From the NCBI GenBank assembly GCA_949358305.1, contig OX442322.1, positions 9,796,001 to 9,860,000 on the forward strand: a DNA stretch of 64,000 nt, written 5' to 3'. The DNA comes from Strigamia acuminata. Its lineage: Eukaryota; Arthropoda; Chilopoda; Geophilomorpha; Linotaeniidae. Both the position numbers and the translations under genes were made by a program. Shown in pieces: positions 1 to 64,000 of this stretch. The notes under the pieces were generated by a model. That model ran no database searches. It had not been told where the DNA came from and saw only the letters and a list, made by a program, of their open reading frames with translations. The number at the start of each line of letters is the position of its first letter. The stretch's first letter is position 1.

Positions 1-1602
1 AAAACATTGATGCAAAATAAACTTTGGTGGTTTGGAGTTGATGTCTCAAAACTAGAAAAAACAGAAATTATACAAGAGATTCTTCCAGAAGAGGAACGAA
101 AAATTGTAGTGATGACTATTCAAGTTAAAGAAAGTTTTATTGGACAATTCTTCAAACGTTTCCGGAATTACAACAAACTTTTGAGAGTTTTCTCATACAT
201 TTTGCGATGGAAAAACAAACTTTTGCGCGGTGAGCCTCTCTCGCCACTCGAGTTAGAGGACAACCAATTGAAGATCCTGCAATTTTCCCAGAAACTACAT
301 TTTTCTGAGGAGATTGATGATGTGAAAAACAAAAGAGAATTGTCTAAACATTCCACCCTACGCAATTTCGAGCTCTTCATTGACGAGGACGGATTACTTC
401 GACTTCGTAGCCGCTTGAAAAAATCTTTATTGACATTTGATGAAGTTTATCCAATTATTTTGCATTATGACAGTTGGATAACAAGGCTGTTAATTAAAAA
501 AGTGCATCTGGAGTTGCTTCACGGTGACATAAGCGAAACCTTGTATCACCTACGCGAACAATTTTGGATTATAAGAGGACGAAGAACTATACAAACTGTG
601 ATTCGTGAGTGTGCCATTTGTCGACGTGCAAAGTTGGCAAAGAATAACCCTTCAACGGGTGACCTTCCTGCTGAACGTGTGACACCAGCGGCGCCATTCC
701 AAAACACAGGAGTGGACCACTTGGGTCCCATTTATGTCGGCAGCAATAAGAAGGAAAAGAAAAAAGTTTACATCTTGCTTTTCACGTGTATGGTGACCCG
801 TTCCATACATTTAGAAGTATCAGAGGACCTTTCTGTGCCAAAGTTTTTGCTTGCAATGAGAAGATTTGGGGCACGCCACGGATACCCCGGGAAGATTTTC
901 TCTGACAACAGTAAGACGTTTGAGCGCGGAAGCCTCGAATTACAATCATGGGGGAAACTCATCGGTCATAATGACGTGAAAACATTCCTATCTGAAAAAA
1001 GGGTGCTCTGGACATTCATCCCACCGCTGTCTCCATGGATGGGCGGAGCGTGGGAGCGTTTAGTCCGCTCTGTTAAAGATAAACTTCGAAAGACATTGTT
1101 GCGCAGCACCGTAGACTTAGAAACTCTCCAAACTTTGGCTCTGGAAATTAGTTCAGTGCTAAATTCACGACCTTTAAGTTATGTCCCCGACAGTGTTGAT
1201 GGTGGTAGAATTTTGGCACCTGAAAACTTTCTAACAGGAGGCATGCCAAAATACGTAATAAACAAACAATTGAGTGCAATTAAAAAATCAGATTTGCGAA
1301 AACTAGACATTAAACGACGCCAATTTATTTGGGAGTTCTGGAAAATTTGGAAAAAGAGTTACCTCATGCAACTGAGGAATTTTTATGAAACAAAAGGTGA
1401 TAAGTTCTTCAAAAACCCTAAAGTAGACCAAATCGTGTTGCTAGAGAAAATGGGTACAAATCCCTATTTTTGGCCCCTTGCTAGGATAAAAGAAATTTTT
1501 CCCGGTGAGGATGGTCAAATCCGTGTGATAAAAGTTGTGCTACCCGATGGACGTGAGTTGAAAAGGTCAGTCAAGCATGTGAGAGCCCTAGAACTTGAGT
1601 GA
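1..1602 (+). CDS. BEL/Pao Pol polyprotein, C-terminal part (integrase)
   Basis: The frame is open from base 1 (codons from position 1, reading KTLMQNKLWW...) and stops with TGA at 1600-1602, so this is a true 5'-truncated CDS and the Met near position 10 is internal. What remains is the RH-IN linker, the integrase HHCC zinc domain (HLELLHGD ... CAICRR), the DDE core with Asp at codon 715 (GVDHLG), Asp at 904 (FSDNSKTF) and Glu at 1054 (GGAWERL), and the C-terminal DUF5641-like domain ending RALELE. The enzyme inserts element cDNA into chromosomes. All visible catalytic residues are intact, with no frameshift or stop. It aligns along its whole length with the ends of BEL-2 (41393-46645) and BEL-3 (60597-64000), and is closest to BEL-3. 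Whether the full element is intact cannot be judged from here. Confidence 0.93.
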   Translation, partial: KTLMQNKLWWFGVDVSKLEKTEIIQEILPEEERKIVVMTIQVKESFIGQFFKRFRNYNKLLRVFSYILRWKNKLLRGEPLSPLELEDNQLKILQFSQKLHFSEEIDDVKNKRELSKHSTLRNFELFIDEDGLLRLRSRLKKSLLTFDEVYPIILHYDSWITRLLIKKVHLELLHGDISETLYHLREQFWIIRGRRTIQTVIRECAICRRAKLAKNNPSTGDLPAERVTPAAPFQNTGVDHLGPIYVGSNKKEKKKVYILLFTCMVTRSIHLEVSEDLSVPKFLLAMRRFGARHGYPGKIFSDNSKTFERGSLELQSWGKLIGHNDVKTFLSEKRVLWTFIPPLSPWMGGAWERLVRSVKDKLRKTLLRSTVDLETLQTLALEISSVLNSRPLSYVPDSVDGGRILAPENFLTGGMPKYVINKQLSAIKKSDLRKLDIKRRQFIWEFWKIWKKSYLMQLRNFYETKGDKFFKNPKVDQIVLLEKMGTNPYFWPLARIKEIFPGEDGQIRVIKVVLPDGRELKRSVKHVRALELE

Positions 1603-1662
1603 TTTTTCTTTTGTGATTTTTTTGCGTGGTTCTCCATCTCTGTCCTCTCGCCGGCAATTCGC
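1603..1662 (+). promoter_or_regulatory. Polypyrimidine tract and GCCGGCAA motif before the 3' LTR
   Basis: Between the pol stop and the LTR lies a C/T-rich stretch ending CTCTCGCCGGCAATTCGC, immediately followed by LTR TGTTGC. The same arrangement is seen before the 3' LTRs of BEL-2, BEL-3, Pao-TK, A and B. It sits where the polypurine plus-strand primer would normally be, but on the coding strand it is pyrimidine-rich. Confidence 0.6.
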
Positions 1663-3224
1663 TGTTGCAAGACAGCGTAGATATTGTTGTGCTATTTTAT
1701 TGTCATTATTTATTACCATTTACTTTGAGTTGATTAAAATCTTTAAGTGTTTTTATTTCCTTTGCCTAATTGGTATTTTTTCACTTTTCAGATTTTTATT
1801 GCTTATTAAAGTGTTTTGACTTGATTTTTATTCATACTTTTCAATATTTAGTAGTGTTTATGCTTTGTATTTATTTCAAATATCTTATTCCGTGCATTTA
1901 TTGACTTATTCACTTGTTTTAAGAGAGTATGTGTTGATTCCGAACTGTTTTGGTGCATATTTCGTTCCCTAGTATACATTTGCGATGCTAGTGACGTCAT
2001 TTTTCTGTTTCCCGTAAAGTTACGGTTCCGTCTTCTAACCTTTTGTTTAGTACTTTTCAAATCCCTTGGAATTTTATTAAGCATTCGTTTAGACTAATTC
2101 AAGCATGCTCTTTCTATCTAGATGCATCAAAACTGCTTTGGAAGTTCCGTTTGTTTGGTTTGAACGTTCGTTTCCATCTGCCATAAAAGCGCAGCCGGGA
2201 ATGTTCGTTTGGCCGATAAATTCGTATTTATTCAATCTGTGTATTTTATTCCGATGTTTTGTGAAGAGAATTGTTAATTATTCTTGTTATTTAATCGATA
2301 CTTTATTGATTATATACATTTAGTGTTTTTACATTCATTTTACGTGTGATTTTGCCGCCGATGTTATGTTCGCCGGACGCCATGTTTGATCCAACACCTT
2401 TGTTATGTTCGCCGGTCGCCATGTTTGTCCCAAGCGACGATTACACAATGTAACCGTTATTTTTGTATTTTATATCACATAATTTGCATTTACTATTACA
2501 TTGCGTTATTATTCAGTATGTATTCTTCGATAATTTTGTGCTTTTGTACCGATCGAAATTCAAATGTGATCGTTATGTAATTTTCCTGGCCTGTGATTGG
2601 CTATCGTCAATCCTCTCTTTCCGAGATCGGTTTATTGCTAATATCTCATTGTTTAACGTGTTTTTGGACATTGTTGTGATTAGCTTTTTTGTTCACCGCA
2701 TTCTTGTGGTCATTTCAATGTATTTCAATGTATTTTTAGTGCATTTTTAAGCAAATGCCAACTTTGCCGTGATCTTGTTTCCTCCGTTACCATGGTAACG
2801 GAATCTTTTGTGTATCTGTATTTCGCCGCTATCGGCCTGGCGCGTGCCATATTCGGTACTGCGCATGTGCGGTTCTCTAAGAACCAATCTAATTGCTGTA
2901 ATTTCATCAGTTATTAACCAACCTTTGAATAAATGTGTTGTGTTTTATTAGCTCTTGTTTTAGGCTTATTTTCAAACACATTCAATGTGTAGTGAGTAGT
3001 TTAAAATTTCTCAGGCCAACTTATGTTTCCGCCACCTATTGGATACTTGGTGCAGGTGTTCTCCACATTGTTCCAGCGGTTCAACAATGCCATTTGTTGC
3101 GGATTTATTGCTCTCCAGTGCGATTTTCGTACTAGCCACGCCATACGACCTTGGGCGAGCTCAAGTGTCTTGAATTTGGATACGCATCGCCATTCCTTTC
3201 CTTCTGTCTTGTTGACCTGCAACA
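1663..3224 (+). repeat. 3' LTR of BEL-1 (1562 bp)
   Basis: Starts TGTTGCAAGACAGC right after the GCCGGCAATTCGC motif and ends TTGACCTGCAACA. Landmarks shared in order with the BEL-3 LTR include the repeated TTCGCCGG(A/T)CGCCATGTTTG block near 2369-2425 and the CCTCCGTTACCATGGTAACGG hairpin near 2780-2800. Short ORFs here are not conserved in the sister LTR and I do not regard them as genes. Confidence 0.88.
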
Positions 3225-4459
3225 CCCGTAGACTCAGAAACGGCGGACTTCTCTTTTTTGCTAATCCACTTCACTTGTCTTAGGCAACAACCTTTACTAT
3301 CAGCTCTGTAAATCTCTAATATTTTCCTATCTTAATTCTGCCTTTGAAAACTCCATCAACTTTGTTTAAAAGAAAACCCTGTCAAGACCAATTACACCAC
3401 ATGCTGCTATTTTCTAATGGAGGGGTTAGTTTCCTGTTGTTATCCAGTCAAGGACATTCGATATTTAACTGAATCCACCATAACTTGGGCTTATTCTAAG
3501 CACCCTGTATTTTATTTCCCGTGTTAAATGTTTGAGTTAAGGGTGAGGGAAGCCATGAAGACTCTTCTATCTGTTATTTTTTCCACAATATAAAATCTTA
3601 GGATTAGGAAAACAGGAAATTAATCAAAAAAGTTTAGTGACCGTTCCTCTTCGGCGACCGACGGCGTGCACTCCGCCGGTGGCCGGCAGGACTTTCCCGG
3701 ACACATCTTGTCGTTTCCAATCCCAATTTTATTTTATATTCATATAATTCCCTCCCGACTCAAAAAAAAAACAAGAAAGGAAGCTCTATTGCTATTCGGG
3801 TCCCTACTCCTGCTAACTCCGGCTGGAGGTCTCTAAGGGATGCAGTTGGTTTGGAGCTTGTTTGTGAAGTAGTTCATAAAAAAATACGTATTCCTGAAGT
3901 TGAATCCGATGAGATGGCGGATACTCGTTTCCGTACTTTGCCGCTGAAATCGACTAGTGTGAGCGCTTCTCTATGGAAATGTTAATGAATTAAAACATGC
4001 AATCAGTTGTAAACATCAGCAGTACTGTATAGTTTACATTGCGATTAAATATCAATAAAGTTTGCACATCTAAAAAAAAAAAACGATGTTGCATGTCGAA
4101 GAATCGAACATTCAAACGAAAAACCATTAGAACCATAAAGAGAGAAGGGGTGTAGAGGGACTTTATATCTGATTGTGTGCATGAAAGCACTGTCCTTGTA
4201 ACATTAGCTAAGCTGACATGAACAGGTCCCGATATATCCCGCATTCGTTTTAACTCTAAACAACTACATCAAATAGGAGAGCTTTCCATTTTCGTCTAAT
4301 CCCGAGGGGAAAAGCGATTTATTCATCTAAATGGCTTGAAACTCCCATTATCTAGTTCAACTGTTATGAAGGTCTAAGAGGTCAAGGTTTTCTATTCTAT
4401 TTACTTCTTTATGTATTTTCTAACCCTAAAAGGACAACGTAACCCATATGTGAGCACCG
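3225..4459. other. Unassigned sequence between BEL-1 and A-1
   Basis: No similarity to the other families of this window was seen on reading. It may be the left part of element C, because A-1 is inserted with a clean TSD between 4459 and 10403, which makes 4459 contiguous with 10407 before that insertion. The one notable item is the retrocopy-like block at 3641-4083, listed separately. The rest is low-complexity AT-rich DNA without a convincing ORF. Confidence 0.5.
3641..4083 (+). pseudogene. Possible 5'-truncated retrocopy of an mRNA (ORF end, AATAAA, poly(A))
   Basis: A frame is open from the codon after TGA at 3638 to TAA at 3983-3985, about 114 codons without a good start Met. The second half (from about 3785) has protein-like composition, for example IRVPTPANSGWRSLRDAVG. 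About 70 nt after the stop comes AATAAA (4054-4059), and 12 nt further a run of twelve A (4072-4083). Stop, short 3' UTR, polyadenylation signal and A-tail in this order are the signature of an mRNA copied back into the genome by LINE-type machinery. I do not recognise the protein. An A-run at 3762-3771 could instead mark a second, earlier insertion. A chance arrangement remains possible. Confidence 0.35.
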
Positions 4460-5232
4460 TGTTTCTAGCAGTGCTTGAAGACCGTGTTGCACTCTAGAAG
4501 ACATTTGAAAATGGTTAAAATAAATAACCCTATTTACCAGAACTTGTGAAGAATCCCAAAGAAGAAAGTCCATTACAGGAAAAAACCTTGGTGTGAAACC
4601 TGTAAAGTGAGCTGTGAACATGTTGGGACAATTCAATACTATTGTGCTCAAGTTAGCACACAAAAACGAATTTATTGTAAAGTTAAAATCTATCAAAACA
4701 TTACACATAAGAGAGGAGAAAATCAACGTTACTTAGGACTAGAAAAAACATATAACAAGTCAGAGTAGTTGCTGCGCAACCTACAACAATTAGAGCAGCG
4801 GCTCTTAGCAACGAGTGGCAACAATCACTCGCAAGAGGCGAATTGTCCCTCTAGTGACAAAATGATAAAGCGTATACAAGAAAATACACAGTTTCGAGTA
4901 TAAAATCATTACAAAAGGCACAAAACCGTAATAAATTAAGACAAAGTGTTTCAAATAAATAAACTAACTTAGGAACTAACAACAGCAACTCTTTGGACGA
5001 ATCCAAGCAGTAAAACTCCAAAGAATCAAAGAAAAGATACAAGATTACCTTAAAAAAGACAGCTTAAATCAGGTAAAACATAACTCCCACGTCACAAACT
5101 ACACGAAATTCATTTAACCTTTAGCCAAAACTTAAGCTGCACTATTAACTAAACACAAACTTAAATTAATGATTAATCAAAGCAAATCCGCTATTGCGAT
5201 AGCAAAAATCCATGTTGCGCGTGCTCGCAACA
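4460..5232 (-). repeat. 3' LTR of A-1 (773 bp)
   Basis: On the minus strand it begins with the self-complementary TGTTGCGAGC...GCAACA start at 5232 and ends CTGCTAGAAACA at 4460. It appears identical to 9630-10402. Confidence 0.9.
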
Positions 5233-8200
5233 GCGTTGCCGGCCAAAGAAGAAGGAAAGGCAAGGTAGAAAACCGTTGAAGGAATTCCCCATCAAAACCA
5301 AGAGAACGGGAAGAAACAGTAACGAAGCCAAGCTCGACCTTGTAAAAGTCGCGAAGGCAAAACCATAGACACGAAGGCAAAAAGCTGTAACCTAAACATC
5401 CGAGACCTCTAGGAGCGTCCCAGGGTCAAGGGCATCGAAGTCGGATCGCGGCCCAAAAACACCGGAGAGACGAAAGAAAAGAGAAGTTGCGTTGCGGCGC
5501 ACTTCCTATCAACAACCAACAAAAACTAAAAGAAACTTAAAACACGAGAGAAGAAAGAGAAGGGCCGTGCCACGATGACCTAGTCCAGACACCGAGGGGC
5601 TACGACGTCGCCAATAGACACGTGGCACACACACAAAATACCTTTAGAAAATCTGACTGAACGGGTTTTCTAACCGGAACAACGTGAGAACATTGCGGGA
5701 GCTTCTCAGAAAGCTCAGTCTGTCAACCCGTAGACAGACGCTTAAACTAATGAAAGCTAAAAACAGGAAAACGAGAATCCTCGTCAAAGAGGAAGGAAAA
5801 CTGTCACAGAAGCTCTTGAACGAGCATGGTCTCGCAAGGAACAAGACATGCAGGAAAACTAGAAGAAACTTGGAACGCAAAAAGGAACAAACTTGAGACA
5901 CGGCAGGCTTCACCGCCTCGTTGTTCTCGAGCCAGCGCTCAAGTGGCAACGTACCACGGAAACCTCCGTCCGCCTGCAAACACAAGCTGCGAACTCAAAC
6001 TTATTAAACTATTAAAGACGACCTTTATCTCGAAAACAAGAAAAATGCAAACTAAGGGAATGAATGCGTTGACCCAGACCTATCGTCTGACCAACCACCC
6101 AGCATTCGTACGAAGAACTAGAAAATGCCGTCAAGACCTAGGCACCACTCTTTCGCAAAGAGTGACTAACTAACAACTTACCCAAAGCCATGACCACCTA
6201 GCTAACATGATCATGCCAGAAGAAGGAAAAAGAGAACGAGAAAGCATGAAGCTCAGGCAATGCGAACCATTCACAGCAACTGCCACGCAAAGGCGTTGAC
6301 CGCACCCTGACTTGACATGAACCCACGAAACCGCTAAGAGCAGAGCATAAAGAAAAAAGGAAAGACTTAGTCAGATGACTGTGCAAGCCAACTGCGACCT
6401 CTTGTCCACAGTGACAATGAAACACGCGCACACTGACCCATCGACCACAACTTTATCTAACTAATAAAAGAAAAACGGTTCAATTATCTAAAAAAAAAAC
6501 GAGCACGTTCCGTGCAAATAAATACCGGCAAAAACGTCAATATTATCACTAAAGCTATTGGCCAAGTATGGCCTCACAAGGGAAACTAACAAACTGGAAC
6601 TGTGAAAACCAGCAAGAATTCCAAAACACTAAGCTTTCTGCTTTTTTTTTCGAAGAGGGAATAAGTCCGTACCCAAATAATCAATCCATTTCCTCCCCAC
6701 GAGAAAAGAAAGGAAAGGGGCCTGCTTCTATTTGAAGATCAACAGGTGTCAAACGATACTGAAAAACGTTGGAAGCAGTGCAACTGCAACCAAATGAAGC
6801 GAAGCTACACTTCCTGCACGAAAACTAATCACGTCGTTGAAAAGAAATTAAAACCGGTGGCTATCTTTCAACCGAGCTGCGCTTTACGAATGCGCCTTGA
6901 ACAAGGAGGTACCCGATGGACTGCACGTCCGCACTCGGGCCACCGTGTAGCCTGTTGTGAGCAGACTACCACGAAGACTGAAACTTCTTTAACCGAGAGG
7001 GAAATAGAAACTAGATCTAGTTAAAACCCCATGCTCCAATAAGGAGGCTACCGTATGAACGCTTGGCCCACCCCGAGTCGGAACCAATATGATTGAACCG
7101 AGAAACGAGAGAAGAGGGGGGGGTTGCTTGACGTCCCTGATTGCGAGGGGCGTCACACATAGACATGAGCAGAAGGACTTGCCAGTTGCCAACCGCATTA
7201 CTGGAACCGGTAAGCAACTGCAAGTCGACAATTGACTCGCTCACATACCCATTGACCACATCGTCGATCAGCAAGCCGACTTCCGGAAATCGCCACTCTA
7301 CTGAAAGCACGTGTTGTCCAATGACTAAAACGTGTTGCCGAGTGCCGGCGCCAAGAAGGCCGCACACACACGTCCTTCGACCCATCCTAGAGTGGGCTCC
7401 CTGCCTAGTGCATGTCTGCCTCACTGCAGAGCTAGGGATGAAAGACTAACAACAACTACTCAGTCGCGGGAAGCAAACGTAGAAATAGGGGCCGCCAAGA
7501 GGCGCAGGGACATTGTCTCGGACACGACATCTAACAGAGTATGGCAGTACAAACCTGCCCTCTGAAACACATCGAATGGCAGTCCTTGCTGTGCACAGCA
7601 AAAACGACCATCCAAAACAAGTACCTATACCCTAACGCCACGCTAGCTAGCCGCAACCCAAAAATAGCAAGCAAGCTATTTCCTAAACGAATAAGCTAAA
7701 ATGTCCAAATTCTAAGGTTGCCCCAAAGAACTAGAATAACTAAACTCCCTTTTTTAAACGATAAAAGGAGAGACTAATCACTAATGAAGACTCATGAAAC
7801 GCTACGGACGTTTCCACGAAGAGAAAGCGAAAATGCAGAACGTACATCACCAGCGGTAGACACTGGGTGCAGCGGTCAACAACAGAAACTGGACTTGCCC
7901 AGTGGGCGGTGCGGATCGGCTGCTCTAAACTTCCAGCACCGACAGAAGTCACACGCCTATCTAAATCCAAACCCACTTGCAAACAAGTCGTATAACAATC
8001 TAACCTAACAGAGATTGACGGACAGGTAAGAACCGACTGACCTCGCGGGCCAGCGCTCGCTCAGCAAGACATGAGCAGCAAAAGAACGAATCTTGTTCTA
8101 AAAACAAGAAACGTTCTACAAACACACGAATACAAACGGGTGTGCCCTCTCCCGAAGCGGAGAGATGATCGACACCAGAGCTCACGAGGAAACTCGTGCG

Positions 8201-9059
8201 GCACACGAAAAACATTGGACACAAAACGTAAAGACCAGAGGTCGTCCACATTCCAAACACAAGAGCAGGCTCACATGACGAGAAGAAGCTAGATCACTCA
8301 AGGACCCCCCTGACCGCCGCTCTGATAGGCGGGAAGGACGAGGAGAAGGAACTGGTTGGCTCACAATAGCTAGTAATTTAACTTTAGCGTAGGGCAGAAA
8401 GCTAAAAGCGGGAGTTAATCGACCCCGAGCTGACGACTAACTGGCCAACACCACTAAAAATTTGCAAATGTGACGACGCTCCTGTCATTAAGCCTAAAAA
8501 TTTCTTAAAAAGACTACACGAAAAAGGGAAAAACCCCGGGAGATCAAAGAACTCAAGTCCAAAGAGCTAATAACGTGGTAAATTGGCAAACTCGATTAAA
8601 AAGGGAAACTTGGAAACAAGTAGCTTTGCTTCTCACATATTAAACCAAAAATTCTTACCAAAAACGTGAGTGAACAAAGAATAAAGCTATTAACCAGCAC
8701 AGGCATAAATGCGATCAGAAAATTGGACTCCCTTATTGAATCCAGACACAGAAAGCCAATAAATACGTACAAATCATTCTTTGGCACTTAAACAATGAAC
8801 TGAGGACAATAGCAACCTAACCGTAAGCGAGGAGGGCAAAAACAGAAGTTTAGGGTTTAAGGGGACTCCAAACAAGGCGCAAATAGGCGTGGAAACTAGC
8901 TACACTTGCACAACGACGTATGCAGAAGCATGAAACAGAACTAACGCCCCAAAACTCCCAAAACAACCACAATTTCCCCCAAAAACCTTAAAATTAACAT
9001 TTGATGAAAACGAGAAAATATAATCGACAAAAAAAACGAAATCTTCATTGCCGACTCTA

Positions 9060-9629
9060 GTACATTGCGTTGTGTATAACTGGCGGCCGACTGACGCTTG
9101 AAGAGTGACTCTTCCAAACTCGGTGACCATTCTGTGTGCGCTGACGGCACGAATCTTTTGGCGGGACTGTCCGGTACAACTGAGAGAACTCGCTCTGCTG
9201 CTGAAGAAACAACTCGACTGGAATCTTGACCGCGTCGCTTGTGAGACGGCGCACGTCTGTGTGGACACAGCCTCGTACTGTCCAACGAACTGGGCACACG
9301 AAATCCTGGAAAATCTTGCCGAAACTCTCTCCATCGACGATCCCGAAGTGGTCGCTGCATTCCGCCATACGACGCACTCGTACTGGGCGAATCTGAGACG
9401 AATTTCGCCATCCCGAGCAGCAATTCTCGATTTGACCGACAGCCACACGCATTGCGCTTGTGAATGCGCTGGCTTCACACGATGCGTCTGTCGTCACTAA
9501 GCGCTGGCAGCCTCCACTGCAATTACCGATCTTGTTTCCGAAAATGGCGGCGATGTCACCCATTTTCGAACTCACGGCAACCTGACGACACCTGGCTAGC
9601 ATCCTGGTCAAGCAAAACGGCACCAATTT
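9060..9629 (-). promoter_or_regulatory. A-1 leader: PBS-like site, GC-rich block and conserved 16-mer
   Basis: Read on the minus strand from the LTR edge at 9629, a TTGGTGCCG PBS-like sequence comes within a few bases, as in A-2, A-3, B and C. A visibly GC-richer block follows and ends with ACACAACGCAATGTAC (9060-9075 on plus). Several overlapping frames are open on both strands here, one of about 131 codons on plus and two of 160-190 on minus. This fits GC-richness with few stop codons better than a gene. I read the block as a structured leader or packaging region. Confidence 0.55.
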
Positions 9630-10402
9630 TGTTTCTAGCAGTGCTTGAAGACCGTGTTGCACTCTAGAAGACATTTGAAAATGGTTAAAATAAATAACCC
9701 TATTTACCAGAACTTGTGAAGAATCCCAAAGAAGAAAGTCCATTACAGGAAAAAACCTTGGTGTGAAACCTGTAAAGTGAGCTGTGAACATGTTGGGACA
9801 ATTCAATACTATTGTGCTCAAGTTAGCACACAAAAACGAATTTATTGTAAAGTTAAAATCTATCAAAACATTACACATAAGAGAGGAGAAAATCAACGTT
9901 ACTTAGGACTAGAAAAAACATATAACAAGTCAGAGTAGTTGCTGCGCAACCTACAACAATTAGAGCAGCGGCTCTTAGCAACGAGTGGCAACAATCACTC
10001 GCAAGAGGCGAATTGTCCCTCTAGTGACAAAATGATAAAGCGTATACAAGAAAATACACAGTTTCGAGTATAAAATCATTACAAAAGGCACAAAACCGTA
10101 ATAAATTAAGACAAAGTGTTTCAAATAAATAAACTAACTTAGGAACTAACAACAGCAACTCTTTGGACGAATCCAAGCAGTAAAACTCCAAAGAATCAAA
10201 GAAAAGATACAAGATTACCTTAAAAAAGACAGCTTAAATCAGGTAAAACATAACTCCCACGTCACAAACTACACGAAATTCATTTAACCTTTAGCCAAAA
10301 CTTAAGCTGCACTATTAACTAAACACAAACTTAAATTAATGATTAATCAAAGCAAATCCGCTATTGCGATAGCAAAAATCCATGTTGCGCGTGCTCGCAA
10401 CA
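9630..10402 (-). repeat. 5' LTR of A-1 (773 bp)
   Basis: Direct repeat of 4460-5232, with no difference noticed side by side. It is followed by TSD ACCG at 10403-10406. Confidence 0.9.
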
Positions 10403-10406
10403 ACCG

Positions 10407-13400
10407 CAATGCGAAGGACTTGTTTGCTAACTTCCAAACAGAAAGTCTTACAAAGCCATTACTTCACAAATTGAATCGTTTTTCTGAAAATGTCCAGAAC
10501 TCTCAAGATTCCCAGTGTTCAAAGGCGATTGCAGTTGGCTGCCCCTGAAGCAGAGCTTTCCAGAGGAAAAGGGAAAAAGGAGATACTTATAACAGAAAAA
10601 CTAATCTATCTCGTTCTGTTATTCTTGTGTTATATGTAAAGGATTTTCCTTTTAGTCAGGGTTTAAGTATGGTATGGATTGATATTTAGGAAGCGACAGC
10701 ATGTATTTTGGCACGCTCGGCGCCAAGGAGTAGATCCACTTTTCGGGAGACTTCCCGAAACAAAGTGGCGAACTTTTCTAATACTGAAACTGTCAGAAAA
10801 AAAAACAACTAAAGGTTAGATGAGGAGGAAGACTTTATTTTCTAAGATGCACCCAGCAGCAATGAATATCTCAACCGATCGGCTCATGTGGTTTTGACTA
10901 ATGCCATAAATACTAACACCGACTGCGATATTTGACCAACACCTGAATTCGAATGTAATAGAAATTATAAATTCTTACGTCCAAACCTAATCTGCCCCCG
11001 ATTTATTAAACTTGTTCTAACTGTAATATCCTGGAGAATAAGTATTTCTACTGTGAAGATCTTCTATGCTTTCAAAGAAATCGATCAGGAAACTTCCGAA
11101 ACTTGAAATCACTAAATTCTCGAGAGGAATTGTCTGTATTTTCTTTAATAAAGAGCTGTATATAAGGACTGGAAGAATAAACTAAACCATTTTCTATTTT
11201 CCTAAGTGACGAGAAAATCGGGTTCTTTTCTGTTGGTTCTGGGGTCTTTAATTCTCAATAAACTGGGATTCGCTCCTTTTCTCTACGGAACCTTTTTACT
11301 GTCACCTTGTTTCTTCGGCTGACTTTACACGGCTCTTCCCAAATTAACAACCTCTTCGGACCAACTTGCACCGGACTAATTCTCTAATTGATTGCTCTAA
11401 AAAATCCTTTCAGTTTAATTTTTATGATCCCTTTTTATTCTATTAGCTGAGAGCTAATGATTGTTGCCTTTTCCTACTCTACAAGGAGGAAGATGGATCT
11501 CTATCTTTAGGTTTGTTGGACCACTGTTAACCAAATAAAACCTTTTCTCTAACCTAATACTTGGGCTTGATGGACCACTGTTAACCAACTAAAGCCTTTT
11601 TCTATTTCTGTCTTCTGTATAGGGGGGAATTTTCTTCTTTAAAACTTTATTATGCAACCTCGAGACTTTCCCGAGTTTCTCCCCTATCATTTTTCAATTC
11701 TTGAGGAGTGAATTTAGCGCGAAAGTCTCACGCGTCAATTACCCTCTCCTCATTATGCTAGTGAAACTCGACGGACCAACTGTTAACCGACTGAACTTCT
11801 TCTCACTTCTTCTAGTGAAGCTCGACGGACCAACTGTTAACCGACTGGACTTCTAAATTGCAAGCTTTCTAAATTAGACTGACCGTGCTGTTAACAGCTC
11901 AAAAGAGAAAGTTTCTTGCTACTAAAGGAATCTCCAACAACCAATGTAATATATTCTTTTTGTAGCTCGTTGCTTCGAAAATAAAGACAAAGAATCACTG
12001 AAAATTCCTGACGAACAACTTCTATTTCTAAACGGCCCTTTGCCAAAAAGGAAAATTAGTGTAAAGGTTTTACGTTCGTCTTTCTTATTCTGTACAATAA
12101 GATTTATCTCTCTTTGGTTCGATTTATTGCGAATCAACACCAACGGAACTTATTGCGCTCTTTTTCCGCCTGAGGAAGTATCAATTTCGATCCAAGTGAC
12201 CAATTGGGACCTCCCGCTAAGGCGATGCTGCATTTACAGACAATGACAAACTCTCTCGTTCCTTCATTAATCTGAAATTATTCTTGCGCGTGGCGAATCA
12301 TTTTCTTCAACTAGCTTTCGACCCCCTTCAAAGCGCTTGGATACTTTAATAAAAGTAAAACCTCTTGAAGTCGACCATAGTTTTCTATTGCCACGGATGA
12401 TGAAACCCAAAACTCCTTCTTTTATTCGGCGTCCCGAAAACTGAATAGAGAATCGAAATTCCACGCATCATCTCTTATTTCTTGCTAGCTAAATTTCCTC
12501 AAAATCCAGTGATTTATTCAACGTATAAACTTAGCTTGCACTACAACTTCTTATGCTATTCACGAGTTGGACCCTTAACCTGGGGTGTGCTAATTCTCTT
12601 TTCTGGTCCTTTAAAAGGCTGTCCAGCTTCTTAAATTATGCATACTCCCAAACGGATTCCAACCGCGTTCAAACTTAAGAGACTCGAAATTTTCTTTTCT
12701 ATTAAAACTCACATCAATCTCAAAATTGTCGATTGGGGGAACCCACGTCTTTATCTATAAAGGGAATTTATCTTTCTGCCCCTGTTCTATTTATCGTGGA
12801 CATGTTCATACTTAAATGCAACTTTCATAAACGTCGGAAATTAATTTCTAAACTCGTAATTGGAACTCAAATTTATCTCAACTCGTTTCACCTTTAATTC
12901 ATCAACGTGACAAAATGAAAGGACTGACTAGAAACTTCAATCTCGAAAGAAAATCCAGTTCACAAAAAAAACCGACTAATTATGCATAAGCAATTGAAAA
13001 TCAATCCCCCCAAAAGGACACACTTCGAACTTTGAATGTGATTCGCAAAACTCAACACTTAAAAGTTAAGATCGTAACGGAAATACTCCATATCGAACGG
13101 CGCTCACGAAATTGTCAGGTCGGAAACAACTCGAAAATATGCTAGTCTGAAAATCATACACACTAAAGTAAACTTTACAAGGCGTTTTTTCAATGACTCG
13201 TTTCATTAGGCAAGAGTGTCTTACGACCCTCGTTGAGCCCTGAAACAGAGCACGCCCCACAAATTAAGACTACCAATATACCGCACACCAAATCGAATCC
13301 GACATAACAACCCCGCAATACACATACACTAGCCGAACGAAACAAAAACCCCCAAAACAATCCTAAAACAACTCTAAACTAACTTAAAGCAAATAAACAA

Positions 13401-13439
13401 TTCGAAAAAAGAAAACACAAGACTCTTCTCTTCTAGTGT
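10407..13439 (-). other. Interior of element C, non-coding
   Basis: About 3 kb of AT-rich sequence without a convincing ORF. It holds a perfect 7-bp inverted repeat TTCGGGA/TCCCGAA near 10742-10760 and the GTTAACC repeat cluster listed separately. Its relationship to element B is patchy and diverged. Nothing resembling Gag, protease, RT or integrase was seen on either strand. Confidence 0.5.
11510..11890. repeat. Dispersed short repeats with core GGACCA(A)CTGTTAACC in element C
   Basis: Five imperfect units occur near 11517, 11572, 11770, 11826 and 11880, each containing (T/C)GGACCA..TGTTAACC(A/G)A(C)-like sequence followed by a T-rich spacer. The same kind of unit is tandemly arrayed in element B at 24550-24740, so the array predates the split of the two families. 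Confidence 0.6.
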
Positions 13440-13820
13440 CATTGCGTTGTGTATAACTTCTAGGCTCGCCCGAGATTCAGGGTTCCGATCGTTCCTCCTT
13501 CTTTGTACGCCGACTGCTTAATTTCCGCAACCTTCTTCATTCCGGTCCCGCGACGCCATTGTCCCTTCCGACGGCTCGACCGACGCTTTCGGATCAACCG
13601 ACCTCCCGCGACGTATTTTTCCCAAATCTCTTTCGACTTGATTACCGCCCGACGAGAGACCGCTTGCCGCTTCGCCCTCAACCCATCAGTGCGGGCACTT
13701 CTCTGTTGACGTCGGCTGCTTGCTTTTGCGACCCTGGGACTTCTATTCTCCTCTGGTTGCTGGCTCTCTCCTCGTCTACCCGACGAATCCCGGTCATCTA
13801 CGGCACCACAAAAAGGGCTA
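13440..13820 (-). promoter_or_regulatory. Element C leader: PBS-like site and conserved motif
   Basis: On the minus strand the LTR ends GGCAACA at 13821. The PBS-like TGGTGCCGTAGATGACC follows 12 bases further in (13792-13808 on plus), and the segment ends with ACACAACGCAATG (13440-13452 on plus). The block is GC-richer than the interior, as in A. An open frame of about 232 codons (13460-14158, minus) crosses from the LTR into this leader and is more likely compositional than a gene. Confidence 0.55.
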
Positions 13821-15565
13821 TGTTGCCAGCAAGCAGTGATTGCTGCAAGAACCGGCAACTCACGCACCTCGTAATAAACATTCGAGCGATCAAATCTTCG
13901 CACAGCACTTTTAACTACTCGACTCGATTGAAACCATTCTGACATCTGATAACGCATCTCATGTTTTCTGACTTGGCCCTCATTGTCCTCTCCATGTCGA
14001 CCGAAACTCGAGAACCTGGCTTTTGCTCTAAACATGACGGTTGGCGGATATTCGGGCTCGAATATCAATATCGTCTTTCGCAAATCAAAGATGGCGTAGA
14101 TTCGAATCTCGCGCTCGTGTGAAAACGAAAAGAAACACTCGTTCTTATTTGCGAACAAAAATAAAACGATGTTTAATCGTTCAAATCAAAACTATAACTA
14201 CTTGTACAATATATAAACTCGTGCCACGGACTCTAATAACAATAAACGTCAACACGAGTACACTACTAATAAAATAAACAACAATATATCAAAACCCCAA
14301 TGTCTCAAAACGGCCTCCGTACAAACAAAACAAGAACGGCCGTTGAGAGTTCAAATTACACCAAAAACTTATCTTTAATATCGAAAATCGTGCATATAAA
14401 TAACTCAAACACTAATGATTATTTAATACAGCGAAAATGAATTGAAAGAAGGTGCAAACCTTCAAAATTAAAACCTCAACGAACATTGAATGGAAATCTC
14501 GAAAACCCGAAAACTGCTACATTTCGCCACGAGACGTCGCCTAATCAATGTAAACAAACACTTAATCTAATCAATCGCAATTCTCGCATCCCGGACATGG
14601 TCGCTGTTTTAATACGAATAAAGAATTCAAATGATGCATCCTCAACACTCCTTGTGCGCATTTAATAAATCTATTGCATAGCACGGAATTAAATTCCCAT
14701 CTCCCGCACCAAACCCAATGCTATTCGCGGGCGAGTTATGAAACCCGAACTCGACCGAAAAGATGCACGATGTCTCAAATCACGTGACACCCGACTAAAC
14801 GATTAAATCTTATCCGAAACACAAAACAACGAAGAAATAATCAGCTAATCAATTCGAAATCGTAATAAAATCATACAGTAAAAACTTAATTCGAGCAAAT
14901 CTTATTCTGAATCAAATTAAATCTCAACCGAAAACGAGGCTCGTTGTACCAACTGTCTTCTAATGGCGGATCTAGCCGATCAACGCTCCTTGGCGACCAA
15001 CGAAGCTTCGCCTCGGCCCAACGCCGAATCATCGGACCTTAATCCACGGTAAATCACAACTAAAACTATTCATTTAATCGACTAAAAAGTTTCTGACCTA
15101 ATATATTTAAATCTACAGCTTCAAAACAACATCTTTCCGAGTGCGCTCCGACCAGACCAAACCGCTCGATAATCAACAACGACTTCGCTTTTCGCTTTGA
15201 AACCCATCCTCGCCGTTATCGCCTTCAATCAGCGACCCAATGCCTGCCTGTACCGTGTCAGATAAGTTCTCGAAAACTATTCAAACTAACCGGAACCGAA
15301 ATTAAAAACCTTGACTTTTCCTTTGTAGATAAACCCGATGCCCGAACTTAACACAAGATGGCGGACTGCGCTCACCTCTCATTTCCAATGTTGCGAACTC
15401 TTCGAGAAATTGAGACTTTCAAAGAAACGAAATGACCGAAACGATTCAGCGAACCCCGACAACTTACAAGGTAAACATTCCAGAATGGTAATTCGAATCA
15501 TGCAGATGAACCAAAGTTTCTTTCTCTTTTCTGAATATTAATTTTGTTGCGTATCTGCTCGCAAC
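13821..15565 (-). repeat. 5' LTR of element C (1745 bp)
   Basis: On the minus strand it starts at 15565 with TGTTGCGAGCAGATACGC and GCAACA, the self-complementary start seen in A and B, and ends TTGCTGGCAACA at 13821. It is defined by these termini and by the PBS-like site next to it. No second copy is available in the window to confirm the edges. Confidence 0.6.
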
Positions 15566-18500
15566 AGAGTAGCGATGCACGAGTCATACCTCGTGATCTG
15601 CTCTCTCCTTTTTTTCATGATGTTGCGTCTTATTGCAGAGTCCCGCCTTCTATAAGGGGCTCTATCTGTTTTTGCTTTTGTCTGTTTCAAGAAGGTCCGG
15701 GTTCACAGCTCGGGGTCCTTTCAGTTGGGGGTTTCCGCTAGTCATTGGTGATCGGACGCTGGTGTTATGAGGCCAGTCCGGGACCAGCGAGGCGGTCGAA
15801 GCCCGCCGTTCTCGGTTTTAGTTTTGTGTGCCGCTCGAGTTTCCTCGTGAGCTCTGGTGTCGGTCATCTCTCCGCTCCGGGAGAGGGCACACCCGTTTGT
15901 ATTCGTGTGTTTGTAGAACGTTTCTTGTTTTTAGAACGAGATTCGTTCTCTTGCTGCTCGTGTTTTGCAGGGAAAGCACTGGCCCGCGAGGTCAGTCGGT
16001 TCTTACCTGTCCGTCAATCTCTGTTAGTTTAGGTTGTTACACAACTTGTTTGCAAGTGGGTTTGGATTTAGAAAGGCGTGTGACTTCTGTCGGTGCTGGA
16101 AGTTTAGAGCAGCCGATCCGCACCGCCCACTGGACAAGTCCAGTTTTTGTTGTTGACCGCTGCACCCAGTGTCTACCGCTGGTGATGTTACGTTCTGCAT
16201 TTTCGCTAGTTTATTCGTTTAGGAAATAGCTTGCTTGCTATTTTATGGTTGTGGCTAGCTGGCGTGGCGGTAGGGTATAGGTACTTGTTTTGGATGGTCG
16301 TTCTTGCTGTGCACAGCAAGGACTGCCATTCGATGTGTTTCAGAGGGCAGGTTTGCACTGCCATACTCTGTTAGATGTCGTGTCCGAGACAAAGTCTCTG
16401 CGCCTCTTGGCGGCCCCTATTTCTACGTTTGCTTCCCACGACTGAGTAGTTGTTGTTAGTCTTTCATCCCTAGCTCTGCAGTGAGGCAGACATGCACTAG
16501 GCAGGGAGCCCACTCTAGGATGGGTCGAAGGACGTGTGTGTGCGGCCTTCTTGGCGCCGGCACTCGGCAACACGTTTTAGCCATTGGACGACACTTGCTT
16601 TCAGTAGAGTGGCGATTTCCGGAAGTCGGCTTGCTGATCGAAGATGTCGTCAATGGGTGTGTGAGCGAGTCAATTCTCGACTTGCAGTTGCTTACCGGTT
16701 CCAGGAATGCGGTTGGCAACTGGCAAGCCCTTGTGCTCATATCTACGTGTGACGCCCCTCGCAATCAGGGACGTCAAGCAACCCTCCCTCTTCTCTCGTT
16801 TCTCGGTTCAATCATATTGGTTCCGACTCGGGGTGGGCCAAGCGTTCATACGGTAGCCTCCTTATTGGAGCATGGGGTTTCAGCTAGATCTAGTTTTTAT
16901 TTCCCCTTCGGTTAAAGAAGTTTCAGTCTTCGTGGTAGTCTGCTCACAACAGGCTACACGGTGGCCCGGGTGCGGACGCGATGTCCATCGGGTACCTCTT
17001 TGTTCAAGGCGCATTCGTAAAGCGCAGCTCGGTTGAAAGAAAGCCACCGGTTTTAATTTCTTTTCAACGACGTGATTAGTTTTCGTGCAGGAAGTGTAGC
17101 TTCGTTTCATTTGGTTGCAGTTGCACTGCTTCCAACGTTTTTCAGTATCGTTTGACACCTGTTGATCTTCAAAAAGAAGCAGGTCCCTTTCCTTTCTTTT
17201 CTTGTGGGGAGGAAATGGATTGATTATTTGGGTACGGACTTATTCTCTCTTCGAAAAAAAAGCAGAAAGTTTAGTGTTTTGGAATTCTTGCTGGTTTTCA
17301 CAGTTCCAGTTTTTTAGTTTCCCTTGTGAGGCCATACTTGGCCAATAGCTTTAGTGATAATATTGACGTTTTTGCCGGTATTTATTTGCACGGAACGTGT
17401 TCGTTTTTTTTTAGATAATTGAACCGTTTTTCTTTTATTAGTTAGTTAAAGTTTTGGTCGATGGGTCAGCGTGCGCGTGTTTCCTTGTCGCTGTGGACAA
17501 GAGGTCGCAGTTGGCTTGCACAGTCATCTGACTAAGTCTTTTCCTTTTTTCGTTATTCTTCGCTCTTAGCGGTTTCGTGGGTTCATGTCAAGTCAGGGTG
17601 CGGTCAACGCCTTTGCGTGGCAGTTGCGGTGAATGGTTCGCATTGCCTGAGCTTCATGCTTTCTCGTTCTCTTTTTCCTTCTTCTGGCGTGATCATGTTA
17701 GCTAGGTGGTCATGGCTTTGGGTAAGTGGTTAGTTAGTCACTCTTTGCGAAAGAGTGGTGCCTAGGTCTTGACGGCATTTTCTAGTTCTTCGTACGAATG
17801 CTGGGTGGTTGGTCAGACGATAGGTCTGGGTCAACGCATTCATTCCCTTAGTTTGCATTTTTCTTGTTTTCTAGAAAAGGGTCGTCTTTAATAGTTTAAT
17901 AAGTTTAAGTTCGCAGCTCGTGTTTTAGTGCGGATGCAGGTTTCCGTGGTACGCTGTCACTTGAGCGCTGGCTCGAGGACAACGAGGCGGTGAAGCCTGC
18001 CGTGTCTCAAGTCCGTTCTCTTTTTGCGTTCCAAGTTTTCTTTCTAGTCTTCATGCATGTCTTGTTCTTTGCGAGACCATGCTCGTTCAAGAGCTTTTGT
18101 GACAGTTTTCCTTCCTCTTTGACGAGGATTCTCGTTTTCCTGTTTTTAGCTTTCATTAGTTTAATCGTCTGTCTACGGGTTGACAGACTGAGCTTTCTGA
18201 GAAGCTCCCGCAATGTTCTCACGTTGTTCCGGTTAGAAAACCCGTTCAGTCAGATTTTCTAAAAGTATTTTGTGTGTGTGCCACGTGTCTATTGGCGACG
18301 TCGTAGCCCCTCGGTGTCTGGACTAGGTCATCGTGGCACGGCCCTTCTCTTTTCTTTCGTCTCTCCGGTGTTTTTGGGCCGCGATCCGACTTCGATGCCC
18401 TTGACCCTGGGACGCTCCTAGAGGTCTCGGATGTTTAGGTTACAGCTTTTTGCCTTCGTGTCTATGGTTTTGCCTTCGCGACTTTTACAAGGTCGAGCTT

Positions 18501-18597
18501 GGCTTCGATACTTTTTCTTCCCGTTCTCTTGGTTTTGATGGGGAATTCCTTCAACGGTTTTCTACCTTGCCTTTCCTTCTTCTTTGGCCGGCAACGC
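15566..18597 (+). other. A-4 interior, first part, non-coding
   Basis: From about 15825 the sequence parallels the A-2 interior (34395 onward) to the LTR at 18598, with clearly more substitutions than between A-1, A-2 and A-3, plus indels; for example it lacks about 120 bp near 16205. The first 260 bp (15566-15825) have only scattered resemblance to A and may be a diverged subfamily. It retains the TTGCTGTGCACAGCAA palindrome (near 16302-16317) and the CACTCTTTGCGAAAGAGTG hairpin (near 17740-17758). Confidence 0.6.
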
Positions 18598-19370
18598 TGT
18601 TGCGAGCACGCGCAACATGGATTTTTGCTATCGCAATAGCGGATTTGCTTTGATTAATCATTAATTTAAGTTTGTGTTTAGTTAATAGTGCAGCTTAAGT
18701 TTTGGCTAAAGGTTAAATGAATTTCGTGTAGTTTGTGACGTGGGAGTTATGTTTTACCTGATTTAAGCTGTCTTTTTTAAGGTAATCTTGTATCTTTTCT
18801 TTGATTCTTTGGAGTTTTACTGCTTGGATTCGTCCAAAGAGTTGCTGTTGTTAGTTCCTAAGTTAGTTTATTTATTTGAAACACTTTGTCTTAATTTATT
18901 ACGGTTTTGTGCCTTTTGTAATGATTTTATACTCGAAACTGTGTATTTTCTTGTATACGCTTTATCATTTTGTCACTAGAGGGACAATCCGCCTCTTGCG
19001 AGTGATTGTTGCCACTCGTTGCTAAGAGCCGCTGCTCTAATTGTTGTAGGTTGCGCAGCAACTACTCTGACTTGTTATATGTTTTTTCTAGTCCTAAGTA
19101 ACGTTGATTTTCTCCTCTCTTATGTGTAATGTTTTGATAGATTTTAACCTTACAATAAATTCGTTTTTGTGTGCTAACTTGAGCACAATAGTATTGAATT
19201 GTCCCAACATGTTCACAGCTCACTTTACAGGTTTCACATCAAGGTTTTTTCCTGTAATGGACTTTCTTCTTTGGGATTCTTCACAAGTTCTGGTAAATAG
19301 GGTTATTTATTTTAACCATTTTCAAATGTCTTCTAGAGTGCAACACGGTCTTCAAGCACTGCTAGAAACA
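18598..19370 (+). repeat. A-family LTR inside A-4 (773 bp)
   Basis: Starts TGTTGCGAGC right after GCCGGCAACGC and ends CTGCTAGAAACA. It is nearly identical to the A-1 LTRs. It is followed not by a PBS but by mid-interior sequence (AAGGCGTGTGAC), so the leader has been lost on this side. Confidence 0.85.
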
Positions 19371-20499
19371 AAGGCGTGTGACTTCTGTCGGTGCTGGAAG
19401 TTTAGAGCAGCCGATCCGCACCGCCCACTGGGCAAGTTCAGTTTCTGTTGTTGACCGCTGCACCCAGTGTCTACCGCTGGTGATGTACGTTCTGCATTTT
19501 CGCTTTCTCTTCGTGGAAACGTCCGTAGCGTTTCATGAGTCTTCATTAGTGTTTAGTCTCGCCTTTTATCGTTTAAAAAAAGGGAGTTTAGTTATTCTAG
19601 TTCTTTGGGACAACCTTAGAATTTGGACATTTTAGCTTATTCGTTTAGGAAATAGCTTGCTTGCTATTTTTGGGTTGCGGCTAGCTAGCGTGGCGTTAGG
19701 GTATAGGTACTTGTTTTGGATGGTCGTTTTTGCTGTGCACAGCAAAGACTGCCATTCGATGTGTTACAGAGGGCAGGTTTGCACTGCCATACTCTGTTAG
19801 ATGTCGTGTCCGAGACAAAGTCCCTGCGCCTTTTGGCGGCCCCTATTTCTACGTTTGCTTCCCGCGACTGAGTAGTTGTTGTTAGTCTTTCATCCCTAGC
19901 TCTGCAGTGAGGCAGACATGCACTAGGCAGGGAGCCCACTCTAGGATGGGTCGAAGGACGTGTGTGTGCGGCCTTCTTGGCGCCGGCACTCGGCAACACG
20001 TTTTAGTCATTGAACAACACGTGCTTTCAGTAGAGTGGCGATTTCCGGAAGTCGGCTTGCTGATCGACGATGTGGTCAATGGGTATGTGAGCGAGTCAAT
20101 TGTCGACTTGCAGTTGCTTACCGGTTCCAGTAATGCGGTTGGCAACTGGCAAGTCCTTGTGCTCATGTCTATGTGTGACGCCCCTCGCAATCAGGGACGT
20201 CAAGCAACCCCCCCTCTTCTCTCGTTTCTCGGTTCAATTATATTGGTTCCGACTCGGGGTGGGCCAAGCGTTCATACAGTAGCTTCCTTATTGGAGCATG
20301 GGGTTTTAACTAGATCTAGTTTCTATTTCCCTCTCGGTTAAAGAAGTTTCAGTCTTCGTGGTAGTCTGCTCACAACAGGCTACACGGTGGCCCGAGTGCG
20401 GACGTGCAGTCCATCGGGTACCTCCTTGTTCAAGGCGCATTCGTAAAGCGCAGCTCGGTTGAAAGAAAGCCACCGGTTTTAATTTCTTTTCAACGACGT
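19371..20499 (+). other. A-4 interior, second part, up to the element B insertion
   Basis: Matches A-2 from about 34645 to 35765 with few differences. It ends CAACGACGT, where element B begins. The interior resumes at 29038 with ACGTGATTAG, giving the 4-bp TSD ACGT. Confidence 0.8.
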
Positions 20500-22005
20500 T
20501 GTAGCAAACAACCTTGGATCTCACAGGAAAAGACTGGCGAATTGGTCACCAAACTCTGGAAACCGCCCGAGACTGTATAGTGGATGATGAAACAAGTTGA
20601 ATTCTCAGCCCAAGTTGTAGGCCTAAATGCATCTGGAGAAATTAGGCCCAACTGCATTTAGTTGAAGTGATTAAAGCAGCTCTCTGGATACTGGGGAAAA
20701 AACCTTGTGCCTTCAGTGAGGAGGAGAGCATGCAAAACTCTCTACTCACTCATTATCATGTTTCTTGTAGCAGAAAACCAGATCAGAAATGATTCACCCA
20801 AAGCAGAGTAAAAACACATCAACTGGCTTTATTCTTAACAACAGATAACAACTATTGCTTCTTTAGCAACCTACTCTAACAACAGTGCGCCTAGCAACTA
20901 AATCATAGCAACAACAAGCTACAATGCAATGATGCAACAATGGCGTAATTCAATCTGAACTAAAATAGCTTAAAACCTATGTACATTTGTTCTTAAAACA
21001 TAAATAGAATTTAGACAAAATAAAGCAATGAAACCAAGGCAAAACTCAATCTAAAATATACTTAACAATTAACAAAGCAAAAAGAAGATTAACAACCAAT
21101 GGCAAGGCAGCCTACCTCAATACTCATCTCTGCACTTGTTTGTAAAGTTAAGTGAAATTAACAAATGTACAGTTAAAACACTTCTATAAAATCACAAAGT
21201 ATTAAAATAAATATTGCTACCCAGCTTGCTATGTTCTAGGAAAATCTCCCAGCAGTGCTCAAACACAAAGAGAACCGCTCCTTTCCAAAATGGCGGCCAG
21301 GCAGTTGCTAACTGCCGTGAATGAGAGCAGAAACGAGTCAAACAGACTTCCAGGGTCGACCAAGGCATGACAACAGCGCTGGGACTTCCAAACTCAGTGT
21401 GGGGACGTTGCAGGGAAGCCAAACGAGGCGTTTCCTGGTCTCTCTCTCTCCCGAACACGATCCCAATGCGCTCATGTGCACTCAAATGCCAAGGACACCC
21501 AAAACCGTTTGTTTCTTGCTGTCCCACGTCTCCAATGAGCATCAAAACACTAAAACATCCAGCAAAGGTTAGCAACCGTCAAAACAATATGTAAAACCTC
21601 TTTAAAACTAATAAATACACAGTTTCCTGAATCCAGTTGACCTATGCTATGGCGATTATGCTGAGAATATACACTCAGCTCATTCACAAGTGTACTGGAA
21701 CCCGAACCGAACACAAAAACGTCTCAAAAGCAAATAACAGAGGTAAACAACTAATAACAAATACTAAAACAACCACAAAACGATCAAAGACATATCCCCT
21801 GACCAATTCCAGGTGCGATCGACAACACGACAACCGCCGAGGTCTGCTCTGCATGCGACCGTCGGTCAAAACCGGCAACTGGACATCTCAGATATGTCCC
21901 AAACTCATGGTCAAAACTATGGACTAAAATTAAAAAGATCTTCTACCATTTTCAGAGGTGAAACGCGAGTCTTCTAATCTTTTTGTTGCGTCCTTGCTCG
22001 CAACA
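20500..22005 (-). repeat. 3' LTR of element B (1506 bp)
   Basis: On minus it starts TGTTGCGAGCAAGGACGCAACA-like at 22005 and ends GTTTGCTACA at 20500. Exact direct repeat of 27532-29037 as far as read. Short frames inside (for example 127 codons on minus, 21192-21575) recur identically in both LTRs only because the LTRs are identical. Confidence 0.9.
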
Positions 22006-25000
22006 TCGCTCCCGGCCGAAAAAGGAAGAGAGCAGCCGCCCTGAAGGAACCGCACCCAAGAAGAAAAGACCGAGCAGCTTGACTTTCACCTTGCCTATAT
22101 CTTTTGGCAAGAATCCACAACGAATCATAGAACCCCTTTTCCCAAACGAAAATATATTGACTCTTCTGTTAACAATACATTAACACGAACAGGAGCGGGT
22201 CCCTTGAGACGAGAAGACCCTAGGCATACTGCAAAATAACAGAACTCTAACTTGCAACCCGTAATACAAAGAAACGACTAACAATCACAAAAAAAAAAGG
22301 AGCTTGTCTCTCCCATAAAGATTGACCTGCAGTCAACCTTGGGAAACTGAGACCCACAACCAAGGGGGTCAGTCAAAGACAAGACACCACTAAACCACGA
22401 ATAACCTTAAAGCTAAATTAACAAACCTACTTCTCATACACTTCCTTTAAGAGGTAGTTTGAATCCTCAGACAAAATTCGCTTCTAAAGACACCGACGCA
22501 CGCAAGCACCTGAGCTCAGCCATTGATCCAATCAGGAAGCCTGCCAAAGTTGACATCAAACTGAAACGAAAATGCCGCAGAAAGCTAAAGAAAATTCCTA
22601 TCTAACTAAACAAAGACAACCAATTCACCGTTGGGACACCAAGCGACCAACCTAAACAGGCGATCAACTCACGACTTGATGACAAACAATCAGCCAAGCC
22701 ATCGACCGTCCAATCAGGCGGCAACTCACCGCAAAGGTAAACTCGTGCCCAATTTCCTTTAAACTAAAATATCTTCAACTAGAAAGAACTAAACTAAACT
22801 GTGTAATGAACCAAAAAACCAATTGGAACCAATAACGCGCAATGTCAAAGAACACACCCCCAGTCTAAATACACTTGAAAAATTAAGAAAATTGTGCTCA
22901 CTTTTAAAAACAGTTACCCGTTGACATTGCAGAAAACGAAACCCCTCCCTTAGTGAAATCTCCATTCAAACCTCTCTAGAACTCTCACAACGAGAAGCGG
23001 CCACTTAAATTTAAGACAGGTAACTTCAATCGTGCCCCACCCGACTACTAGTACAAAATCTTTTCTCATTTTTTTTCTACTACAAGCAGGGCTCTGCTAA
23101 ACTAACGCAAGACAAGCCAAAAATTTGAATCTAAGAGCACAACACATAATTCCCTTTTTTAACAAAAAACTAGGGGTATCCCCTGACACCGCGAATTATC
23201 CTCAATGCTTTCTCTTCAATTCGACCTTCTCTCTGGCTAATATCTCAGCTAAACCTTCCTTTCTATCATAACCCATTTTCCTCCCGACAGAAAAAGAAAG
23301 CTGCCACGGCGTTTAAACCACTAATGCCAGAGCCAAAAAAGCTTGGAAAAAACAACACCTGTGGATTTCTTTGTGAGAGAAAACCACTTTTTAAAGGTAA
23401 AAACTATGAATTAACTAACCTTTGACTAACTAAGCTTTTGTTTCAGAAGACTTCCGCGAGTATCTGACACGCCACTAACCCAAACCCCATGGACGTGTGA
23501 CCGTCAGACTCGTCGCAAAAAGCTCTGAACTCAAACACTAAAAAAAAAAAAACTAATTACTAATTTCTACTATATCGTCGCCTCTACGTCCTCCTATCGG
23601 AAGCTAGCCCAAGGGAACTCGAAATCACGACTTACTCTTTAGATCTAACCCTCGACCTTTTCTCTCAGGAACCCCAAAAAAAACAGTTGTGCACCTGTGT
23701 TCAGCCAAAACACTTGTGCTTCTGTGCTCAAAACTTTGGGTAGGAGGGGGCGTGAAAACAAGTTGCGATCCGCTCAACCTTGATCGCACATCTCCCAATG
23801 CTTGACGCATTTGACGAATTAACTGACTCAATTTCGTGCATAGGTAAAAGAAACCCGGATCCAAAGGAGGAGAAGACTTCCTTGCACAATCTAAGTACCA
23901 AGGCAAAGCTTACTGCCTATCTCGGAGGAGCAATGGACAAGACTGAAAGTTGAACAGTGCGCAGAAGCTCAGGAGAACGTGAGCAACAGGAATTAAAGTA
24001 TGGTGAAGAAGCTCACCCTCTAAAACCGATTAGCTCCTCGTGTATTGGGTCCAATAACACGAGTGTCCACCAGAGAACCGACACGCTCAAAAAACTGTTC
24101 CGTTCCATCCCCCGCGAGACCGAAACTATGCCCCGACTGACGAGGACCCTCAAGAACTTTACCCCATGCACCCTGAGTGAGTATACGAAACTAAACCTAA
24201 AAAAGGAGCGCCTGGCTCTGCATAAAAGAGAAAAGAATATAGAATCCCTGGCCCTTTCTCACATCAAGGTTGTTGGACTCGCACCTTGTCACTAAGGGCG
24301 AGTGTACCCTGTCCTTGAACAACCGAGAAAGTGAAAGAACTCTGCTTCTGGGCTCCTAACCTTTCACTAACCCTAATGCTTGCACAAAAGTGCTTGCTTA
24401 AGCCTGATAGACTGAACTATCAATTGCTTAAGAACCTCCAATTCGCTTAAGCCTGACTGACTGAACTATCATCCGCTTAAAAAACCTCTTAATTGCTTAA
24501 GTCTGACGGACTTAACTATCATCCGCTTAAGACTCTCTAATTGCTTTTTCTATGGGTTTGTTGGGCCACCGTTAACCAACTAAAGCCTTTTTCTTTGGGT
24601 TTGTTGGGCCACCGTTAACCAACTAAACGTTTTTTTCTTTGGGTTTGTTGGGCCACCGTTAACCAACTAAACGTTTTTTTTTTCCAACTCGGGGTTCGAC
24701 GGACCAACTGTTAACCGACTAAAGCCCTTTTTCTATTGTTCAGTTCGACTGACTTTGGTTAGCAGTGCAAAAATGAACCTATGCAAGTGACCCTTAACTC
24801 AACACTCACATGTTAATGCTAATTCCCTATCCAACGCGACTCTTGTAACGAGATCTCTCATGCTTATCACGTTACACATTGCAACGTCACGAGGCTGCTT
24901 TGGGAATTTGAGGGTTGACTGACGAACGCCCCGCCCTATCGACGTACTTCAACAACCTCTCTTTTCTGTTTTGACAAATAAGACTTATCTCTCTTTGGCT

Positions 25001-27294
25001 CTTTCTAACCTTAATCCGAACCAACGGGGCTTATTGTCCTCTTTCTTCTCCTACTGCCACTCTGACTGCAAGGCAATAGGCCTTGGCCCTTTGAACCCCA
25101 GTCCCAGAATGTATCCAAGAACTGAGTGTGGGACAACACTGGAATCCATTGTGAGTGGACTACTTAACTATGCTATAACTAAATTCCCTAAGAAACAAAT
25201 TCGGAAAACTATCTTAACTTAAACCGCAGGAACAACAAGTCTTCAAAAGAGAGAGAAGTGCTGAGTTTCTCTTTCCAAAAATGAAATTCTACAACATCCT
25301 CAAACACTACCTCTCTCGCTGGCTTTGCTGACCAACCATTGTTCCATTCGTCAATGCGGCACTCTGCTCCGCCAACCGCAAATGGCCTAGTGCCAAATGG
25401 GTGCTCGAACAAGCAGGTCAACTAATCGCACAAAAAAAACCCGAATATGTAACTTTCTATTTCTTATAGAGACAACTTTCAATAAAAATAAATTTAAAGA
25501 CTGTTAACCTCTAATATCTAAATTCTACAACTGTGGAGTCTCGAAAAATGCTCTTACAACCCTGATCTGATCAATTAAGCGCCCTTATACCCCTTCCAAC
25601 CACACAATGTGCAAGGTGGAGACTGCACTTACTATCATCAATTGTCTCGAATTTGAAAGACTGACTCTAATGGGCGGTCGTTTCACCCTGAACAAGCCCC
25701 ACCATACAGTGACTAACTTTCCAAAAAGGGGGTACCCACCCAACTGATCCACAAGCGCCCTCGCAAAGAGGCTTGGTGGCTGCGAACTTAACAAGCAATT
25801 TTCTCCAAAACTCTGAAAACTAACTTATAACTAAAAGGTTTACACTAAGAAAAATAATGACGAACCCAGTAACGTATCCAAACATCTTAACCAAATTGTG
25901 GACGCACTAAAACGAGATTTGGCTTGCTTAAAGCAGTCGTTCTGCCCTAAATCCCAAAAAACAACCGAAAAAACGAGCTTACTCCAATCACAAACTAAAG
26001 GTACAACAAGCTGGCAGTGGGAACGTCTACAAATTCTTAGCAGTAACTTCTCAAAAAACCTTTTATCACAAAATGAAACTGAATGGAGGACTGATTTCTA
26101 ACTTTCCGCCTTCTCTTTCCAAACAGCTAGTGTGGCTTCTCTTATCTCAACCCACGCACAGGTAATTCTAAAAACCTCACACACCAAAACTTGCTTAAAA
26201 ACTGCGAAATAACGCGGAAATTCCCCAAAACAGACTCAAAACACTTCTACGGGTGGTCAGCCCACTGAAAGGTTGTCGGACAAACACGGCAGCCCTTTGA
26301 GGCGGAATCCTTCGCCTCCACTCTCCCACACAACCCAAATAGCAGGCTGAGTGTATTAAAGGAGAAGGAGCGACCACTCGCTTGCGACAACCAAAAAACC
26401 AAGCAAACGAGCGCGGGACCTCTTTCCAACAAGCCTCAAACCTGGCGGCTCCGCAGCAGTCCGAAACCCTCGCAGTTCACAATAGAACTGACCGCACAAA
26501 CTTAATCAACTCTTAAACTTAACAAAATTCTTTTACTTAAACTACTAACAAAGAACAAAAGAAAAAAGACGAATTGGCTTGAAACTTTGCTGCAGTCAAG
26601 CAACCATTGTCCAGCTCCTTGAGCTTGTCTTGGCTGGTGATATGATTCGTCTTTGCTGATTGGCACTCTTTTTCTCAACATTGTGACTTGTACTCTCGAT
26701 CTTGGGCCCGAACTGTGGGCTCCCTTTCAATGACGAAACTTGACCAAACAAGCTGCTTTCTCCTCTGCTCTGATGGCAAGCGTCCACCTTCCTGTACAGC
26801 TGGGTGACTTGTCCCTTGGCCCGTCTGCGCCAACCAACAGTCAACCTACATCTTGGACAGTTCAGGCGCTGTGCAGATGTGGAATCATCGTGCTTGACGT
26901 GTGGAAACCACAGCTGCATGCATCTCCATCTCGCCTGATGAGACCAAAACCTTGCGTCGCCCTTCACTGTCGACCACTTGATGACAAAGCGCATATTGGA
27001 ACTTCTAAGAATCAAAGACAACTGTAATGTCCCGCCCAACATGACTGACTCTTGTGTAAACTCAACAACAGGTGAGCCAACACTTAAACTAACTTAAGTC
27101 AAACAAGAAAAAACTCCCCTGCTTAAAGCAGTTATAATGGAGTCAAAACGCACTTAAAGTAAAATTACAAAGCAAAAAAATGTACACACTATCCTCCCCC
27201 CAAGAGGGCACAACCAATCACCCAGTAACAGCCCACCAAAAACACTAAGCATAAACAACTAAATGTTCTTCTTCTTCAGGCAGCTGTCCAACTT
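22006..27294 (-). other. Interior of element B, non-coding
   Basis: About 5.3 kb with no recognisable protein on either strand. It begins (right side) after the leader and ends (left side) at the pre-LTR motif TCGCTCCCGGCCGAAAAAGG (22006-22025 on plus). It contains the tandem arrays at 24395-24740 and a stretch near 24980-25050 that resembles element C near 12085-12170. Frames such as 23957-24295 (112 codons) or 26596-27042 (148 codons) have no feature that distinguishes them from chance. Confidence 0.6.
24395..24740. repeat. Two adjoining tandem arrays in element B
   Basis: The first array has about three units of 50 bp starting with GCTTAAG at 24395, 24445 and 24495 and carrying GACTGAACTATC. 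The second has three near-perfect 43-44 bp units from 24554, 24597 and 24641, each with GGGTTTGTTGGGCCACCG and TTAACCAACTAAA, then a diverged fourth with CGGACCAACTGTTAACCGAC near 24695. The GTTGG...CCAAC halves of each unit could pair as a small hairpin. Related units lie in element C. Confidence 0.75.
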
Positions 27295-27531
27295 GCACAT
27301 TGCGTTGTGTTGACGACTTGGCAGACTCAGGACGTCAATGGCCGCTCTCACGTGACTCTCTGGCGTGCGCACTTGATGCAGGTCGCTCACAGAACCAGCT
27401 GCACAAACGAACCAACTGGCACGCACCAAACCACTTGAATCACTTGCTGAACGTCCAAATGACCTCTTTTCCATGCGCGCTGTACACACGCGCACGAAAT
27501 CCTGGAATCACGGCACCAAAAAACAGCTCCC
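27295..27531 (-). promoter_or_regulatory. Element B leader: PBS-like site and conserved motif
   Basis: Read on minus from the LTR end (27532): GGGAGCTGTTTT, then TTGGTGCCGTGATTCC (27504-27519 on plus) as PBS candidate, and about 200 bp further ACACAACGCAATGTGC (27295-27310 on plus), one base different from the A and Pao-TK motif. Confidence 0.6.
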
Positions 27532-29037
27532 TGTAGCAAACAACCTTGGATCTCACAGGAAAAGACTGGCGAATTGGTCACCAAACTCTGGAAACCGCCC
27601 GAGACTGTATAGTGGATGATGAAACAAGTTGAATTCTCAGCCCAAGTTGTAGGCCTAAATGCATCTGGAGAAATTAGGCCCAACTGCATTTAGTTGAAGT
27701 GATTAAAGCAGCTCTCTGGATACTGGGGAAAAAACCTTGTGCCTTCAGTGAGGAGGAGAGCATGCAAAACTCTCTACTCACTCATTATCATGTTTCTTGT
27801 AGCAGAAAACCAGATCAGAAATGATTCACCCAAAGCAGAGTAAAAACACATCAACTGGCTTTATTCTTAACAACAGATAACAACTATTGCTTCTTTAGCA
27901 ACCTACTCTAACAACAGTGCGCCTAGCAACTAAATCATAGCAACAACAAGCTACAATGCAATGATGCAACAATGGCGTAATTCAATCTGAACTAAAATAG
28001 CTTAAAACCTATGTACATTTGTTCTTAAAACATAAATAGAATTTAGACAAAATAAAGCAATGAAACCAAGGCAAAACTCAATCTAAAATATACTTAACAA
28101 TTAACAAAGCAAAAAGAAGATTAACAACCAATGGCAAGGCAGCCTACCTCAATACTCATCTCTGCACTTGTTTGTAAAGTTAAGTGAAATTAACAAATGT
28201 ACAGTTAAAACACTTCTATAAAATCACAAAGTATTAAAATAAATATTGCTACCCAGCTTGCTATGTTCTAGGAAAATCTCCCAGCAGTGCTCAAACACAA
28301 AGAGAACCGCTCCTTTCCAAAATGGCGGCCAGGCAGTTGCTAACTGCCGTGAATGAGAGCAGAAACGAGTCAAACAGACTTCCAGGGTCGACCAAGGCAT
28401 GACAACAGCGCTGGGACTTCCAAACTCAGTGTGGGGACGTTGCAGGGAAGCCAAACGAGGCGTTTCCTGGTCTCTCTCTCTCCCGAACACGATCCCAATG
28501 CGCTCATGTGCACTCAAATGCCAAGGACACCCAAAACCGTTTGTTTCTTGCTGTCCCACGTCTCCAATGAGCATCAAAACACTAAAACATCCAGCAAAGG
28601 TTAGCAACCGTCAAAACAATATGTAAAACCTCTTTAAAACTAATAAATACACAGTTTCCTGAATCCAGTTGACCTATGCTATGGCGATTATGCTGAGAAT
28701 ATACACTCAGCTCATTCACAAGTGTACTGGAACCCGAACCGAACACAAAAACGTCTCAAAAGCAAATAACAGAGGTAAACAACTAATAACAAATACTAAA
28801 ACAACCACAAAACGATCAAAGACATATCCCCTGACCAATTCCAGGTGCGATCGACAACACGACAACCGCCGAGGTCTGCTCTGCATGCGACCGTCGGTCA
28901 AAACCGGCAACTGGACATCTCAGATATGTCCCAAACTCATGGTCAAAACTATGGACTAAAATTAAAAAGATCTTCTACCATTTTCAGAGGTGAAACGCGA
29001 GTCTTCTAATCTTTTTGTTGCGTCCTTGCTCGCAACA
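27532..29037 (-). repeat. 5' LTR of element B (1506 bp)
   Basis: Direct repeat of 20500-22005. It is followed on plus by ACGT (29038-29041), the right TSD copy. Confidence 0.9.
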
Positions 29038-30637
29038 ACGTGATTAGTTTTCGTGCAGGAAGTGTAGCTTCGCTTCATTTGGTTGCAGTTGCACTGCTTC
29101 CAACGTTTTTCAGTATCGTTTGACACCTGTTGGTCTTCAAAAAGAAGCAGGCCCCTTTCCTTTCTTTTCTCGTGGGGAGGAAATGGATTGATTATTTGGG
29201 TACGGACTTATTCCCTCTTCGGAAAAAAAAGTAGAAAGTTTAGTGTTTTGGAATTCTTGCTGGTTTTCACAGTTCCAGTTTGTTAGTTTCCCTTGTGAGG
29301 CCATACTTGGCCAATAGCTTTAGTGATAATATTGACGTTTTTGCCGGTATTTATTTGCACGGAACGTGTTCGTTTTTTTTAGATAATTGAACCGTTTTTT
29401 TCTTATTAGTTAGATAAAGTTGTGGTCGATGGCTCAGTGTGCGCGTGTTTCATTGTCACTGTGGACAAGAGGTCGCAGTTGGCTTGCACAGTCATCTGAC
29501 CAAGTCTTTCCTTTTTTCTTTATTCTCTGCTTTTAGCGGTTTCGTGGGTTCATGTCAAGTCAGGGTGCGGTCAACGCCTTTGCGTGGCAGTTGCTGTGAA
29601 TGGTTCGCATTGCCTGAGCTTCATGCTTTCTCGTTCTCTTTTTCCTTCTTCTGGCGTGATCATGTTAGCTAGGTGGTCATGGCTTTGGGTAAGTGGTTAG
29701 TTAGTCACTCTTTGCAAAAGAGTGGTGCCTAGGTCTTGACGGCATTTTCTAGTTCTTCGTACGAATGCTGGGTGGTTGGTCAGACGATAGGTCTGGGTCA
29801 ACGCATTCATTCCCTTATTTTGCATTTTTCTTGTTTTCTAGAAAAGGGTCGTCTTTAATAGTTTAATAAGTTTGAGTTCGCAGCTTGTGTTTGCAGGCGG
29901 ACGGAGGTTTCCGTGGTACGTTGCCACTTGAGCGCTGGCTCGAGAACAACGAGGCGGTGAAGCCTGCCGTGTCTCAAGTTTGTTCCTTTTTGCGTTCCAA
30001 GTTTCTTCTTGTCTTCATGCATGTCTTGTTCCTTGCGAGACCATGCTCGATCAAGAGCTTTTGTGACAGTTTTCCTTCCTCTTTGACGAGGATTCTCGTT
30101 TTCCTGTTTTTAGCTTTCATTAGTTTAAGCGTCTGTCTACGGGTTGACAGACTGGGCTTTCTGAGAAGCTCCCGCAATGTTCTCACGTTGTTCCGGTTAG
30201 AAAACCCGTTCAGTCAGATTTTCTAAAGGTATTTTGTGTGTGTGCCACGTGTCTATTGGCGACGTCGTAGCCCCTCGGTGTCTGGACTAGGTCATCGTGG
30301 CACGGCCCTTCTCTTTCTTCTTTCGTGTTTTAAGTTTCTTTTAGTTTTTGTTGGTTGTTGATAGGAAGTGCGCCGCAACGCAACTTCTCTTTTCTTTCGT
30401 CTCTCCGGTGTTTTTGGGCCGCAATCCGACTTCGATGCCCTTGACCCTGGGACTTTCCTAGAGGTCTCGGATGTTCAGGTTACAGCTTTTTGCCTTCGTG
30501 TCTATGGTTTTGCCTTCGCGACTTTTACAAGGTCGAGCTTGGCTTCGATACTTTTTCTTCCCGTTCTCTTGGTTTTGATGGGGAATTCCTTCAACGGTTT
30601 TCTACCTTGCCTTTCCTTCTTCTTTGGCCGGCAACGC
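29038..30637 (+). other. A-4 interior, third part, to the last LTR
   Basis: Continues the A interior interrupted by element B and parallels A-2 35762-37347. It ends with a C/T-rich segment and GGCCGGCAACGC before the LTR at 30638. Non-coding. Confidence 0.8.
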
Positions 30638-31258
30638 TGTTGCGAGCACGCGCAACATGGATTTTTGCTATCGCAATAGCGGATTTGCTTTGATTAATCA
30701 TTAATTTAAGTTTGTGTTTAGTTAATAGTGCAGCTTAAGTTTTGGCTAAAGGTTAAATGAATTTTGTGTAGTTTGTGACGTGGGAGTGGTGAATTACCTG
30801 ATTTAAGCTGTCTTTTTTAAGGTAATCTTGTATCTTTTCTTTGATTCTTTGGAGTTTTACTGCTTGGATTCGTCCAAAGAGTTGCTGTTGTTAGTTCCTA
30901 AGTTAGTTTATTTATTTGAAACACTTTGTCTTAATTTATTACGGTTTTGTGCCTTTTGTAATGATTTTATACTCGAAACTGTGTATTTTCTTGTATACGC
31001 TTTATCATTTTGTCACTAGAGGGACAATCCGCCTCTTGCGAGTGATTGTTGCCACTCGTTGCTAAGAGCCGCTGCTCTAATTGTTGTAGGTTGCGCAGCA
31101 ACTACTCTGACTTGTTATATGTTTTTTCTAGTCCTAAGTAATGTTGATTTTCTCCTCTCTTATGTGTATTTTGATAGATGTTAACTTTAGAATAAATTCA
31201 GTTTTCATGTGCTTTAGCACATCAGTCTTGGATTCAATGTGTGCTCATTGCTGCGCCT
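30638..31258 (+). repeat. First 621 bp of the last A-4 LTR, split by A-3
   Basis: Starts TGTTGCGAGC. The first half is the common A LTR, but from about 31160 it diverges into a third U5-like type not seen in A-1, A-2 or A-3. It is interrupted at GCCT (31255-31258) by A-3 and continues at 58804, giving a joined length of 771 bp, close to the 773 bp of A-1. Confidence 0.8.
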
Positions 31259-32032
31259 TGTTTCTAGCAATGCTTTGTGGCCGTGTGGCACTCTAGAAGA
31301 CAACAGAAAAAGCTTATAACAAATAAACCTACTTACTAGAACTTGTGATGAGCTCCAAAAGAGATGATGCATTGCAGGAGAAATCCTGCTTGAAATCCCT
31401 GCAAAGTGGCCTAATAAGTGTCTGGAAGAACTCACCACTAATATGCCAAATAACACATAAACAAACCGAATTTAATGTAAAGTTAATATCTATCAAAAGT
31501 ACACAGAAAAGAGAGGAGAAAATTACATATCTTAACCCTAGAAATCTACATAACAGTCACAGTGTAGTTGCTGCGCAACCTACAACAATGAGAGCAGCGG
31601 CTCTTAGCAACGAGTGGCAACAATCACTCGCAAGAGGCAAATTGTCCCTCTAGTGACAAAATGATAAAGCGTATACAAGAAAATACACAGTTTCAAGTAT
31701 AAAATCATTACAAAAGGCACAAAACCGTAATACATTAAGCCAAAGTGTTTCAAATAAATGAACTAACTTAGGAACTAACAACAGCAACTCTTCGGACGAA
31801 TCCAAGCAGTAAAACTCCAAAGAATCAAAGGAAAAATACAAGATTACCTTAAGAAAGACAGCTTAAATCAGGTAAAACATAACTCCCACGTCACAAACTA
31901 CACGAAATTCATTTAACATTTAGCCAAAACTTAAGCTGCACTATTAACTAAACACAAACTTAAATAATTGATCAATTCAAGCAAATCCGCTATTGCGATA
32001 GCAAAAAATCCATGTTGCGCGTGCTCGCAACA
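31259..32032 (-). repeat. 3' LTR of A-3 (774 bp)
   Basis: On minus it starts TGTTGCGAGC at 32032 and ends CATTGCTAGAAACA at 31259. It matches 58026-58799. Confidence 0.9.
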
Positions 32033-32211
32033 GCGTTGCCGGCCAAAGAAGAAGGGAAGGCAAGGCAGAAAACTTTTGAAGGAATTCCCCATCAAAACCA
32101 AGAGCACGGAAAGAAAAAGTATCGAAGCCAAGCTTGACTTTGTGAAAGTCGCGAAGGCAAAACCATAGACACTAAAAGAAACTTAGAACACGAGAGAAGA
32201 AAGAGAAGGGC
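32033..32211 (-). other. A-3 interior, 3'-terminal piece
   Basis: Reverse complement of the A interior next to the 3' LTR, starting with GCGTTGCCGGCCAAAGAAG. It ends in GGGC (32208-32211), the left TSD copy of A-2. Confidence 0.8.
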
Positions 32212-32970
32212 TGTTGCGAGCACGTGCAACATGGATTTTTGCTATCGCAATAGCGGATTTGCTTTAATTGATCAATTATTTAAGTTTGTGTTTAGTTAAG
32301 AGTGCAGCTTAAGTTTTGGCTAAATGTTAAATGAATTTCGTGTAGTTTGTGACGTGGGAGTTATGTTTTACCTGATTTAAGCTGTCTTTTTTTAGGTAAT
32401 CTTGTATCTTTTCCTTGATTCTTTGGAGTTTTACTGCTTGGATTCGTCCAAAGAGTCGCTGCTGTTAGTTCCTAAGTTAGTTCGTTTATTTGAAACACTT
32501 TGTCTTAATGTATTACGGTTTTGTGCCTTTTGTAATGATTTTATACTTGAAACTGTGTATTTTCTTGTATATGCTTTATCATTTTGTCACTAGAGGGACA
32601 ATTCGCCTCTTGCGAATGATTGTTGCCACTCGTTGCTCTAGTTGTTGTAGGTTGCGCAGCAACTACTCTGACTTGTTATGTAGTTTTCTAGGGTTAAGAT
32701 ATGTAATTTTCTCCTCTCTTTTTCTGTGTATTTTGATAGATGTTAACTTTACAATAAATTCGGTTTGTTTATGTGTTATTTAACACATTAGTGGTGAGTT
32801 CTTCCAGACACTTGTTAGGCCACTTTGCAGGGATTTCAAGCAGGATTTCTCCTGCAATGCATCATCTTTTTTGGAGCTCATCACAAGTTTTAGTAAGTAG
32901 GGTTATTTATTTTAACCATTTTCAAATGTCTTCTAGAGTGCAACACGGTCTTCAAGCACTGCTAGAAACA
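32212..32970 (+). repeat. 5' LTR of A-2 (759 bp)
   Basis: TGTTGCGAGCACGTGCAACA start, CTGCTAGAAACA end. Internally mosaic: its middle part resembles A-3 and its last ~80 bp resemble A-1. Confidence 0.92.
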
Positions 32971-33540
32971 AAGTTGGTGCCGTTTTGCTTGACCAGGATG
33001 CTAGCCAAGTGTCGTCAGGTTGCCGTGAGTTCGAAAATGGGTGACATCGCCGCCATTTTCGGAAACAAGATCGGTAATTGCAGTGGAGGCTGCCAGCGCT
33101 TAGTGACGACAGACGCATCGTGTGAAGCCAGCGCATTTACAAGCGCAATGCGTGTGGCTGTCGGTCAAATCGAGAATTGCTGCTCGGGATGGCGAAATTC
33201 GTCTCAGATTCGCCCAGTACGAGTGCGTCGTATGGCGGAATGCAGCGACCACTTCGGGATCGTCGATGGAGAGAGTTTCGGCAAGATTTTCCAGGATTTC
33301 GTGTGCCCAGTTCGTTGGACAGTACGAGGCTGTGTCCACACAGACGTGCGTCGTCTCACAAGCGACGCGGTCAAGATTCCAGTCGAGTTGTTTCTTCAGC
33401 AGCAGAGCGAGTTCTCTCAGTTGTACCGGACAGTCCCGCCAAAAGATTCGTGCCGTCAGCGCACACAGAATGGTCACCGAGTTTGGAAGAGTCACTCTTC
33501 AAGCGTCAGTCGGCCGCCAGTTATACACAACGCAATGTAC
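32971..33540 (+). promoter_or_regulatory. A-2 leader: PBS-like site, GC-rich block and conserved 16-mer
   Basis: TGGTGCCGTTTTGCTTGACC starts 5 bases after the LTR (32975-32994) as PBS candidate. A GC-richer block follows to ACACAACGCAATGTAC at 33525-33540. One frame continues from inside the LTR through to a stop at 33543 (256 codons), another covers 33122-33658 (178 codons), and a third is open antisense (131 codons). Such overlap argues against a gene. Position and conservation suit a packaging or dimerisation region. Confidence 0.6.
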
Positions 33541-36500
33541 TAGAGTCGGCAATGAAGATTTCGTTTTTTTGTCGATTATATTTTCTCGTTTTCATCAAAT
33601 GTTAATTTTAAGGTTTTTGGGGGAAATTGTGGTTGTTTTGGGAGTTTTGGGGCGTTAGTTCTGTTTCATGCTTCTGCATACGTCGTTGTGCAAGTGTAGC
33701 TAGTTTCCACGCCTATTTGCGCCTTGTTTGGAGTCCCCTTAAACCCTAAACTTCTGTTTTTGCCCTCCTCGCTTACGGTTAGGTTGCTATTGTCCTCAGT
33801 TCATTGTTTAAGTGCCAAAGAATGATTTGTACGTATTTATTGGCTTTCTGTGTCTGGATTTAATAAGGGAGTCCAATTTTCTGATCGCATTTATGCCTGT
33901 GCTGGTTAATAGCTTTATTCTTTGTTCACTCACGTTTTTGGTAAGAATTTTTGGTTTAATATGTGAGAAGCAAAGCTACTTGTTTCCAAGTTTCCCTTTT
34001 TAATCGAGTTTGCCAATTTACCACGTTATTAGCTCTTTGGACTTGAGTTCTTTGATCTCCCGGGGTTTTTCCCTTTTTCGTGTAGTCTTTTTAAGAAATT
34101 TTTAGGCTTAATGACAGGAGCGTCGTCACATTTGCAAATTTTTAGTGGTGTTGGCCAGTTAGTCGTCAGCTCGGGGTCGATTAACTCCCGCTTTTAGCTT
34201 TCTGCCCTACGCTAAAGTTAAATTACTAGCTATTGTGAGCCAACCAGTTCCTTCTCCTCGTCCTTCCCGCCTATCAGAGCGGCGGTCAGGGGGGTCCTTG
34301 AGTGATCTGGCTTCTTCTCGTCATGTGAGCCTGCTCTTGTGTTTGGAATGTGGACGACCTCTAGTCTTTACGTTTTGTGTCCAATGTTTTTCGTGTGCCG
34401 CACGAGTTTCCTCGTGAGCTCTGGTGTCGATCATCTCTCCGCTTTGGGAGAGGGCACACCCGTTTGTATTCGAGTGTTTGTAGAACGTTTCTTGTTTTTA
34501 GAACGAGATTCGTTCTTTTGCTGCTCATGTCTAGCTGAGCGAGCGCTGGCCCGTGAGGTCAGTCGGTTCTTATCTGTCCGTCAATTTCTGTTCGGTTAGA
34601 TTGTTATACGACTTGTTTGCAAGTGGGTTTGGATTTAGATAGGCGTGTGACTTCTGTCGGTGCTGGAAGTTTAGAGCAGCCGATCCGCACCGCCCACTGG
34701 GCAAGTCCAGTTTCTGTTGTTGTCCGCTGCACCCAGTGTCTACCGCTGGTGATGTACGTTCTGCATTTTCGCTTTCTCTTCGTGGAAACGTCCGTAGCGT
34801 TTCATGAGTCTTCATTAGTGATTAGTCTCGCCTTTTATCGTTTAAAAAAGGGAGTTTAGTTATTCTAGTTCTTTGGGGCAACCTTAGAATTTGGACATTT
34901 TAGCTTATTCGTTTAGGAAATAGCTTGCTTGCTATTTTTGGGTTGCGGCTAGCTAGCGTGGCGTTAGGGTATAGGTACTTGTTTTGGATGGTCGTTTTTG
35001 CTGTGCACAGCAAGGACTGCCATTCGATGTGTTACAGAGGGCAGGTTTGCACTGCCATACTCTGTTAGATGTCGTGTCCGAGACAAAGTCCCTGCGCCTT
35101 TTGGCGGCCCCTATTTCTACGTTTGCTTCCCGCGACTGAGTAGTTGTTGTTAGTCTTTCATCCCTAGCTCTGCAGTGAGGCAGACATGCACTAGGCAGGG
35201 AGCCCACTCTAGGATGGGTCGAAGGACGTGTGTGTGCGGCCTTCTTGGCGCCGGCACTCGGCAACACGTTTTAGTCATTGGACAACACGTGCTTTCAGTA
35301 GAGTGGCGATTTCCGGAAGTCGGCTTGCTGATCGACGATGTGGTCAATGGGTATGTGAGCGAGTCAATTGTCGACTTGCAGTTGCTTACCGGTTCCAGTA
35401 ATGCGGTTGGCAACTGGCAAGTCCTTCTGCTCATGTCTATGTGTGACGCCCCTCGCAATCAGGGACGTCAAGCAACCCCCCCTCTTCTCTCGTTTCTCGG
35501 TTCAATCATATTGGTTCCGACTCGGGGTGGGCCAAGCGTTCATACAGTAGCCTCCTTATTGGAGCATGGGGTTTTAACTAGATCTAGTTTCTATTTCCCT
35601 CTCGGTTAAAGAAGTTTCAGTCTTCGTGGTAGTCTGCTCACAACAGGCTACACGGTGGCCCGAGTGCGGACGTGCAGTCCATCGGGTACCTCCTTGTTCA
35701 AGGCGCATTCGTAAAGCGCAGCTCGGTTGAAAGAAAGCCACCGGTTTTAATTTCTTTTCAACGACGTGATTAGTTTTCGTGCAGGAAGTGTAGCTTCGCT
35801 TCATTTGGTTGCAGTTGCACTGCTTCCAACGTTTTTCAGTATCGTTTGACACCTGTTGATCTTCAAAAAGAAGCAGGTCCCTTTCCTTTCTTTTCTTGTG
35901 GGGAGGAAATGGATTGATTATTTGGGTACGGACTTATTCTCTCTTCGAAAAAAAAGCAGAAAGTTTAGTGTTTTGGAATTCTTGCTGGTTTTCACAGTTC
36001 CAGTTTTTTAGTTTCCCTTGTGAGGCCATACTTGGCCAATAGCTTTAGTGATAATATTGACGTTTTTGCCGGTATTTATTTGCACGGAACGTGTTCGTTT
36101 TTTTTTAGATAATTGAACCGTTTTTCTTTTATTAGTTAGTTAAAGTTTTGGTCGATGGGTCAGCGTGCGCGTGTTTCCTTGTCGCTGTGGACAAGAGGTC
36201 GCAGTTGGCTTGCACAGTCACCTGACTACGTCTTTCCTTTCTTTCTTTATTCTCTGCTCTTAGCGGTGTCGTGGGTTCATGTCAAGTCAGGGTGCGGTCA
36301 ACGCCTTTGCGTGGCAGTTGCTGCGAATGGTTCGCATTGCCTGAGCTTCATGCCTTCTCGTTCTCTTTTTCCTCCTTCTGGCGTGATCATGATAGCTAGG
36401 TGGTCATGGCTTTGGGTAAGTTGTTAGTTAGTCACTCTTTGCGAAAGAGTGGTGCCTAGGTCTTGACGGCATTTTCTAGTTCTTCGTACGAATGCTGGGT

Positions 36501-37347
36501 GGTTGGTCAGACGATAGGTCTGGGTCAACGCATTCATTCCCTTAGTTTGTATTTTTTTTGTTTTCTATAAAAGGTTCGTCTTTAGTAGTTTAATAAGTTT
36601 AAGTTCGCAGCTCGTGTTTTAGTGCGGATGGAGGTTTCCGTGGTACGCTGTCACTTGAGCGCTGGCTCGAGGACAACGAGGCGGTGAAGCCTGCCGTGTC
36701 TCAAGTCCGTTCTCTTTTGCGTTCCAAGTTTTCTTTCTAGTCTTCATGTATGTCATGTTCCTTGCGAGGCCATGCTCGGTCAAGAGTTTTTTGTGACAGT
36801 TTTCTTTTTTCGATGACGTTTAGTTCTCGGTATTGAGATTTTGAACCTCGGTGTGTGGTCAGGCAAGTGTTATTGACCAGCACCCCTTCCTCTTTGACGA
36901 GGATTCTCGTTTTCCTGCTTCTAGTTTCCATTAGTTTAAGCGTCTGTCTACGAGTTGACAGACTGAGCTTTCGGACAAGCTCCCGCAATGTTCTCACGTC
37001 GTTTTGGTTAGAAAACCCGTTCAGTCGGATTTTCTAAAGGTTTTTTGCGTGTGCGCCACGTGGGTATTGGCGACGCCGTGGCCCCTTGGTGTCTGGACTA
37101 GGGCATCATGGCACGGCCCTTCTCTTTCTTCTCTCCGGTGTTTTTGGGTCACAATCCGATTTCGACGCTCTTGGTTCCGTGACGCTTCTAGAGGTCCCGG
37201 ATGTTTAGGTTACAGCTTTTTGCCTTTGCGACTTTCACAAAGTCGAGTTTGGTTTCGGTACTTTTTCTTCCCGTGCTCTTGGTTTTGATGGGGAATTTCT
37301 TCAACGGTTTTCTGCCTTGCCTTCCCTTCTTCTTTGGCCGGCGACGC
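33541..37347 (+). other. A-2 body: hairpin-rich, non-coding
   Basis: Clear inverted repeats are CACGAG/CTCGTG (34401-34416), AGAACGA/TCGTTCT (34500-34516), AAATAGC/GCTATTT (34918-34937), the 16-bp palindrome TTGCTGTGCACAGCAA (34998-35013), the 14-bp AACTAGATCTAGTT (35576-35589) and CACTCTTT/AAAGAGTG with a 3-nt loop (36433-36451). A 144-codon frame (35175-35609) recurs in the other A copies but has no recognisable domain and lies opposite a 102-codon antisense frame. The 3' end is C/T-rich and ends GGCCGGCGACGC before the LTR. Confidence 0.6.
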
Positions 37348-38106
37348 TGTTGCGAGCACGTGCAACATGGATTTTTGCTATCGCAATAGCGGATTTGCTT
37401 TAATTGATCAATTATTTAAGTTTGTGTTTAGTTAAGAGTGCAGCTTAAGTTTTGGCTAAATGTTAAATGAATTTCGTGTAGTTTGTGACGTGGGAGTTAT
37501 GTTTTACCTGATTTAAGCTGTCTTTTTTTAGGTAATCTTGTATCTTTTCCTTGATTCTTTGGAGTTTTACTGCTTGGATTCGTCCAAAGAGTCGCTGCTG
37601 TTAGTTCCTAAGTTAGTTCGTTTATTTGAAACACTTTGTCTTAATGTATTACGGTTTTGTGCCTTTTGTAATGATTTTATACTTGAAACTGTGTATTTTC
37701 TTGTATATGCTTTATCATTTTGTCACTAGAGGGACAATTCGCCTCTTGCGAATGATTGTTGCCACTCGTTGCTCTAGTTGTTGTAGGTTGCGCAGCAACT
37801 ACTCTGACTTGTTATGTAGTTTTCTAGGGTTAAGATATGTAATTTTCTCCTCTCTTTTTCTGTGTATTTTGATAGATGTTAACTTTACAATAAATTCGGT
37901 TTGTTTATGTGTTATTTAACACATTAGTGGTGAGTTCTTCCAGACACTTGTTAGGCCACTTTGCAGGGATTTCAAGCAGGATTTCTCCTGCAATGCATCA
38001 TCTTTTTTGGAGCTCATCACAAGTTTTAGTAAGTAGGGTTATTTATTTTAACCATTTTCAAATGTCTTCTAGAGTGCAACACGGTCTTCAAGCACTGCTA
38101 GAAACA
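37348..38106 (+). repeat. 3' LTR of A-2 (759 bp)
   Basis: Direct repeat of 32212-32970, followed by the right TSD copy GGGC. Confidence 0.92.
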
Positions 38107-38110
38107 GGGC

Positions 38111-39010
38111 CGTGCCATGATGACCTAGTCCAGACACCAAGGGGCTACGGCGTCGCCAATAGACACGTGGCGCACACGCAAGAACCTTCAGAAAATCCGA
38201 CTGAAGGGGTTTTCTAACCAAAACGACGTGAGAACATTGCGGGAGCTTGTCCGAAAACTCAGTCTGTCAACCCGTAGACAGACGCTTAAACTAAACGAAA
38301 ACTAAAAATGGGAGAACAGAAATCCTTGTCAGAGAGGAAAGGCGCTGGTCCAAAACAATCGTCCAACCAAACACCGAGGTTAGAAGTCTCAGAACCGAAA
38401 ACTAAACGTCGTCGAAAAAAGGAAAACTGTGACAAAAACTCTTGATCGAGCATGGCCTCGCAAGGAACATGACATACATGAAGACTAGAAGAAACTTGAA
38501 ACGCAAAAAAGAACAAACTTGAGACACGGCAGGCTTCACCGCCTCGTTGTCCTCGAGCCAGCGCTCAAGTGGCAACGTGCCACGGAAACCTCCGTCCGCA
38601 CGAAAACACGAGCTGCGAACTCAAACTTAATAAACTATTAAGGACGACCCTTTTCTAGAAAACAAGAAAAATTTAAAATAAGGGAATGAATGCGTTGACC
38701 CAGACCTATCGTCTGACCAACCACCCAGCATTCGTACGAAGAACTAGAAAATGCCGTCAAGACCTAGGCACCACTCTTTTGCAAAGAGTGACCAACTAAC
38801 AACTTACCCAAAGCCATGACCACCTAGCTAACATGATCACGCCAGAAAGAGGAAAAAGAGAACGAGAAGGCATGAAGCTCAGGCAATGCGAACCATTCGC
38901 AGCAACTGCCACGCAAAGGCGTTGACCGCACCCTGACTTGACATGAACCCACGAAACCGCTAAGAGCAGAGAATAAAGAAAAAAGGAAAGACTTAGTCAG
39001 GTGACTGTGT
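38111..39010 (-). other. A-3 interior, piece between A-2 and BEL-2
   Basis: Reverse complement of A interior, parallel to A-1 5570-6390. It ends with GTGT (39007-39010), the left TSD copy of BEL-2. No gene. Confidence 0.8.
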
Positions 39011-40482
39011 TGTTGCAAACAACGTGGAATAATTTAGAAACTACTTTTATTGCCAATTTGTGTCTGAATAAATGTTTCCAAAGTGTGTTTTATTTTGCAT
39101 AACATTTCAGTTTTTATTTACAGGATTTTTGCATTATTAAAATGTTTTTAGTGCTTTCAGATACTGATGTTTGATGAAATGTGATATTCCATTGTTTATT
39201 GCATTTATTTCTAGTGTTTATTGCGTGATTTTGTGTTACTTTATTCATTTTCTATCAATTTGTGTGATTTCGGGTGAAATTTGGTGCATTTGTCGTTAAA
39301 CAGTTCACTAGTGTTATCGACGTGACGTCATATTTCAAGTTCTAGTTCGGTTTTTGTTCAAACTTCTAACCTTCCGTTTGGACGGAATTTTGATGGTTAG
39401 AATTGTTTTTGACATTGTTTTAGACTAATTTGGGGGTGATCTGTTGATTCGTGCACTCTAATTTCGTCCCGGAACAGCCGTTTTTCTGCTACGAGCGATC
39501 GTGACGGACCCCGCATGTGCGTTGCCGTCCAAGATCGTTTCGTTCGATTTGCGGTTGATTTCAAGTGTTCTTTCATTAAAAAGTGTCTTGTTTTGCGGGA
39601 AATTACATTCCCTGAACTTATTTACTTATTTCAAAGTGTTTACATAAGTTATTTCTTGTGTTGAAATTCAAACCTTGTGTTTTGCCGCCAATGTAGAGTT
39701 TACCGGACGCCATGTTGGATTTTGCCGATGATTTGTAAATCTTTCATGTCGCTTTGTTTTTATATCTCAATTGGTGTTAGTACTATTTAGTTTTAATGTA
39801 TTTCAATGCAAAATCTTTACTTATTTGGTTTTGTGTGTGACTTTGAATTCAAACTTGATGATTATGTCATTTTGCTTGTCTTTGATTGGTTAGGCCCAAT
39901 TGTCTGCCTAGCGATCACTGTTTTCGCTGTTTTCTCAGTGTTTTGATTAACGAATTTTGTTGTTACGATAGACTTTATTATTCCTGAGTTTTTTGTGCTC
40001 ATTTTGAGCTATTACACATTATTTTTAATACATTTCTCGTAATTTGTTGTCTTTGCTTGAAATTGCATTTCCTCCGTTTCCGTGGCAACGGAGTATTTTC
40101 TTTATTGTACTTTGACGACAATTGGCTTGTTGCGTGCCTTTTGATTGATAATGTGTAATTATTCAGTTGCCATTTTATATTTGATTAAAATAGTCGTGTT
40201 AATGTTAACTCTTGTATTTTCTGCTTTTGACCCATTTCCAATGTGTCCTGAGTAGGAAACCATTTTTCCCAGACTGGCCAATGGATCAGCAAGCACTTGG
40301 ATACCATGCAAAAGTGTTTCCAACAGTTAAACCTTCATGTAACAGGAGATTTTGAGGCGAATCAAGTGCATTTCCACACGGTACACGTACGAATTTCACT
40401 ATACGATTGTTTGAGTTTGTTGGCGGGAGTTTCGAATCGCCACATCTCAGTTCTTCTCTGTTCCTGTTGACTGACCGCAACA
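39011..40482 (+). repeat. 5' LTR of BEL-2 (1472 bp)
   Basis: TGTTGCAAACAACG start, CTGACCGCAACA end. It preserves the empty Pao-TK target, TTTCACTATACG, at about 40395-40406. Confidence 0.95.
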
Positions 40483-41392
40483 TCGAATAAGAATTTTTGG
40501 TGCACGTGACCATGGATTTCGTCTGCTTCTTGTGGGTTTTTTCCGGTTCATCATTTGATACGTTCAACCGTGCGTCTGGTGCGATTGACGGAAATTACGT
40601 CTGTGAGTCGTCGTCTGCTAGAATGGTCGTCGTTCAACGTGGCAACAGCCACAACGGGGATTTATTTGGCGTCGATCACGAACATTTCTGTGCAAGCAAC
40701 GAGATTCTTCGGTCGACATCTTGGATTACACAACGCGCTGTGCTGGAAAGCCGATTTGCCCCTGAAATAATTGCTTATTCTTGTGTTTTGCATTCAGTGC
40801 TTGTATTTCTAAGATTTTGGTTGCATGAGGGTATTGTATTGGGTATTTCAAAGCTGTTTTTGCTTTTTCCTAAGCTAGTTTTGAGGGAAAATTCACTGAA
40901 AGTGTATTTTATTGTGAATTTTTCAAGTGCTTTCTTGATTTTTGTGCATGCATCTCCATATAACTGGCTTAACCAGGGGAGATTTAGATTTTTTGGAGTT
41001 AGAAACTGTTCAGTCTCTCATTGCAAGAGCTGTCAGTTATTCTCGTGAATCTGATAGTGATTTTCTGGCTAGATTCGTTCCGTACGAACAGCAGAAATAA
41101 TTCAAACTTGTGTAGGACTTTTTGAGTCACGTTTTTAATACGTGATCAAGGTCGCTCGTTTGTTTTAGCATCCTTGATTGCTAAAACACTCGATATTCTT
41201 GTGTATTTTCAAGGTTTTTTGTCGTTTGGGCAAGAAAACTTTGAAAAATTCTGTTCTTTTAAAGTGAATGATTGTGAATTTTATTCTTTTCAAGTATAAA
41301 GTTTAAGTTATATTCTTTTTAAGTTTAAAGCGAAGTGTTTTGTTGTTCAAAATATTATCTTCTGTTTCATATTTTACAGCCGTGAATTTGAG
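40483..41392 (+). promoter_or_regulatory. BEL-2 leader (5' UTR) with PBS-like site
   Basis: TGGTGCACGTGACC (40498-40511) lies 15 bases after the LTR and is the PBS candidate. ACACAACGCGCTGTGC at 40728-40743 is a 13/16 match to the leader motif of A and Pao-TK. A pyrimidine-rich stretch ending TTTTACAG (41374-41381) directly precedes the start codon region and looks like a 3' splice site, so the Gag-Pol mRNA may lose part of this leader. A 183-codon frame (40497-41048) has no domain and is not called. Confidence 0.55.
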
Positions 41393-44300
41393 ATGGAGAG
41401 AGATAGAGATACAGAAACTTCCGAACGCGATTTACTCACTGTGGAGCAAATTGAAATACTAGAGACCAGGTGGGAAGCACAACTTTCATCTCTCAACGAC
41501 TTGCTGTCTTTGTCGGAGAAGACGAGCGATCCAGGAGAGTTAGAAGCGCTTCTGCTTACTGCAAATCTGAAAGAGACACGCGTTGTAAATGGCCTGAACG
41601 AGCTTCAAGTCTACTGTGAGCACGCGTTTTACCTTGAGAGTGTCGAGAAACTGGAATCATCACAAACGAGAGTGGAACTTCTCCGAAGAAGGTGGGAGGT
41701 TTCAAAGCGGTCTCTTCCAACCCTTGGAGGAAGACTCAACATGTCTACAGTTTCCGGTGCAAATACATCCCTGAATACTTCGACTTCTTTCCGCAAGAAT
41801 TCCAAGTTGCCCAAACTTGAATCTGTAAAGTTTGACGGGGAGATAATCAAATACAAGACGTTTAAGAGCAACTTTGAAACTTCTGTTCATAATGACCCAG
41901 ATCTGAGCAGTGTTGAAAAGTTGCAATACCTTCAAACTATGTGTACAGGTGAGGCTGCGGCTTTGATTTCCACCTTTCCTTTGATCGAGGAATCCTATGA
42001 CTTGGCACGGGAAGAACTTGATCGTAACTATGGCGATGAGGATGCGCAACAGACGGCTCTCATCCAATCCATTCGAGACTTGAAGACTGTTTCAAGCATA
42101 TACCCGACAAAGGTGTTGAAAGCAAATTTGACGAAAATTTCTTCAACAATACGACTTCTAGAGCAACTGAAGATTCCTGTACGGACATCTGGTGCATTTC
42201 TGATGCCGGACATTCTTAGCAAGTTTCCTGCTCCAATGACTTTGCGTTTTTACCAAGTCCATGGACTGTCTTGCAAGAACATTTTGACTTTGCTTGACTT
42301 TTTTCAAAAGGAAGTAGCTATGGCAGAACGCACTGAAGCTGTTTCTCCATCTGAAAAAGCAAAGAAGGAAAAGTCTGAAGTTGAAAAGGCTAAAGTTAAA
42401 GGATCCATGACGACTTGCACCGCGACGCAAGACTCAAAATCGTCTTCAAGCTCCAAAGTGAAGACAGAGTCGAGACAAGAGAACAAGTCTGCGAATTCCA
42501 AGGCACTCAAGTGCATTTTTTGTCAAGAAGACCATTTGAGCGGTTCTTGCAAAAAGGAGTTCGAAATCAATGCAAAGATTGAATTGATAAAGAAAAACAG
42601 ACTTTGCTTTAATTGTTTTCGAACAGGTCATCGCGTTGGTGACTGCAAAGTGAAGTTTTCCTGCAAGCATTGTGGCGGAAGACATCATTCAACCATTTGT
42701 AAGAAGTCTGAGGTGAACAATTCTCCAAGTCCGACAGAGAAACCCAAGGAGTCGCAAGTGACCACACACGTCTCGTGCGCGATATCCACTTCTCTTCAAC
42801 TTATGATTTTTGTTGCTGACCTCAAAACCAAATCTGGAGGTTCACACCACATCCGAGGCATGATTGACCCGGGTAGCCATCGGTCATTCATTACAACTGA
42901 ACTGGTGAACCGACTAAAACTGAAGAAGTGCGGCAGTATTTCTGCGACCACACAACGGTTCAACGATTCTATGCCTGCTGCCACTGATTACGACGTATAC
43001 AACGTTACTCTTCAAAGCAAGAATGACGCACAAAACTTCAAATTATCAATGCTTTCAGTGGAAAATTTGCCGAAAGTGCAGGGCATTTTGAATGCATCGG
43101 TAATAGAAAAGGTGAAGAAGCTGAATCTTGAACTTGCCGAAGATCTGCCAGCCAAGACATCTCAAATAGACATTCTTTTGGGAGTTGATGCTTGGTGGAA
43201 AGTCATTAAAGATGGCAAAAAGAAAATCAACGACGATCTTGGACTCATAAATACGTTATTTGGATGGGTGCTTATCGGAGCAGCCGGAAATACGGATTTA
43301 TTCGAAGATGAAGCTGATTTGACTTCATGTTGTAATACTTGCAACATTGAAATCCATGAACAATTAGACAAACTTTGGAACTTAGAGGCAATTGGGATTA
43401 ATGCTGGTGAAAAAGAATCCGATTTCACAAGAGATCGATTTGAAGCCACGACAAAACGTCTCGATGACGGAAGATACGAGGTGATGCTGCCTTTTAATGG
43501 ACAAGAAACTGACTTGGACTCAAACTGGGAGCTCGCTCTTAACCAATTAGCCAACACATTGAAGAGAATCGACTCAAATGACGATTATAAGAAGCGATAT
43601 GACGACTCAATGTGGCAGTACATTGAAGAAAACCACGCTGAGGAAGTTCCAACTGAAGACCGGTTCCTAAAGAAAGGAATATATAACATTCCACATCATC
43701 CAGTGATCAAAGAGGACCGGGAAACAACGAAATTCAGAGTCGTATTCAATGCGTCGTCTGCGAAAAAAGGAAAACGCTCATTAAATGACTGCCTTTTTCC
43801 TGGACCATCTTTGAATCCAGATTTGATATTGGTGATGGTCAGATTCAGATTGTATTGCATTCCAATCATTGCTGACATTAAACAAGCATTCCTCCAAGTA
43901 ATGATAAACCCCACACATAGGAACTTTCTGCGTTTTTTGTGGGTCTCGAGGCAATATTTCAAGAACCCCTATTCGTGGAGAAATTTGTGGAATAATATTA
44001 TGATTTTGAGGATGATAGTCGTACCATTTGGAGTTATTTCCTCTCCTTTTCTCCTGTGCGCAACAATTCGGAAACAAGCTGATCAATACAAGGAGACACA
44101 TCCGAAAGAAGTTGATGCACTGGACGCCGGGATATACATGGATGATTTAACTTCTGGAGGTGATCACACGACAGACACAACAAAGCATTGTGAAGAATTA
44201 AAAATGATTTTGGATGACGGGAAACTCCCACTTGTTAAATGGGCGACACCCAATGAAAAGGTTTTCAATGACATCAAAGAAAAGGGATTTCACATGAGAA

Positions 44301-46645
44301 GTGACGAATTCTGTGAACAGGGAGTGATAAAAATGCTTGGAATCTTATGGGACACGCAAGAAGACGTCCTCATTTTCAGGATTCCACAAATGGACATTAT
44401 TCCGAACACAAGACGTGAAGTTCTCTCTTTGGTAGCCTCTATTTTCGACCCGATGGGACTCATTTCTCCAGTCGTTTTGAAAATGAGACTCCTTCTTCAA
44501 GACATTTGTCTACGTACAAAGAACTGGGACGGAAGAATTTCGGACTCAGAAAAGCAAGAGATTGACGAATGGAGTCGAGACATCCAGAAATTAAAAGACT
44601 ATAAGGTACCTCGATGGTTAGAAACCTATTCTAATGAAGAGTTGAGTATTGAAGTTTTCTGTGATGCCAGCACTAAAGCCTTTGGATGTGCAATTTTCAT
44701 CGTCAACAACAAAGGAAAAAGAACTTTGCTACTCAGCAAATGTAGACTAGCCCCTGCAAAAAAGATTACCTTGCCTAGACTTGAATTAACTGCTGCGGTC
44801 GTTGGTGTACGAATGTGTCAGTATTTGACAAATAACTTTCTGCCAGGTTATCCAATCAAAACCATTCAATATTTTTCTGATTCCACCATAACTTTGGCTT
44901 GGATCAACTCGAAGAAAAATGAGTGGAAGCCTTATGTTTCTAACCGCGTTCAGGAAATTGTTTCATCGTCTGACGCAAGCCAATGGTCACATATTCCGAC
45001 AGAGTTCAATCCTGCAGATCTGCTTACACGACCACACGATGCAAAAACATTAATGACAAATAAACTTTGGTGGAACGGCGTGGACGTTTCTAAAATCGAA
45101 AAAGTCGAGGTCGTGCAAGAAAAACTACCCGAAGAAGAAAAAAGGATTGTGGTTATGAATGTTCAAGTTAAAGAAACGTTTTTGAGCAAATTTTTCAAAA
45201 GATTTCGCAACTTCAACCGTCTAGTTAGAGTATTTTCGTACATTTTGCGCTGGAAATCTCATCGTTTTCGCGGCGAAGATCTCGCGCAACGCGAAATGGA
45301 ATCTAGTCAAATTAGGATTCTTCAATTTTCACAGGAAATCTATTTTCGAGAAGAGATCGAAGCTGTGAAAAACAAGACTGAAGTTGAGAGATCATCCCCT
45401 TTGAAAAATTTCGAATATTTCTTAGATGAGGATGGACTTTTACGTTTGCGCAGCAGACTGAGATTGTCTTTGCTTTCATTTGACGAAAAATACCCGATTC
45501 TTTTGCATAACGAAAGTTGGGTAACTAGACTAATTATTCGCAAGACTCATCTTGATCTCATGCATGGAGATTTGAGTGAAACGCTTTACCGAATTCGTGA
45601 GAAATTTTGGGTTCTCCGAGGACGCAGGACCATTCAAACTGTGATAAGAGAATGTTCCGTTTGCAGAAGGACTAAACTTGCAAGAAATAATCCGTCTACT
45701 GGAGAATTACCGAAAGAAAGAGTAACCCCAGCAGCTCCTTTTCAACACACCGGAATCGATCATTTAGGACCTATTTTTGTGGGAAAGGACAAAAAACGAT
45801 TGAAGAAAACATACATTTTATTATTCACTTGTATGGTTACACGAAGTTTACATCTCGAAGTGTCCGAAGATTTATCCACTGAGAAATTCTTATTGGCATT
45901 CAGAAGATTTTGTGCTCGTTACGGTTGTCCAGCAAAAGTCTTCTCGGACAACAGTAAAACCTTTGAAAAAGGAAGTACACAAATTCAGTCATGGGGAAAA
46001 CTGATTGGCCGTTCGGACATAAAAACATTTCTGTCTGAGAAAAGGATTGTATGGACATTTATCCCTCCGCTCTCACCGTGGATGGGAGGAGCTTGGGAGA
46101 GACTAGTCCGCTCAGTCAAGGATAAATTGCGGAAAACTTTATTGCGACACACTGTGGATTTGGAAACCCTACAAACCTTGGTTCTTGAGATCAGCTCCGT
46201 GTTGAATTCACGACCTTTGTCGTATGTACACGAAAATATAGACGGCGGCAGAATCCTTTCACCTGAAAACTTTTTAACGGGAGGTATGCCGAAATACATG
46301 ATCAACAAGACCTTGAATGCAATCAAGAAAAGTGACCTTCGAAAACTCGACAAGAAAAGAAGACAGTTCATTTGGGATTTTTGGAGTATATGGAAACACA
46401 GTTACTTGATGCAGTTAAGAAACTTTTATGAGACTAAAGGAGATAAATCTTTTCAAAACCCCAAAATTGATCAGATTGTTCTTCTTGAAAAGATGGGAAC
46501 CAACCCTTACTTTTGGCCTCTTGCCAGAATAAAACAAGTTTTTCCTGGTGATGATGGACTAATTCGCATCGTTAGTGTTGTGCTTCCCGATGGAAGAGAG
46601 TTGCGTCGTTCTGTAAGGCATATTAGAGCCCTTGAACTTGATTGA
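41393..46645 (+). CDS. BEL/Pao Gag-Pol polyprotein (Gag, protease, RT, RNase H, integrase)
   Basis: Single intact frame of 1750 codons. Order: Gag with DUF1759-like core (about 139-290); zinc-knuckle region (374-436), with C-X2-C beginning at Cys374; DUF1758-type aspartic protease with Asp492 in IDPGSHRSF; RT with YMDD at 915-918; RNase H with Asp1091 (FCDAST) and Asp1163 (FSDSTITLAW); integrase zinc domain His1386, His1391, Cys1421, Cys1424; DDE core Asp1456, Asp1519, Glu1569; C-terminal DUF5641-like domain ending RALELD. It makes the particle, copies the RNA and integrates the cDNA. The ATG at 41393 is the first in frame after the splice-site-like leader end. The protease has DPG where Pao relatives usually have D(S/T)G. 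With all other catalytic residues present, this is the only complete enzyme source in the window. Confidence 0.97.
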   Translation: MERDRDTETSERDLLTVEQIEILETRWEAQLSSLNDLLSLSEKTSDPGELEALLLTANLKETRVVNGLNELQVYCEHAFYLESVEKLESSQTRVELLRRRWEVSKRSLPTLGGRLNMSTVSGANTSLNTSTSFRKNSKLPKLESVKFDGEIIKYKTFKSNFETSVHNDPDLSSVEKLQYLQTMCTGEAAALISTFPLIEESYDLAREELDRNYGDEDAQQTALIQSIRDLKTVSSIYPTKVLKANLTKISSTIRLLEQLKIPVRTSGAFLMPDILSKFPAPMTLRFYQVHGLSCKNILTLLDFFQKEVAMAERTEAVSPSEKAKKEKSEVEKAKVKGSMTTCTATQDSKSSSSSKVKTESRQENKSANSKALKCIFCQEDHLSGSCKKEFEINAKIELIKKNRLCFNCFRTGHRVGDCKVKFSCKHCGGRHHSTICKKSEVNNSPSPTEKPKESQVTTHVSCAISTSLQLMIFVADLKTKSGGSHHIRGMIDPGSHRSFITTELVNRLKLKKCGSISATTQRFNDSMPAATDYDVYNVTLQSKNDAQNFKLSMLSVENLPKVQGILNASVIEKVKKLNLELAEDLPAKTSQIDILLGVDAWWKVIKDGKKKINDDLGLINTLFGWVLIGAAGNTDLFEDEADLTSCCNTCNIEIHEQLDKLWNLEAIGINAGEKESDFTRDRFEATTKRLDDGRYEVMLPFNGQETDLDSNWELALNQLANTLKRIDSNDDYKKRYDDSMWQYIEENHAEEVPTEDRFLKKGIYNIPHHPVIKEDRETTKFRVVFNASSAKKGKRSLNDCLFPGPSLNPDLILVMVRFRLYCIPIIADIKQAFLQVMINPTHRNFLRFLWVSRQYFKNPYSWRNLWNNIMILRMIVVPFGVISSPFLLCATIRKQADQYKETHPKEVDALDAGIYMDDLTSGGDHTTDTTKHCEELKMILDDGKLPLVKWATPNEKVFNDIKEKGFHMRSDEFCEQGVIKMLGILWDTQEDVLIFRIPQMDIIPNTRREVLSLVASIFDPMGLISPVVLKMRLLLQDICLRTKNWDGRISDSEKQEIDEWSRDIQKLKDYKVPRWLETYSNEELSIEVFCDASTKAFGCAIFIVNNKGKRTLLLSKCRLAPAKKITLPRLELTAAVVGVRMCQYLTNNFLPGYPIKTIQYFSDSTITLAWINSKKNEWKPYVSNRVQEIVSSSDASQWSHIPTEFNPADLLTRPHDAKTLMTNKLWWNGVDVSKIEKVEVVQEKLPEEEKRIVVMNVQVKETFLSKFFKRFRNFNRLVRVFSYILRWKSHRFRGEDLAQREMESSQIRILQFSQEIYFREEIEAVKNKTEVERSSPLKNFEYFLDEDGLLRLRSRLRLSLLSFDEKYPILLHNESWVTRLIIRKTHLDLMHGDLSETLYRIREKFWVLRGRRTIQTVIRECSVCRRTKLARNNPSTGELPKERVTPAAPFQHTGIDHLGPIFVGKDKKRLKKTYILLFTCMVTRSLHLEVSEDLSTEKFLLAFRRFCARYGCPAKVFSDNSKTFEKGSTQIQSWGKLIGRSDIKTFLSEKRIVWTFIPPLSPWMGGAWERLVRSVKDKLRKTLLRHTVDLETLQTLVLEISSVLNSRPLSYVHENIDGGRILSPENFLTGGMPKYMINKTLNAIKKSDLRKLDKKRRQFIWDFWSIWKHSYLMQLRNFYETKGDKSFQNPKIDQIVLLEKMGTNPYFWPLARIKQVFPGDDGLIRIVSVVLPDGRELRRSVRHIRALELD

Positions 46646-46703
46646 TGTGTGTTTTGCAGACTTCTCTCATCTCTCTTCTCTCTCTTTCTCGCTGGCAATT
46701 CGT
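46646..46703 (+). promoter_or_regulatory. BEL-2 polypyrimidine tract before the 3' LTR
   Basis: From the stop codon to the LTR the strand is almost entirely C/T (TCTCTTCTCTCTCTTTCTC) and ends GCTGGCAATTCGT before TGTTGC. It occupies the position of the plus-strand primer. Confidence 0.6.
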
Positions 46704-48092
46704 TGTTGCAAACAACGTGGAATAATTTAGAAACTACTTTTATTGCCAATTTGTGTCTGAATAAATGTTTCCAAAGTGTGTTTTATTTTGCATAACATTT
46801 CAGTTTTTATTTACAGGATTTTTGCATTATTAAAATGTTTTTAGTGCTTTCAGATACTGATGTTTGATGAAATGTGATATTCCATTGTTTATTGCATTTA
46901 TTTCTAGTGTTTATTGCGTGATTTTGTGTTACTTTATTCATTTTCTATCAATTTGTGTGATTTCGGGTGAAATTTGGTGCATTTGTCGTTAAACAGTTCA
47001 CTAGTGTTATCGACGTGACGTCATATTTCAAGTTCTAGTTCGGTTTTTGTTCAAACTTCTAACCTTCCGTTTGGACGGAATTTTGATGGTTAGAATTGTT
47101 TTTGACATTGTTTTAGACTAATTTGGGGGTGATCTGTTGATTCGTGCACTCTAATTTCGTCCCGGAACAGCCGTTTTTCTGCTACGAGCGATCGTGACGG
47201 ACCCCGCATGTGCGTTGCCGTCCAAGATCGTTTCGTTCGATTTGCGGTTGATTTCAAGTGTTCTTTCATTAAAAAGTGTCTTGTTTTGCGGGAAATTACA
47301 TTCCCTGAACTTATTTACTTATTTCAAAGTGTTTACATAAGTTATTTCTTGTGTTGAAATTCAAACCTTGTGTTTTGCCGCCAATGTAGAGTTTACCGGA
47401 CGCCATGTTGGATTTTGCCGATGATTTGTAAATCTTTCATGTCGCTTTGTTTTTATATCTCAATTGGTGTTAGTACTATTTAGTTTTAATGTATTTCAAT
47501 GCAAAATCTTTACTTATTTGGTTTTGTGTGTGACTTTGAATTCAAACTTGATGATTATGTCATTTTGCTTGTCTTTGATTGGTTAGGCCCAATTGTCTGC
47601 CTAGCGATCACTGTTTTCGCTGTTTTCTCAGTGTTTTGATTAACGAATTTTGTTGTTACGATAGACTTTATTATTCCTGAGTTTTTTGTGCTCATTTTGA
47701 GCTATTACACATTATTTTTAATACATTTCTCGTAATTTGTTGTCTTTGCTTGAAATTGCATTTCCTCCGTTTCCGTGGCAACGGAGTATTTTCTTTATTG
47801 TACTTTGACGACAATTGGCTTGTTGCGTGCCTTTTGATTGATAATGTGTAATTATTCAGTTGCCATTTTATATTTGATTAAAATAGTCGTGTTAATGTTA
47901 ACTCTTGTATTTTCTGCTTTTGACCCATTTCCAATGTGTCCTGAGTAGGAAACCATTTTTCCCAGACTGGCCAATGGATCAGCAAGCACTTGGATACCAT
48001 GCAAAAGTGTTTCCAACAGTTAAACCTTCATGTAACAGGAGATTTTGAGGCGAATCAAGTGCATTTCCACACGGTACACGTACGAATTTCAC
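46704..48092 (+). repeat. 3' LTR of BEL-2, first 1389 bp
   Basis: Same as 39011-40399, interrupted after TCAC (48089-48092) by Pao-TK. Confidence 0.95.
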
Positions 48093-49450
48093 TGTTGCTA
48101 GCAACATAAAGGAAAGCTGCTAAACGTCTTAAAAATTAGTCATCTGGAATTATTAAAAAGGGTTTTTAATATTTATCTTAGATTGGGAATTTAATTAGAC
48201 ACTTATCTGAATATAAGTCTTCTTTGAGTTAGTTTGAGTGAATTTCTCAGTACTGGTTGATCTGACCGGATAAATCTGGGAAGAAAAGAGTTTTTACATT
48301 AGTTATTTATCCACTTAGAATTTATTTTCTATCTTGTTTACCTGTGTTATGCATGTTTTGATGTTTCCAAGTGTTTTCCTGTTTCCAGTCCACTACTGGC
48401 AATGTAGTGACAAGGTGTAGTGACGCTCTCAGAAAGCAAAAGTGTACTGGAATGAGAAATGTATGTTATTATCAGTTTTAAGCTGTTTCAATCAATTTCT
48501 GTTTGTTTTCTGTATATTACTAACCAATTAAGCGTTTTGTTAACTTAGATTGTGTGTAGCCTGTCTAGTGAGCTAATTTCAAGCCTTTCTTTCTTCCTGC
48601 AAGTGATCTCTGTTTACATTGTCGGCCATTACTGTGGGAGTGGTCTACTTGTATCTGTAAAGAGAGGAGAAAATGTTTAATCCCAAAGAGTTTTTGTGGG
48701 TTCTGATTAATAATTAATCACTTAATTATTATGCAATGTAAAAGTGTTAAGTTTAAGATTTATCTGTGTTGATTTATAACTTAACTTCTGCACTTACTGT
48801 AAAGTTGCCAGCTCATTGGTCTAAAATGTCTTTACTTATTCTTTTCTCTATTTTATGAGTTGTTCAGTGTGTTTTAGAGTGAATAATTTAGTTCTCAATG
48901 AGCATTGTGTTTAGAGACTGTTGTTAATGTATACTTTTGCATTTAATGTCAAATACTTGCTGTTAGGCTTATGTGTTTTCAACTATTAACTTCTACGGTA
49001 GTTTTGTTGTGCCAGCAGTACTTATTTCTCTTTACAAGCACTTAGAGACCTCTGTAACTTTAAGTGCAAGTGTCCTTATACAATGTGGAGATAGTTACAC
49101 TTGTTGTTTCTTATTATTGTTAAAGTGTGACTTCTTTGTAAAATCCTCGTGATTCAATTGTAGTAGTCTTGTTAAGAATTTAGAGAATAAAATGGTTGCT
49201 TTTTATTTCTCTCCAAGTCTCATTTCTCTATACAACCAGAAAGCAATGTGCAGTGAGTAGAAAAATCCTCCTTCCTCCTCCTTGAACTCACCAGTGGCAG
49301 ATCATCATGTGAAGCAGCAAGTTCAAGTCCAGTGTTTGCATTTCTTCAAGTCTTTGGCCAACTTCTGTGTATCAATTTGTGCCAAGCAGCAGTCAAGTAT
49401 TGCCGCCCCTCCTTCTGGCCTGGTTGTCGCCTGCGACCTTGCCAGAAACA
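48093..49450 (+). repeat. 5' LTR of Pao-TK (1358 bp)
   Basis: Starts with the perfect inverted repeat TGTTGC-TA-GCAACA and ends TGCCAGAAACA. An AATAAA lies near 49186-49191. Offset to the 3' copy is a constant 5232 bp. Confidence 0.95.
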
Positions 49451-50271
49451 ATTTGGTACCGTGAACCAAGGATTTCTTCCAGTTATCTCAGTGGACCTTC
49501 ATGTGTGCTGCAAAATTCATCAGTGGGTTTTGTTCTCAAGCTGTGCAAAGCTTTTATGTGTAAAGTGCCATTGAAGCTGTGCCACTACAGTGAAGTGTAT
49601 GCTCTCGTCCGCCTTTCACAGGCAAAAAAGTGGGTTTTTCAAGTTGGATTCTCAAATTGTCAAGATGGTCAAGATGTTTTTCAACTTGGATCAAGCAAGG
49701 CTTCGAGAGTACGAGCGATCCTGCACGACAATCAATTCCAAACACAACGCAATGTACATCCTACAAGAAGATTTGAAGAAATAATTATTAAGAATTATTA
49801 TTTAAATAGAATAATATCCGAATTTGCTGCTGTAATTATTTCAAAAAGAGTTTTTGATTAGAAACTGGTGTAGTTGGGGGGAGAAGAAGTTTAAGTCTTA
49901 ACAGTTTGAATAAATTCTCGATTCCAGTTTGTGGAATTTAGAGAATATCCAGTGAATTAGTGAATAATACCAAGCTTTAGTGTTGGTATCCCAATTTAAA
50001 ACGAGTATCTAGTCAGAAACTCAATTGTGAAAATAAGAGAATTGTCAATTACCTTTAATTATTGAATTTTGGGGGTTAATTTGCCAATCCTGTTAACATC
50101 CCGTGTGTTTCAATCCTGTTAACAGCTTGTGGATATCCATCCTGCTTTTGTGTGTTCAGTAAATCCTAGAGTGTAAAAGAATTAGACAATTTCTTGTTAA
50201 CCAATTTAGTCAGTTAAGTTGAGTTTGAATCCTGAACTGATCTTTGAATTCTTCATTTCTCGGTGAGGATT
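49451..50271 (+). promoter_or_regulatory. Pao-TK leader: PBS-like site and conserved 16-mer
   Basis: TGGTACCGTGAACC at 49454-49467 is the PBS candidate, 3 bases after the LTR. ACACAACGCAATGTAC at 49742-49757 is identical to the motif in A-1, A-2 and A-3, and AGAAGATTTGAAG follows shortly, echoing TGAAGATTTCG after the A motif. Upstream frames (49367-49861 and others) overlap and have no recognisable domain. The CDS start is the ATG at 50272. Confidence 0.6.
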
Positions 50272-53200
50272 ATGGCTACATTATCCGCTGCTGATCTCGA
50301 GGAAAAGGAGGTCATTTGGAAAGCAAAGGCTCAAGGAGCCGAGGATCTGCTGGGATCTTCAGTCAACATTCTAGACGGAGGAGAGCTGGAAGCCATGCAA
50401 ATAACGGTTGACCAGCAATTGAGTGATCTCGCCGACGAATTGAAAGCTCTTAAAGACGAGTCAAAAAGAGAGGACTATTTAGCGGGGCTTCAACGAATTG
50501 AAGACATTAGAACCAGAGTAAATTTATTGAAGCAAAGAGCAAAAGTGTCTGGAAAAATGGCAGGGCAATTTGGTTCCCATCCGGGACAGAATTCCAGTTT
50601 AAACCAGACGTCCGCTTCATCTAGGAGAAACACGAGATTGCCGAAAACCGACATTGCCAAATTTAGTGGCGATGCAACTGAATATAGAGGTTTTGCGAAT
50701 TTATTCGAATCAGCAGTTGATCAGAACACGGAGCTTTCGAACGTGGAAAAGCTTATATATCTGAGGTCATGCTGCACTGGGGCTGCAGAATCCGCAATCA
50801 AGTCGTACCCAATAACTGATGACGCCTACCCATTAGCGAAAAACACATTGGAGAGTCTATTCGGTTCTGAAAACACGCAGAGAAATGCTATTTCAAAGAT
50901 GATTAGGGAGTCGAAACCCGTTTTCGATCTCTACCCAATCGAGCCACTCAAAGCTCTATTCACGTCATTGGCATCTGCTGTCCGGACCATGGCGCAACTG
51001 TCTGTGTCAGTTGACACTACTGGAACGTACCTTATTCCAGAACTACTTAGAAAATTTCCACCGGAGATCTCCCAACGTTTTTACCGAAAGCATCAAGGAA
51101 AAGTTGATGATGTTAACGTTTTTCTGGACTTCGTAGCAACCGAGATACAACTGGCTGAATTGTCGGAAGAAAGCGTTCTCCTTAAGCGCGCTCATCTGAA
51201 GAAGTCAGAAAAATTTGAGAAAACTTCAAAGGAAACAAGAGAAAGACCAACTGGAACCATGTCCTCATTCGTGACTTCCGAGAATGGAAAATTGAGTATG
51301 AATTCCAAGTCAAATCCAAACCGCAAACCCGCCTGCGCTTATTGTGATGGTGATCACGCACACGCAAATTGTGATGCGGATCTCGATGTACCAGCGAGGA
51401 TCGAAATAGTGAAGAAGAAACGACTTTGTTTCAACTGCTTGAGATATAACCACACAGCCAAAGAATGTACCGTGAAGTTTTGTTGTCGCTTGTGTGGTGG
51501 AAGACATCACACATCGATCTGCAACAAAAACAACAAAGAAAAAGCGATTACACCAAAAGAAGAAAACGTGTCTACTAATGTATCGCTTACCGAGTCGGTG
51601 GAGATTCAACTGATGGTCTTCACTGCTCTTTTTGTGAAGAAAAATGGAGACATGTACCCCGTCCGCGGATTACTAGATCCAGGAAGCCATCGCTCCTACG
51701 TCACGAAGAGACTAGTAAATAAATTCCGGATGCAAAAGATCGAGACACTACACACGATGACACAGTGTCTGCTCAACAAAAAGCCAGTTCCGACGACACA
51801 TGATGTCTTTAGATTCGAACTACAATCAAGACACGGAACAAAAAAGACATCAATCCTTGCATTAGAAACCGACACACTCCCGAAAGTCAAAGGGATAATT
51901 GGAGCAGAAGCCATAAAGCAAGTCCAATCACTCGAACTTGAGATGGCTGAGATACATCCGTCAGAATCGGAAGACATTGACGTCTTATTAGGAAGCAACG
52001 CATGGTGGAAGATTTGTCAAGGTGGAAGCCGAAAAATCAACGACGAGTTGGGATTAATGGAGACAATTTTTGGGTGGATTCTAAACGGTCGACTGAAACC
52101 AAACAACCCGCTTGAAGAAAACATGGCAGCGTGCAACATTTCTTGCATGGCGGTCGAGTCCAAAGAAGAAGTGATCTCAAATCAACCTGAAAATGACGAA
52201 AACAAAATAGTCCAATTAATTCCGAAATCACTGCCCAACAGGAATGGCGAACCCGGTGTGAATAAACAGACAGACGTCACACCTTCTTGTTTTGCCGCGA
52301 GCCTCTCCAGTGGTCTGGAGAAAGAGGAACTGGACACCACCCTCCAAAAAACGAAAAAGTCGTTCAAGGATGGAGGATTGGTCAACAGAACTCCAAGCTC
52401 GGACATGAAGCCGGAATTACGAGGGCGAAATCAGTTAGAGTCAGGGAGAAAGAACGTCGAATTACTTACAAATCAAGTGCACAGTTTGCAAAAATTGTGT
52501 GCAATCGTGAGATGGAGTGGAAACGTGATTCTGAATTTCTGGAAAAAGAAAATTGATTTGTCAACCAATCAAAAGGGAATTCATCTCATCATTGGTCCAA
52601 TGTATGCGGGGAAAACGACCAAGTTATTGAAGCTTTTAGAAAAGGAAGAGAAGACGTCGTCCCTGCTAATTAAACACTCCAATGACGATCGTTACAGTAA
52701 AACCGAAGTCGTGACTCACGACGGTCATCGACGAGAAGCAATCGCGACCAGTAGCCTAACCAATGCTGTGGAAAAAACGAAATTAGTGAAGACAATCGGA
52801 ATTGACGAAGGACAGTTTTTTCCCGACATTTTTACTTTTTCAAATGAAATGGCTGAGCAAAAGAAAAAGGTAATAGTCGCCGCATTAGACGTCGACTTCA
52901 AGAGGAAGCCATTTGATCAGATATCCGAGTTAGTTCCACTAGCCGAGTCTGTTGTGAAACTACAAGCAAAATGTTATTTTTGCGGAGATAAAGCTGAATT
53001 TTCAAGACGAATTTCGCACGAAACCAGAGTCAAGGTGATAGGAGGGATCGACAAATACAAACCAACCTGTCGAGTATGTTTCTCAAAGCCCATGAAGTCC
53101 CTAGAGACGAAAAGGAAAATCATCAACGGAATTATTCGACTTAGTTGTATGATTGTCAACCGAAGAATACCTCCGTGGATACCAAATTTGATCCGTCAAA

Positions 53201-53289
53201 GAATCATGCCACCCAGAGTGGAATACGAAAAGGTGAAAGAGGTCTCCCAAATATTATCATCAAAGACCAGAAGTAATCAAACTAAATGA
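50272..53289 (+). CDS. Gag-protease-thymidine kinase fusion polyprotein of Pao-TK
   Basis: 1005 codons from ATG 50272 (GTG at 50263 is in frame but unlikely as a start). Order: coiled-coil-like N-terminus (1-115); Gag DUF1759-like core (123-270); three zinc knuckles with Cys355/358/His362/Cys367, Cys386/389/His394/Cys399 and Cys405/408/His413/Cys417; DUF1758-type aspartic protease with Asp469 in LLDPGSHRSY and the WW and FGW(I)LNG landmarks to about 605; unique linker (606-770); TK1-type thymidine kinase (771-940); basic tail (941-1005). The kinase has P-loop GPMYAGKTT (775-783), DDRYS, catalytic IDEGQFFPD with Glu846, PLAESVVKL, and zinc pairs Cys901/904 and Cys933/936. It should phosphorylate thymidine to dTMP. 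The protease lies upstream and could release it in the particle. RT, RNase H and integrase are absent. The kinase is intronless and all key TK1 residues are present. Confidence 0.95.
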   Translation: MATLSAADLEEKEVIWKAKAQGAEDLLGSSVNILDGGELEAMQITVDQQLSDLADELKALKDESKREDYLAGLQRIEDIRTRVNLLKQRAKVSGKMAGQFGSHPGQNSSLNQTSASSRRNTRLPKTDIAKFSGDATEYRGFANLFESAVDQNTELSNVEKLIYLRSCCTGAAESAIKSYPITDDAYPLAKNTLESLFGSENTQRNAISKMIRESKPVFDLYPIEPLKALFTSLASAVRTMAQLSVSVDTTGTYLIPELLRKFPPEISQRFYRKHQGKVDDVNVFLDFVATEIQLAELSEESVLLKRAHLKKSEKFEKTSKETRERPTGTMSSFVTSENGKLSMNSKSNPNRKPACAYCDGDHAHANCDADLDVPARIEIVKKKRLCFNCLRYNHTAKECTVKFCCRLCGGRHHTSICNKNNKEKAITPKEENVSTNVSLTESVEIQLMVFTALFVKKNGDMYPVRGLLDPGSHRSYVTKRLVNKFRMQKIETLHTMTQCLLNKKPVPTTHDVFRFELQSRHGTKKTSILALETDTLPKVKGIIGAEAIKQVQSLELEMAEIHPSESEDIDVLLGSNAWWKICQGGSRKINDELGLMETIFGWILNGRLKPNNPLEENMAACNISCMAVESKEEVISNQPENDENKIVQLIPKSLPNRNGEPGVNKQTDVTPSCFAASLSSGLEKEELDTTLQKTKKSFKDGGLVNRTPSSDMKPELRGRNQLESGRKNVELLTNQVHSLQKLCAIVRWSGNVILNFWKKKIDLSTNQKGIHLIIGPMYAGKTTKLLKLLEKEEKTSSLLIKHSNDDRYSKTEVVTHDGHRREAIATSSLTNAVEKTKLVKTIGIDEGQFFPDIFTFSNEMAEQKKKVIVAALDVDFKRKPFDQISELVPLAESVVKLQAKCYFCGDKAEFSRRISHETRVKVIGGIDKYKPTCRVCFSKPMKSLETKRKIINGIIRLSCMIVNRRIPPWIPNLIRQRIMPPRVEYEKVKEVSQILSSKTRSNQTK

Positions 53290-53324
53290 TGGGTTGTTCG
53301 CACTTTCTTTTCGCCGGCAATCTA
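53290..53324 (+). promoter_or_regulatory. Pao-TK pre-LTR segment
   Basis: Only 35 bp separate the stop codon from the 3' LTR. They contain CACTTTCTTTTCGCCGGCAA, the pyrimidine tract and GCCGGCAA motif found at this place in the BEL elements, so the element keeps the cis signals its missing enzymes would act on. Confidence 0.6.
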
Positions 53325-54682
53325 TGTTGCTAGCAACATAAAGGAAAGCTGCTAAACGTCTTAAAAATTAGTCATCTGGAATTATTAAAAAGGGTTTTTA
53401 ATATTTATCTTAGATTGGGAATTTAATTAGACACTTATCTGAATATAAGTCTTCTTTGAGTTAGTTTGAGTGAATTTCTCAGTACTGGTTGATCTGACCG
53501 GATAAATCTGGGAAGAAAAGAGTTTTTACATTAGTTATTTATCCACTTAGAATTTATTTTCTATCTTGTTTACCTGTGTTATGCATGTTTTGATGTTTCC
53601 AAGTGTTTTCCTGTTTCCAGTCCACTACTGGCAATGTAGTGACAAGGTGTAGTGACGCTCTCAGAAAGCAAAAGTGTACTGGAATGAGAAATGTATGTTA
53701 TTATCAGTTTTAAGCTGTTTCAATCAATTTCTGTTTGTTTTCTGTATATTACTAACCAATTAAGCGTTTTGTTAACTTAGATTGTGTGTAGCCTGTCTAG
53801 TGAGCTAATTTCAAGCCTTTCTTTCTTCCTGCAAGTGATCTCTGTTTACATTGTCGGCCATTACTGTGGGAGTGGTCTACTTGTATCTGTAAAGAGAGGA
53901 GAAAATGTTTAATCCCAAAGAGTTTTTGTGGGTTCTGATTAATAATTAATCACTTAATTATTATGCAATGTAAAAGTGTTAAGTTTAAGATTTATCTGTG
54001 TTGATTTATAACTTAACTTCTGCACTTACTGTAAAGTTGCCAGCTCATTGGTCTAAAATGTCTTTACTTATTCTTTTCTCTATTTTATGAGTTGTTCAGT
54101 GTGTTTTAGAGTGAATAATTTAGTTCTCAATGAGCATTGTGTTTAGAGACTGTTGTTAATGTATACTTTTGCATTTAATGTCAAATACTTGCTGTTAGGC
54201 TTATGTGTTTTCAACTATTAACTTCTACGGTAGTTTTGTTGTGCCAGCAGTACTTATTTCTCTTTACAAGCACTTAGAGACCTCTGTAACTTTAAGTGCA
54301 AGTGTCCTTATACAATGTGGAGATAGTTACACTTGTTGTTTCTTATTATTGTTAAAGTGTGACTTCTTTGTAAAATCCTCGTGATTCAATTGTAGTAGTC
54401 TTGTTAAGAATTTAGAGAATAAAATGGTTGCTTTTTATTTCTCTCCAAGTCTCATTTCTCTATACAACCAGAAAGCAATGTGCAGTGAGTAGAAAAATCC
54501 TCCTTCCTCCTCCTTGAACTCACCAGTGGCAGATCATCATGTGAAGCAGCAAGTTCAAGTCCAGTGTTTGCATTTCTTCAAGTCTTTGGCCAACTTCTGT
54601 GTATCAATTTGTGCCAAGCAGCAGTCAAGTATTGCCGCCCCTCCTTCTGGCCTGGTTGTCGCCTGCGACCTTGCCAGAAACA
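53325..54682 (+). repeat. 3' LTR of Pao-TK (1358 bp)
   Basis: Direct repeat of 48093-49450, followed by TCAC (54683-54686), the right TSD copy. Confidence 0.95.
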
Positions 54683-54686
54683 TCAC

Positions 54687-54769
54687 TATACGATTGTTTG
54701 AGTTTGTTGGCGGGAGTTTCGAATCGCCACATCTCAGTTCTTCTCTGTTCCTGTTGACTGACCGCAACA
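54687..54769 (+). repeat. 3' LTR of BEL-2, last 83 bp
   Basis: Continues the LTR interrupted at 48092 and matches 40400-40482. It ends CTGACCGCAACA and is followed by GTGT, the right TSD copy of BEL-2. Confidence 0.95.
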
Positions 54770-54773
54770 GTGT

Positions 54774-57455
54774 AAACCATCTGCGACCTCTTGTCCACAG
54801 CGACAAGGAAACACGCGCACGCTGACCCATCAACCACAACTTTATCTAACTAACAAGAGAAAAACGGTTCAATTATCTAAACAGAACGAGCACGTTCCGT
54901 GCAAATAAATACCGGCTAAAACGTCAATATTATCACTAAAGCTATTGGCCAAGTATGGCCTCACAAAGGAAACTAGCAAACCGGAACTGTGAAAACCAGC
55001 AAGAATTCCAAAACACTAAACTTCTGCTTTTTTTTCCGAAGAGGGAACAAGTCCGTACCCAAATAATCAATCCATTTCCTCCCCACGAGAAAAGAAAGGA
55101 AAGGGACCTGCTTCTTTTTGAAGATCAACAGGTGTCATATGATACTGAAAAACGTTGGAAGCAGTGCAACTGCAACCAAATGAAGCGAAGCTACACTTCC
55201 TTCACGAAAACTAATCACGTCGTTGAAAAGAAATTAAAACCGGTGGCTTTCTTTCAACCGAGCTGCGCTTTACGAATGCGCCTTGAACAAAGAGGTACCC
55301 GATGGACTGCACGTCCGCACTCGGGCCACCGTGTAGCCTGTTGTGAGCAGACTACCACGAAGACTGAAACTTCTTTAACCGAGGGGGAAATAGAAACTAG
55401 ATCTAGTTAAAACCCCATGCTCCAATAAGGAGGCTACCGTATGAACGCTTGGCCCACCCCGAGTCGGAACCAATATGATTGAACCGAAAAACGAGAGAAG
55501 AGGGAGGGTTGCTTGACGTCCCTGATTGCGAGGGGCGTCACACATAGACATGAGCACAAGGACTTGCCAGTTGCCAACCGCATTACTGGAACCGGTAAGC
55601 AACTGCAAGTCGACAATTGACTCGCTCACATACCCATTGACCACATCGTCGATCAGCAAGCCGACTTCCGGAAATCGCCACTTTACTGAAAGCACGTGTT
55701 GTCCAATGACTAAAACGTGTTGCCGAGTGCCGGCGCCAAGAAGGCCGCACACACACGCCCTTCGACCCATCCTAGAGTGGGCTCCCTGCCTAGTGCATGT
55801 CTGCCTCACTGCAGAGCTAGGAATGAAAGACTAACAACAACTACTCAGTCGCGGGAAGCAAACGTAGAAATAGGGGCCGCCAAAAGGCGCAGGGACTATG
55901 TCTCGGACACGACATCTGACAGAGTATGGCAGTGCAAACCTGCCCTCTGAAACACATCGAATGGCAGTCCTTGCTGTGCACAGCAAGAACGACCATCCAA
56001 AACAAGTACCTATACCCTAACGCCACGCTAGCTAGCCACAACCCAAAAATAGCAAGCAAGCTATTTCCTAAACGAATAAGCTAAAATGTCCAAATTCTAA
56101 GGTTGCCCCAAAGAACTAGAATAACTAAACTCCCTTTTTTAAACGATAAAAGGCGAGACTAATCACTAATGAAGACTCATGAAACGCTACGGACGTTTCC
56201 ACGAAGAGAAAGCGAAAATGCAGAACGTACATCACCAGCGGTAGACACTGGGTGCAGCAGTCAACAACAGAAACTGGACTTGCCCAGTGGGCGGTGCGGA
56301 TCGGCTGCTCTAAACTTCCAGCACCGACAGAAGTCACACGCCTATCTAAATCCAAACCCACTTGCAAACAAGTCGTAACACAATCTAACCGAACAGAAAT
56401 TTGACGGACAGATAAGAACCGACTGACCTCACGGGCCAGCGCTCGCTCAGCTTGACATGAGCAGCAAAAGAACGAATCTCGTTCTAAAAACAAGAAACGT
56501 TCTACAGACACACGAATACAAACGGGTGTGCCCTCTCCCGAAGCGGAGAGATGACCGACACCAGAGCTCACGAGGAAACTCGTGCAACACATGAAAGACA
56601 TTGGACACAAAACGTAAAGACCAGAGGTCGTCCACATTCCAAACACAAGAGCAGGCTCACATGACGAGAAGAAGCTAGATCACTCAAGGACCCCCCTGAC
56701 CGCCGCTCTGATAGGCGGGAAGGACGAGAAGAGGGAACTGGTTGGCCCACAATAGCTAGTAATTTAACTTTAGCGTAGGGCAGAAAGCTAAAAGCGGGAG
56801 TTAATCGACCCCAAGCTGACGACTAACTGGCCAACACCACTAAAAATCTGCAAATGTGACGACGCTCCTGTCAGTAAGCCTAAAAAAACTCTCAAAGAGT
56901 TTACACGTAACAAGGGAAAAACCCTGGGAAATTACAAGAACTCAAGACCAAAGAGCTTATTGTATAATAAGTTGGCGATTTCAAATTAAAAGGGAGTGGA
57001 TTAAAGAAAATTCAAATACAACTAACTACCGTATGCACGGATTGGGCCAAAAATTCTCAATAAAACGTGTGCAAGCTACTTAAAAAACCGCAGGTCTAAC
57101 TGTAGACAATTAAAGACAGGAACTCCCTAATTAATTTCCGACAAAAAAGCCAATAAATTCATATAAGCTACTCTTTAGTATCTTTAACAAGAAACTCATG
57201 ACATTAATACTAGAAAACGCATTCGAGGAGGACAAAAACAGAAGTTTAGAGTTTAAGGGGACTCCAAACAAGGCGCAAATAGGCGTGGAAACTAGCTACA
57301 CTTGCACAACGACGTATGCAGAAGCATGAAACAGAACTAACGCCCCAAAACTCCCAAAACAACCAGAATATCCCCCAAAAACCTTAAAATTAACATATGA
57401 TGAAAACGAGAAAATATAATCGACAAAAAAAACAAAATCTTCATTGCCGATTCTA
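54774..57455 (-). other. A-3 interior, right piece, non-coding
   Basis: Reverse complement of A body, parallel to A-1 6385-9059. It retains the AACTAGATCTAGTT and TTGCTGTGCACAGCAA palindromes. The stretch near 56880-57230 differs from A-1 and A-2 and may be a replaced segment. Confidence 0.75.
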
Positions 57456-58025
57456 GTACATTGCGTTGTGTTTAACTGGCGGTCGACTGACGCTTGAAGA
57501 GTGACTCTTCCAAACTCGGTGACCATTCTGTGTGCGCTGACGGCACGAATCTCTTTGCTGGATCGTCCATTCTGCCTGAGAAAACTGGCTCTGCTGAAGA
57601 CGAAACAACTCGACTGGAATCTTGACCGCGTCGCTTGTGAGACGGCGCACGTCTGTGTGGACACAGCCTCGTACTGTCCAACGAACTGGGCACACGAAAT
57701 CCGGGAAAATCTTGCCGAAACTCTCTCCATCGACGATCCTGAAGTGGTCGCTGCATTCCGCCATACGACGCACTCGTACTGGGCGAATCTGAGACGAATT
57801 TCGCCATCCCGAGCAGCAATTCTCGATTTGACCGACAGCCACACGCATTGCGCTTGTGAATGCGCTGGCTTCACACGATGCGTCTGTCGTCACTAAGCGC
57901 TGGCAGCCTCCACTGCAATTACCGATCTTGTTTCCGAAAATGGCGGCGATGTCACCCATTTTCGAACTCACGGCAACCTGACGACACTTGGCTAGCATCC
58001 TGGTCAAGCAAAACGGCACCAAAAA
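57456..58025 (-). promoter_or_regulatory. A-3 leader: PBS-like site, GC-rich block and conserved 16-mer
   Basis: On minus: TTTTTGGTGCCGTTTTGC just after the LTR edge at 58026, and ACACAACGCAATGTAC at 57456-57471 (plus coordinates). A block near 57540-57605 differs from A-1 and A-2, while the flanking leader is nearly unchanged. Confidence 0.6.
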
Positions 58026-58799
58026 TGTTTCTAGCAATGCTTTGTGGCCGTGTGGCACTCTAGAAGACAACAGAAAAAGCTTATAACAAATAAACCTACT
58101 TACTAGAACTTGTGATGAGCTCCAAAAGAGATGATGCATTGCAGGAGAAATCCTGCTTGAAATCCCTGCAAAGTGGCCTAATAAGTGTCTGGAAGAACTC
58201 ACCACTAATATGCCAAATAACACATAAACAAACCGAATTTAATGTAAAGTTAATATCTATCAAAAGTACACAGAAAAGAGAGGAGAAAATTACATATCTT
58301 AACCCTAGAAATCTACATAACAGTCACAGTGTAGTTGCTGCGCAACCTACAACAATGAGAGCAGCGGCTCTTAGCAACGAGTGGCAACAATCACTCGCAA
58401 GAGGCAAATTGTCCCTCTAGTGACAAAATGATAAAGCGTATACAAGAAAATACACAGTTTCAAGTATAAAATCATTACAAAAGGCACAAAACCGTAATAC
58501 ATTAAGCCAAAGTGTTTCAAATAAATGAACTAACTTAGGAACTAACAACAGCAACTCTTCGGACGAATCCAAGCAGTAAAACTCCAAAGAATCAAAGGAA
58601 AAATACAAGATTACCTTAAGAAAGACAGCTTAAATCAGGTAAAACATAACTCCCACGTCACAAACTACACGAAATTCATTTAACATTTAGCCAAAACTTA
58701 AGCTGCACTATTAACTAAACACAAACTTAAATAATTGATCAATTCAAGCAAATCCGCTATTGCGATAGCAAAAAATCCATGTTGCGCGTGCTCGCAACA
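58026..58799 (-). repeat. 5' LTR of A-3 (774 bp)
   Basis: Direct repeat of 31259-32032. The right TSD copy GCCT follows at 58800-58803. Confidence 0.9.
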
Positions 58800-58803
58800 G
58801 CCT

Positions 58804-58953
58804 GTTCAGGGCAGCAATTTCGTTTATTTTCCATAAGTTTCAAGAGTGAATTCAATCACGGCAATTCACTACAAGATCAGGTGAGAGAAGTTATTCTTCA
58901 TCTTTTCTTCCTCGTTTCTTGCAGACTGCCACGGTCCAGGGCTGCCGGAAACA
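58804..58953 (+). repeat. Last 150 bp of the split A-4 LTR
   Basis: Continues 30638-31258 and ends GCTGCCGGAAACA. Its sequence differs from the ends of the A-1, A-2 and A-3 LTRs, but the total length (771 bp) and the terminal AAACA agree. Confidence 0.7.
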
Positions 58954-58976
58954 TTACGTCATTTTTCGGTTCCTAG
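58954..58976 (-). repeat. 23-bp remnant of a BEL-1/BEL-3-type LTR
   Basis: These 23 bases are the exact reverse complement of positions 60190-60212 inside the BEL-3 LTR. They are trapped between the A-4 LTR end and the BEL-3 LTR end. The simplest reading is that A-4 and then BEL-3 inserted 23 bp apart in the same older LTR. Confidence 0.7.
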
Positions 58977-60543
58977 TGTTGCGGTCTGTCAACACCAAAC
59001 AGCTAGGAATGGGGTCGGGGCAATTTGAATTTCCCGCTTCTAAAAACTCAAGTGATCGTATTGTTAAATTAGTACGAAAACCGCGCTGAGAACACAAATC
59101 CGCACTGAAAACTATTGTTGAATGCATGGAGCATTGATGGGAACACCGATGATTAATATCCAATGGAGTGCTGAATCAATGGCTAATCCAGGGAAAGGCT
59201 TAACTACTCACAACACATTGAAAACTAAGGTTGAAAATAGAAAACACGGGAGTTAACAAAAAACAACTTGTTTATTAAAAAGTTGGTTGAGAACTGAATA
59301 AAATACACTGATTACATTGGTTCCTGAGGAACCGCACATGCGCAGTACCCAATTACGGCACGCGCCAAGCCGATAGCGGCGAAATACAGATACACAAGAA
59401 ACTCCGTTGTCATAGCAACGGAGGAAACGAAATCACAGCAAAGTTGTAGTTACATAAAAACTGCACGAAATAAAGATTGTGATACACTAAAATGACCACA
59501 AGAATACCAGGAATAAAATATCTAATCACAACAATAAGATCAAAAAAGTAAAACAGTGCAAACGGAGCGAAAACAATGATAGTCAAGCAGACGATCGAGA
59601 CAGCCAATCAGCGTCAAGCAAAATGATGCAATCAAAACATTTGAATTCCGAACGGAATAAAAATGCAAAAATAGCAAAGAATACAGGTGAAAACACTTCG
59701 AAATGAAATAGTAAATGCAGATTATAAGAATATAAAATACAAAAATAACGGTTACATTGTGTAATCGTCGCTTGGGACAAACATGGCGATCGGCGAACAA
59801 AACAAAGGTGTTGGATCAAACATGGCGTCCGGCGAACATTGCAAAAGCGTCAAAACGATTCGAAATTGGAATAAAAGGCACTTAATGTAAATAACGAATA
59901 AAGTAGTGATTAAATTACAAGAGTAATTAATAATTCCCATTACAAAATACTGAATGAATACACACAAGTTTAATAAATACGAATTGTTGATCGAACCGAA
60001 CATTCTCGGCTACGCTTTTACGGCAACCGACAACGAACGTTCGAAACAACCGATCGAAGCATTTTGGGCAGTTCTAATGCATCCAGAAAGAAAGATCAGA
60101 CCCGAATTAGTCTGAAACAATAGTAAAACAAACTCCAAATGAGTTTTAAAACACTAAACGAAAGGTTAGAAGACGGAAGCAAAAGTCCGCTAGGAACCGA
60201 AAAATGACGTAACGAGCATCGCAAATGTATGCCAGAAAACGAAGAAAACATTAGAACTGCACGCAATAAACACAAAATCAGGGAAAATTAATAGAAAGGT
60301 TCATAAATGCACTCAAAAAGACACAAATAAAATAATAGCAAGGTAATAACACTACATTAAATCGAAAAGTGACAATAAAAATCAATGAAAAACATTTTAA
60401 TAAGTCAAAATTCCTGTAAAGTGAAAAATATCAGTTAATTATGAAAAATAAAACACTAAAGGAAAATTAAACAAATAAAAGCAATTAGTATTATTTATTG
60501 ACACAATCTCAGCACAACAATTCTTCCACGCTGTCTTGCAACA
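58977..60543 (-). repeat. 3' LTR of BEL-3 (1567 bp)
   Basis: On minus it starts TGTTGCAAGACAGC at 60543 and ends CAGACCGCAACA at 58977. It aligns in order with the BEL-1 LTR (1663-3224), including the paired CGCCATGTTTG blocks and the CCTCCGTT...AACGGAG hairpin near 59403-59425. Confidence 0.9.
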
Positions 60544-60596
60544 GCGAATTGCCGGCGAGAGAACAGAGAAGAGAAAACACAACGAGCTCAAACAAA
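60544..60596 (-). promoter_or_regulatory. BEL-3 polypyrimidine tract and GCCGGCAATTCGC motif
   Basis: On minus, TTTTCTCTTCTCTGTTCTCTCG leads into GCCGGCAATTCGC and the LTR, the same design as in BEL-1, BEL-2 and Pao-TK. Confidence 0.6.
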
Positions 60597-63500
60597 TCAG
60601 TCCAGTTCAAGAGCTCTCACATGCCTAACTGATCTTTTCAGTTCACGTCCATCGGGTAGCACTACTTTAATGACTCGAGTAAAACCATCCTCACCTGGAA
60701 AAATCTCCTTTATCCGGGCAAGTGGCCAAAAATAGGGATTTGTTCCTATTTTTTCTAACAACACGATCTGATTCACTTTGGGGTTTTTGAAATTTCTATC
60801 GCCTTTGGTTTCATAAAAATTTCGCAATTGCATAAGGTAACTTTTTCTCCACACTCTCCAAAATTCCCAAATGAACTGTCTGCGTTTAATGTCTAATTTT
60901 CTTAAATCCGTCTTTTTGATGGCACTCAATTTTTTGTTTATAAGGTATTTTGGTAAACCACCGGTTAAAAAATTTTCAGGCGCCAAAATTCTGCCTCCAT
61001 CAACACTGTCGGGAACGTAGGACAAAGGTCTTGAATTTAATACGGAACCAATTTCCAAAGCTAAAGTTTGAAGAGTCTCCAAATCAACGGTATATCGAAG
61101 CAAAGTTTTTCGAAGTTTATCTTTAACTGAACGGACAAGTCGTTCCCATGCCCCTCCCATCCAGGGGGACAGTGGTGGAATAAAAGTCCATAACACTCTT
61201 TTTTCAGATAAGAAAGTTTGTATGTCCTTGTGACCAATGAGCTTGCCCCATGATTGTAACTCCACACTACCGCGTTCGAATGTTTTGCTATTATCCGAGA
61301 ATATTTTGGCGGGATAGCCAAAACGAGCTCCAAATCGTCGCATTGCTAGCAAAAACTTGGGAACAGAAAGATCTTCTGACACTTCTAAGTGCAAGCTTCT
61401 TGTCACCATGCACGTGAATAAAAGAATATAAACCTTTTTTCGTTCCTTTTTGTTGTTGCCAACATAAATGGGTCCAAGATGATCAATTCCAGTGTGTTGG
61501 AATGGAGCCGCTGGAGTTACACGTTCAGTGGGAAGGTCACCAGTAGAAGGGTTATTTCTCGCAAGTTTAGCACGTCTGCAAATGGCACACTCTCGAATAA
61601 CTGTTTGAATTGTTTTCCTTCCTCTTATGATCCAAAATTGTTCACGCAAGTGATAAAGGGTTTCACTAATGTCACCGTGAAATAATTCTAGATGTGCTTT
61701 TCTGATTAACAGTCGTGTGATCCAACTATCGTAATGCAAAATAATGGGATAGACTTCATCAAATGTTAACAAAGATTTTTTCAAACGGCTTCGAAGTCTC
61801 AGGAATCCGTTTTCGTCAATAAAAAGTTCGAAATTCCTCAAAGTGGAATGTTTGCTTAATTCCCTTTTGTTTTTCACGTCTTCGACTTCCTCCAAAAAAT
61901 GTAGTTTCTGCGAAAGTTTCAAGATCTTCAATTGGTTTGCCTCCAACTCGAGTGGCGAGAGGGGCTCACCGCGAACAAGTTGACTTTTCCATCTCATTAT
62001 GTAGGAAAACACTCTCAAAAGTCGGTTGTAATTGCTAAAACGTCGGAAAAATTTGTAAATAAAATTCTCTTTAACTTGAATAGTCATAACAATTATTTTT
62101 CTCTCTTCATCGGGTGGGTTTTCCTGTATAACTTCTTTCTTTTCCAGTTTTGAAACATCAACTCCGTCCCACCAAAGTTTACTGTTCATCAATGTTTTTG
62201 AGTTGTGTGGACGGGTCAATAAGTCAGCTGGATTGAATTCGGTTGGCACATGAGACCATTGCTCAGACTTGGAGAAGGAAATAATTTCCTGAACACGGTT
62301 TGAGACATACGGTTTCCAAACATTTTTGTCTGAATTAATCCAGGCGAGTGTAATAGTGGAGTCCGAGTAGTAACGAACTTCAGTGACGGGGTATCCAGGA
62401 AGAAAGTTCTCGAGCAGATATTTCGTCATTCTGACTCCAACCACTGCTGCTGTTAATTCGAGTTGAGGAAGAGTAACTTTTTTGGCTGGCGCAATACGGC
62501 ATTTACTTAACAACAATGTTCTTTTGCCCTCCACGTTGACGACAAAAATCGTGCAGCCAAATGCTTTTGTGCTGGCGTCACAAAAAACTTCTAGAGTTAT
62601 TTCCTGACCTGAATAAGTAGTTAACCAACGTTGAACTTTTAGTTCCTTGAGTTGTTGGATGTCGGAATTCCATTCTTCAATTTCTTTTTTCTCTGAATCA
62701 AGAATTTTTTCATCCCATTTTTTCGTTCGAGCCCAGATCGCTTGAATGAGCAATTTCATTTGCAGAATCACAGGAGCTAAGAGTCCCATGGGATCGAAAA
62801 TTGATGCTAAAAATGAGACAACTTCTCGCTTCGTGATCGGAATTTTTTCAATTTTCGGTATTTTAAACATTATCATGTCCTTTTCTGTGTCCCACAGTAT
62901 GCCGAGCATTTTAATGATTCCAAGATTAGAAAACTCCTCGCCTCGCATGTGGAATCCCTCTTTTTTCAAGTTCTCGAAGACGTCTTTGCTGCAAGTCGCC
63001 CACTTCACAAGGGGAAGTTTTCCGCTGTCTAAAATCATTTTCAATCTCTCGCAATGTGTCGTCGTGTCGGCTGGAAAATCTCCTCCAGATGTTAAGTCAT
63101 CCATAAAAATTCCATCATCAAGCGCATCAACTTCTTTGGCGTGTGTTTTCTCAAATTGTTTTGCATGTTTTCTTATGGTTGCGCATAGGAGGAATGGTGA
63201 GGAAATAACACCAAAGGGCACGACGATCATTCTCAGGATCATAATGTTATTCCACAGGTTTTGCCACGAATAAGGCTGCTTAAAATAATCACGAGCCACC
63301 CACAGAAAGCGTAGAAAGTTTCTTTGAGTCGGGTTGATCATAACCTGTAGGAATGCCTGCTTGATATCCGCTATTATCGGGATGCAATAAAGACGAAATC
63401 TCACAATAACAAGAATTAAGTCAGGGTTGAGGGAAGGTCCCGGAAATAAACAGTCATTAAGGGAAAGTTTTCCCTTCTTGGATGAAGACGCGTTAAACAC

Positions 63501-64000
63501 GACTCTAAATTTGGAAGTATCTCGATCCTCTTTTATGACGGGGTGGTGAGGTATATTATATATCCCCTTCTTGAGAAAACGTTCCTCCTTTGGGACTTCC
63601 TCCGCTTGATTTTCCTCGATGTACTGCCACATTGAGTCGTCGTAACGTTTTTTATAGTCCTCATTTGCATCGATTCGTTTAAGCGTATTTGCGAGTTGAT
63701 TCATTGCCAACTCCCAATTCGATTCTAACTCTTTTTCCTGTCCATTGAAGGGGAGCATCACTTCATATCTTCCGTCCTCCAAACGTGTTGTCGTGGATTC
63801 GAATCGGTCTCGAATAAAGTCGGAATCCTTTTCTCCCGAATCTATCCCGATTGCCTCCAAATTCCAGAGCTTGTCCAACTTTTCATTGATATCAACGTTG
63901 CAAGTGTTGCAACACGTGGTTAAGTCGGCTTCATCATCAAACAAATCGATGTTTCCAGCTGCACCGGTGAGAACCCAGCCAAATAAAGTATTTATAAGGC
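60597..64000 (-). CDS. BEL/Pao Pol polyprotein, partial (end of protease, RT, RNase H, integrase)
   Basis: The frame is open from the window edge (first whole codon at 63998, reading LINTLFGWVLTGAAGN) to the stop at 60597, about 1130 codons, so the N-terminus is missing only because the window ends. It holds the end of the protease domain, RT, RNase H (FCDAST, SDSTITLAW), the integrase HHCC domain (HLELFHGD ... CAICRR), the DDE residues in GIDHLG, FSDNSKTF and GGAWERL, and the DUF5641-like C-terminus. The RT active site reads FMDD (63096-63107), where BEL-2 has YMDD. No stops or frameshifts were seen. It is closest to BEL-1. It could be a second autonomous enzyme source if the remainder is intact. 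Confidence 0.95.
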   Translation of the reverse strand, partial: LINTLFGWVLTGAAGNIDLFDDEADLTTCCNTCNVDINEKLDKLWNLEAIGIDSGEKDSDFIRDRFESTTTRLEDGRYEVMLPFNGQEKELESNWELAMNQLANTLKRIDANEDYKKRYDDSMWQYIEENQAEEVPKEERFLKKGIYNIPHHPVIKEDRDTSKFRVVFNASSSKKGKLSLNDCLFPGPSLNPDLILVIVRFRLYCIPIIADIKQAFLQVMINPTQRNFLRFLWVARDYFKQPYSWQNLWNNIMILRMIVVPFGVISSPFLLCATIRKHAKQFEKTHAKEVDALDDGIFMDDLTSGGDFPADTTTHCERLKMILDSGKLPLVKWATCSKDVFENLKKEGFHMRGEEFSNLGIIKMLGILWDTEKDMIMFKIPKIEKIPITKREVVSFLASIFDPMGLLAPVILQMKLLIQAIWARTKKWDEKILDSEKKEIEEWNSDIQQLKELKVQRWLTTYSGQEITLEVFCDASTKAFGCTIFVVNVEGKRTLLLSKCRIAPAKKVTLPQLELTAAVVGVRMTKYLLENFLPGYPVTEVRYYSDSTITLAWINSDKNVWKPYVSNRVQEIISFSKSEQWSHVPTEFNPADLLTRPHNSKTLMNSKLWWDGVDVSKLEKKEVIQENPPDEERKIIVMTIQVKENFIYKFFRRFSNYNRLLRVFSYIMRWKSQLVRGEPLSPLELEANQLKILKLSQKLHFLEEVEDVKNKRELSKHSTLRNFELFIDENGFLRLRSRLKKSLLTFDEVYPIILHYDSWITRLLIRKAHLELFHGDISETLYHLREQFWIIRGRKTIQTVIRECAICRRAKLARNNPSTGDLPTERVTPAAPFQHTGIDHLGPIYVGNNKKERKKVYILLFTCMVTRSLHLEVSEDLSVPKFLLAMRRFGARFGYPAKIFSDNSKTFERGSVELQSWGKLIGHKDIQTFLSEKRVLWTFIPPLSPWMGGAWERLVRSVKDKLRKTLLRYTVDLETLQTLALEIGSVLNSRPLSYVPDSVDGGRILAPENFLTGGLPKYLINKKLSAIKKTDLRKLDIKRRQFIWEFWRVWRKSYLMQLRNFYETKGDRNFKNPKVNQIVLLEKIGTNPYFWPLARIKEIFPGEDGFTRVIKVVLPDGRELKRSVRHVRALELD

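What the first reader, a model, noticed from the sequence alone, without database searches (positions are those of the whole stretch)
50272..53289. A Pao-type retrotransposon whose polymerase has been replaced by a thymidine kinase
One uninterrupted frame carries Pao Gag, zinc knuckles and DUF1758 protease up to the FGW(I)LNG landmark. In BEL-2 that landmark leads into RT. Here a linker of about 165 residues and a full TK1-type kinase follow, and RT, RNase H and integrase are absent from the whole element. I know of no described LTR retrotransposon that trades Pol for a nucleotide-salvage kinase. A fused kinase would be packed with Gag into the particle and could supply dTMP where reverse transcription happens, an idea parallel to the dUTPases of some retroviruses. 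Fusion and intactness are seen; the role is inference.
Basis: partly seen in the sequence, partly recalled or inferred. Interest (0 to 1): 0.96.

Follow-up and report, generated by a model that had tools for sequence, protein, structure and literature searches.

The report
Retrotransposon carrying a thymidine kinase
In a centipede genome, a jumping gene of the retrovirus-like kind has lost its copying enzyme, carries a DNA-building-block enzyme (thymidine kinase) in its place, and has nevertheless spread to many near-identical copies, apparently by borrowing a neighbour's copying machinery.

Summary
Window 48093-54682 is a complete LTR element: two identical 1358-bp LTRs, a 4-bp target duplication, and one 1005-codon ORF (50272-53289). 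The ORF joins BEL/Pao-type Gag and protease to a full TK1-type thymidine kinase (PF00265, E 2e-54). No RT, RNase H or integrase was found.

It is no single-copy oddity or bad join. By open-frame length, 84 of the 150 scored TK matches of this genome (Strigamia acuminata; window on the Y) are full-length copies, in two families whose Gag-PR is 59% and TK 56% identical. All 22 insertions checked have 4-5 bp duplications. Within family A the kinase shows dN/dS of about 0.15-0.17, while the linker beside it is near-neutral. P-loop, DEGQF and four zinc cysteines are kept.

These are non-autonomous, helper-dependent elements. The likely helper is the autonomous BEL into whose LTR the window copy is inserted (similar PPT/LTR junction, LTR ends, primer region, TSD length; overlapping chromosomal niche). 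Local dTMP supply to reverse transcription is the most likely role, but is inference. I found no described precedent. The five TK repeat families form one clade. Half of the checked insertions lie in a 140-bp satellite.

The parts
48089..48092 (.). left target-site duplication TCAC
   Evidence: second copy at 54683-54686
48093..49450 (+). 5' LTR, 1358 bp, TGTTGC...AAACA
   Evidence: 100% identical to 53325-54682
49454..49475 (+). primer-binding-site-like region, 3 nt after the LTR
   Evidence: similar in family B and in the window BEL; primer tRNA not identified
50272..53289 (+). single ORF Gag-PR-TK, 1005 codons plus stop
50662..51087 (+). Gag core, DUF1759
   Evidence: PF03564 1.9e-17
51427..51522 (+). 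two zinc-knuckle-like motifs
   Evidence: positions; zf-CCHC 12.7 bits, sub-threshold; conserved in the BEL
51547..52101 (+). protease-like region, DPGS at 51676-51687, ending with the FGWILNG landmark (52069-52089)
   Evidence: homology to the BEL; motif positions; no DUF1758 hit of its own
52090..52578 (+). linker, about 163 aa, fast-evolving
   Evidence: 27% identity between families A and B; dN/dS about 0.6 within A
52579..53082 (+). TK1-type thymidine kinase domain
   Evidence: PF00265 2.1e-54; human TK1 in PDB 4e-42; predicted fold
53083..53286 (+). C-terminal tail with predicted helix, partly alike in family B
53301..53324 (+). polypurine-tract-like region and GGCAAT junction before the 3' LTR
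   Evidence: GGCAAT...TGTTGC also at three BELs of the window
53325..54682 (+). 3' LTR
54683..54686 (.). right target-site duplication TCAC
39011..40482 (+). 5' LTR of the intact autonomous BEL, the probable helper type; TSD GTGT at 39007-39010
   Evidence: boundary read from the printed letters
41393..46645 (+). BEL Gag-Pol ORF, 1750 aa: DUF1759, DUF1758, RVT_1 (4e-6, 27.1 bits against 29.6), Peptidase_A17 (1e-39), Integrase_H2C2 (2.5e-8), DUF5641
46704..54769 (+). 3' LTR of that BEL, split by the TK element into 46704-48092 and 54687-54769; TSD GTGT at 54770-54773

Best explanation
This is a non-autonomous, helper-dependent BEL/Pao-derived LTR retrotransposon in which everything after the protease was replaced by an in-frame TK1-type thymidine kinase. 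Likely cycle: the LTR drives a genomic RNA that is translated into Gag-PR-TK. That protein co-assembles with the Gag-Pol of an autonomous BEL of the window type. The particle takes up the TK RNA, and the helper's RT and integrase copy and insert it through shared cis-signals. The kinase is held by selection on the element, most likely because TK delivered in or near the particle makes dTMP where dTTP limits reverse transcription (for example in resting or germ cells). Shown: structure, mobility, copy number, selection on TK, similar cis-signals, overlapping niche. Inferred: packaging, enzyme activity, dTTP supply, identity of the helper.
For: Complete element with identical LTRs and TSD. 47 family A and 37 family B full-length frames among 150 scored matches. 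22 of 22 insertions checked have 4-5 bp TSDs, both families TG...CA. Families 59% identical in Gag-PR, 56% in TK, 27% in linker; TK dN/dS 0.15-0.17 within A (Fisher p 8e-5 and 2e-7) while the linker gives p 0.22 and 0.098. P-loop, DEGQF and four cysteines are among 32 columns invariant in 39 TKs. Helper: GGCAAT...TGTTGC junction at the 3' LTR of the TK element and of three BELs, 4 matches against 0.00 in shuffles (pattern written after seeing these sites); BEL TSD also 4 bp; primer region 20 of 32 identical, largest of 500 shuffles 19; 36 of 36 chromosome-placed matches among the 40 scored for the window-type BEL Pol fall in or beside blocks that hold TK elements, whereas the 150 best A17 matches of other BEL/Pao are mostly dispersed.
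Against: No expression, particle or enzyme data. The window TK departs from 17 of 74 columns on which at least 90% of 38 other TKs agree. Away from the terminal motifs the LTRs of TK element and BEL are unrelated, and an ungapped comparison of the PPT/LTR region did not exceed shuffles (24, 22 and 21 of 45 identical; largest shuffled 24, 26 and 25). So the helper is argued from short motifs, TSD length and niche. None of the 40 scored BEL Pol places lies on C8 or C9, which hold 13 and 6 full TK elements; 509 candidates existed, and the ranking by nearness to a Y copy favours the Y. TK selection could serve a need other than reverse transcription.
Confidence: 0.6

Rival explanations
1. Passive transduction: a host TK copy was caught by chance and is carried along without use, as in one-off captured genes of plant LTR elements.
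For: Elements that transduce host genes are known (PMC7264820, passages), and the donor here may be a host gene.
Against: TK stays 56% identical between two families with saturated synonymous sites and has dN/dS about 0.15 within family A, with the core motifs kept, while the adjoining linker drifts.
Confidence: 0.06
2. The kinase is kept by selection but acts in the host cell rather than in the particle: it changes nucleotide pools or cell state in the germ line to help transmission, or it works as a non-catalytic binding or assembly domain.
For: Three other repeat families also keep intact TK genes that are not fused to Gag, so the benefit may not need packaging. The window TK departs from 17 of 74 near-invariant columns.
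Against: In the A and B copies TK is in one frame with Gag-PR, so it would be made as part of the Gag precursor; P-loop, DEGQF and zinc cysteines are kept, against a purely structural role.
Confidence: 0.27
3. The TK elements are helped by a different, unseen BEL lineage rather than the window type.
For: LTR bodies differ from the window BEL and Gag-PR is only 36% identical; 1068 A17 candidates exist in the genome; none of 40 scored window-type places is on C8 or C9.
Against: Similar junction motif, LTR ends, TSD and blocks with the window type.
Confidence: 0.25
4. Assembly or annotation artefact.
For: None found.
Against: HiFi assembly with QV 59.6 (PMC10556566, passages); many insertions with their own TSDs.
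Confidence: 0.01

Closest known systems
Autonomous BEL/Pao retrotransposons (the window BEL at 39011-54769)
   Same: Gag with DUF1759 and zinc knuckles, protease region, PPT/LTR junction motif, TG...CA LTR ends, 4-bp TSD
   Different: no RT, RNase H or integrase; a thymidine kinase follows the protease
dUTPase-bearing retroviruses and LTR elements (bdelloid Juno, Vesta, TelKA; PMC5408684, passages)
   Same: a deoxynucleotide-metabolism enzyme built into a retroelement
   Different: there dUTPase is added between PR and RT and Pol is kept; here TK stands in place of Pol and the element needs a helper
Acute transforming retroviruses with Gag-oncogene fusions (recalled)
   Same: host-type gene fused in frame to Gag in place of Pol; replication with a helper
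   Different: metabolic kinase instead of a signalling protein; germ-line retrotransposon families with a long history instead of viral isolates
Gene-transducing plant LTR elements such as maize Bs1 (PMC7264820, passages)
   Same: LTR element carrying host-derived coding sequence
   Different: [quoted passage not shown] here two amplified families with selection on the captured gene
m6A RNA demethylase domain in orchid Ty3/Gypsy elements (PMC9289625, search listing and start of abstract)
   Same: acquired enzymatic domain in an LTR element
   Different: different enzyme and superfamily

Membership tests
BEL/Pao LTR retrotransposon (autonomous) | two LTRs with TG...CA ends and a short TSD | tested here: met
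BEL/Pao LTR retrotransposon (autonomous) | Pao-type Gag (DUF1759) | tested here: met
   1.9e-17
BEL/Pao LTR retrotransposon (autonomous) | aspartic protease | tested here: inconclusive
   homology to the BEL protease region and DPGS; no DUF1758 hit in this ORF
BEL/Pao LTR retrotransposon (autonomous) | RT, RNase H and integrase | tested here: not met
   so it is a non-autonomous derivative, not an autonomous member
TK1-type (type II) thymidine kinase | PF00265 profile and fold | tested here: met
TK1-type (type II) thymidine kinase | P-loop, catalytic Glu in DEGQF, four zinc cysteines | tested here: met
   invariant columns; roles of the residues recalled; 17 of 74 other near-invariant columns differ
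TK1-type (type II) thymidine kinase | phosphorylates thymidine | not testable with these tools
   needs an enzyme assay
helper-dependent gene-transducing retroelement | Gag fused to captured gene, Pol lost, still mobile | tested here: met
helper-dependent gene-transducing retroelement | autonomous relative with compatible cis-signals in the same genome | tested here: inconclusive
   autonomous BEL present; junction, TSD and primer region alike, but LTR bodies unrelated and no functional test
helper-dependent gene-transducing retroelement | captured gene comes from the host | tested here: inconclusive
   TKs of five repeat families form one clade, but no host TK gene was found for comparison

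The most novel reading that the evidence does not exclude
A metabolic satellite of a retrotransposon: an LTR element traded its whole polymerase for a nucleotide-salvage enzyme, is copied by a helper BEL, and pays or competes by raising dTTP inside shared particles. Thymidine kinase has become a recurrent currency among repeats in this genome (five families of one clade), and both Gag-TK families share with their helper a niche rich in a 140-bp satellite.
Probability: 0.35. Interest if true: 0.93.

Novelty: new variant of a known kind. Interest (0 to 1): 0.84.

Why it matters
Reverse transcription is held to be limited by dNTP supply in resting cells, and some retroelements carry dUTPase (the first recalled, the second in PMC5408684, passages). 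An element that keeps a salvage kinase instead of its own polymerase would show that precursor supply can be worth more to a mobile element than self-sufficiency when helpers abound. It makes dNTP limitation of retrotransposition in a germ line directly testable. It also gives a long-lived animal retrotransposon counterpart of Gag-fusion transducing retroviruses.

Tried and rejected
Assembly join: rejected by copy number and own TSDs. Single-copy oddity: rejected. Hidden Pol elsewhere in the element: not found, tblastn empty with a working control. Gag-PR relatives in IMG/VR: 6 pattern stretches, none confirmed. TK-bearing proteins of about 0.55-1.75 times 1005 aa in the 5.8-billion protein set: 2296 candidates, none at E<=0.001; transposon proteins are often masked in annotation (recalled), so this is weak evidence of absence. 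A nematode telomere repeat as host clue led nowhere; the host came from COX1 and the scaffold length. tRNA search of the window for a primer: none found. Host TK gene: 100 of 175 DEGQFF-codon matches were listed; I opened the four whose codons differed from those of the families: two decayed A/B-type copies and two unrelated stretches. Places after C12 were not listed, so a host gene is not excluded. Papers: searches gave no LTR element with a thymidine kinase in what I saw (listings, plus passages of the papers named). The nature of TK repeats C, D and E stays open: 10 ORFs from 5 loci gave no Pfam domain that explains them; one is a Copia-type frame, one an integrase frame beside an E copy. 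More flanking DNA could not be had.
Full report
WHAT IS THERE. Window 48093-54682 is a complete LTR retrotransposon of 6590 bp. Its LTRs are 1358 bp and identical, begin TGTTGC and end AAACA, and are flanked by a TCAC duplication. One ORF (50272-53289) encodes 1005 residues. Pfam finds TK (2.1e-54) and DUF1759 Gag (1.9e-17); zf-CCHC is below its cut-off and DUF1758 is not found in this ORF. The part up to about residue 625 is 36% identical over 645 columns to the intact BEL of the window, in which Pfam finds Peptidase_A17 (1e-39), Integrase_H2C2 (2.5e-8), DUF1758 just over its cut-off, and RVT_1 at 4e-6, a little under its cut-off. So the protease assignment rests on homology. Past FGWILNG the element has a linker of about 163 residues, the kinase and a tail; 35 bp separate the stop from the 3' LTR. 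BEL Pol finds nothing in the element by tblastn, but 76% identity over 1095 residues in a control BEL.

HOST. The mitochondrial COX1 (found, translated) is closest to the centipede Mecistocephalus marmoratus (84%; a geophilomorph, recalled). The largest scaffold, 66,985,994 bp, equals the longest scaffold given for Strigamia acuminata qcStrAcum1.1 (PMC10556566, passages). By length the window's contig (10,344,242 bp) is the Y chromosome. The assembly is HiFi with QV 59.6, and the fusion recurs in many places, so it is not a join.

COPIES. Of 205 first-look candidates, 150 TK matches were scored. By open-frame length they are 47 of family A (1013 or 1009 codons, the window's), 37 of family B (995 or 1002), 40 of a 190-codon family C, 13 of a family D, 5 of a family E, and 8 other Gag-type frames, shorter or broken. 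(One search counted 149 typed rows; the row that I missed is a C copy.) I read the translations of four full-length A/B copies and one broken one. A search with Gag-PR gave 72 scored matches of 1309 candidates: 51 of family A at 97-100%, one broken copy at 87%, and 20 of family B at 59%. Nineteen of the 84 full A/B frames lie on the Y. I read the flanks of 20 elements (10 A, 10 B) whose two LTRs were both listed, plus L026 and the window: 22 of 22 have a 4-5 bp TSD and TG...CA ends. In the LTR searches only 40 of 122 and 40 of 101 candidates were scored; listed pairs have the spacing of TK elements and I saw none round a longer element. Decayed relatives of both families exist (L079, L080), so TK elements are old residents.

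SELECTION. Within family A the TK domain gives dN 0.017 and dS 0.113 (window against L028) and 0.040 and 0.233 (against L021, itself a frame-broken copy), Fisher p 8e-5 and 2e-7. The adjoining linker gives 0.055 and 0.087, and 0.147 and 0.238, p 0.22 and 0.098. Two further A copies, L076 and L077, give much the same TK values (dN 0.020, dS 0.113) and share ancestry, so they are no independent tests. The C-terminal tail is not clearly constrained within A. In family B the sample is thin (5 synonymous and 3 non-synonymous changes, p 0.015). Between A and B synonymous sites are saturated, TK is 56% identical (dN 0.37), Gag 56% (0.38), the protease region 65%, and the linker 27% (0.70). So TK evolves like Gag, not like spacer. 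In an alignment with 38 other TKs, 32 columns are invariant, among them the P-loop GPM..K, DEGQF and four cysteines (roles recalled from human TK1). But the window TK departs from 17 of the 74 columns on which at least 90% of the others agree. One of these is a serine at the place of human Thr163; family B keeps threonine there. The title of PDB 2wvj says that Thr163 to Ser shifts human TK1 from thymidine towards an analogue (title cut), so the specificity of family A may differ. AlphaFold2 gives mean pLDDT 79, with 130 of 269 residues at 90 or more, nearly all the kinase core, and a helix after it. The best PDB match is human TK1, TM 0.84 by target and 0.53 by query length. Activity is untested.

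ORIGIN OF THE KINASE. In a tree of 50 TKs (11 from this genome, 39 chosen from the 120 listed) the five TK families form one clade (99/94), A and B are sisters (99/94), and E groups with C and D (98/86). One fusion before the A/B split is the simplest account. Whether the donor was a host gene or another repeat is open: no centipede host TK was in the tree, and none turned up in a motif search whose listing (100 of 175 places) stopped at C12. Families C and D show purifying selection against each other (dS 1.07, dN 0.13). Pairs of C copies and of D copies are alike over nearly the whole 10 kb fetched, and the ORFs scanned there gave no Pfam domain that explains them.

HELPER. The window copy sits inside the 3' LTR of an intact BEL; the last 83 bp of that LTR follow the TK element and its TSD, and the BEL has its own TSD, GTGT. 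A pattern for the PPT/LTR junction, written after seeing these sites, finds 4 places in the window, the TK element and three BELs, with 0.00 in shuffles. Family B has GGCAAT followed by TGTTTC. The region after the 5' LTR is 20 of 32 identical between TK element and BEL, against a largest shuffled value of 19. Against this, an ungapped comparison of the PPT/LTR region did not exceed shuffles, and the LTR bodies are unrelated. As to niche, the window-type BEL Pol gave 40 scored places of 509 candidates; the 36 on chromosomes lie on the Y beyond 8.6 Mb (24), chromosome 1 beyond 65 Mb (3), C5 12.8-14.8 Mb (4) and C11 0.5-1.0 Mb (5), in or beside blocks that hold TK elements. None is on C8 or C9, where 13 and 6 full TK elements lie, and the ranking by nearness to a Y copy favours the Y. 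The 150 best A17 matches (of 1068 candidates) of other BEL/Pao are spread along the chromosomes, none on C1 beyond 64 Mb; three (two on C8, one on C5) lie in or near TK blocks.

TARGETS. Eleven of 22 empty sites (6 of 11 A, 5 of 11 B) match a 140-bp satellite found beside L027, and five others match other repeats of the window, three of them BEL sequence. An exact 20-base word of the satellite occurs 33,654 times and a 21-base word 26,997 times. At one word per unit the first makes at least about 4.7 Mb, or 2% of the genome. The listed places on C1 start at 65.2 Mb, within the TK cluster. Preference or survival of insertions could explain this; the 22 were among the best LTR matches, not a random draw.

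MECHANISM. The least strained account is a helper-dependent element. Gag-PR-TK would enter mixed particles and BEL RT and integrase would act in trans on shared signals. A kinase in the particle precursor points to a benefit at reverse transcription, dTMP where dTTP is short. The same facts allow a benefit in the cell at large, and the Gag-free TK families C to E speak a little for that. I give the helper-dependent structure about 0.85, an active kinase kept for the element's good about 0.7, and supply of reverse transcription about 0.45. (On checking I lowered the kinase figure from 0.75 and the overall confidence from 0.62 to 0.6, and raised the second rival from 0.25 to 0.27, because and the missing BEL places on C8 and C9.)

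NOVELTY. Enzymes in LTR elements are known, including dUTPase between PR and RT in bdelloid elements (PMC5408684, passages). [quoted passage not shown] BEL/Pao are described with the Ty3/Gypsy domain order and few with env (PMC3118150, passages). Gag fused to a host gene in place of Pol is known from transforming retroviruses (recalled). I found no thymidine kinase in a retroelement in the paper searches (listings and some passages seen) or in the protein set at this length. I therefore file it as a new variant of a known kind.

Noticed in passing
G000: L022-L025 (family C, 190-codon TK, 40 of 150 places), L009, L010 and L014-L020 (family D, 13 places), L011-L013 (family E, 5 places): Three further dispersed repeat families carry open, Gag-free, single-exon TK genes of the same clade; compared pairs of C and of D are alike over nearly the whole 10 kb fetched, and the kind of repeat is unknown.
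   Followed up: partly
L027:7097-10000: A 140-bp tandem satellite (33,654 exact 20-base words in the genome) hosts 11 of 22 checked TK-element insertions.
   Followed up: partly
L023:1083-3848: A 922-codon Copia-type frame (RVT_2 1e-51) with a methyl-CpG-binding domain (PF01429, 6.5e-11) inside it.
   Followed up: no
window 39011-40482, 41393-46645, 46704-48092, 54687-54769: Intact BEL with 100% identical LTRs, its 3' LTR split by the TK element; two more BELs run off the window edges.
   Followed up: yes
window 5782-10405, 32209-36818, 54767-58802: A repeat of about 4 kb at 92-96% identity in both orientations, with a 256-279 codon frame on one strand; nature not studied.
   Followed up: no
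L079, L080: Decayed copies of families B and A, with stops or breaks, far from the young clusters on chromosome 1.
   Followed up: partly
G000:C13 (Y chromosome): 19 of 84 full Gag-PR-TK frames lie on the 10.3-Mb Y; 24 of 40 scored places of the window-type BEL Pol are there too.
   Followed up: partly
window TK domain, Ser at the place of human TK1 Thr163: Family A has serine, family B threonine; by its PDB title (2wvj) this change alters the specificity of human TK1.
   Followed up: partly
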